A stretch of DNA of 32,598 bases. Source: a virus. This document shows, piece after piece, positions 1-32,598 of the stretch. The position numbers and the translations under genes are program-made. The stretch covers positions 1 to 32,598 of the IMG/VR virus record IMGVR_UViG_3300031707_004040; one strand, written 5' to 3'. The notes under the pieces were generated by a model, which saw nothing but the letters and a program-made list of their open reading frames with translations, searched no databases and had not been told where the DNA came from. Each line of letters begins with the position of its first letter. Position 1 is the first letter of the stretch.

Positions 1-868
1 TTCCACCGGCGGCCTCCACATAAAGGTTGCCGAGGATGCTCAGTGTACGCGCCCCGTCGCCGGTCGTGATTGTCAGCGTCCGGTCCGCGGTCAGGTTGCT
101 GCCGGGCGCGATGATGAGTTCGTGCGAGTCGTCGATGTCGCGCAAGTGCAGGCCGGTGTTGTTCAGCGTGATCGCCAGCCCGGAACCAGCGAAGACCAGG
201 TGAACCGCCGCGCTCATGGCCATCTCGACGCGCCCGATGTTCAGGCTGGCGAGCTTGACATGCCAGGTCTGGCCCTTGGCGCTGATCGGCAGGTCAACGC
301 GGGCCTGGAGTGGAGAGAGCATGGCGAAGCGGGTGCCGATGGCGTGGAGTACGACCGCCGTGCCGTACCAGCCGCGCTGGAACCCGGTGAGCCGGTAGCC
401 GCCGGCGATAGGCGTGGCGTCCACGAAGCTGCATATCTCGTCGCCGATCAGGCACAGGTTGACTCCGGCCTGGCAACTCGCCGCGTCGGTAGTCACCAGC
501 GTTCCGGGCGAGGCGGTTATGTCAATATCACAGGTGGCGGCCGGCTGCCATGTGCCAGCGCCCGCCGCCAGCGCGGTATCGAGTTCGCCGATGATGCTGC
601 GCTGCGAGGTCTGCGCCAGCAGCGCGTAGCTCACGTCGTCGTAGGACAGGTAGACGTTGGCGCCCGCCCAGGGCCCGGTAGAGGCATTCGGGTTGCCCAG
701 GATGAGGCGGGCAATCACATGTCCCTGCGCCATATCCGCGGGCTCCTCCCAGAGCCAGCCAACGGTCGCGCCGGGGTCGGACGTGAACTGGCCCGGCCGG
801 GAGCCGGCGAGGCCCGCCCCGCTGATGTTGCGCTGTATGGGATATGGCCAGATCGGGTCGTCAGGCAT
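1..868 (-). CDS. Phage tail hub/tip protein, second half (3' end beyond window)
   Basis: The minus-strand frame is open from an ATG at 868 to the left edge, about 289 codons without a stop, so the C-terminus is missing. The protein starts MPDDPIWPYP. Around residues 140-185 it carries a segment of the type LIGDEICSF, then YRLTGFQRGWYGT and a following H..GTRFAML. That pattern (E-I, aromatic, L.G..RG..GT, H..G) is typical of the C-terminal half of GTA-orf15-like/phage tail hub proteins. The hub gene at 6412-8037 lacks this half, so the two may be one gene split by the intervening glycan genes. The ATG has only a weak upstream GGGG. Its plus-strand complement also reads open but is a shadow. 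Tail function is fairly sure; the split is inference. Confidence 0.75.
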   Translation of the reverse strand, partial: MPDDPIWPYPIQRNISGAGLAGSRPGQFTSDPGATVGWLWEEPADMAQGHVIARLILGNPNASTGPWAGANVYLSYDDVSYALLAQTSQRSIIGELDTALAAGAGTWQPAATCDIDITASPGTLVTTDAASCQAGVNLCLIGDEICSFVDATPIAGGYRLTGFQRGWYGTAVVLHAIGTRFAMLSPLQARVDLPISAKGQTWHVKLASLNIGRVEMAMSAAVHLVFAGSGLAITLNNTGLHLRDIDDSHELIIAPGSNLTADRTLTITTGDGARTLSILGNLYVEAAGG

Positions 869-908
869 CAGATAGCCCCAAAACAGAACATGGGTTTGCT
901 TGCTTGTG

Positions 909-917
909 TGGTATGAT
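909..917 (+). promoter_or_regulatory. Possible extended -10 promoter for the plus-strand mini-gene
   Basis: TGGTATGAT matches the extended -10 form TGnTATAAT closely and lies 19 bases before the plus-strand ATG at 937, with a purine-rich GGAGGCGAGAGAG stretch between them. No convincing -35 hexamer is visible. This is the only sign that the plus-strand gene has its own promoter. Short AT-rich matches can arise by chance. Confidence 0.3.
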
Positions 918-936
918 GGCGGCGGAGGCGAGAGAG

Positions 937-1260
937 ATGAATGCGAAGATCCCCTGGGTGATCGTGGTGGCTATAGCGATCGGGCTGGCAGTGATCGGGT
1001 GGTTCGGGCATCGAACAGTGCCGACCCTCTCGGCCGACGATCGGGCCATTCTTGCGGATGCCGCCAAGGGCATACCTGCCCGCTCGCTCTCCCCTCTGTC
1101 GCCCGCCGAACGAGCGGAACAGGAACGGGCAAGCGCCCGCAATGCGGAATATTTGAGGGCAAGTGTCATCAAGGCCTCCAGCACCCGGCCTCCTCGCACC
1201 CGTCAAGCATCGCGCACCTCCTCTAGTTCATACCTTCGGGCACCATCTGCCGCGAGGTAA
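937..1260 (+). CDS. Small single-pass membrane protein, plus strand
   Basis: A 107-aa frame on the strand opposite to all its neighbours. It begins MNAKIPW, followed by one clear hydrophobic segment (about residues 5-23, VIVVAIAIGLAVIGWF), then a polar Ala/Glu/Arg-rich helix-like stretch (about 30-78). The last 25 residues are Ser/Thr/Arg-rich and less protein-like. The ATG at 937 is preceded by GGAGGCGAGAGAG and a possible extended -10. Codons in the first 80 positions mostly end in G or C, as expected in this genome. Its 3' end overlaps the convergent SPASM/nucleotidyltransferase gene by 58 bases. A holin- or spanin-like lysis role is possible from size and topology alone, but nothing specific supports it. 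The 869-1202 interval holds no convincing minus-strand gene. Confidence 0.5.
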   Translation: MNAKIPWVIVVAIAIGLAVIGWFGHRTVPTLSADDRAILADAAKGIPARSLSPLSPAERAEQERASARNAEYLRASVIKASSTRPPRTRQASRTSSSSYLRAPSAAR

Positions 1261-2696
1261 TGCTTCATCGGCTCACGCCCCGCATCCGACCAGATGCCCG
1301 CCTGTATCCGCTCGTTGTATCCCTCTACCAATTGGTAATCGAATAGCATCGCCTCGTCGCCGGGCCAATGCCACTGGCAGGCGCGAGTGGAGAACTGCTT
1401 GCCCGGCTGGTCGAAGCGTTCTCCTATCGTGATCGGAACCGGCTCTACCACGTCCAATGGACTGACGAGGCTCGCCAGCGATCTGCCGCCGAGCAATCCG
1501 TATACGCGGTCGGCGATGCCAAGCAACCAGAGTGCACGCCAGGCATGAGAGTCGCGCCGATGCAGGTCGCGATCGGCCCAGGCATTTCGCGGCGCAAGGT
1601 CGCCATGGGCCTCGTTCACCTGCTTGAGCAGTTCCGAGAACGCGTCCCATGACCAGGCTTCGTGTTGGGTCCATGCAGCGAGGCGGGCCAGTGCCCACAA
1701 AGGCAAGCGGCGGGCCTCGGAAACGACATTGTTCCAGGTATGATAGCCAGCCATCCTCAGCACGTGGACTGGAAGGGATGGGATTGGCATCTGCCGGCCG
1801 AGAATCTCGACGAATAGCGGTGGCTCATCCCAGATGGTATAGGCCGAGCGCCCCACATCATTGGTGAGCGGGTCCAGTTCGCAGCCCAATCCGATTTCCA
1901 GGCCTCCCGGCATTGTCAGGGTAGACCAAGCCGGGAACCATCTATGTCGCCTTGATCCCGTTGCCTCGGCTATCGCGTCAATCTCATCTTCCGAATCCAC
2001 CCGCACTTCGATGTCAATGGCATCCCAGGAGCGCGGGAAATGCTCAATGCTGAGCGGAGCATACTGTACGGGACCGCCATGGACGACGTACTCAATCCTG
2101 CGATTCTCAAGGGCATCGCAGAACTGCCCTACCTGTACCCACCATGACGCGTTCGCACCATCCAGGTGATCGAGGTATCGCTGGCAATCTTCCCGCACGA
2201 TGTTCGGGGCGACGCCATCCATGCGCTCGTCGCAGAGCCGCCAGGCGACAACGCCGTCGAGTTGGTGGAGCGGGGCGAGCCGTCTCAGCGCGCCGTAGTC
2301 GAGCGCGGTCCGGGCGATCTGCACCATCGCGGGCCACGGAGGATTCAGCATCGCGGCGAGTCTCAGCCACTCTCTCTCGGGCGTCGAGAACACCGATCCT
2401 TCGGGCAGCGTGGCCCTGACAGGAGCCGCCACCATCCGGGCCGGCGGCCTCTCAACGCGATTGATATAGCCGAGGATGCAGTCGCGACAGGCTTCCGGCG
2501 GGTCGCCCGCGAGCGTCTGCTCGCGCAGCTTCGCGTAGCCGCGCTCCCATATTCGCAGTGCATCCTCGCGGTTCAGATCAGCCAGCGGCGTCAACCTATT
2601 CGGGCTGAAGCAGCACGGATAGACCGTGCCATCCGCGAGAACGTAGATGGAGCGAAACGGCATATTGCACATGCTATGATCGGGGGCCGAGTCCAT
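1203..2696 (-). CDS. SPASM domain fused to NTP_transf_5-like nucleotidyltransferase
   Basis: 497 aa. Residues 1-80 look like a radical-SAM auxiliary SPASM domain: C10, then ADGTVYPCCF with C28 and C29, then C70-x2-C73. This domain normally follows a radical SAM core on the same chain and holds extra Fe-S clusters. Residues about 85-300 resemble the uncharacterised nucleotidyltransferase family NTP_transf_5: a helical region, then VVHGGPVQYAP (204-214) and RSWDAIDIEV (222-231), whose acidic pair D225/D228 is the likely metal site. The C-terminal 200 residues are unassigned. The start overlaps the radical SAM gene by 23 bases. AGGA sits 7 bases before the ATG, so separate initiation is possible. 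Joining the two frames across a C5 run would give one conventional radical SAM-SPASM protein. The substrate is unknown. Confidence 0.72.
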   Translation of the reverse strand: MDSAPDHSMCNMPFRSIYVLADGTVYPCCFSPNRLTPLADLNREDALRIWERGYAKLREQTLAGDPPEACRDCILGYINRVERPPARMVAAPVRATLPEGSVFSTPEREWLRLAAMLNPPWPAMVQIARTALDYGALRRLAPLHQLDGVVAWRLCDERMDGVAPNIVREDCQRYLDHLDGANASWWVQVGQFCDALENRRIEYVVHGGPVQYAPLSIEHFPRSWDAIDIEVRVDSEDEIDAIAEATGSRRHRWFPAWSTLTMPGGLEIGLGCELDPLTNDVGRSAYTIWDEPPLFVEILGRQMPIPSLPVHVLRMAGYHTWNNVVSEARRLPLWALARLAAWTQHEAWSWDAFSELLKQVNEAHGDLAPRNAWADRDLHRRDSHAWRALWLLGIADRVYGLLGGRSLASLVSPLDVVEPVPITIGERFDQPGKQFSTRACQWHWPGDEAMLFDYQLVEGYNERIQAGIWSDAGREPMKHYLAADGARRYELEEVRDA

Positions 2697-3330
2697 CGTT
2701 GATCCTCATGTCGGGCAGTGTCTCTACCTGTCTGCGCACACTATCTATGCGGTCCCATGCCTCGGCATTCTGAAGCGGGTCGGTTGCCCTAGAGCAGGGC
2801 TGTAAGCGCGCCCATGTCACGTTTCGTCCGCCAATGCCGTGCACGCGCTGAGCGATGGGGAGAAGTTGCGGTATGGTTTCGTCTATGACTGTAGTCGCGA
2901 TGTTCACAGCGATCCCAGCGGCGATGCAGTCGGCGACGTTGCGCCAGACCTGCTCGCTGTCCGAGCCCGGCTGTAGCCGCTCGTGCGTCTCCGCGTCGGC
3001 GCCATAGATCGAGATGGTAATGGTGCGCATACCGGCGGCATAGAGCTCGGCCGACACTTCGGCAGAGAGGAACATCCCATTGGTATAGGCTGTCGGGACT
3101 CCGCCCCGCTCCACGACGACCCTTACCATGTCCAAGAAGCGCGGGTGAAGCAGCGGTTCGCCCGCGCCGAATAGCGCCACTTCGCAGCCGGCCGAGATGA
3201 GGGGGAGAGTCCGCTCGAACAGTCCCCACTCCATCAGCAGACCATCCGGCCCCGCCTCCTGGTCGCACACCAGGCAGTGCAGATTACAGCGATGCGACAC
3301 TCCTATCATCACGAGCGTGGGCAGTTTCAT
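2674..3330 (-). CDS. Radical SAM enzyme core (lacks its own SPASM domain)
   Basis: 218 aa. The N-terminus has the radical SAM cluster-binding motif C15-x3-C19-x2-C22 (SHRCNLHCLVC). These cysteines bind the 4Fe-4S cluster that cleaves S-adenosylmethionine. FGAGEPLLHP at 54-63 is the GGEP-like motif that contacts SAM, and later ITISIYGAD and TTVIDET strands fit the partial TIM barrel. Length covers only the core barrel. The C-terminal Fe-S domain appears as the N-terminus of the next gene in another frame. The start ATG overlaps the TGA of the 974-aa gene (ATGA). The family modifies peptides, sugars or cofactors; given the HPr-kinase-like and glycosyltransferase neighbours, a peptide or glycan substrate is plausible but not shown. 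Confidence 0.85.
   Translation of the reverse strand: MKLPTLVMIGVSHRCNLHCLVCDQEAGPDGLLMEWGLFERTLPLISAGCEVALFGAGEPLLHPRFLDMVRVVVERGGVPTAYTNGMFLSAEVSAELYAAGMRTITISIYGADAETHERLQPGSDSEQVWRNVADCIAAGIAVNIATTVIDETIPQLLPIAQRVHGIGGRNVTWARLQPCSRATDPLQNAEAWDRIDSVRRQVETLPDMRINDGLGPRS
2682..2686 (-). other. C5 run at the radical SAM / SPASM frame junction
   Basis: On the coding strand the radical SAM frame reads GGC CCC CGA TCA TAG. Skipping one C of the five-C run (+1 shift, or a one-base deletion) gives GGC CCC GAT CAT AGC ATG, which runs directly into the SPASM frame and would make a chain of about 708 aa. CCC followed by CGA and an early stop would suit +1 slippage. A sequencing or assembly error, or a recent indel, is equally compatible. 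The downstream gene also has its own ATG and a possible ribosome site. Confidence 0.5.
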
Positions 3331-6251
3331 CCTCGTTGCAAAGCCTCCCAGTAGACTGCCGCCAGTGACTGCGCCGCCTCGGGATAGCTCGGAGGCCTCA
3401 CATTCGCCCAGCCGCGGCGGCGCTTCATCTCGGTGTCAATGGCCGCCGCGATGCTGTCCACGTCGTCGGGTTCGCACAGGCTGCCGACGCGACCGAACTG
3501 CTCGGCCGCCCAGGACCGCCGCGAGTGGACGATGTTGCAGCCCAAGGCAAGTGCGTCGAGCGTCACCTGCCCGAACGGCTCGAACTGGCTGGCGTTGACA
3601 TGGAGATGCGCGCGCCGGTACTCATCCCACAGTTCGTCGCCGCGCAGGAAGCCGAGGAACTCCGCGCCATCATACCGCTCGACCGCGCGGAGGAACTCAT
3701 CGCAGTAGGGATCGTGCACCGGGTCCTCGTTGAAGCCCGCGAAGCGGATCGGCAGATCGAGACGCTTGCAGGCCTCCAGCACCGCGATCTGTCCCTTGTA
3801 GCCACACACCTTTCCGGCCATGAACACCGAGGCCGATGCCTCAACCTGTCCATTCGGCGAGAAGAGCACCGGGTCAACGCCCATCGGCACGACACGCAGA
3901 CGCGCCTTCTTCTCGGGGAATCGCTCGGCGATGAAGGCGGCCTCCGATTCGGAGTAGCACACGATGTAGTCGGCGAGGCCGATGGCCCTGCCCATGATGT
4001 CGCGGGTCGGGTATCTATGCGTGATCGCCGACAGCACCACCGGCCGCTTGCCGTCGCAGGTCTCGGCCGCCTCCCATGCCCAGTCGTACTGGTGGTGGTG
4101 CAGGTGTATGAGCTGGTACCCATCGTGCCACCAGAACTGCCCGCCGCGCAGGTCAGCGTAGATGCCCAGCGCCCGCAGGCCGCGCCGGTAGCCCTCGATC
4201 TGCGTGAAGTCGCCGCCGAAGCCGGGCCATGAACCCCGCCAGCGGTCTCTATTGAGCATCAGCACCCGGAATGCCGCCACCTCCCGGCGCGGATCGCTCA
4301 CTGCCTGGTAGCCGAGGGAGTCGGGCGGGCCGAGGTCGAGGCAGCAGGCGCGGTCGGTATGGTGCTCCTGCCAGCCCTCGGTCGCGAGCCAGCGGCGCAG
4401 CCCCTCTACGTTGCCCTCTCTGGCCTCCCTGCAGGCGCTCAGGCGCACGAGCGCACCCGGCCCCCACCCAGGCACCATCCTACTGTCTGAGCGCCGCCTG
4501 TAGCCCCACACGAGGGCTGCGGCGGGGTGCCAGGTGAGGTGATCTACCAGGGCGTCCACGTAGGCGGGAGTGAGAGCTAGTGAGGGCGAGCAGATCAGGG
4601 CGAAGTGGGCATCGCAAGCCCGCCCAGCCAGTTCGTGCTCCGCGCAGCGGCCCTTGATCTCGTATCGGGTGCCGTCGCCCACATCGGGGCCGGAGCCCAC
4701 CAGCAGCACTTCGCGCCGGTGGAGACGAACCGCCCTGACCGTGCCGCTCTCCTGCTTCAGGTGACTCGCCCCGAGGCCCCAGTAGGCGACGACTTCGCGC
4801 CCCCGCTCCGCCATCTCGATGCAGAACTGGTGGTCATAGCCGCCCGCCACGTAGCTGTCACCCGGTGGCGCGAGGCTCGCCGCATCGAACTGATCGCGCG
4901 GTATCAGCGCGCAGGAAAACGAGAGGCCGCCCACGCGCTGAGGCCCACTGCCTGGCATGGCCTCTTTCCCCGCCACGCCCTGGGCGACGATGAATCGCGG
5001 GTCGGTTGTCGGCCCGGCCGCCTCATAGACCCAGGCCAACGCCGTCGCTTCTCCGTGCATGTAGGTGTGCGCTACCGGGATTCCCACCATATCCCGGCCG
5101 GCCCGCCGCTGCCATTCTCCCAGCAGCGCGGCGAAAGCACCCTCATCCGGCAGCACATCGTCCTCCAATGCCAGCAGCATCTCGATCTTCTCGGGTACGC
5201 GGGTCCGCATCTGCTGCCACAAGTACGCCACCTGCCGGTCCTTGACGCCGACCCGGTGAGTGTCGCGCCAGAGTTGGAGGTTCGGGTGGGTCGCTCGCAC
5301 TACTGCCGCCGCCTCGTGGAGTGCCGCCCAGAACGCCTCATCCTGTGAGTTGCAGAGCCAGAGCAGGTGTGCACCCGCGGGGATGCCCTGGCGCAGGAAT
5401 GACTCGAGCCATTCGCCCAGCACCCAGGCCTTGCCGGAGAAGGGCGTCAGCACCGCCATCGATGGGCAGGCGGGCAGCACCGCCCGGCCAACTCGCTCAC
5501 GCAGGTCTGCGGGCTTGCTGCCCCAGCATTCGATCTTCCATCTGTCGCCAAGCACGTCGATGCCGAAGCCCTCATCTATCCCGACGCCGCGGTGTGATAG
5601 GTTCACCGCCTCGCCCTTGTCGGCCAGCAACACGATCCGCCTCAGCATCCCCCCATCGCTCGCGTCGTGCCCTAGCGCCTGGGGGCTGATTCGCACCTTC
5701 CCGTTGAAGTCCAGCGTCTCGCCCAGCAATTCCGGCCATCGCTCTGCCATCTGCTCGGGCAGCAGGTGGAACTCGCGGCTCCACGGATAGACCATGCCAG
5801 TGCCCGGATCGAGGAGTACCGCGTCGTCGCTGAGATACTGCGCCCCCGCGTCCAGCATCGCCAGCAGCACGGTCGTCTTGCCGCTACCGGACTCCCCCGC
5901 GATCAGCGTCACCGCTCCCTCGTGCGCCACCGCTGCAGCATGAAGGAACAGCCACCCATCTGGCTTGCAGAACCGCGCTACCGCCAGCCACAGCCAGTCG
6001 AGCACGGCGCCCGCCATGAACGACGGATCGGGTATCCATGCCTGGATATGATCGGGCTCGCACAGTACCAGCGCGTCCATGACCTCCAGCGCGCCGTTCC
6101 AGTCGGGACGCTCGCCGCCCCGCGTGGCCTCGACGGTGATCGTGCGCGCCGGCGCCGCCCCCCACCCGCACCGCTTCCGCACTGCCAGTTCTAACGCAGG
6201 CCAGTTCGTTTCGAGGCGCATGGTCCCGATTGGGGTTGGGTACTCGGTCAC
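3327..6251 (-). CDS. HPr-kinase-like P-loop domain fused to two GT-A-like regions and a GT4 glycosyltransferase
   Basis: 974 aa with at least three recognisable parts. Residues about 60-290 resemble HPr kinase/phosphorylase C-terminal domains: FLHAAAV, Walker A GESGSGKT at 119-126, and YLSDDAVLL with SDD at 141-143. Residues about 292-510 look like a GT-A (GT2-type) transferase, with ALEDDVLPDEGAF holding the acidic triad E363-D365 and GGYDHQFCIEMAERG near 470. Residues about 515-660 may be a second, degenerate GT-A unit. Residues about 660-974 are a GT-B/GT4 module with VVPMGVDPVLFSPN (787-800), an AGKVCGYKG strand-loop and EPFGQVTLDALALG, where the usual E-x7-E ends in Asp (E891, D899). The GTG start overlaps the upstream TGA. 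I infer phosphorylation and glycosylation of a shared target; the target is unknown. Confidence 0.8.
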   Translation of the reverse strand: MTEYPTPIGTMRLETNWPALELAVRKRCGWGAAPARTITVEATRGGERPDWNGALEVMDALVLCEPDHIQAWIPDPSFMAGAVLDWLWLAVARFCKPDGWLFLHAAAVAHEGAVTLIAGESGSGKTTVLLAMLDAGAQYLSDDAVLLDPGTGMVYPWSREFHLLPEQMAERWPELLGETLDFNGKVRISPQALGHDASDGGMLRRIVLLADKGEAVNLSHRGVGIDEGFGIDVLGDRWKIECWGSKPADLRERVGRAVLPACPSMAVLTPFSGKAWVLGEWLESFLRQGIPAGAHLLWLCNSQDEAFWAALHEAAAVVRATHPNLQLWRDTHRVGVKDRQVAYLWQQMRTRVPEKIEMLLALEDDVLPDEGAFAALLGEWQRRAGRDMVGIPVAHTYMHGEATALAWVYEAAGPTTDPRFIVAQGVAGKEAMPGSGPQRVGGLSFSCALIPRDQFDAASLAPPGDSYVAGGYDHQFCIEMAERGREVVAYWGLGASHLKQESGTVRAVRLHRREVLLVGSGPDVGDGTRYEIKGRCAEHELAGRACDAHFALICSPSLALTPAYVDALVDHLTWHPAAALVWGYRRRSDSRMVPGWGPGALVRLSACREAREGNVEGLRRWLATEGWQEHHTDRACCLDLGPPDSLGYQAVSDPRREVAAFRVLMLNRDRWRGSWPGFGGDFTQIEGYRRGLRALGIYADLRGGQFWWHDGYQLIHLHHHQYDWAWEAAETCDGKRPVVLSAITHRYPTRDIMGRAIGLADYIVCYSESEAAFIAERFPEKKARLRVVPMGVDPVLFSPNGQVEASASVFMAGKVCGYKGQIAVLEACKRLDLPIRFAGFNEDPVHDPYCDEFLRAVERYDGAEFLGFLRGDELWDEYRRAHLHVNASQFEPFGQVTLDALALGCNIVHSRRSWAAEQFGRVGSLCEPDDVDSIAAAIDTEMKRRRGWANVRPPSYPEAAQSLAAVYWEALQRG

Positions 6252-6415
6252 AATCCCAACACCTCATCCATCGCTTGGATCGCCGCTTCCGCCGTGGTCT
6301 CTCCCGCCGCAACCAGTAACCTCAGTATGCGTAGGCGAGTCAACGCCCAAGGGGCGAGCCTGATATGCGCCATGTTGCCGACCAGTTTCACATCCACAGC
6401 AGGCCGCGCTTTCAT
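6248..6415 (-). CDS. Small helical protein of unknown function
   Basis: 55 aa, starting MKARPAVDVK and ending IQAMDEVLGL. It is mostly predicted helix (LAPWALTRLRILRLLVAAGETTAEAAIQAM) with no cysteine, signal peptide or recognisable domain. The ATG overlaps the hub gene's TGA (ATGA) and has a good GGAGGAG just upstream. Its own TGA overlaps the GTG of the 974-aa gene, so it sits as a coupler between the tail hub and the glycan island. Size and placement are all that can be said. Confidence 0.65.
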   Translation of the reverse strand: MKARPAVDVKLVGNMAHIRLAPWALTRLRILRLLVAAGETTAEAAIQAMDEVLGL

Positions 6416-8037
6416 CTCTCCTCCACTCCGTCGAACACGAATGTCCCGTCCGGGTTCTCGGTGATCTTCACGATCCGGTAGACCGTGCCTTCGAGCGCGT
6501 AGGCCGCGGCCCCGATCATGTCGAAACTGACCAGGATGCCCGGCTCGTACCACGCTCCCGCCGGCCCCATCCCCCACTCGGCGCTCGCCGGCCCTGTGAT
6601 CCGCGCCCACAGTAACTTGCTCGCGATCTTATCCGCCATTGCCCCGGTGGTGACACCGTTCAGGGAGAGCTGCTCACGGTAGAGCCCGCGCCGTCCGATG
6701 TCCCAGTCATCGCGCCGCTCAGCCACGCCACTGTTGTAGCCGTCTGCACGATCGAGGTACTCGACCGTCACGGCGTTGGCGAACTGGCGGTCGGGTGCCC
6801 GGTTGTACTTGGGCACGTAGCCATCGAGCCATTCCCAGGGCTGTATCTGGGTGTAGGGCAGCAACTCTCGGCTCGGACTGCGCCGACTGTGCAGGCGGAA
6901 CTTGCCCTGGCTGTAGACCAGCATCCCGTCGAAGTAGCTCAGCAGGTGCTCGATATGGGCGGTGCCCGGCTGCGAACTCTCCAGTACGGGAGAGCAGAAC
7001 GTACCGTTCCAACTGTTGTGAGAGGCCTCTTCGTAAAACGTCGCCTGGTCAAGATCGGTTGCGGCGAAGCCCAGACCATACCGTGGGTTCGTGAGAAAGT
7101 CCGCCAAGCAGACGGCGGGATTCATATCGCCGTTCGCGTCCTCGGGCCAGTCGTCGAGTTCGAGCGCGGCGATTGCCGCGTTGTCGGCCATCACGTCGGC
7201 AGTCGTGCGGTGGATCTCGAACGTGAAGCTCGGGATGCTCGTGACGTAGCCGAGCGGATAGGTCTGGAGAACCACATAGGCGACGCCGGGATAAGCCGCA
7301 TCGGGCTGGTCGGAGGTACCGAGCGGCCGAACCGTGTTGTTGGCGGCGGAAAGGTCTTCCGCCACGCCTCCGGGCGCGAGCGATACCTGGAAATCATAGC
7401 CCGACAGATTCTTGACGTAGTAGGTGATGCCCGCCGTCACGCCGCCGATGGTCGCGCCGAACTCGAGCGGGTCGTCGTTCTGGAGGCCGGCCCGCGCCGT
7501 CAGACCCGGCGAGTGCACCAGGTCGCTGGCGGCGGCGAAAGAGCAGGAAAACCAGGATGTGCTGAGGTGCCCTGAGACATAGGCGTTCGCGACCTGGTCG
7601 GGCTCGCCTTGCTCCCAGTCGTAAGCGAGAGCATCCATGTCGACCACGTCACCCGCCGCCCAGACGTTGAGCAGATTACTGACCCGGCCCTCGCATAGCG
7701 CGATGGCGAGGCCGACCGTGTAGGTATCCTGGCCGGTCCCCTTCGCGCCCCCGCCCGACCCGCCGCTGTCCGCCGCGTGCGTCTGGAAATCGCCGTACCA
7801 GATGATCGTGCCGGCGACGCGGTTGCGGCCGTACACGATCGGCAGCACCTGCCCCTTCTGCGGCGCCGAGAAGCGCAGGCCCCCGACGCGCATTGCTTGG
7901 CTTTGCGAGCCGGGCGGGTACAGATAGGAACCGAGTAGCGCCCCGACCATCATGCCGCGGCGGATGGCTTCCGGGTTGCCGCCCGAAACGAATGCGCCGA
8001 CCGCGCCGCCGATGATTGTCAGGACGGTCTGGGCCAT
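6412..8037 (-). CDS. Phage tail hub / host-specificity protein, N-terminal half
   Basis: 541 aa. It begins with a glycine-rich hydrophobic segment (TIIGGAVGAFVSGG), then the signature LPIVYGRNRVAGTIIWYGDF-type region (about residues 66-84) found near the N-terminus of GTA-orf15/lambda-J-like tail tip proteins. The end (EPGILVSFDMIGAAAYALEG..YRIVKITENPDGTFVF) matches the Phage-tail_3-like segment that is normally mid-protein. It follows tape measure, DUF2460, DUF2163 and NlpC/P60 genes in the same order as gene transfer agents. The ATG overlaps the preceding TAA (TAATG), with GAGG upstream. Hub proteins of this class are usually much longer, and the missing continuation resembles the gene at 1-868. 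Confidence 0.85.
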   Translation of the reverse strand: MAQTVLTIIGGAVGAFVSGGNPEAIRRGMMVGALLGSYLYPPGSQSQAMRVGGLRFSAPQKGQVLPIVYGRNRVAGTIIWYGDFQTHAADSGGSGGGAKGTGQDTYTVGLAIALCEGRVSNLLNVWAAGDVVDMDALAYDWEQGEPDQVANAYVSGHLSTSWFSCSFAAASDLVHSPGLTARAGLQNDDPLEFGATIGGVTAGITYYVKNLSGYDFQVSLAPGGVAEDLSAANNTVRPLGTSDQPDAAYPGVAYVVLQTYPLGYVTSIPSFTFEIHRTTADVMADNAAIAALELDDWPEDANGDMNPAVCLADFLTNPRYGLGFAATDLDQATFYEEASHNSWNGTFCSPVLESSQPGTAHIEHLLSYFDGMLVYSQGKFRLHSRRSPSRELLPYTQIQPWEWLDGYVPKYNRAPDRQFANAVTVEYLDRADGYNSGVAERRDDWDIGRRGLYREQLSLNGVTTGAMADKIASKLLWARITGPASAEWGMGPAGAWYEPGILVSFDMIGAAAYALEGTVYRIVKITENPDGTFVFDGVEER

Positions 8038-8468
8038 TAGGCCTCGCCCCTCACTCGATAAGCTGCGACGAACCGGCGCACCAATGATGCCGAGTCAATG
8101 GGATCGCAGCGCACCTGATCCTTGGTCGCCGCGTGCACGATCTTGCCGTCGCCGATGTAGAGCGCGCAGTGGGAGGCGGTTCTTCCGTACCGGTACACGA
8201 GGACATCGCCAACCTGCCAGGGCTCCTGCACCTCATCGCAGTGCTCGCGTAACCCCTCGATCAGCAACTCGCGCCGCTGGTGGATATGCCAGTCGGGCGG
8301 GTAGCAGGGCACTATCGCATCGACGCCGAGGAGCCCGACCGCGCGCAGCACCGCTGCCACTAGGTGGATGCAGTCCACACCGATGCCTCGGAGGGAGGCA
8401 GCATGAGAGAACCGCGTGCCTACCCAGGCCAGCGCCTCGGCCCTGATAGCCTGGTCGAGCGCGCTCAC
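8037..8468 (-). CDS. NlpC/P60-family tail peptidase
   Basis: 143 aa, a size typical of phage-tail NlpC/P60 proteins. Catalytic Cys33 lies in GIGVDCIHLVAAV. The conserved His100 is in TASHCALYIGDGKIVH, and His112 is the likely third residue. Members hydrolyse D-Glu-meso-DAP or similar bonds in peptidoglycan and sit at the tail tip to open the wall during DNA entry. The GTG start overlaps the TGA of the DUF2163 gene (GTGA), with a strong GGAGG 7 bases upstream. Position between DUF2163 and hub genes equals gene 14 of the Rhodobacter GTA layout. Confidence 0.88.
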   Translation of the reverse strand: MSALDQAIRAEALAWVGTRFSHAASLRGIGVDCIHLVAAVLRAVGLLGVDAIVPCYPPDWHIHQRRELLIEGLREHCDEVQEPWQVGDVLVYRYGRTASHCALYIGDGKIVHAATKDQVRCDPIDSASLVRRFVAAYRVRGEA

Positions 8469-9349
8469 AGCATGACCTCCTCTGGTGGAATTGAAACGAA
8501 GCCCCTGAACCGCGCTGTATTCGAGAACCGACTGTCACAGGTAGCCCAGCTCTTATCGCAGCCAGCCGCCAGCGTGAACGCGTCTCCGGCCTGCACGGAG
8601 AAGCGTAGCGGCCGCGCCCAGAACAGAGAGCCGTCATCGGTGTGCTTGCCGATCGTGCGCGGCGCCCCGACATTCAGCCCGCCCGTGAACTCGATCTCGC
8701 CGAGCGCGAAGTAGCCATCGGCCTGGGCGAGCGCGCTGGTCAAGTGCGTGCGGCTGCCGCCTGTCGCCGAGCCGGTCACCGTCTTTCCAGCCCGCATCGC
8801 CGCTTCGTTTCCGGCACCAGCGCAGCGCGTGTCGTACAGTCCGTTGTTGCAACTCGCCTGAATGACCGTCATCGGGCAGGGCCGGACGCAGCGCCCGAGC
8901 AGCGATTGCAGTTCGATGGTCACGACGGTCGGGTTCTTGGCCGATCCCACCACATCCCAGCGGCTGTGGTAGAAGGTGCTGAGGTTCTTCAGGTTGACCT
9001 GATAGCGCCAGAGCTCCGCGGCGTCCAGCACATCGTTCAGCACCATGTCGCCAAGCGTCGTCTCCTCCGACACCACGCCGGAGGTCACCCGCAGATTGAT
9101 GTTGGGCACATCGAGTGTGCAGCGGTCAACATCCATCGTGCCGCCGCCCTCAATAGCAGAGAAGCGGAACGGCAAAGGCTCGAACCGCTGCTGGCCATCG
9201 CCGTCGTCAACGTCGAGGTAGACAGCATCCTCATAGTTGGCGATCCGCACCACCGCGCCGCCATAGACCAGCCGCGCCACCAGCAGGTCAATGACGCGTC
9301 GCTGAGGGTCGAGCAGGGCGTTGGCGAACAGGGGGCTGATGGTTTTCAC
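8465..9349 (-). CDS. DUF2163/BR0599-like tail hub protein (GTA gene 13-like)
   Basis: 294 aa. The N-terminal two thirds read as a β-rich baseplate/hub fold (DVDRCTLDVPNINLRV, LWRYQVNLKNLS). The C-terminus carries the cysteine-bearing family signature: CPMTVIQASCNNGLYDTRC around 155-175 and AAGCDKSWATCDSRFSNTARF near 265-285, ending FRGFVSIPPEEV. In GTA homologues this protein forms part of the tail hub, and the cysteines bind an Fe-S cluster or metal. The GTG start overlaps the preceding TGA (GTGA). Neighbours on both sides support the assignment. Confidence 0.85.
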   Translation of the reverse strand: MKTISPLFANALLDPQRRVIDLLVARLVYGGAVVRIANYEDAVYLDVDDGDGQQRFEPLPFRFSAIEGGGTMDVDRCTLDVPNINLRVTSGVVSEETTLGDMVLNDVLDAAELWRYQVNLKNLSTFYHSRWDVVGSAKNPTVVTIELQSLLGRCVRPCPMTVIQASCNNGLYDTRCAGAGNEAAMRAGKTVTGSATGGSRTHLTSALAQADGYFALGEIEFTGGLNVGAPRTIGKHTDDGSLFWARPLRFSVQAGDAFTLAAGCDKSWATCDSRFSNTARFRGFVSIPPEEVML

Positions 9350-10971
9350 GGTGTCAGCACCCCACGACAGCGCACCGTCCAGGCACCGCGGATCGCGGTC
9401 GGGTAGGTGGCGCCGCCGTCATAACTGACCTGTGCCTCGGGCGTGTCCTCGGCCCACCGGACCGAATCCCAGTTGGGGACCCAGAGTAGGGCGTAATCGA
9501 ACCACTGATCCTCGTGGCCCCAATGCGTCCAGGGCGCGCCGACTACCGAACCCGCGGAGTAGAATGTGATCATCACCGTCTCGCCCGTCGGAATCGGAAG
9601 CGGCGTCCAGAGCGCCGCCTCCATGTAGATCGGCTCGCCGTCAGTATCAACGGGCGCTGAGAGTATGCCGGTCCGCTGGATGACGCCGGGGGCTGAACCG
9701 AAGACGAAAGCGTAATGCAGGCTATCTGCCGGCGCGCCGACCGTCGAGAACACCGCCCCCACCCGGTCTATCACCATGTCGTGGGTAGTTTCCACCAGGA
9801 ACACCTCGCGCGTGCGCGTGAGGTCATACACGGGCTGCGAGAGAGGCCCCTGGCAATGCCCCACGATTTGCGGCACCTGGTTCAGGAAGAACGCCGGGTG
9901 ACTCGTCGGTTCCCGCAGACTCCAGGTTCCGGTGCCGACCTTCAGCGCCACGCCCAACCAACTGTGCGGCGTGTTCTGGCAGCGACGGTCGAACACAACG
10001 TAGCCGCCCCACAGCATATCGTCCTGGTCCTCGCCAGGGATCAGGTTGGGGACCGCGGAGGTGTACTGCACATCGCACCAGTGGGTAGCATCCCACGTCC
10101 CCACATGGGCCGCGACCGTGAGCCAATAACGGGTGCCAGCCACCAAACTCACCGAGGCAACGAGATTGACGGATTGCCAGCCGAGCACCCCCGGCACGTC
10201 GTCGGTATAACCGAGTATGAGTCCCGGTGCTCCGCCAGCATCAGTGTAGAGCGATGCCCGCACCGTCCCCGGGTCTAGGTAGTCCGGCACGTAGTAGCTC
10301 ACATCATCAACCGTCACGTCACATGGGCAGACGAATGAGAAGGCGACGGCGTCGCCTATTGTGTCGAGGGTTTCGGCGGTGATCGTCCCGCCGCACACCA
10401 CCTGGCGGATCGGGTAGATGTCCTGCTGGTCGGTCACTTGCTCAAGCCTGACGGTCGCGGCATAGGCGCCCCAGTGCAGGCGCTCATACGAGAAGGCGTC
10501 GTCGGCGAAGCGGGCCCGGAAGGCAACCTCGTTGGCATCGTAGGTCAGGTCAACGCCCCGCGCCGGCGCCGTCTCGAACTCGACCCTTCCGGTTTCCGAG
10601 TCCACGTAGACGGCACCCACGGGCGCCTCGTCGGCATAGATCACCGCGCCGCTGGTGTAGTCATGGGGCAGGTGGAACACGCGAGTCTTGCCGTCGCCCA
10701 CGCCGAACTGCCTGCCCACCGGCGAGGGCGTCACGTAATCATCGAACCGGAACTCGCTCAGCCCGCCCTGCTGGCGCTCGAACAGGTCGAGGATGCTCTG
10801 CCACCAATCCTCGTCGAGCAACTCGTAGGCGATGGTGAGCGTGCGCACTGAGCGCGCCCAGCGCGCCGACCGCACCTGGTAGGGAGTATCGAACTGCGCC
10901 ACATCGGTCCGGTAGCGGACCTCGACGGTGAGCTTGCCGTATGGCAGGTCGGGATAGGTGGGGACGTTCAC
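9346..10971 (-). CDS. DUF2460-like distal tail protein with large C-terminal β extension
   Basis: 541 aa; the family alone is about 200 aa. Residues 1-205 fit DUF2460/GTA gene 12: YRTDVAQFDTPYQVRSARWARS, LLDEDWWQSILDLFERQQGGLSEFRFDDY, then a GVGDGKTRVFHL strand. Residues about 210-541 are extra, with two β-sandwich-like units; one reads VRASLYTDAGGAPG followed by LVAGTRYWLTVAAH, reminiscent of carbohydrate-binding or choice-of-anchor modules, and the region has several cysteines. These could decorate the tail tip and bind a surface glycan, which is inference. The GTG start overlaps the tape measure stop (TAGTG). Confidence 0.8.
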   Translation of the reverse strand: MNVPTYPDLPYGKLTVEVRYRTDVAQFDTPYQVRSARWARSVRTLTIAYELLDEDWWQSILDLFERQQGGLSEFRFDDYVTPSPVGRQFGVGDGKTRVFHLPHDYTSGAVIYADEAPVGAVYVDSETGRVEFETAPARGVDLTYDANEVAFRARFADDAFSYERLHWGAYAATVRLEQVTDQQDIYPIRQVVCGGTITAETLDTIGDAVAFSFVCPCDVTVDDVSYYVPDYLDPGTVRASLYTDAGGAPGLILGYTDDVPGVLGWQSVNLVASVSLVAGTRYWLTVAAHVGTWDATHWCDVQYTSAVPNLIPGEDQDDMLWGGYVVFDRRCQNTPHSWLGVALKVGTGTWSLREPTSHPAFFLNQVPQIVGHCQGPLSQPVYDLTRTREVFLVETTHDMVIDRVGAVFSTVGAPADSLHYAFVFGSAPGVIQRTGILSAPVDTDGEPIYMEAALWTPLPIPTGETVMITFYSAGSVVGAPWTHWGHEDQWFDYALLWVPNWDSVRWAEDTPEAQVSYDGGATYPTAIRGAWTVRCRGVLTP

Positions 10972-13900
10972 TATCGCCTCCTGCCCACAGGTGCGTTCTC
11001 GCGCATGGCGGTCTGAATGGCAGCGCCGAGCGCGCCGCGGTTGCGGAAGAAAACGTCGGCGACGCCAGCCGCGTCGATGGCGTTGACTGTGACGTTCAGT
11101 GTTATCGGCCCACCGCCGCCTGCGCCCGCCATCGCTAGTTCAGGCCCGCTATGGAACGGCCTGATGATCTCCGTGCCGCGCTCACCTGCGAGCAGCACGG
11201 TGGGCCGGCGAATCACCATCCCGGAGGCCGCCGCCATGAAGCCGACGTCGCCGCCGATGGCCTCTGCTCCAGCGGCTTCCGCCCCGCCTCCCCCTCCGAT
11301 CATGCCAGCGCCGACGCCCAACCACTTGCCTATCGTCTCTTTCCAGAGCGCTTCGGCCATGATCTGGGCGAGCCACCGCTGAATGTCGGCCAGCACCGAT
11401 GCCCAGAGATCGTGGAATCGTTTCGTGCCATCCATCAGGCCCTGGAAGAACCCAGCGAAGTCGCTCTTGAGCTGACCCGCCATGGAGCTGAGGAAGCCGC
11501 GCACCGAAAAGTCGAGCTTGCCGGCCTCGAGGGTCAACTCGGTCAGCATCCGCTGCACTTCGGGGAGCGCAACGCCAGCGATCTGCTGCCAGGTGCGCAG
11601 GAGCTCAGCGACAACATCGCGCTGCTGCTCCGCCGTCATCAGATCCCAGCTGCCCGACTCGCGCAGCTTGTCTATCTCGGCCTGCACCGCGGCGGTGCCG
11701 GTGGCCCGGATCTCCGCCCGAAGCTCTACCTGCTTGGTGACTTCCTTCTCGGCCTCGGCGGTGGACTGCAGCAGGCGGATCTTCTCGTCGTAGCCGGTCC
11801 GCTCGGTGGCGATCCGCTGCTCGATCAGCGAGAGTTCCTGGCGGAGCAGGAAGTCGGAGCGCTCGCGCGTCAGGCCGTTGATCGCCGCCTGCGCGCGCTC
11901 AACTTCCCGCCAGGAGCGCCCCTCGGTGTCTGCGTTGTCGATGATCTTCTGCTGGTCGGCGATACGCTGGTCATAGAGGGCGAGCGTCTCCGCCGTCGTC
12001 TGCTTCATAGAAGCGGCATAGTCGCGCTGCAGGGTGACCGCCTCATCATTGAGGCCGTTGAGCGACTGCTGGAGTTGCACCGCGCGCTGACGGGCCGCGT
12101 TGCGCTGGTCTTCCGTCAGGCTGGCGTCGCCTGCGCCCGCCCGGGCCCGGGCGAGTTCGGCCTCGATCAGGCCCCGCTGCTGCGCGAAGCTCCGCGCCTC
12201 TGCCAGGTTGATGTCGTGCAGCGTCTGCAGGTGGGCTTCATCGCCCTCCCATATCTGCTTGCGCAGGCCGAGAACGTCCGCCACGATTGCCTTCTGCCGC
12301 TCCCATCCGGTCTGCGGATTGGCCGCCTCCTGCTGGCGGAGCTTGATCGTGGCTTCGAGGTTGGCGCGCTCATCCGCCCAACTGCGTGAGCGGGCGGCGG
12401 CGACGCGCAGTTCCGCCTCGCCCGCCTTCGCGGTAAGCTGGGCAAGGCTCTGCTCGGCCTGGTGGAGTTTCTGGCGGGCGGTGACCCGGTCAGCGTCCCG
12501 GACCTTCTCGTCATCAGCCCGCTGCGCGTAGAGCGTGCGCAGGCCCTCGAGCGCCGCCTTCTCTGCCTCGAACGACAGCGCCACACCGCGCCGGTACTCC
12601 AGGTCCCGCTCGGCAGACGTGAACTGCTCGGCCGTCATCTGCCGGCGTAGCTTCATCTCCTCGCCCACCAGCTTGTTGCGCTCGGTCTGAGTCAGCCGCG
12701 CATCATTGGCGAACTGGTGGTAGAGGGCAGCCAGTTGCTGCTCGGCCGCTAGCGTCTGCGCGTCAGTCAACGCCTCCTCGATCTTGGTCTGGAGCAGCGC
12801 CTCCTGCGCCTGCAGCGCGTCCATCGCGGCCTTGTGGGCCTTCTCGGCGTCCTCCGCGGTGGTGGGAATGAAGCCGCCGCCCGCGCGGGCCGCCTGCTGT
12901 GCGAGAGTTTGATAGTGTTTGATCTGCTGCACGAGGGATGCGACCGCCGCCACGTCGCCCCGGGCCTGGGCATCTGCCAGCGCGTCCCGCGCAGCCGCCT
13001 CCATCTCCAGGATGTCGAGCAGTTTCTGGTTGCCCTTGATCTCGTCCGACAGATCTGTGACCGCGCCCATGCGCGACTTCAAGTAGTAGTGCTCCCAGGC
13101 CTTGCCCGCCGCGTATAGGCCACCGGCCAGCAAAGCCAGTGGGCCCCCCACGCGGGCAACCGCGACCAGTGCGCCGCCGAACTTGCCCAGCCATCCCACC
13201 ACCCCGCTGCCAACCGTGGCGGCAGTGAGGGTCCCCTGCGCGGCGGCCGCCGCATAGGCCCGAATCTCCCAGGCAGCGTAGAACATCATAAGGCTGGGCA
13301 ATGCCACGATGAGCGGGCCGAGGAACAGCATCAGGCCGGACACACCACCCGCTGCCAGCACCATCCCCTTGGCGAGGTCTGGATTCTCCTTTGCCCACCT
13401 CGCCGCCGCGGCCGCTGCATCCTTCATCTTGGCGGCCATCTCGGAAATCAGCGGAACAAGCTCGGTAATGACCGGCATTACCGATGATGCGATAGTCACT
13501 GCCACGCCCCTCATCTGCGCGTGGAGAAGGTCGAACGCCGCATCCGCCCGGTCCGCGGCGGCGAACATGTCGTCGCTCCACACCAAGCCCAAGTCACGCG
13601 CGGCCTGCTGCTGTTTGGCCATCTCCGCCGTCGTCATCGCCAGCAGCGGCGCGATCTCTTTCCAGCCGCGGCCGAAGACCTGGGCGGCGAACATGTTGCG
13701 CTGAGTCTCGTTGCCCATGCCCTGCAAGGCCGCAATCACTTGGGGTAGCAGCGCGGACATGGGGCGCAGCGAGCCGTCCGCCTCGTGAATGGCGATGCCC
13801 AAGGACTTCATCACGTCCGCGGCGTTGCCGGTGCCCTGCTCCATGCCCATCAGGTTGCGCTGGAGGAAGGCAGAAGCGTTGGTAATGGCCTCCGTGGAGA

Positions 13901-14246
13901 AGCCAGCCTGTTCGGCGATGAACGTGTATTCCTGCAACTGCTTGCGCGAGAGGCCCGTCATCGCGGCTTGGTTCCGAAGCTGCTCTGCCGCGGAGCCAGT
14001 CGCCTCGGCCAGTCGCATCATCCCGTAGATTGCCCCCGCCAGCCCGGCACCCATCGCGGTGATAGTCGCGCCAGCCGCCCGGATCGCCCCAGCGTTGCGC
14101 TGTATCGCCGCGTTCGCTTTCGCGAACCCCAACGACATGCTGGCGCCGGTCTTCGTCGCCGCGCCCTCGACCTTGCCCAGCTCCGCGATGGCCTGGTTGG
14201 CGTTGGTGACGATGCGGCCGAAGAGTGTGAACAACTCAGCGGACAT
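10971..14246 (-). CDS. Tail tape measure protein
   Basis: 1091 aa, by far the longest gene, just after the tail-assembly chaperones. It starts MSAELFTLFGRI at the ATG with GAGGAG upstream, overlapping the G-T stop by 11 bases; an earlier in-frame start at 14339 has no such site. The N-terminal half has a hydrophobic helix near 60-80 and a long glycine/alanine-rich hydrophobic block at about 295-382, typical of the membrane-inserting part of tape measures. Residues about 480-900 form heptad-like coiled coils rich in Ala, Gln, Glu and Arg. The C-terminus has ITLNVTVNAIDAAGVADVF, the usual tape-measure tail end. It sets tail length and helps DNA entry. Confidence 0.92.
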   Translation of the reverse strand: MSAELFTLFGRIVTNANQAIAELGKVEGAATKTGASMSLGFAKANAAIQRNAGAIRAAGATITAMGAGLAGAIYGMMRLAEATGSAAEQLRNQAAMTGLSRKQLQEYTFIAEQAGFSTEAITNASAFLQRNLMGMEQGTGNAADVMKSLGIAIHEADGSLRPMSALLPQVIAALQGMGNETQRNMFAAQVFGRGWKEIAPLLAMTTAEMAKQQQAARDLGLVWSDDMFAAADRADAAFDLLHAQMRGVAVTIASSVMPVITELVPLISEMAAKMKDAAAAAARWAKENPDLAKGMVLAAGGVSGLMLFLGPLIVALPSLMMFYAAWEIRAYAAAAAQGTLTAATVGSGVVGWLGKFGGALVAVARVGGPLALLAGGLYAAGKAWEHYYLKSRMGAVTDLSDEIKGNQKLLDILEMEAAARDALADAQARGDVAAVASLVQQIKHYQTLAQQAARAGGGFIPTTAEDAEKAHKAAMDALQAQEALLQTKIEEALTDAQTLAAEQQLAALYHQFANDARLTQTERNKLVGEEMKLRRQMTAEQFTSAERDLEYRRGVALSFEAEKAALEGLRTLYAQRADDEKVRDADRVTARQKLHQAEQSLAQLTAKAGEAELRVAAARSRSWADERANLEATIKLRQQEAANPQTGWERQKAIVADVLGLRKQIWEGDEAHLQTLHDINLAEARSFAQQRGLIEAELARARAGAGDASLTEDQRNAARQRAVQLQQSLNGLNDEAVTLQRDYAASMKQTTAETLALYDQRIADQQKIIDNADTEGRSWREVERAQAAINGLTRERSDFLLRQELSLIEQRIATERTGYDEKIRLLQSTAEAEKEVTKQVELRAEIRATGTAAVQAEIDKLRESGSWDLMTAEQQRDVVAELLRTWQQIAGVALPEVQRMLTELTLEAGKLDFSVRGFLSSMAGQLKSDFAGFFQGLMDGTKRFHDLWASVLADIQRWLAQIMAEALWKETIGKWLGVGAGMIGGGGGAEAAGAEAIGGDVGFMAAASGMVIRRPTVLLAGERGTEIIRPFHSGPELAMAGAGGGGPITLNVTVNAIDAAGVADVFFRNRGALGAAIQTAMRENAPVGRRR

Positions 14247-15152
14247 TGGCTCTCCTCGCCTGACGCCGCTCGCGCCGCGCCGCCCGCTCGGCCAGTTGCT
14301 TGCTCCGCCCGAACACCCGCTTCTGTCCGGGGTGCTCACGGAACCATCTCAGTGCACGGTCTGCCGATGCCATCGCTTCCTCTTTGCTCACCAGCCCGGT
14401 CCGCTGCACCTGCGGGCTACCGGCCTCGTGCCTATCCACGTAGCCCAAGCCCATCGTCCGCAGATACTCGCCGAAGCTCTGCTTGCCGCCCGCTCCGAAC
14501 TGCCAGCCCACGAAGGCGGAGCGCCGCCACTGCTCGTCGTTCTCCTCCGCCACCGCCTCCTGCACGCTGTCCAGCACGTCGTACCAGCGCGCTAGCCGCA
14601 GCCTCTCCGGGTCCTCGAAAACATCATCCGTCCAGCCGTAGCGCGCCTGTATCAGGTCGAGGGTGCGGCGGAAGGGGAGGGTTCGGCCGGCAGCTCCCCG
14701 CTCGAAGCGGCCGCTCGCCCACCGCGTAAAAAACCCGTCACGTCCGGGCTGGCAAGCAATCCACCAAACACGCCCATGATCTCGACGAGGGAGAAGAGCT
14801 CCGGGTCCTGCAGTTCCGCGATCGACACGCCCAGCAACTGCGAGAGCAGCAGGAATACGTCATCCTCGCACCAGCCGCAGGCCGAGAGGAACAGCTTGCC
14901 AGCGGTCTCGATATTCAGCATTGGGCCGCCGGCAGGGCCGATCTGCGGCGCCCCATCAGCACCCATCACGAACAGGTCCGATGGCTGCTCGATCGCCTTG
15001 CGGCTGATCGCCGTCGCGACGATGCGCGCCAGCGGTGCCTGGGACTTGAGGCCGAGCTTGTGCAGCGTGTACTGCCGGCCGCCGAAGGTCAGGACCGGCG
15101 GTTCCGATAGCACTGCCTGCTCGCCTTGCGTCAGTTGCGCCTCTGCCGTCAT
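14236..15152 (-). CDS. Tail assembly chaperone G-T fusion, made by -1 frameshift
   Basis: The G frame reads ACG GGT TTT TTA CGC; a -1 shift at T TTT TTA (14733-14727) continues without a stop through TRWASGRFERG and TLDLIQARYGW to 14236, giving about 305 aa. The T part contains QARYGWTDDVFEDPERL, then EQWRRSAFVGWQFG and a very basic Arg-rich tail ending RRANVR. In lambda and many siphophages the G and G-T proteins coat the tape measure and recruit tail tube protein; the ratio is set by frameshifting. A separate ATG at 14577 would cut off a well-conserved-looking part of T, which favours the fusion. The frame arithmetic was checked by hand; slippage efficiency is inferred. Confidence 0.82.
14652..15152 (-). 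CDS. Tail assembly chaperone G
   Basis: 166 aa from the second ATG (MTAEAQLTQG). The first ATG, at 15158, is only 3 bases from GGGAG, whereas the second is about 9 bases away, so I prefer the second. The protein has an N-terminal β segment (PPVLTFGGRQYTLHKLG) and a helical core (TAGKLFLSACGWCEDDVFLLLSQLLGVS), then a Pro/Ser/Ala tail after the frameshift site. Its place between major tail protein and tape measure defines it as the shorter chaperone product made when no frameshift occurs. Confidence 0.85.
   Translation of the reverse strand: MTAEAQLTQGEQAVLSEPPVLTFGGRQYTLHKLGLKSQAPLARIVATAISRKAIEQPSDLFVMGADGAPQIGPAGGPMLNIETAGKLFLSACGWCEDDVFLLLSQLLGVSIAELQDPELFSLVEIMGVFGGLLASPDVTGFLRGGRAAASSGELPAEPSPSAAPST
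14727..14733 (-). promoter_or_regulatory. Programmed -1 frameshift slippery site TTTTTTA
   Basis: The heptamer T TTT TTA is in the correct X XXY YYZ phase of the G frame. It is one of the classical -1 slippery sequences. It is followed within a few bases by very GC-rich, self-complementary sequence (GAGCGGCCGCTTC and GCCGGCC), which could act as a stimulatory structure. The -1 frame is open for 163 codons after it. Confidence 0.82.
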
Positions 15153-15182
15153 GATCATACTCTCCCGCGCATATTGGTCCGC

Positions 15183-15240
15183 GGCCCAGGGGGGCGAGCC
15201 TGCGTCAGTGGCGGGGCTGCCAGACCCGCCCCCTGCGGCC
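15183..15240 (-). other. GC-rich hairpin after the major tail protein gene
   Basis: The 106-base gap between the major tail gene and chaperone G contains nested inverted repeats: GGCC (15183-15186 / 15237-15240), CAGGGGG / CCCCCTG (15187-15193 / 15229-15235), and an alternative inner pair GGCGGG / CCCGCC (15210-15215 / 15225-15230). No T-tract follows, so it is not a standard terminator. It could stabilise the highly expressed tail transcript's 3' end or lower read-through into the chaperone genes. Confidence 0.45.
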
Positions 15241-15264
15241 TCTAACTCAGTCGGCGCTCAGCGA

Positions 15265-15846
15265 CTACGAGCCGCTGATGTCGGCCGGAATCCACAACTC
15301 CCACGGCTCTACGTAGGGGTTGGCCGGGTCGAAGTGCCCGGTCCACTTGGCGGCGATCACCGCTTCGTCTTGGGGCGCCAGCGGGATCGTCAGCGGACTC
15401 TCGGGCAGCGCGTTCAGCACCATGCCCACGAAGGGCAGGTCGTTGCCGTGGATCGTGCCGATGAGCGCGAGGTTAACCACGTAGTCGCCGTCCTCAACCG
15501 GCCCGCCGGTGATCACGGTGAAGTCCGGGTCGCCGTCATCCACATCGGCGCCCGCCACGAATCGCTCGATGTTGTTCGGGAAGACCTCCATCGCGTTGGT
15601 CTCGATGGTCGCTAACACACGCGACCGCCGGCGCAGGCCCATGGTCGGGCCCATGACGCCGTCGACGGGAATCTCCCGGATCTCCCGCTCGAGGTTGAAC
15701 CGGCTGCCGCCGCGGGTCGCGCCAACATCGATGCCCGGATTGTCCGGGTCGGTGAAGCCCGCAGTGATCTTCCCCGCGTCGATCACAAGGCGGTTCGGGG
15801 TCTCGGTCGAGAGGCCGGTCAACCCCACGTCACTAGGTATCAGCAT
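15265..15846 (-). CDS. Major tail (tube) protein
   Basis: 193 aa. A β-rich, acidic protein with no transmembrane segment: RFNLEREIREIPVDGVMGPTMG, then LATIETNAMEV and DGDYVVNLALIG strands, ending WELWIPADISGS. The segment with ...EIPVDG..G...G.. followed by a strand with an acidic residue is common among siphophage tube proteins. Location after the tail terminator gene and before the G/G-T chaperones is diagnostic. It has one of the strongest ribosome sites here (AGGAG, 8 bases before ATG) and its own 183-base leader with a structured element, as expected for an abundant protein. Confidence 0.85.
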   Translation of the reverse strand: MLIPSDVGLTGLSTETPNRLVIDAGKITAGFTDPDNPGIDVGATRGGSRFNLEREIREIPVDGVMGPTMGLRRRSRVLATIETNAMEVFPNNIERFVAGADVDDGDPDFTVITGGPVEDGDYVVNLALIGTIHGNDLPFVGMVLNALPESPLTIPLAPQDEAVIAAKWTGHFDPANPYVEPWELWIPADISGS

Positions 15847-15909
15847 CTCTGCATCTCCTTCGCGGCCCTCGCCGCTTATGGTCTCGGGCAGTTGCCCGGA
15901 ACAGCTATC

Positions 15910-16020
15910 GGCCCGGCCAAAGACAAAGGCGTCCCTTGCTTGTGCACAAGGAACGCCTACAAGCTTGTCTCGACTCTCCCTTAGCTAAGGGGAGGGCCGG
16001 GCCTGTTATACGCTTGTCTC
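15910..16020 (-). promoter_or_regulatory. Structured intergenic element 1 (upstream of major tail gene)
   Basis: Read on the minus strand: GACAAGCGTATAACAGG, then GGCCCGGCC, a hairpin CCCTTAGCTAAGGG (15978-15991), a long hairpin AGGCGT-x-CCTTG / CAAGG-x-ACGCCT (15927-15958), a T-rich TTTGTCTTTGG, then GGCCGGGCC. The two 9-base arms (15910-15918, 15995-16003) are perfectly complementary and would enclose both hairpins as a three-way junction. AGACAA/TTGTCT (15921-15926 / 16014-16019) can also pair but crosses that stem, giving a pseudoknot or an alternative fold. It shares its layout with elements 2 and 3. Candidate roles are terminator/attenuator, RNA processing site or late promoter (GTATAAC). 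Confidence 0.6.
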
Positions 16021-16029
16021 AGCGGGTCT

Positions 16030-16491
16030 CTACACCCGCGCCTTCATATCCGCCACCTCGGCGGTCGGGTACAGTCTCATCGTCCACATCATCGGGCGCG
16101 CCCACACTTCCTGCTCGGGGTCGACCAGATCGAAGTCGCTCACGAAGCGAATGCGAGCCTTGAACTCGTCGCACTCCACCACTCTCCGGTTGAGCAGCAC
16201 GAGGATGCGCTTGCGCATGTCGAGCACGCGCCCGCTCGACGGGTCGGCATCCCAGATCTTCAGCTCGATGTCCGCCACCTGATAGCTGCTCTCGTCCTGC
16301 TCGTCACGGATTCCAACAGTCACGCTGAAGTACGGGAACTTGCAGTTCGGCGGCGCCCAGATATGGTAGTAGCGTAGCGCACCCTCATCGGCTGGCGGCA
16401 CTGCCGGTATCAGCGCCAGCAGCGTCTCGTCGTCTGCGAGGATGTCGCGCACTTCCTCGATGATCGCCTTGACCGTATCGCGGTCGCTCAT
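16030..16491 (-). CDS. Tail terminator / tail completion protein
   Basis: 153 aa. Short N-terminal helix (DTVKAIIEEVRDILADD), then strands including YFSVTVGIRDEQ and DIELKIWDADPSSG, a helix with MRKRILVLLNRR and strands ARIRFVSDFD and MWTMRLYP. This helix-sheet order and length match DUF3168/lambda gpU-like tail terminators, which cap the tail tube and join it to the head. The ATG overlaps the gp10-like stop (ATGA). Position directly before the major tail protein agrees. Sequence similarity is only at the level of pattern. Confidence 0.72.
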   Translation of the reverse strand: MSDRDTVKAIIEEVRDILADDETLLALIPAVPPADEGALRYYHIWAPPNCKFPYFSVTVGIRDEQDESSYQVADIELKIWDADPSSGRVLDMRKRILVLLNRRVVECDEFKARIRFVSDFDLVDPEQEVWARPMMWTMRLYPTAEVADMKARV

Positions 16492-17099
16492 ACGATCTTC
16501 CTGCCCAGGATGCCCTTCACCGCGCCCCGCGTGTGCTCAAGCGCCGGCCGCAGAGAGGGCCGCGGCGCCATGCCCGACTTGCTCCCATGCTGATAGCCAG
16601 CAGGCAGGTCGCCCTGTCCCGCGCCAGCGCCAGCGCGTCCGGTCCCATACTCCAGCCACGGCGCCTTCTCCATGTCGCTGCCGACGATGCCCTCCCAGTT
16701 GCCGCCCTCGCCGCGCTTCGAGACCGCCTTGATCGATCGCCGCAGGTCTCCGAGCGCGACAGCCGGCGCTTCGCCCGGCACCGATGCGCGGTAGAAGCCG
16801 CTGCCGCCCGCCGTCGCCAGCAGTCCCGCGGCTCCCGTCGCGGTCGCTGACTGACCTTTCTTGAACTGCGCTCGCACCTTCCGAGCCGCGCCGCTGCGCC
16901 GCGCTCGGCGCGTACCCGGGATGCGGTAGAAGCGCCCGGTGCGCGCGCCGCTCAGCATCTTCAGCCAGTCCCGCTTGACCACATTGGCGGCCGCGAAGGT
17001 GCGCTTCTGCGCCTCTTCGTCCAGGCGCTTCGCCACCTCGCCGAGGAAGCTGGTCAGTTTGCAGTTCCCGCCCGGTCCGAAGGCTGTGATCTGAGGCAT
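16488..17099 (-). CDS. HK97 gp10-like neck protein
   Basis: 203 aa from the ATG, which shares its A with the TGA of the previous gene (TGATG); a GTG one codon earlier is better spaced from AGGAAG and is an alternative start. The protein is basic, with RFYRIPGTRRARRSG, then FYRASVPGEAPAVALGDLRRSIK and a closing SDMEKAPWLEYGTG plus APRPSLRPALE. The late [AEP].LEYGT and PRP..RPAL motifs are characteristic of the HK97 gp10 family (PF04883). Gp10-like proteins act at the head-tail interface. The KKGQSATATGAAGLLATAGG loop looks like an extra insertion. Confidence 0.85.
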   Translation of the reverse strand: MPQITAFGPGGNCKLTSFLGEVAKRLDEEAQKRTFAAANVVKRDWLKMLSGARTGRFYRIPGTRRARRSGAARKVRAQFKKGQSATATGAAGLLATAGGSGFYRASVPGEAPAVALGDLRRSIKAVSKRGEGGNWEGIVGSDMEKAPWLEYGTGRAGAGAGQGDLPAGYQHGSKSGMAPRPSLRPALEHTRGAVKGILGRKIV

Positions 17100-17431
17100 C
17101 ACCGCTGCACTTCCTGCGCTATCAGCACCGTCGTCTCTGCCTGCTCGGCGTCATATTCAGGCGGCTCGATCGCCCGGTAGTACCGAGTGCCGAATACGAA
17201 TCGCGTGTTGGCGATGTCAACCACCAGCTCGCCCCGGAAGATCAGGCGCTCGACCCGCTCCTCGTGGCCTCGCTGGGCCAACACCATTGCATACTGAGCC
17301 GAGACCTGCGCCCGCCTGCACCAGCGCGTTGCCGTCGTCGCCCACTCGCTCGGGTCGTTGCCAAACGTTCCCTCGCTGGCCGTGCGGGTCTGTATCTCGA
17401 TGCGGTCGCGGTAGACGTCGGCCGCTAGCAT
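17099..17431 (-). CDS. Head-tail joining / head closure protein (SPP1 gp16-like)
   Basis: 110 aa from the ATG overlapping the upstream mini-gene's TGA (TGATG), with GGGAG upstream; a GTG at 17461 is an earlier possibility. DRIEIQTRTASEGTFGNDPSEW opens a β-barrel-like pattern, followed by RRAQVSAQYAMVLAQRGHEER and RLIFRGELVVDIANTRFVFGTRYYRAI. The N-terminal R-x-x-I-x-T..T.....G followed by W and the closing G..Y.I match the Phage_H_T_join family (PF05521). It would seal the connector after packaging and dock the tail. Confidence 0.8.
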   Translation of the reverse strand: MLAADVYRDRIEIQTRTASEGTFGNDPSEWATTATRWCRRAQVSAQYAMVLAQRGHEERVERLIFRGELVVDIANTRFVFGTRYYRAIEPPEYDAEQAETTVLIAQEVQR

Positions 17432-17544
17432 CACTTCGTCTCCCGCGGTCCCGCGAGGCACTGCCGCTCGGTTGGCCCGCGCAGGTTCTGCGTCTGCGAC
17501 GGCCTCGGCAGTGTCCGCTTCTTCGGGCGCTTTGGTTTCCTCAT
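17431..17544 (-). CDS. Very small basic protein (tentative)
   Basis: 37 aa, starting MRKPKRPKKRTLPRP and ending PRETK. It is rich in Lys, Arg and Pro, with one Cys, and has no recognisable fold. The case for it is position: its ATG overlaps the TGA of the zinc-finger gene (ATGA) and its TGA overlaps the ATG of the head-joining gene (TGATG), filling what would otherwise be a gap in a tightly packed operon. It could be a translational coupler rather than a functional protein. Confidence 0.4.
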   Translation of the reverse strand: MRKPKRPKKRTLPRPSQTQNLRGPTERQCLAGPRETK

Positions 17545-17903
17545 CGGTTTATCCCGTGAACGGCTCGCAGGTGCCCGGCGATCTCGTCCGCGAGCAACTC
17601 ATCGGCGCAGTGCTTGCAGATGTAGAGCGAGTGCGGATGCCCTGTCGCCTTGCCAACCGCGGCCACCGCGCGCCTTGCCCGGCGCTGTGCTTCGCAAACG
17701 CGCCGACGAAACCGCTCCTCATCCATGATCGGAACCTCTGCCTCCCGGGGCCCAATCTGATACGACTCGCCGTTGATGCCAGTCTCTACGACCTCCTCGG
17801 CCCGGGCCGGATCGTAGGCCTCCAGGTGATAGCCAGTCTCGCAGAGTCGGGCTATCCGACCATCCTCCATAACCTGATTCTCGATAGCTTCGGTTGCAGT
17901 CAT
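17541..17903 (-). CDS. Small protein with C-terminal C2H2 zinc finger (copy 2)
   Basis: 120 aa from the ATG overlapping the previous TGA (ATGA). The N-terminus (MTATEAIENQVMEDGRIARL) and middle (YDPARAEEVVETGINGESYQIG; DEERFRRRVCEAQRRARRA) are acidic then basic with no known domain. The last 27 residues, from YICKHCADELL to HLRAVHGINR, form a C-x2-C-x11-H-x4-H finger. The neighbouring gene ends in a finger of the same spacing and similar sequence. Function is unknown; DNA, RNA or protein binding is possible. It lies between connector and head-closure genes, not a usual place for such a protein. Confidence 0.68.
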   Translation of the reverse strand: MTATEAIENQVMEDGRIARLCETGYHLEAYDPARAEEVVETGINGESYQIGPREAEVPIMDEERFRRRVCEAQRRARRAVAAVGKATGHPHSLYICKHCADELLADEIAGHLRAVHGINR

Positions 17904-18088
17904 CGCTCTATCCCGTGCGCTCTCCGCAGGTGCTCCCGCATGAGTATCGGCGCGAGCACGAGCCCGCAGTGCTTGCACTGGTACACCCGCCCGGGCAGCC
18001 TGCTCTTGTGCCTGGACAGCGGGATCGGCACCGTCCTGCCCGTGTCGTTGGCCAGCTTCTGTATGTCATGGCCCCTGATGATCCTCAT
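17900..18088 (-). CDS. Small protein with C-terminal C2H2 zinc finger (copy 1)
   Basis: 62 aa from the ATG overlapping the connector stop (ATGA); an in-frame ATG at 18118 lies inside the connector gene and lacks support. MRIIRGHDIQKLANDTGR leads to a C-terminal finger from YQCKHCGLVLA to HLRRAHGIER with C-x2-C-x11-H-x4-H spacing. It shares Y-x-CKHC, the L-A pair, HLR, HGI and the last Arg with the end of the next gene, so the two look like duplicates that differ at the N-terminus. Too short for an enzyme. Confidence 0.68.
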   Translation of the reverse strand: MRIIRGHDIQKLANDTGRTVPIPLSRHKSRLPGRVYQCKHCGLVLAPILMREHLRRAHGIER

Positions 18089-19065
18089 GTTCCCGGCAGT
18101 TTCCGGTGCGGTGCCCATTTTGCGTAGGCGAGCGGCGGCGCACCGTAGCTGGTCGAGCCCCGCCCACTGATCGCCTGCGCCCCCACGCCGTCCTGGCGCT
18201 GGTCGTACATCTGAGCGATGGTGCGCAGCACGCCATCCCTCACTGGCTCTGGTATCGCAAGCTGCGTCCGCCTGCCCCGCACCGACAACGTCGTGCTCAC
18301 CTCGCTCGCAGTGACCGGCTCCCGCTTGGGCCGCCGCCAGGTCAGCTCGATCTCCGTAGCGTCCTGAGTGGCCAGCACGTTGAGCGACCCGTACATCGTA
18401 TCGTTGATGATCTCGGCTAGGTTCTCGGCCGTCTCTTCGTCGTCAGCGCCGATGGCGAAGTCCTGGAGCACCACGTCCTGGGTGCGCGTCGCCGGCGCGC
18501 TGGTCGCAACGCGGAAGGTCATGCCGTCCACATAGACCATGTCGCCGACCGCCGCGCCCGACACCACGATGACTGCGCGCAGCACCTCGAAGGCGTTGTT
18601 GAGGTAGTCATCGGCCATGCGCTTCGCGCTGGTGATCAGCGTCTCGATCAGATCGTTGTCGGCATCGTGCTCGACCCGCAGGTAGGCCTTCGCCTGCGCC
18701 AGCGTAAGTTCAAGTCGGCTTTCGACCGCGCCGCCCTCGCCGGGAACGACGGGTGCGGCAGGCGCGAAGGCGGGCTGCACATCGAAGCTGTCGTCGGTGG
18801 GATCGCAGCCGGTCCCGGTAGCGTGGAGCACCAGCGGCCCCACCGTGCTGGCGTCAGCCGAGTTTGCGGCCACCTTGTACCAGCCGTTGCCAAGCTCGCT
18901 CACGGCCCCGGCGGGCGCGGCGAAGGCCGCTCCGTTCTTGCTGATCGTCACCGTCAGCGAGACGCCCGAGATGAGGCCGGTCGCGCCCGTGATGTGATCG
19001 GCGCTCGTCACCATCAGGAACAGTAGCGGCTCGGTCGTGTTGTGTTGTGCGATCGGGTAGCCCAT
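18085..19065 (-). CDS. gp6-like head-tail connector with N-terminal β domain and internal insertion
   Basis: 326 aa; plain gp6-like connectors are about 100 aa. Residues about 12-97 are a β-sandwich-like domain (PLLFLMVTSADH, VSLTVTISKNGAAF, VSELGNGWYKVAA, GPLVLHATGTG), a module known from phage structural proteins. Residues 119-160 (LELTLAQAKAYLRVEHDADNDL, LITSAKRMADDYLN) are the first helices of the HK97 gp6/Phage_gp6 family. About 163-250 is an inserted segment (VGDMVYVDGMTFRVA, FAIGADDEETAENLAEIIN, EIELTW), and 260-326 resumes with the closing helix PEPVRDGVLRTIAQMYDQR. It should form the connector ring under the portal, with outward-facing extra domains. The start has a weak AGGCAGGC upstream. 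Confidence 0.78.
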   Translation of the reverse strand: MGYPIAQHNTTEPLLFLMVTSADHITGATGLISGVSLTVTISKNGAAFAAPAGAVSELGNGWYKVAANSADASTVGPLVLHATGTGCDPTDDSFDVQPAFAPAAPVVPGEGGAVESRLELTLAQAKAYLRVEHDADNDLIETLITSAKRMADDYLNNAFEVLRAVIVVSGAAVGDMVYVDGMTFRVATSAPATRTQDVVLQDFAIGADDEETAENLAEIINDTMYGSLNVLATQDATEIELTWRRPKREPVTASEVSTTLSVRGRRTQLAIPEPVRDGVLRTIAQMYDQRQDGVGAQAISGRGSTSYGAPPLAYAKWAPHRKLPGT

Positions 19066-19075
19066 GCCTGCCTCG

Positions 19076-19495
19076 CTAGGTCAGCGTGATGATTCCTGCC
19101 GCGTCCCACTGGATCGTGAAGGTGCCGTTGGTACAGGTCTGTGCGCCGCCGAAGTCTATCGAGCAGACCAACTCGTCGGTCGCGCCATCCCACCACAGCA
19201 CCGCGTGGTAGCAGGTCAGCGTTTCAGCCGGGCCGTAGGCGTGGTTCGTCGCTGTCCACTTGGTCGCCCCCGCGCCCGTCCCCTGAGTCACCGCCTTGCC
19301 CCCGAGGGCGCTGCCGGTGGCGACGTAGACAACCTTGGCCCCGATGTCATTGGCGACCACCTCGGATAGCAGGTTGTGGTCGGCGTTGAAACTGTGTGAT
19401 ACGGTCATCAGCATGACCCTGATCGCATCAGCCTCCAAGTCGACCACCTTGTTCATCAGATTGGCCTTGAAGCGGTTGTAGATGCCGGATGCCAT
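19076..19495 (-). CDS. Conserved phage structural protein (probable decoration/minor virion protein)
   Basis: 139 aa beginning MASGIYNRFKANLMNK, then VDLEADAIRVMLMTVSHSF, an AVLWWDGATDELVCSIDFGG strand and the ending TNGTFTIQWDAAGIITLT. This string of motifs (..Y..FK.NLMNK.VDLE.D.I.VMLM...., ...A.DFGGAQ....GTFTIQW...GI..LT) recurs in many tailed-phage genomes as a virion-associated protein of unknown exact role. It starts just after the stop of the preceding 71-aa gene, with GGAGACC upstream. Recognition is from memory of the pattern, not from a search. Confidence 0.75.
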   Translation of the reverse strand: MASGIYNRFKANLMNKVVDLEADAIRVMLMTVSHSFNADHNLLSEVVANDIGAKVVYVATGSALGGKAVTQGTGAGATKWTATNHAYGPAETLTCYHAVLWWDGATDELVCSIDFGGAQTCTNGTFTIQWDAAGIITLT

Positions 19496-19496
19496 T

Positions 19497-19712
19497 CTAG
19501 GTCTCCTCTGCCGGGATCGTCCCAGCTATCTCCAGGCACGGCACATGTACGATGCAGTCCGTGCCGCCCTGTGCGTTCGGCTTATTCTCAGTCCAGGCGC
19601 CGACAGGTTGCCACTCGCCATCCTTCAGCTCGACAGGTATCGCCCGCCGCCCTGCCACCAGGTAGTGCTTGCCCTCGTGCTCGATCACGCGCCCAATGGA
19701 TTCAGGTGCCAT
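19497..19712 (-). CDS. Small hypothetical protein
   Basis: 71 aa, MAPESIGRVIEHEG at the start, with strands KHYLVAGRRAIPVEL and IVHVPCLEIAGTI. Compact, β-rich and soluble, with two cysteines late in the chain (TDCIVHVPC). The start lies inside the 3' end of the tandem-repeat gene (11-base overlap) and the gene runs almost to the next start, so it is translated with the head-completion genes. No family is recognised. Confidence 0.65.
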   Translation of the reverse strand: MAPESIGRVIEHEGKHYLVAGRRAIPVELKDGEWQPVGAWTENKPNAQGGTDCIVHVPCLEIAGTIPAEET

Positions 19713-21546
19713 ACGTTATCCTCGTTCCTGAGCGGCGGCCACGCGAACGCCGCTGCCTAATAGCACCCGGCGAGACGATGTAGACAACCGGAGTTGGCAG
19801 GCCCAACTCCAACGCCAGGGAGTCGGGTAGTACCAGCGCCGTGCCCTTGATTGTGGGGGAATACACCGCGGCAAGCAGATCGAGCGCCGTCGCGTCATGC
19901 CCCACTATCGGATCGGGCACAGGCAAGCCGAGCGCTAGGGCGAGGTTCGCGGGAAGTATGAGTGCGGTTCCGACCAGTACGGGCGACGGCAATGCCAGCG
20001 TCATAGCCAATGCTGTCGCCTCCACCAGCGCGCCAGCCGCTACGCTTGGCGGTTCCACTGCAACCGATAGGTTGAGCGCAGACGGATACGCTGTCAGATC
20101 TACTATGGTGGCCGTGATCACGTTCGGATCGTAGAGGGCCAAGGTGAGCGCCAATGCCGCGGGGCTTGCCAGCGCGCCGGCGATGCTGGATGGGGGCACG
20201 AGCGTCGCCATCAGCGCCTGCGCTCCCGCGAGAACGGACAACGCCGGAGACGCTGGATACAAAACGGCTACCAGGCCTAGGCTGCTTGGCGATACTGCCA
20301 CGGCGGGATTTGGCGCGGGCAATCCCAGCGCTAGGGCGATGGCCGATGGCGTCATCAGCGCGCCCGCGGTCGTGGTGGGATCGTGGAGGGCCGCCGTCAT
20401 CGGCAGGACGGAAGGCAGCGCCAGGGATCCACCAGTTGTCGCGGGGGCATGGACCGCTCCCGTGAGCGAGAGTGCGGTGGGCGTCATGCGCACTTCCGGG
20501 CGAGCGCTCTCGAGTCCAAGCAGCAACGGGAGGGCCGATGTGGGGATGGATACGAGTGGCCCGGGGGTCGGCAATCCGAGAGTCAAGGCCAATGCAGCGA
20601 CCGCCCTGATCGCCGTCGCCACCGCGGCCGGCATCTGGACTGCCAGCACCATCGGCAATGCCGCGGGCGCGGCAATCGCCGTCGCCGTCTTGCCGGGGGC
20701 GACCACTGCGGCAGCCATCGTCAGTGCCGTTGGAAACTTGCGTGTTTCCTTCGAGGGAGCGACCATGGTGGCGGCCATTGTCAGCGCCGTCACCCCCTTC
20801 ACTGCCGTCGCCGTCTTGCCGGGTACTGGCGAGGTGAGGGCCATTGTCAACGCGCTCGGCGTGACTGTCTTGTCAACAACCGGATCGGTTGGCTTGAGTG
20901 CAAATGCGATGTACGCCTTCGGCCACGCGGCGGACAAGGTCGCGGCGAAGGTCCCCATCGCGCCCGCCACAGCGAGGCCGCCCTGGTCGAACGCGAACCC
21001 GCCGCCATGGCCGGAGCTGGTTTCGTAGTCCATCTTCTCGGCCATGCTCGCCAGGGCGGCATTGGTCATTACGGTGAACTGGCCAGTGTTCGAGTCCGCG
21101 CTGCTGGTGCAGATGCAGACGCAGAGCCGGTCGGGGCCGGTAGTCGAGATGGTCGTCACGAACTGGAAACTGGTATCGGACGCGGCCTCGGTCCCGGTCT
21201 CCGACACATCCACAGGAGCGCCCGCAGCGATGCAGCCAGAATATGCGGTACAGCCAGCGCAGACGTGATCCACGCTCGCCTGCACGCTCGGTGCGGTGTT
21301 CCCGCCTGCGTGCCGTCGCCACCAGACGTAGAGCTTCGAGCCGCTGGCGATGCTGACGGGAGTGCCAGTGAAGGCGGTCCACGTCCCGCCGCCGGTCACT
21401 GTGATCGTGACCGTGCCGGTGGGGTCCGTCTCGGCGACCAGGATCGTGATGTCGCCGGCCGCGATGTCGCCCGGCAGCGGCACCGACACCGCGGCGGTGG
21501 TGGCGTTTGCTTTGGCGCCTGGCGTTCTGGATACCGGAATCGCCAT
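19702..21546 (-). CDS. Large tandem-repeat virion or surface protein
   Basis: 614 aa. Residues 1-220 form a domain with GDITILVAETDP, GGGTWTAFTG, KLYVWWRRHAGG and an ending GLAVAGAMGTF...WPKAYIAFALKP, a pattern found at the start of phage fibre and adhesin-like proteins. It has clustered cysteines (CAGCTAYSGC, LCVCICTS). Residues about 227-596 are about 17 degenerate copies of a 20-24-residue unit, roughly [S/T]AL.[L/M]...[L/V]..P....G.. . The C-terminus is basic (RQRRSRGRRSG). It is rich in Ala, Thr, Ser and Pro, like a stalk or a glycosylated repeat region. It lies between the GT4 gene and small head-region genes. It is probably exposed on the virion; glycosylation is inference. The start lacks a strong ribosome site. 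Confidence 0.75.
   Translation of the reverse strand: MAIPVSRTPGAKANATTAAVSVPLPGDIAAGDITILVAETDPTGTVTITVTGGGTWTAFTGTPVSIASGSKLYVWWRRHAGGNTAPSVQASVDHVCAGCTAYSGCIAAGAPVDVSETGTEAASDTSFQFVTTISTTGPDRLCVCICTSSADSNTGQFTVMTNAALASMAEKMDYETSSGHGGGFAFDQGGLAVAGAMGTFAATLSAAWPKAYIAFALKPTDPVVDKTVTPSALTMALTSPVPGKTATAVKGVTALTMAATMVAPSKETRKFPTALTMAAAVVAPGKTATAIAAPAALPMVLAVQMPAAVATAIRAVAALALTLGLPTPGPLVSIPTSALPLLLGLESARPEVRMTPTALSLTGAVHAPATTGGSLALPSVLPMTAALHDPTTTAGALMTPSAIALALGLPAPNPAVAVSPSSLGLVAVLYPASPALSVLAGAQALMATLVPPSSIAGALASPAALALTLALYDPNVITATIVDLTAYPSALNLSVAVEPPSVAAGALVEATALAMTLALPSPVLVGTALILPANLALALGLPVPDPIVGHDATALDLLAAVYSPTIKGTALVLPDSLALELGLPTPVVYIVSPGAIRQRRSRGRRSGTRITYGT
19760..20868 (-). repeat. Tandem repeats of about 66 bases within the 614-aa gene
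   Basis: About 17 degenerate tandem units encode the 20-24-residue repeat. Units differ in length and sequence, so they are old rather than freshly copied. Clear members include ALALTLGLPTPGPLVSIP, VLPMTAALHDPTTTAGALM and ALAMTLALPSPVLVGTALIL. Hydrophobic residues alternate every two positions, as in short β strands joined by Pro/Gly turns. Confidence 0.75.
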
Positions 21547-21572
21547 TACGCGATCATCCTCACCTGCGCTAC

Positions 21573-22934
21573 CTACCCGGCCTTCCCGGCCGCGACCGCG
21601 CGACGATGGTCCTCAAGCGCCTCGCGGGTCGGAAAGGAAGGCCCGCGGCCATCGCGGTAAGTCATCGTCACGCTCGGTTTGATCTCGGTCGGTCCGGTCT
21701 GTACCTGCGTCTCCTGCGGTTCTGCCACTGGCGTCTCGTCCGGCTCCAGCAGTTCCACCAGCCCGCGCCGGAGCAGATTCCGTGCCTGGTCGGTTCGCAA
21801 CTCCACCACCTCACCCGTCTTGGCGATGCCCGCCAATCTGCGCAACGCCCGCACTCTCGCCATGCCCGTCTCCTTTATGCTCACCGGCAGGTCGCCCGGC
21901 CGGGGCTGCTCGCGCTCTCGCGCCCGCCACTCCTCGCCGATCCGCACCAACTCAGCCTCCAGCGCGTCCATCTGCGCGGTTAGCTCCAACTCACCTGATC
22001 GCTTGAGCGCCGCCGCCGAGACCTCTGTATAGGCGGCCTCATCGTCGAGCGCCCGAATCGCCTCGACCCACTGCTGCGGCTCGTAGCGGTCGGCGAAGAT
22101 GCCGGCCTCGCCCAGTGACTCCACCAGCCCAGGCGTCGGGTGTGCAATCGTCGGGATGCCGCTGGCCGCCGCCTCGATCCCGATGCGCCCGAAGCTCTCG
22201 GTCCAATACTTGCCGCCCGGGGCACCGAGGTCTTGGCTCGGCATCAGGATGATGCGCGCACGTCGGTATATCTCCCGCGGGTCAGTGCAGTGCTCCATGA
22301 TCTCTGCGTTCGGCGGCAGCGGATTGGGGACGATCTGCCCTCCCCAGCCACCCTTGACGCCGATGAAGTGGTGATCGGGCATCCGTCGCGCCAGATCCCA
22401 GAATAGGTTCCCGCCCTTCTCCACGCAGAGATTGACGAGCACGATGGCGTCGCCCGTCTCCTCGACCCGGTAGTCTGCGGGCTCGATGAACGGGTAGACG
22501 ACCAGCGCATTGTCGGAGCGGCCCTTCGCCTGCGCGGCCTTGCGCACCCATTCCGAGTTGTAGACGGCGAGTTGCACCCGCGCTGGCTTCGCCTTGAAGT
22601 ATTCGAGCTGGCCCTCGTCATGAATCAGGTGCACCAGCGGCTTCTCGTAGGCCCGACATAGCGCCATCGCCTCGGTCGTCGCCTCGCCCTGCGTGGCGAT
22701 GATGTCCGCTTCCTGGTAGCGTCGGCGCTTCGCTACCGGCAGCGGCGCCGAGTACACATCGGTGATGCCGAATTGGCGCGCCCCGTGGCTGCGCGTAGGC
22801 TTCAGTTTGCCCTTCTGCAGCATCAGGCCGACCGAGTGCCCGCGCCTGCGCATCTCCTCCAGCACCAGGCACATCGTCACCACGCCGCCGCCCCAGCCCC
22901 AGCCCAGGTGGTACATGTGACCGAGAATCCTCAC
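21573..22934 (-). CDS. GT4-family glycosyltransferase with C-terminal phage-type domain
   Basis: 453 aa from the GTG that overlaps the methyltransferase stop (GTGA), with AGGAGAG ideally placed. An N-terminal Rossmann half opens GHMYHLGWGWGGGVVTMCLVLEEMRRRGHSV, the glycine-rich acceptor-side loop of GT-B enzymes. The donor half has VVYPFIEPADY, IILMPSQD and an intact E-x7-E motif (E246, E254) in TESFGRIGIEAAASGIPTI. Residues about 367-410 (ARVRALRRLAGIAKTGEVVEL..DQARNLLRRGLVELL) resemble a small module seen in phage virion genes, and the tail has Pro/Glu/Thr-rich sequence. It should transfer a nucleotide-sugar residue to an acceptor; the appended domain suggests recruitment to the particle. 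Next to a methyltransferase and the repeat protein. Confidence 0.83.
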   Translation of the reverse strand: MRILGHMYHLGWGWGGGVVTMCLVLEEMRRRGHSVGLMLQKGKLKPTRSHGARQFGITDVYSAPLPVAKRRRYQEADIIATQGEATTEAMALCRAYEKPLVHLIHDEGQLEYFKAKPARVQLAVYNSEWVRKAAQAKGRSDNALVVYPFIEPADYRVEETGDAIVLVNLCVEKGGNLFWDLARRMPDHHFIGVKGGWGGQIVPNPLPPNAEIMEHCTDPREIYRRARIILMPSQDLGAPGGKYWTESFGRIGIEAAASGIPTIAHPTPGLVESLGEAGIFADRYEPQQWVEAIRALDDEAAYTEVSAAALKRSGELELTAQMDALEAELVRIGEEWRAREREQPRPGDLPVSIKETGMARVRALRRLAGIAKTGEVVELRTDQARNLLRRGLVELLEPDETPVAEPQETQVQTGPTEIKPSVTMTYRDGRGPSFPTREALEDHRRAVAAGKAG

Positions 22935-24112
22935 CGCACTCTCCTCACGATGGCGAGCCCGTACTGCAACTCGCAGGTGTACTCTCCCGTCGCCAGCAAC
23001 CTGTCCCGGATCGCCGCGTCCACGCCCCACTTGTCCGTGCCTGCGTCGTGGAAGACCATGATCCCATCCGGCTCGACCCGTCGCGCCCAGGCTCCGATGT
23101 CGCGACAGACCGCCTCATAGGAGAGCTCGGCGTCGAGAAACAGCAGCCCGATCGCCGGGTCGACGAACCGGGACGCCTCGACGCTATCTGCCTGCAGGGC
23201 GATGGCCTGACTGTTCAGCCCGAGGTGCCCCAGGTTCTCTGCCCAGGCGGTATGAGCGGCAGGGTCCGCGTACTGCCGCCATGGCGCCCGCTCCCACAGG
23301 TCGATGCTGTAGATGAGCGCATGCCCGCCCGCCTGCGCGCCCGCCGCTAGGTAGCAGGTCGACTTGCCCTTGTAGGCCCCGATCTCGACGATGGCGCGGT
23401 CGCTCGGGACCTGCGCGGCGAGTGCGGCCAGCACCATGCCCTCCTCGGGCAGAATCTCGCCGTGGACTTCACCGCAGCGTCGGCGGAGTTCATCGGACAG
23501 CAGCGGTTTCGCACGCTTGCGGAACCAGGCCGAGTAGGGCCGAACAAACGGCAACTCCTCCCACTCGCCGGTGGGCCGGATTGATTCCGCTATCACGCGG
23601 TCGATGCCCGGCCAGCCATCGTTTCGGGCGTCGTGCATCATCAGCAATCCGCCCGGCACGAGGTGGGGCGTCCATGCCTGAAAATCCGCCAGCACCTGCT
23701 CGTATTCGTGGCCCGCGTCGATCACCAGCAACCCGATGGGCTTCTCCCATGCGGCTGCGGCCGCGATGGTATCGGAACAGATGAGCGTTACGAGATGGCC
23801 CACCCCGAAGCGGTCGGCCCATGCCCTGGCCATGCTCTCGTTGTCCGGCGCGTCGTATTTGTCGCCCTGGCCGCTGGACTGCGAGCCGAACAGGTCAACG
23901 CCGAACACCGGGACGCCATGGGCGAAGTTCGAGCCGCAGGCGAGGCTCGTAACGCCCTGGCCGGCGAAGACGCCGAGCTCGACGATGGAGTTGGGCGGCT
24001 GGACCTCCATCGCATAGCGTAGCTTGCTCTCGCTCTCGGCCGCGGACGCGCCACCGATCGTCCCCAAAAACTTGAGCGCGTCCTGCACCTCGTCAGTCTC
24101 TACCGCCAGCAT
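22931..24112 (-). CDS. Tandem class I SAM-dependent methyltransferase
   Basis: 393 aa. Two similar halves. First half: SIVELGVFAGQGVTSLACG (motif I), then GLLVIDAGHEYEQVLADFQ and PGGLLMMHDA. Second half, from about residue 205: AIVEIGAYKGKSTCYLAAG, then GLLFLDAELSYEAVCRDIGA and PDGIMVFHDAG. Each has the Methyltransf_24-like order: motif I, D.....Y strand-loop, and an HDA motif. Both halves look intact, though DAGHEY becomes DAELSY in the second. The start is the ATG at 24112 with GGAGAG just upstream; a longer frame would begin inside a hairpin. The stop overlaps the GT4 gene start. Such families methylate sugars and small molecules or hydroxylate them in the cephalosporin hydroxylase group; the substrate here is unknown. 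Confidence 0.83.
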   Translation of the reverse strand: MLAVETDEVQDALKFLGTIGGASAAESESKLRYAMEVQPPNSIVELGVFAGQGVTSLACGSNFAHGVPVFGVDLFGSQSSGQGDKYDAPDNESMARAWADRFGVGHLVTLICSDTIAAAAAWEKPIGLLVIDAGHEYEQVLADFQAWTPHLVPGGLLMMHDARNDGWPGIDRVIAESIRPTGEWEELPFVRPYSAWFRKRAKPLLSDELRRRCGEVHGEILPEEGMVLAALAAQVPSDRAIVEIGAYKGKSTCYLAAGAQAGGHALIYSIDLWERAPWRQYADPAAHTAWAENLGHLGLNSQAIALQADSVEASRFVDPAIGLLFLDAELSYEAVCRDIGAWARRVEPDGIMVFHDAGTDKWGVDAAIRDRLLATGEYTCELQYGLAIVRRVR

Positions 24113-24139
24113 GATCTCTCCAGTCAACTTGCAATCTCC

Positions 24140-24176
24140 GGGGCCGGCGGGCAAAGGAGCAAATCCCGCCGGCCCC
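24140..24176 (-). other. Perfect 12-bp hairpin after the major capsid gene
   Basis: GGGGCCGGCGGG (24140-24151) and CCCGCCGGCCCC (24165-24176) are perfectly complementary, with a 13-base loop. It fills the gap between the capsid stop and the tandem methyltransferase. No T-tract follows, so it is a poor intrinsic terminator. It could protect the capsid mRNA 3' end or damp transcription into the accessory genes. Confidence 0.6.
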
Positions 24177-24209
24177 ACATGACCCCAGGATGCGAGTCGT
24201 TAGCTGTCG

Positions 24210-25520
24210 CTAGCTGCCCTCAGCCGTGAAAGTCCCCAGAACCATCGCCTCCGGCCGGTAGACGGTGAGCGCCAGGCGCTCCTCGGCCAGGATGGCGACG
24301 AGGTTCTTGGTGAAGAAGTCCGCGTGCTGATCGGAGATCCGCACCGTCGCGTCGTCGCGGGACCAGAGCGCGGCCGCCACGTCGAAGGCGCCGGTGGTGA
24401 ACGACCCCTCGTCCATCTTCGGGGTTGTCACGACCGGCAGCCCCCACAGCCGCCGCACGCCGGACTCCTGGACGCGCGCCCAGATGTACCGGCCGTCGAG
24501 GTCCTTGAGGAGCTCGATGTCCTCCCAGTCGTTCGGATGCAGCACGGTCCCCGAGGCCGAATACTCGGCGATCTCGACCAGGGTCATCGCCCGGCGGATC
24601 GCATCGGCCTTGTTGTCGTCCTCGCCCTGCGTGAGGAGTTGGATGTCCCCGTCCGTCAGCAGGCCTTCGAGGTGGCTCCCGCCGCCCGAGCCGTTGAGGA
24701 TCTCGTCATCCTCGGTGATCGCCAGCCCGTAAATCAGGCGGGAGTCGATGTACTGCTGGAGGGCGGGAGCGTCGGAGATGATCTGACGCGCCGCCGCGAG
24801 CCAGTGGGCGATGGTCTTCACCGTCACCGACTTGCTCTCGAAGGTGATCACGGTCTGCGCCTTGGCCGCCGGCGTCGCCTCGTCCTGAACGGCGGCGAGG
24901 TTGGTCCAGCCGCTCTCCCGAACGAACTCGACCGCGCCGACCGACGTGGTCATCACCGGGAACAGGTCCCGGACCCGCGGCTGCAGCATCGCCGGCCCGA
25001 TGATGCCCGGAACCCGCTGCACCGCGTAGAGGTAGCTGCCGACGCTGCCCAGGCTCGCGCCTGTCAGCTCGCCGGCCTTGCGCGAACGCGGGAAGAAGTT
25101 CTTCACCAGCACGATGCCCGAGGTGCTCTGCTGGCCGGGCTGGAAGGCCTTGTAGGCCTCCGACTCGACCACCACGGCGCCGATGGTCTTCGCCTCTTCC
25201 TCGCGTCCCTGCGGGAGCCGCTTGCTGGCGGCCTCCACCTCGTCCAGTCGCTTCGTCACGCCACCCATCGCCTCGACGACCTCGGCCAGTTTCTTCTCGG
25301 CCTCGTCGAGCGCGGTGCGCTGCTTCTTGACCTCTTCCTTGGCCTCGACCAGTTCGGCGATGCTCGCCGCCCCGGCCGTGACCTTGGTCTTCAACTCCTC
25401 GATGGCCGCCTCGGTCTTTTCGACCCGTTCGGTGGCGGCCTTGACCTCACCGACGCGCTTGTCGAAGCTGCTTTTGAGCGCCTCGATGCTCTCGCCGATG
25501 GTCTTCAGTTCGTCACCCAT
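24210..25520 (-). CDS. Major capsid protein, HK97 fold
   Basis: 436 aa from MGDELKTIG, preceded by AGAGAG; an earlier ATG at 25586 lies in the leader element. Residues 1-120 are a charged coiled coil (VKAATERVEKTEAAIEELKTKV, KKQRTALDEAEKKLAEVVEAM), the scaffolding-like delta domain that the prohead protease usually removes. From about 130 the HK97 fold follows: VRDLFPVMTTSVGAVEFVRE, ATPAAKAQTVITFESKSVTVKTIAHWLAAARQ, DDEILNGSGGGSHLEGLL, and the ending DFFTKNLVAILAEERLALTVYRPEA. This matches the Phage_capsid family (PF05065). The protease gene lies upstream with a structured 155-base leader between them. Confidence 0.95.
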   Translation of the reverse strand: MGDELKTIGESIEALKSSFDKRVGEVKAATERVEKTEAAIEELKTKVTAGAASIAELVEAKEEVKKQRTALDEAEKKLAEVVEAMGGVTKRLDEVEAASKRLPQGREEEAKTIGAVVVESEAYKAFQPGQQSTSGIVLVKNFFPRSRKAGELTGASLGSVGSYLYAVQRVPGIIGPAMLQPRVRDLFPVMTTSVGAVEFVRESGWTNLAAVQDEATPAAKAQTVITFESKSVTVKTIAHWLAAARQIISDAPALQQYIDSRLIYGLAITEDDEILNGSGGGSHLEGLLTDGDIQLLTQGEDDNKADAIRRAMTLVEIAEYSASGTVLHPNDWEDIELLKDLDGRYIWARVQESGVRRLWGLPVVTTPKMDEGSFTTGAFDVAAALWSRDDATVRISDQHADFFTKNLVAILAEERLALTVYRPEAMVLGTFTAEGS

Positions 25521-25559
25521 CTTGCGTCTCTCTTTCCGCCCCGTCATGGGGCAACTAGG

Positions 25560-25668
25560 GCCCGGCCAAAAGAGAAGCCTCCGCACTCTCTCGCGCGAGA
25601 ACGGAGGCTTGTGCTCTCTCGGTTCGGCGGGGATCAGCCGCCTAGGCCGGGCGCTTATCCGATTGTCA
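25560..25668 (-). promoter_or_regulatory. Structured intergenic element 2 (upstream of major capsid gene)
   Basis: On the minus strand: TGACAATCGGATAAGCG, then GCCCGGCC, a hairpin GGCGG...CCGCC (25626-25630 / 25638-25642), a long hairpin AAGCCTCCG / CGGAGGCTT (25575-25583 / 25602-25610) with a TCTCGCGCGAGA palindrome in its loop, TTCTCTTTTGG, then GGCCGGGC. The outer arms (25560-25567 and 25645-25652) are perfect 8-base complements enclosing both hairpins, as in element 1. Placement before the capsid gene suggests control of late structural expression, whether as terminator/antiterminator, processed leader or promoter (GGATAAG as a -10). Confidence 0.6.
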
Positions 25669-25676
25669 GATGCGAC

Positions 25677-26822
25677 TCAGCGGACTGACTGGGCGAACTC
25701 TTCGAGTTCCTCTCCGAGCTTCACCCGCTGCACAAATGCCGACAGGTCCGTCGCGATTGCCTTTACGGAGGGATCGAGGGCCTCCGCATCTCCATTCGGC
25801 GAGGGCGGGCCATCATGGCCCGGCGAAGCCTCCTGGAGAGCCTTGAGGGCGCCAATCAACTCGCTCAGGAATCGCTGGTCTGTCAACGCACGGCCACCAG
25901 TGATCTCATCCTGCATGGCCGCAAATCGCCTCAGTGCAAGGCCGTACTGGCCTGCCTTCACTCCGGTGATCGTGGCGAGCTCGTTCATCCCCCAGGTGAC
26001 GTAGCTGTTCTCCCAGAGTTGCACCTGGTCGAGGTGGCGGATGCCCTCCTCTTCATCGACGTGGTACTTCAGCGTATTGTAGCCGATGCTGCAGTCGGTG
26101 ATCACCTTGTCGTCAATCAGCACCATCACATCATCGCCAAGCCGCGTCCGACTGATCTTCGACGCGATGAACAGGCCCTTAGAATCCTCGTGCATCTCCA
26201 CTGGCTTGCCGATGACGCCGTACCTGGTATCGTGCTGGTAGCAGGTCTTGACGCGGTGACCGAATGAATCGAGTTCCTCCTCGAAGGCCCCGCGCTCGAT
26301 CACGTCACCGCCGTCATCAACGTTGCCGAAGACGGCGGTGTAGCACTCCACGATCCGCCGCTCCGAGTCCACCTTGAACTCCGCAGGGAACGACTTGTAT
26401 TCGAGTCCGCCCGGGCCCTCAGCGGCCTTGCTCTTCCACGGTGGCTGCATCGTCTCGTCCTCCCACTCCCGCCTCATCTTAGCGTAGTAACGCGCAATGT
26501 GGGCCTTGACTGCTGGCACATCCGACTCTGGTATGTCCACCCCGCCCCGCGCACCCTGGATGGCGGCCGCGCAGGCGAAGACAGCGCGAGGGACCGCTAC
26601 CAGCGAGCCCTCGATGATGTCCGCAAACTGCAGCTTGAACGCCCCGAACGTGTCCGCTGCCTCGCTATCGAACCAGAAGAAGGCGCGGCGGTACTTCGCG
26701 TTCGGCTTCTCGTCCGCGCCAGCCCAGGCGCGCACCCGCTTGTCGGCGGCCGCACGGTCCCACGATCGCTCGCGCGGGCCTAACTTCAGATCCCCAAACG
26801 TCGTCGCACCCTTCTCATCCAT
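25677..26822 (-). CDS. Prohead maturation protease (HK97 family) with N-terminal extension
   Basis: 381 aa from MDEKGATTFG, one base after the methyltransferase stop. The protease domain (about 140-300, PF04586) has VECYTAVFGNVDDGGDVIERGAF, catalytic His197 in CYQHDTR and Ser245 in ITDCSIGYNT, with WENSYVTWGMNELA following. Residues 1-125 are an extra domain (SWDRAAADKRVRAWAG, KYRRAFFWFDSE, FADIIEGSLVAVPRAVFACAAAIQGARGGVDIP), also seen attached to some phage proteases. The C-terminus is an acidic helix. The enzyme trims the capsid delta domain before expansion. Position between portal-region and capsid genes is classical, except for two inserted sugar-related genes. Confidence 0.9.
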   Translation of the reverse strand: MDEKGATTFGDLKLGPRERSWDRAAADKRVRAWAGADEKPNAKYRRAFFWFDSEAADTFGAFKLQFADIIEGSLVAVPRAVFACAAAIQGARGGVDIPESDVPAVKAHIARYYAKMRREWEDETMQPPWKSKAAEGPGGLEYKSFPAEFKVDSERRIVECYTAVFGNVDDGGDVIERGAFEEELDSFGHRVKTCYQHDTRYGVIGKPVEMHEDSKGLFIASKISRTRLGDDVMVLIDDKVITDCSIGYNTLKYHVDEEEGIRHLDQVQLWENSYVTWGMNELATITGVKAGQYGLALRRFAAMQDEITGGRALTDQRFLSELIGALKALQEASPGHDGPPSPNGDAEALDPSVKAIATDLSAFVQRVKLGEELEEFAQSVR

Positions 26823-26823
26823 A

Positions 26824-27420
26824 TCAGTCTCCCGTCTGCTGCGAATTGGGCTGCAAGCGAGACGCCAGACACAGTGATCCGAGCGCACCATGGAAACCGC
26901 GGGCGCGCAGCACCAGTTCCCATCCTGCACTCGCCGGGAACGCACGCTCCCACATCTCCAGCCACGTCTGTTCGCTCAGCGCGCAGGTGTGGTAGGGGCT
27001 GGCGTCCAGGTTGATCTCGCAGAACACCAGGTAGCGGCTCACCCGCTCCATCTCGCGCAGGATGCGCTCGGCCTTCTCTGCGTCGGGCATATGCTCTAGC
27101 AGGTGGAAGCCGGTCACGAGGTCGAACGACCTCATCCACTCCGCAGGAAGCCGTGAAACGTCGCCTTCAATGTATCGCTCGGGACACAGCAGCCGGGTGT
27201 GCTTCTCCTTGCGCATCCAGTCCATGCCGCGAGCATCCACGCCGGCTGCGCAGAGCGTCGTGGCGAAGCGGTTGTTGCCGCAGCCCAGGTCGAGCGCGGT
27301 GGCGAGTTTCCGCCCGCGGGCGAGCCACTGGCAGACGCCAACCCATATGTCGCCGCGGTTCACCACGAAGTAGTAGTGATCGGGCAGCAGCTTCTCGTAC
27401 TCTTCGGGTCGCTGCAACAC
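26824..27420 (-). CDS. Class I SAM-dependent methyltransferase
   Basis: 198 aa. I start it at the GTG sharing a base with the upstream TAG (TAGTG), with GGGAGAG 4-6 bases before; the longer frame is Arg-rich shadow of the neighbour. It has ATALDLGCGNNRFATTL (motif I, about residues 40-57), RGMDW (motif II), and FDLVTGFHLLEHMPD (motif III-IV region), then YLVFCEINLD. This is the Methyltransf_11/23-type layout, common for enzymes acting on sugars, lipids or small metabolites. The stop is one base from the protease start. It pairs with the capsule-type transferase upstream, so a glycan substrate is a reasonable guess. Confidence 0.83.
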   Translation of the reverse strand: MLQRPEEYEKLLPDHYYFVVNRGDIWVGVCQWLARGRKLATALDLGCGNNRFATTLCAAGVDARGMDWMRKEKHTRLLCPERYIEGDVSRLPAEWMRSFDLVTGFHLLEHMPDAEKAERILREMERVSRYLVFCEINLDASPYHTCALSEQTWLEMWERAFPASAGWELVLRARGFHGALGSLCLASRLQPNSQQTGD

Positions 27421-28607
27421 TAGCTCTCTCCCAGCAGGCGCCGCCACTTGCTCAGCAGCCGAGCCGGCGCGTCTGCCCACAGCTCGCCGCCCCAGAAGCT
27501 GGCGCTGCTCCATCCCGGCAGCCACGCGCCCTCGGGCGTCAGGTACTGGACCATGCGGGCAACGTGCTCGCACACCGCAGTGCGCTCATCCTCGGTCTGG
27601 GGGGCCGCGTCTTCCTCGCCCCATTCGTCTCCCGCCCGCCTGTCGCGGGTGAAGCCGCGGCCTGAATGCGGACCCTCACCGAATGAGTAGGCGGGGCGAC
27701 CCGCCATCGCCGCCTCCAGCAGAACGTTCGAGTTGATCGCCGCCACCGCGCCGACCAGTGGAAACAGCCCGTGCAGGTTCTCATTCGCGCCGAGCCACAT
27801 CCCGCCCTTGGCCTCGATCTCGAGCCGACAGTGCTCGCGGCGTTTCGCGAATGCAGGCTCCCACTCGACCCGCGCGGCGACCGGATGGCGCTTGACCAGC
27901 ACCGGCCCCGGCCACTTGAGGCAGTGCCGGATGAAGTCGCGCTGGCTCTCGTGCTCGACGCGGTGATAGACCGAGGCCCCGTCCGTCTCCAACTGCATCG
28001 CCACCAGCAGGGTTCCCCCGCGCCGGCAGAACCGCTTCACCGAATCCGCAGGCTCCGCACCCTGCGCGTGCTTGGAGAGTCCGAGGCGCCGCCATTTCTC
28101 GATGACGCTGGCGCCTGCCTCGGCCTCCACCCGCAGGTGGTCGATTCGGTCCCAATCGCTACGCCCGACCACGTAGCCGCCCACCGGGTCGAAGATACGC
28201 GTCCGCGGCAGCCAACCGTGCTCGACGTGCATAATCGGAATGCTGCGCTCTCGCGCTAGCATCGCCCACGCGTTCTGGTCGGCGTTCCCGCAGTTCCACA
28301 ACAGGATCGCCGCGGGCTTGCGCTTGTCCAGGCACCGGCGAGCGCCCGACCACAGCCGGGCGACGTTCTCCAGGATCAGCCTGCGGTCCGCGCCGCTGAT
28401 CGACTGCCGACGCAGTTCCTTCGGCGCTAGCTCTGCCAGCACCGCCAGGTCCTCGGTCTCGGGGCGAGCATGGCGCCAGTCAACGAAGGCCAACTCCGGC
28501 GGATGAGCGGCGGCTATCGGTGCCGGCACTTGGGCCAGCCAGCCCGCCGCTGTCTCCGACGAGGGAGGCGCTGTGGCATGGTAGTCAACCGGAATAATGA
28601 TGCTCAC
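27420..28607 (-). CDS. Capsule-polysaccharide-type glycosyltransferase (KpsC/KpsS-like)
   Basis: 395 aa from a GTG overlapping the portal stop (GTGA), with GGAGGGGG upstream. Features shared with the Capsule_synth (PF05159) Kdo-transferase-like fold: AAILLWNCGNADQNAWAMLARERSI-type strand-helix (about 99-123), MHVEHGWLPR (126-135) at the position of the family's acidic-His-Gly motif, VLVKRHP (236-242), and AAINSNVLLEAAMAGRPAYSFG (289-310), the late S..L.EA...G.P signature. KpsC/KpsS link Kdo to phosphatidylglycerol in group 2 capsules. Here the acceptor is unknown, and a virion or host-surface glycan is possible. Similarity is moderate; a more distant GT-B relative cannot be excluded. Confidence 0.65.
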   Translation of the reverse strand: MSIIIPVDYHATAPPSSETAAGWLAQVPAPIAAAHPPELAFVDWRHARPETEDLAVLAELAPKELRRQSISGADRRLILENVARLWSGARRCLDKRKPAAILLWNCGNADQNAWAMLARERSIPIMHVEHGWLPRTRIFDPVGGYVVGRSDWDRIDHLRVEAEAGASVIEKWRRLGLSKHAQGAEPADSVKRFCRRGGTLLVAMQLETDGASVYHRVEHESQRDFIRHCLKWPGPVLVKRHPVAARVEWEPAFAKRREHCRLEIEAKGGMWLGANENLHGLFPLVGAVAAINSNVLLEAAMAGRPAYSFGEGPHSGRGFTRDRRAGDEWGEEDAAPQTEDERTAVCEHVARMVQYLTPEGAWLPGWSSASFWGGELWADAPARLLSKWRRLLGES

Positions 28608-30787
28608 GCGCTCACCCCCTCCACCAGGTGAGCTAGGGCACATCGACAGTTACAGACCTCCGCCGCCGGCGCGCCCGGCGCATTCGGGTACAGCAGACCG
28701 TTGCTGAAGCTCTCATGCAGGCCCCGCATCTCTCCGTCCACCGCCGCATGCGAGTCTCGCACCCGGTCATCGCGAGAGCTGATCCACTCCTTCAGGATGG
28801 TGGCACCCGTCTGCTTCTCGACCTGCAATGCCCCCATGTTGTGGCCGAAGTTCACCGCCGCCCCGGCCTCGGTGCGCGCTATCAGGAAGCTGCGGCTGCG
28901 ATCCATCGCGGTATCGCCCTCTCCCGCCCAGTCCGCGTAGGATGCCCGAATCCGCTTGGCGATGTCGGAGGCCCCTTCGTTCTGTGACAGCCCCTCGGCC
29001 ACGCCCTCGGCTATCGCGTCGCGCGTGGTCTGGCTCATCGCCGTGACCTTCTGCGCCGTCTCTGAGCGGATGAAGTGCTCGACCGCCGGGTCGTCGAAGT
29101 CGAAGGCCCAGGCGCGCTCCTTGCGCTCGAGGTCCTTGCGCTCCAACTCGGGCAACGCTGACTTCGGGATCGCCCTAATGATCCGCCGCCCCTCGAGCGT
29201 CCCGAAGTGGACAATCATCTGCTTGTAGGCTTCCGCCAGCCAGGCCGCCCACTGCGTCTTGTTGCGCTCGATCGCGCCGGTGATCGCCGCCTTCCCCCCA
29301 TCCTCGAAAGCCGCCACCACCGCCTCGCCCTCGGCCGTGAACAGCGTTGAGATCTGCTTGGCGATCCGGCTTTCCCACCGCGCCCTATCATTGTCGAACG
29401 CCTTGTAGTAGGCCGCCTTCTCGTCTGCCGCCATGCCCGACTTCAGTTCAAGTGCTGGCAGAGCGGTCTTCGGTAGCTCGGAGATCGGCGCATAGCCCAG
29501 CGTTGGCGGCTTGCTCCCGCCCCACGGCAGATCCCCGCCCTCGACCTCGCCGAAGCCAAGTTCCAGCCGCTGGTTCACCCCGTTGAAAGGCACCCCCATA
29601 TCCCAGATGCTCTTAGCGGTGGCCACCCGCGCGGCCCACAGTTCCCGCATCGCCGGGACTTGGCTCACATCGTAGCCGATACGCAGCGTCTTCTTGCTCG
29701 CGTCCTTCAATCCCTCGGGATTCCAGTAGGGCGTGAGCCGGAGATCGAGCGCGTCCTGGATGTCATCGCAGGTCGGGATGACGGTATCGGTCCAAAACAA
29801 CTGCCGCGCCGCCGTCAACTCGCTGCCGCCAGCGAGACTGTTGCTGCGGTCCGCCGCCACCAGCACGACGGGCACCCCGAAGACACCGCATATGGTGGCG
29901 ACGTTGAACAAGCGCGACTTCAGGAAGTCCATCTCGACCGGGCTCAGGCTCATCTGTGTGTAGCTGGCGTCGGCGCCCAGTATCCAGGGCAAGTGCGCGT
30001 GCTCGGCCCCCAGATGCTGCTCCTTGACCTGCTCCTGTGCGTCCTCCCACTGCTCAGTCGTGAGCGGGTGCTTGAACGCGAACAGCCCGTCAGTCACCGC
30101 CCGGTTCTGCAGGCTCACTTTGTTCCAGCGCACCGCCTCGACATCGGTATCTACCGTCTGCATCGCCGCCCGCAACGGCGCCAGTCCCCAGAACAGGTCG
30201 CCCGGATCGACGAACATCAGATGGCAGACCTCCTCCGGTGTGAGGTCCTGCTTCTTGCTCCCCATCCGGTACTCGTAGCGCGCCACTTCGAGGCCACTGC
30301 CGGTGGGCACGGGCTTGATCTGGTCGGGCATCAGAGGAACGATGTTCTGCGGGATGCCCGCGCTGTTGCGCTCCAGGTGCCAGAGCGCGTTGCCGCCGAG
30401 GTCCAGATGATAGAGGGTCCGCTCCATCAGGTCCTGCCGGCTCATCTGCGGGTTGGGCCGCGACAGCAGATTGCTCAGCGGGTGCAAGTCATCGCGCTCC
30501 CATTCGTCCTCGCCCACGCGCTGCTCGGCAAACCAGGGCACTGAGGAGATGGCGCTTGCGCGCTTGCGAACACAGGTATAGACCCACTCGCTCGCCTTGA
30601 GCCCGTTCTGGATCGCGTTGGCGGTGCTCCAGTCCGTCCAGATCGGGCGGTTCGCCTGCTGGGGAGTCACGAGGGCGAGCTGCTCGCGGGCCTCGCGCAG
30701 AGCCGCCTTGGCGGCGGCCACGCGCTGCTGTGGCGTGAGCGGCCGGCTCTTGCCCAGCATTCGCTGCAGCGTCTCTGTCAGGCCCAA
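28604..30787 (-). CDS. Portal protein fused to Mu gpF-like minor head domain
   Basis: 727 aa from a TTG (LGLTETLQRMLG), with GAGG upstream. Residues about 30-400 follow the HK97-type portal family (PF04860): SEWVYTCVRKRASAISSVPWF, HPLSNLLSRPNPQMSRQDLMERTLYHLDLGGNALWHLERN, PLRAAMQTVDTDVEAVRWN and VFGVPVVLVAADRSNSLAG. Residues about 560-720 match the phage Mu F-like domain (PF04233): ARTEAGAAVNFGHN, WISSRDDRVRDSHAAVDGE, and the terminal NCRCAL motif. A portal ring of twelve chains is expected at the capsid vertex. The MuF domain is usually a separate minor capsid or ejected protein, so this is a natural fusion. It is followed by the capsule-type transferase with overlapping stop/start. Confidence 0.92.
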   Translation of the reverse strand: MGLTETLQRMLGKSRPLTPQQRVAAAKAALREAREQLALVTPQQANRPIWTDWSTANAIQNGLKASEWVYTCVRKRASAISSVPWFAEQRVGEDEWERDDLHPLSNLLSRPNPQMSRQDLMERTLYHLDLGGNALWHLERNSAGIPQNIVPLMPDQIKPVPTGSGLEVARYEYRMGSKKQDLTPEEVCHLMFVDPGDLFWGLAPLRAAMQTVDTDVEAVRWNKVSLQNRAVTDGLFAFKHPLTTEQWEDAQEQVKEQHLGAEHAHLPWILGADASYTQMSLSPVEMDFLKSRLFNVATICGVFGVPVVLVAADRSNSLAGGSELTAARQLFWTDTVIPTCDDIQDALDLRLTPYWNPEGLKDASKKTLRIGYDVSQVPAMRELWAARVATAKSIWDMGVPFNGVNQRLELGFGEVEGGDLPWGGSKPPTLGYAPISELPKTALPALELKSGMAADEKAAYYKAFDNDRARWESRIAKQISTLFTAEGEAVVAAFEDGGKAAITGAIERNKTQWAAWLAEAYKQMIVHFGTLEGRRIIRAIPKSALPELERKDLERKERAWAFDFDDPAVEHFIRSETAQKVTAMSQTTRDAIAEGVAEGLSQNEGASDIAKRIRASYADWAGEGDTAMDRSRSFLIARTEAGAAVNFGHNMGALQVEKQTGATILKEWISSRDDRVRDSHAAVDGEMRGLHESFSNGLLYPNAPGAPAAEVCNCRCALAHLVEGVSA

Positions 30788-30851
30788 GGTCCCTCACCCA
30801 TTGTCGCCGCCGCCCGTCCAACCAGCAGGCGGCCCAGGCGCTCTCGCAGCC

Positions 30852-31070
30852 TCATGTCCTCACCGTCTCCTGGCGATCCAGAGTCCTGTAGAAGAATGTC
30901 CGTCCACATCGCCGACACCGCCACAGCACGGGCCGGCCAGGGATCCGGTGCAGGCGCCTGGTTATAGGCCCGCTCGTATCGAAGGGATGGCCACAGAGGC
31001 GACAGAGGAAGGCCTGCCAGAGATGCAAGGCGCGGCGAGCAAGGTTCATCTGTCTGCTGCGTACTGCCAA
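30852..31070 (-). CDS. Small zinc-ribbon protein (DUF1660-like)
   Basis: 72 aa from a TTG with AGGGAG six bases upstream; an ATG at 31049 is the alternative start, giving 65 aa. A longer frame from 31136 would run through the terminator hairpin and is unlikely. It has FLCRLCGHPFDT and WRCRRCGRTFFYRT, two C-x2-C pairs about 25 residues apart, which form a zinc ribbon like the small DUF1660 phage proteins. Very basic. It lies just before the portal gene, and a 64-base gap separates them. A nucleic-acid binding role is plausible but unproved. Confidence 0.62.
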   Translation of the reverse strand: MAVRSRQMNLARRALHLWQAFLCRLCGHPFDTSGPITRRLHRIPGRPVLWRCRRCGRTFFYRTLDRQETVRT

Positions 31071-31081
31071 TCCCGTCTCCC

Positions 31082-31171
31082 TGACAAACGAAAAAGGCGA
31101 GCCGGCCTGCGATGTGCAGGTGTCGGCTCGCCTCACTGAGGTCAGTGCCGGGCGAAGTATTCGCTTGTTAG
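31082..31171 (-). promoter_or_regulatory. Structured intergenic element 3 (upstream of zinc-ribbon/portal genes)
   Basis: On the minus strand: AACAAGCGAATACTTCG, CCCGGC, hairpin CACTG...CAGTG (31134-31138 / 31143-31147), the long hairpin at 31095-31133, then TTTTTCGTTTGTC. The spacing ACAA-12-CCCGGC equals that of element 1. Here the closing stem is ACAAGCGAA with TTCGTTTGT (31160-31168 / 31084-31092; one G-U pair), not the GCCCGGCC pair. This occupies the 152-base gap after the 65-aa gene. Confidence 0.55.
31088..31133 (-). terminator. Rho-independent terminator-like hairpin
   Basis: AGGCGAGCCG / CGGCTCGCCT (31095-31104 / 31124-31133) is a perfect 10-bp stem, extended inside by CCTGC / GCAGG. 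On the minus strand it is followed at once by TTTTTCGTTT. This is the best terminator in the window and sits between the small hypothetical genes and the portal operon. Since the head genes lie downstream in the same direction, it may be an attenuator or an antiterminated site. Confidence 0.7.
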
Positions 31172-31222
31172 GCTCTTACCACACTACGCCGGCTTCTTCC
31201 TGCTGTCAATGGGGACCCTACA

Positions 31223-31420
31223 TCAGCTTTGTCCCATGAGCGGTGCCGCCGACTTGCCGAGTCGGTAGACGCTCACGGAATCGCTAGCGTGGCACTCCCG
31301 TGGCTGGCCCTGGTAGAACTTGACGCGCATGGTGAACTCACCATTGCCACCGAGCTTGTCGGCCTCTATCTCCATGGCCTCCAGCAGATCGGCCCAGTGT
31401 TGGTCGCGGGGCTGTCTCAC
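31223..31420 (-). CDS. Small hypothetical protein
   Basis: 65 aa from a GTG with AGGG a few bases upstream. A helix (DLLEAMEIEADKLG) is followed by strands FTMRVKFYQGQPREC and DSVSVYRLG. This helix-then-two-strand pattern with a V.FY.G.P segment is common in small phage proteins; DUF2292-like is a weak guess. It is the last gene before the terminator-like element, so it probably closes the upstream transcript. Confidence 0.6.
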   Translation of the reverse strand: MRQPRDQHWADLLEAMEIEADKLGGNGEFTMRVKFYQGQPRECHASDSVSVYRLGKSAAPLMGQS

Positions 31421-31445
31421 CTATCCCTCGCCATTGTCCGACCCG

Positions 31446-31853
31446 TCAGTCAGAAGCCGGGGCCGCCGGCGTGTCTTCGTGTGTAGCATCCGAGGCTGGG
31501 GTTGGGTCGGTCTGCCCGTCCGCCCTTGCCTCATGCGTTGTGTCGGCCGAAGTGCTCTCGGCGGCCCCGACGACTTGCTCTGTCTCGCTCTCCACGCACC
31601 CGATCCGCTCCAGGAACCGGCGACGGCGCGCGGCCGTGCTCGACCCGTGCTTGCCGAGCTTGGCGACATGCACGCGGCTACCGTTGCTCTGCATCACCCC
31701 GAACCGCACGCCGCGCATGAAGGCCGGCACCTCGTCGGCCCGCATCCTGGCGATCAGCAGCCCCGCCTCGTCATCGCTCAGCGCCACCGCCTCGTACCAG
31801 TCCGGGTCGGAGAGCTTGAGCGCCTGCTTCTCGTCCAGGGTTAGGGTGTGCAT
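31446..31853 (-). CDS. Hypothetical protein with acidic low-complexity tail
   Basis: 135 aa. MHTLTLDEKQALKLSD and the DDEAGLLIARMRADEVPAFMRGVRFGV region are helical. A basic patch SSTAARRRRFLERIG follows, and the last 45 residues are Ser/Thr/Ala/Asp-rich and disordered (ESTSADTTHEARADGQTD). No family is recognised. The ATG overlaps the 3' end of the upstream gene by 13 bases. The middle resembles the globular part of a small regulatory or morphogenetic protein, but nothing firmer can be said. Confidence 0.6.
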   Translation of the reverse strand: MHTLTLDEKQALKLSDPDWYEAVALSDDEAGLLIARMRADEVPAFMRGVRFGVMQSNGSRVHVAKLGKHGSSTAARRRRFLERIGCVESETEQVVGAAESTSADTTHEARADGQTDPTPASDATHEDTPAAPASD

Positions 31854-32110
31854 GATTGCGCCCCGCCTTCGCTCGCCTGCTCTCGCCTCGGAACAATCAG
31901 GAGGCCCCCTAGTCCGTGCGATGGCAACTCATCCAGTTTGTAGGTGATCGTTCCCTTGGCGCAGGGATGGCTGATGATCGTGCCGACGGGCAGCTCAATC
32001 ATCAGCACGTCACATTGCGGACCGCCGATCTTCCTGAACTCATCCAGTATGAGCCGTGCGGGATCGGCACTATGCGCGGGAACCAGATGGCGCGGCTCAA
32101 AAGCACTCAT
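31841..32110 (-). CDS. Hypothetical protein
   Basis: 89 aa beginning MSAFEPRHLVPAHS. DPARLILDEFRKIGG is a helix, followed by CDVLMIELPVGTIISHPCAKGTITYKLDELP strands. Soluble, with three cysteines. The ATG has a good GGAGGAAG eight bases upstream. No known domain. It overlaps the next gene, so the small-gene group at the right edge appears to be one operon. Confidence 0.6.
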   Translation of the reverse strand: MSAFEPRHLVPAHSADPARLILDEFRKIGGPQCDVLMIELPVGTIISHPCAKGTITYKLDELPSHGLGGLLIVPRREQASEGGAQSCTP

Positions 32111-32131
32111 AGACTCTCTTCCTCCACAGCA

Positions 32132-32509
32132 TCAGCATGTGCATCGGCTTGCTCTCCCGCGTCGCCCCGCGGCGATCGCTGCGGCGGAGCCGGGCTCCGA
32201 GCCGATTGCCCACTCCGTCACCTCTCGTGCTAGCATCTGAGCAACAACCTCCCCCATCAGATCCCCCACCAGCCTTTTCGCCCCCTCCTGCACGGCTCGC
32301 TCCGAGCAGTTCCAGCACTCGTCGGGAGGCTGCGGTGAGCCGGGTGTTGCCAACGGTGGGAATGTCACTACCCCTGTCTGTGGGTCAACGCCTACTTCCG
32401 GGCCTAGACCAATGGCCGATCCGTCCGCGAGGGTCTGCGGGGAGCCAGTCTGTGCGACAGCGCGGCGCGACCATATCACTGATCCGGGGCATGGGATCGA
32501 CACGCCCAT
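32132..32509 (-). CDS. Hypothetical protein
   Basis: 125 aa from MGVSIPCPGS. The first 65 residues are Pro/Gly-rich and loop-like; DECWNCSERAVQEGAKRLVGDLMGEVVAQMLAREV forms a long helix after a C-x2-C pair. The frame stays open upstream to the right edge, but codons there lose the G/C-ending bias, so the ATG at 32509 is a sensible start, although its ribosome site is weak. The last 15 residues are Arg/Ala-rich. No family recognised. Confidence 0.5.
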   Translation of the reverse strand: MGVSIPCPGSVIWSRRAVAQTGSPQTLADGSAIGLGPEVGVDPQTGVVTFPPLATPGSPQPPDECWNCSERAVQEGAKRLVGDLMGEVVAQMLAREVTEWAIGSEPGSAAAIAAGRRGRASRCTC

Positions 32510-32523
32510 GTTCAGCGGCTCTA

Positions 32524-32598
32524 CTACCAGCGACCTGGCAGGCGGAACTCGCGGCGGAACAGATGAGCTGACCCGCCCACCAGAAAGAGCATCCCGCA
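32524..32598 (-). CDS. 3' end of an upstream gene (partial)
   Basis: The last 24 codons of a frame entering from the right edge end at TAG (32524-32526), with the ending FRREFRLPGRW. Most codons end in G or C here, unlike in the overlapping frame of the next gene. A terminase large-subunit end would fit the expected gene order before a portal, but the fragment is too short to identify. Confidence 0.35.
   Translation of the reverse strand, partial: CGMLFLVGGSAHLFRREFRLPGRW

Follow-up and report, generated by a model that had tools for sequence, protein, structure and literature searches.

The GTA-type tail-tip gene of a phage known from a metagenomic record (IMG/VR IMGVR_UViG_3300031707_004040, positions 1 to 32,598, the whole stretch analysed and hereafter the window) is split by a cassette of four genes, one of which encodes a 974-aa chain combining a predicted HPr kinase (HprK)-related domain with predicted glycosyltransferase (GT) domains. 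We tentatively read this cassette as a late-expressed protein-modifying moron that would decorate part of the virion, with the tail tip as the probable site, and we give this reading somewhat less than an even chance. If it is right, the virus may decorate its own particle chemically, in a manner not seen before.

Domain make-up of the fusion protein

The fusion gene is an uninterrupted open reading frame, running on the minus strand from a GTG start at 6251 to a stop at 3327, with the following features (residues in brackets):

3327..6251, minus strand: 974-aa fusion protein, HprK-like kinase, GT-A, linker and GT4 (single open frame, uniform GC3)
5478..6251, minus strand: predicted HprK-related kinase domain (aa 1-258; TIGR04352 E 2.8e-11 and alignment with HprK relatives)
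5928..5942, minus strand: HAAAV motif (aa 104-108; same alignment)
5874..5897, minus strand: Walker A motif GESGSGKT (aa 119-126; same alignment)
5823..5831, minus strand: SDD motif, in the place of the HPr kinase catalytic Asp (aa 141-143; same alignment)
4692..5477, minus strand: candidate GT-A (GT2-like) domain (aa 259-520; hhalign 33.3 vs shuffle maximum 22.0)
5157..5165, minus strand: putative metal-binding EDD triad of the GT-A domain (aa 363-365; matched by alignment to the DxD region of GT2)
4272..4691, minus strand: linker (aa 521-660; claimed as a second GT-A, 4/200 shuffles as good)
3330..4271, minus strand: predicted GT4 domain (aa 661-974; PF13692, PF00534 and PF13439 over cut-off)
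3555..3581, minus strand: GT4 E-x7-D motif (aa 891-899; sequence motif)

GC3 ranges from 0.79 to 0.92, with one coding pattern in 13 out of 13 blocks of 75 codons. Since GC at codon positions is uniform throughout, nothing in the gene points to a frameshift or a chimeric join; the frame proposed by the first-pass annotation is real over its full length, and the frameshift or assembly error that it named as a refutation finds no support.

The N-terminus is, with support well beyond chance, a putative divergent HprK-related kinase domain. Its best NCBIfam match is HprK-related kinase A (TIGR04352), followed by TIGR04355 (8.9e-8). With 43 bits against a curated cut-off of 200 for TIGR04352, and 14-16 bits against 33.3 for Pfam PF07475, it is thus an HprK relative and no member by the curated rule; it further differs from HprK-related kinase A in its fused GTs and in forming a deep separate branch of the tree, whose placement is without support. 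When aligned with bacterial relatives, it presents the pattern G-x-SG-x-GK-[ST] after an HA[AS] strand, plus [SA]DD, and the HAAAV, Walker A and SDD motifs are all intact; the HPr-kinase-like context first noticed around the motifs at aa 119 and 141 is confirmed. When viral contigs were searched with an HprK alignment as profile, P-loop proteins swamped the result; a spaced HprK DNA signature matched only two of the contigs, L202 and L201. In the former an HprK-like gene adjoins actinobacterial host-type genes, and the latter has no HprK-like ORF within the stretch examined.

Support for aa 259-520 as a GT-A domain comes from comparing profiles, with shuffled sequences as controls: a 22-protein GT2 profile aligned over 196 columns with a score above the best of 200 shuffles, and the EDD triad expected from the first reading is in place at 363. 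This region has no Pfam or PHROGs match at E<=10, and taken alone it has no relative in viral contigs, 398 genomes, plasmids or phages; a Thermus phage match was put down to chance because it runs antisense to an annotated gene. The C-terminus has the clear profile of a GT4 domain, with PF13692 (E 4.4e-11, 43.7 bits) and PF00534 (E 7e-11, 42.4 bits) exceeding gathering cut-offs of 27 and 26.4 bits, and with E891-x7-D899, as had been anticipated. The proposal of a kinase followed by three GT regions therefore stands for the kinase-like domain and two GT domains and lacks support for the third, a second GT-A at aa 521-660, whose score was equalled by shuffled sequences. Two single-sequence AlphaFold predictions, made without alignment, gave pLDDT 37 and 34.

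Searches for the whole fusion found no relative in phages, plasmids, IMG/VR or GTDB contigs, and its layout did not turn up in about 800 Alphaproteobacteria/Pseudomonadota genomes, which were queried with portions of the chain, or in six kin phage records. This agrees with the earlier statement that no named family has such a layout; the recurrence in other phages that it had proposed to look for was not seen in phage collections, IMG/VR or the six kin records.

A cassette inside the tail-tip gene

The cassette is made of a 55-aa ORF, the fusion, a radical SAM (rSAM) gene and a gene for a SPASM plus NTP_transf_5-like protein, and sits between the two halves of the tail-tip gene:

6412..8037, minus strand: tail-tip (GTA g15-type) N half (PF13550 6.2e-15; phrog_1101 positions 13-458)
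6248..6415, minus strand: 55-aa ORF flanked by the tail-tip N half and the fusion gene (sequence; coupled at both ends)
2674..3330, minus strand: radical SAM core protein, 218 aa (PF04055 1.7e-15)
1203..2696, minus strand: 497-aa fusion of SPASM and NTP_transf_5-like domains (PF13186 8.9e-10)
1617..2300, minus strand: NTP_transf_5-like domain with degenerate active site (PF14907 E 3.6e-5 within the record, below cut-off)
2..868, minus strand: tail-tip C half, running off the contig (PF23666 Rcc01698_C 3.7e-16; phrog_1101 positions 526-666)

The same gene is undivided in the related Brevundimonas phage Strzyga, and the C half aligns to positions 435-661 of its single tip protein. At its start the fusion gene shares GTGA with the 55-aa ORF, and at its end ATGA with the rSAM gene; overlaps of this kind translationally couple the tail-tip N half, the 55-aa ORF, the fusion and the rSAM gene. 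The SPASM gene has its own AGGA Shine-Dalgarno-like site ahead of an ATG. The 55-aa ORF has no family match and contains neither Ser nor Cys. The top NCBIfam matches of the rSAM protein are peptide/cofactor maturases, including ScmF (7.6e-14) and ScmE, and the fusion weakly matches ScmC (0.007), all far under cut-offs. The NTP_transf_5-like domain scores 17.3 bits against PF14907 (cut-off 31.2) and 17.2 bits against a local profile (E 2.8e-6; best of 2000 shuffles 8.2). Three residues of the family pattern KG ... DxD ... ExH are missing from it, namely the lysine of LKG, the Asp that opens DxD and the conserved histidine, so that a PsmN-type step (see below) may not work here.

Two further islands lie among the head genes:

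21573..24178, minus strand: head island, tandem Methyltransf_24 protein (22931-24178) and GT4 (21573-23030) (domain matches)
26824..28643, minus strand: portal-protease island, Capsule_synth-like GT (27420-28643) and methyltransferase (26824-27573) (domain matches)

The head island is kept after the MCP in kin L296, L298, L299 and L301, and the start of its methyltransferase is visible in L297 before that locus ends. The capsule-type GT of the other island occurs in L297, L298, L299 and L301 and is absent from L296; its methyltransferase is found, among kin, only in L301. GT genes thus lie in three islands inside the structural module, the arrangement looked for in a virion-glycosylation locus. 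Kin bearing the same head islands are without the cassette, which is therefore dispensable for them. A further contig, G810, matches the window in its tape measure and in the start of DUF2460, and ends short of the tail tip. The two GT/methyltransferase islands among the head genes, one of them conserved in kin, were counted in favour of virion modification. In the window, as in all kin examined, the MCP and the major tail protein both terminate in -GS. Their terminal Ser was rejected as a pointer to the kinase because it is kept in kin lacking the kinase and because 21/107 MCP relatives also end in Ser.

Related tailoring systems

Relatives of the kinase domain are encoded next to NTP_transf_5 genes or a lasso cyclase: in 14 Alphaproteobacteria genomes, genes of the HprK-related and NTP_transf_5 types are <=1.5 kb apart on one strand, and the gene of one HprK relative adjoins a lasso cyclase gene. 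The lasso-kinase link made in the first-pass annotation is borne out in this respect, such kinases being also known from literature clusters. The co-occurrence with NTP_transf_5 extends to the window, where the two domains are encoded one gene apart on one strand, like host pairs, with the NTP_transf_5-like domain two genes downstream of the fusion; it falls short in the key residues lost there. In pseudomycoidin, one residue, the C-terminal Ser, receives phosphate through PsmK and then hexoses through PsmN (PMC8498205; PMC9266682). The lasso HPr-kinase homologues PadeK, ThcoK and PsmK, the last with PsmN, share with the cassette an HprK-type kinase and an NTP_transf_5-like partner in the operon, and the chemistry proposed here would likewise place phosphate, then hexose, onto one residue. 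The cassette differs in that its kinase is fused to GT-A and GT4 domains within a phage tail operon, and its degenerate partner to SPASM. No lasso precursor, B protease/RRE or C cyclase was found among the window proteins scanned, which take in part of the small ORFs.

The SynChlorMet cassette (ScmC, ScmE, ScmF) also associates an HprK-like protein with radical SAM/SPASM proteins; the window differs by its sub-threshold scores and its GT fusion, and no ScmA/ScmD-like gene was recognised. Mycobacteriophages are reported to carry glycans on capsid and tail tube, the sites being the C-termini of these proteins (Freeman et al. 2023, cited in PMC12619734). The likeness lies in phage-borne GT genes with a proposed decoration of virion proteins, the difference in an additional cassette inside the tail-tip gene. 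To our knowledge, no kinase, rSAM or SPASM part has been reported for that system.

Possible targets of the cassette

On the favoured reading the fusion would be bifunctional. As lasso-peptide kinases do, the HprK-related domain would transfer phosphate from ATP or GTP to a protein or peptide at a Ser or Thr, the two GT domains would assemble a short glycan on the same substrate, and the rSAM protein with its SPASM/NTP_transf_5-like partner may add or assist further peptide modification. A virion protein is the likeliest substrate, with the tail tip foremost, because the cassette is coupled to and inside the tail-tip gene, and the late-operon position favours such a target over the host surface. 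Against this stand the lack of a fusion relative for a conservation test, the profile-profile nature of the GT-A support, the kin phages devoid of the cassette and the residues lost from the NTP_transf_5-like domain. The full form of the proposal, a phage-encoded phosphoglycosylation machine in which one chain phosphorylates a Ser of the tail-tip or another virion protein and sugars are then built there with radical SAM help, appears improbable.

Several other explanations deserve consideration. The cassette may be a RiPP-like moron that modifies a small peptide, either that of the 55-aa ORF or one encoded beyond the contig, and its product would act on the host or competing phages, in the manner of HprK/radical SAM peptide-maturation cassettes such as those of lasso kinases or SynChlorMet. 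The small ORF next to HprK, rSAM and SPASM parts, the Scm matches, and a Tistrella plasmid cluster of PqqD, HprK and O-GlcNAc-transferase-like genes adjoining two methyltransferases fit this view, but the Ser- and Cys-less ORF has no family, no PqqD/RRE, protease or transporter was recognised within the window, and the NCBIfam scores are all far under cut-offs; it is rather unlikely. A comparably modest likelihood is given to glycosylation of virion proteins without phosphorylation, the HprK-like part regulating or scaffolding in a nucleotide-dependent way: kin that lack the kinase have conserved GT islands, the -GS ends are plausible C-terminal glycosylation sites and the NTP_transf_5 partner is degenerate, but the intact kinase motifs are unexpected for a decayed domain.

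That the enzymes alter a polysaccharide or surface protein of the infected host to block superinfection is a decidedly unlikely reading. The fusion's GT4 domain does resemble those of host polysaccharide loci, and lasso peptide clusters with EpsH also carry HprK, nucleotidyltransferase and GT genes together, but the cassette lies in a late tail operon and no membrane anchor, flippase or polyprenyl-phosphate enzyme was recognised among the window genes scanned. Phage DNA hypermodification pathways employ P-loop kinases, rSAM enzymes and GTs, and the enzyme types encoded here match them; a role on modified bases is nevertheless very improbable, the kinase domain being of HprK type, the cassette lying in the tail module, and no base-modification gene being recognised in the window (early genes lie outside it). 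That the fusion or its phage location results from a mis-join is hardly credible: the sequence is unique and the record metagenomic, but the coding signal is uniform, four-base overlaps mark both gene ends and tail-tip halves flank the cassette.

Were decoration of the virion to hold, a natural-product peptide-tailoring kinase would have been carried into virus particle modification, lasso-type chemistry being recruited for virion building, with a protein kinase and glycosyltransferases united on one chain. The tail tip touches the host, and its decoration could affect adsorption or particle shielding; the kin phages without the cassette provide a natural comparison.

The fusion gene and its insertion point

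The window is a single 32,598-base virus record, and all its recognised genes are read from the minus strand, following the standard siphovirus head-to-tail order (portal, prohead protease, MCP, connectors, major tail protein, tape measure, DUF2460, hub, NlpC/P60 and tail tip). The cassette, made of a 55-aa ORF, the fusion gene, a radical SAM gene and a SPASM/NTP_transf_5-like gene, sits between two halves of a tail-tip gene that is undivided elsewhere, as both flanking products align to successive parts of a single tip protein (752 aa) in Brevundimonas phage Strzyga:

6412-8037, minus strand: first part of the tail tip, before the cassette, matching a GTA-type tail-tip family over its first third
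2674-3330, minus strand: radical SAM protein, downstream of the fusion
1203-2696, minus strand: SPASM and NTP_transf_5-like protein, downstream of the radical SAM gene
2-868, minus strand: later part of the tail tip, after the cassette, with the Rcc01698 C-terminal domain, matching a later part of the same families

The DUF2460 tail protein (9346-10971) is extended at its C-terminus by a long stretch that weakly matches DUF4082, and the PHROGs label on its N-terminal part is 'glycoside hydrolase'.

The first-pass annotation described one chain joining an HPr-kinase-like domain to three glycosyltransferase-like regions. The fusion itself stands, with its strand corrected to minus (GTG at 6251 to the stop at 3327, 974 aa) and its supported glycosyltransferase domains reduced to two. 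The best family match of residues 1-258 is HprK-related kinase A (TIGR04352, E 2.8e-11); they also match HprK-related kinase B and, weakly, HPr kinase proper, and the HAAAV strand, Walker A loop and SDD motif are conserved in an alignment with bacterial relatives. On a tree, this domain forms a deep separate branch whose placement lacks support. Residues 661-974 form a GT4 domain above Pfam cut-offs. Residues 259-520 gave no match in the family search; profile-profile comparison with a GT2 alignment scored 33.3 over 196 columns (best of 200 shuffles: 22.0), their EDD triad aligning in the DxD region of GT2. The same type of comparison, with shuffles, gave no glycosyltransferase signal for residues 521-660, and the third region claimed there is thus unsupported.

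Could such a chain result from a sequencing frameshift or a chimera? GC by codon position is uniform along the whole ORF, and the gene is joined to the 55-aa ORF by a GTGA overlap at its 5' end and to the radical SAM gene by an ATGA overlap at its 3' end, joints that make either artefact unlikely. The radical SAM core and SPASM domain may represent either two coupled genes or one gene whose frame is shifted: the SPASM ORF begins at an ATG of its own, preceded by AGGA, and overlaps the radical SAM ORF by 23 bases (2674-2696), but a five-C run inside this overlap prevents a choice between the two.

The NTP_transf_5-like domain (17.2 bits, against 8.2 for the best of 2000 shuffles) has lost the LKG Lys, the first Asp of DxD and the His of the ExH strand, all conserved in the family, and may therefore be inactive or altered. 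GC3 is 0.72-0.74 in the radical SAM and SPASM/NTP_transf_5 genes (1203-3330), 0.77-0.92 in most phage genes of the window, and 0.84 in the fusion gene, which is not lowered in the same way. This hints that the two genes were acquired separately or later.

The best-supported reading is that the cassette would act as a moron that modifies proteins and is expressed together with the tail genes; motifs suggest kinase, GT-A and GT4 activities for the fusion, and the position of the gene would point to its substrate.

Relatives in phages and bacteria

Searches of phage, plasmid, IMG/VR and GTDB collections, from which near copies of the window's record are possibly absent, returned no relative of the fusion, nor did 50 phage records with similar capsids contain one. 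A portal search yielded six kin phages (L296-L301; identity 55-82% for portal, 65-92% for MCP where seen), all fragments or mosaics, with neither the fusion nor the SPASM/NTP_transf_5 gene. In G808 the tail module is unlike the window's, and contig G810 shares the tape measure and DUF2460 start and stops before the tail tip. Only two IMG/VR contigs contained the HprK motifs as a spaced DNA signature, and neither has an HprK gene in a phage module within its available stretch. As far as searches reach, the fusion is unique; its parts are already known, and what is new is their combination, its place inside the tail-tip gene and the link to lasso-type kinases.

Among 385 Alphaproteobacteria genomes, the N-terminal half of the fusion is matched in 131 and NTP_transf_5 in 77, the two lying at most 1.5 kb apart on the same strand in 14. 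One HprK relative is encoded next to a lasso cyclase, and another belongs to a PqqD/O-GlcNAc-transferase cluster carried by a Tistrella plasmid. The C-terminal Ser of pseudomycoidin receives a phosphate from PsmK and hexoses through PsmN, although sugar transfer by PsmN itself is debated (PMC8498205; PMC9266682). Both members of this kinase/nucleotidyltransferase pair thus have relatives in the phage; unlike in the PsmK/PsmN pair, its kinase relative is fused to sugar transferases and its nucleotidyltransferase relative to SPASM.

On the Tistrella mobilis plasmid pTM1 (L009:7261-10357), PqqD, HprK-like and O-GlcNAc-transferase-like genes form a compact group together with small ORFs, downstream of two methyltransferases; it looks like an undescribed peptide phosphorylation/glycosylation cluster.

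Head and tail genes

Two other modification islands lie among the head genes:

21573-24178, minus strand: tandem Methyltransf_24 protein and GT4 (phrog_26352), directly after the MCP gene
26824-28643, minus strand: Capsule_synth-like glycosyltransferase and methyltransferase, between portal and prohead protease

The first is present in kin wherever the region is covered (L300 ends before it and L297 covers only the methyltransferase start), and likely modifies the capsid; the second is variably present or absent. The MCP (24210-25586) and the major tail protein (15265-15846) both end in -GS in the window as in all kin examined, with varying preceding residues. As mycobacteriophage capsid and tail-tube C-termini carry glycans, according to Freeman 2023 as cited in PMC12619734, these serines are, by analogy, candidate sites for the conserved GT4; they are uninformative on the kinase, because kin lacking it have them too.

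The 614-aa protein (19702-21546), unmatched in the family search, is possibly a decoration protein. Its C-terminal two thirds consist of degenerate Ala/Leu/Pro/Thr-rich repeats, a part that differs in the kin phage L301 (IMGVR_UViG_3300035688_000439). In L301, a single frame of the portal gene (3894-8051) is open for >1100 codons. It includes an in-frame insert of ~340 aa, whose ends are intein-like (C...HN-C) and which has a LAGLIDADG-like motif (LAGLVAGDG), and a second intein-like insert of ~320 aa ending in ...IIAQNC near the portal C-terminus, the pair resembling two inteins inside one phage portal protein.
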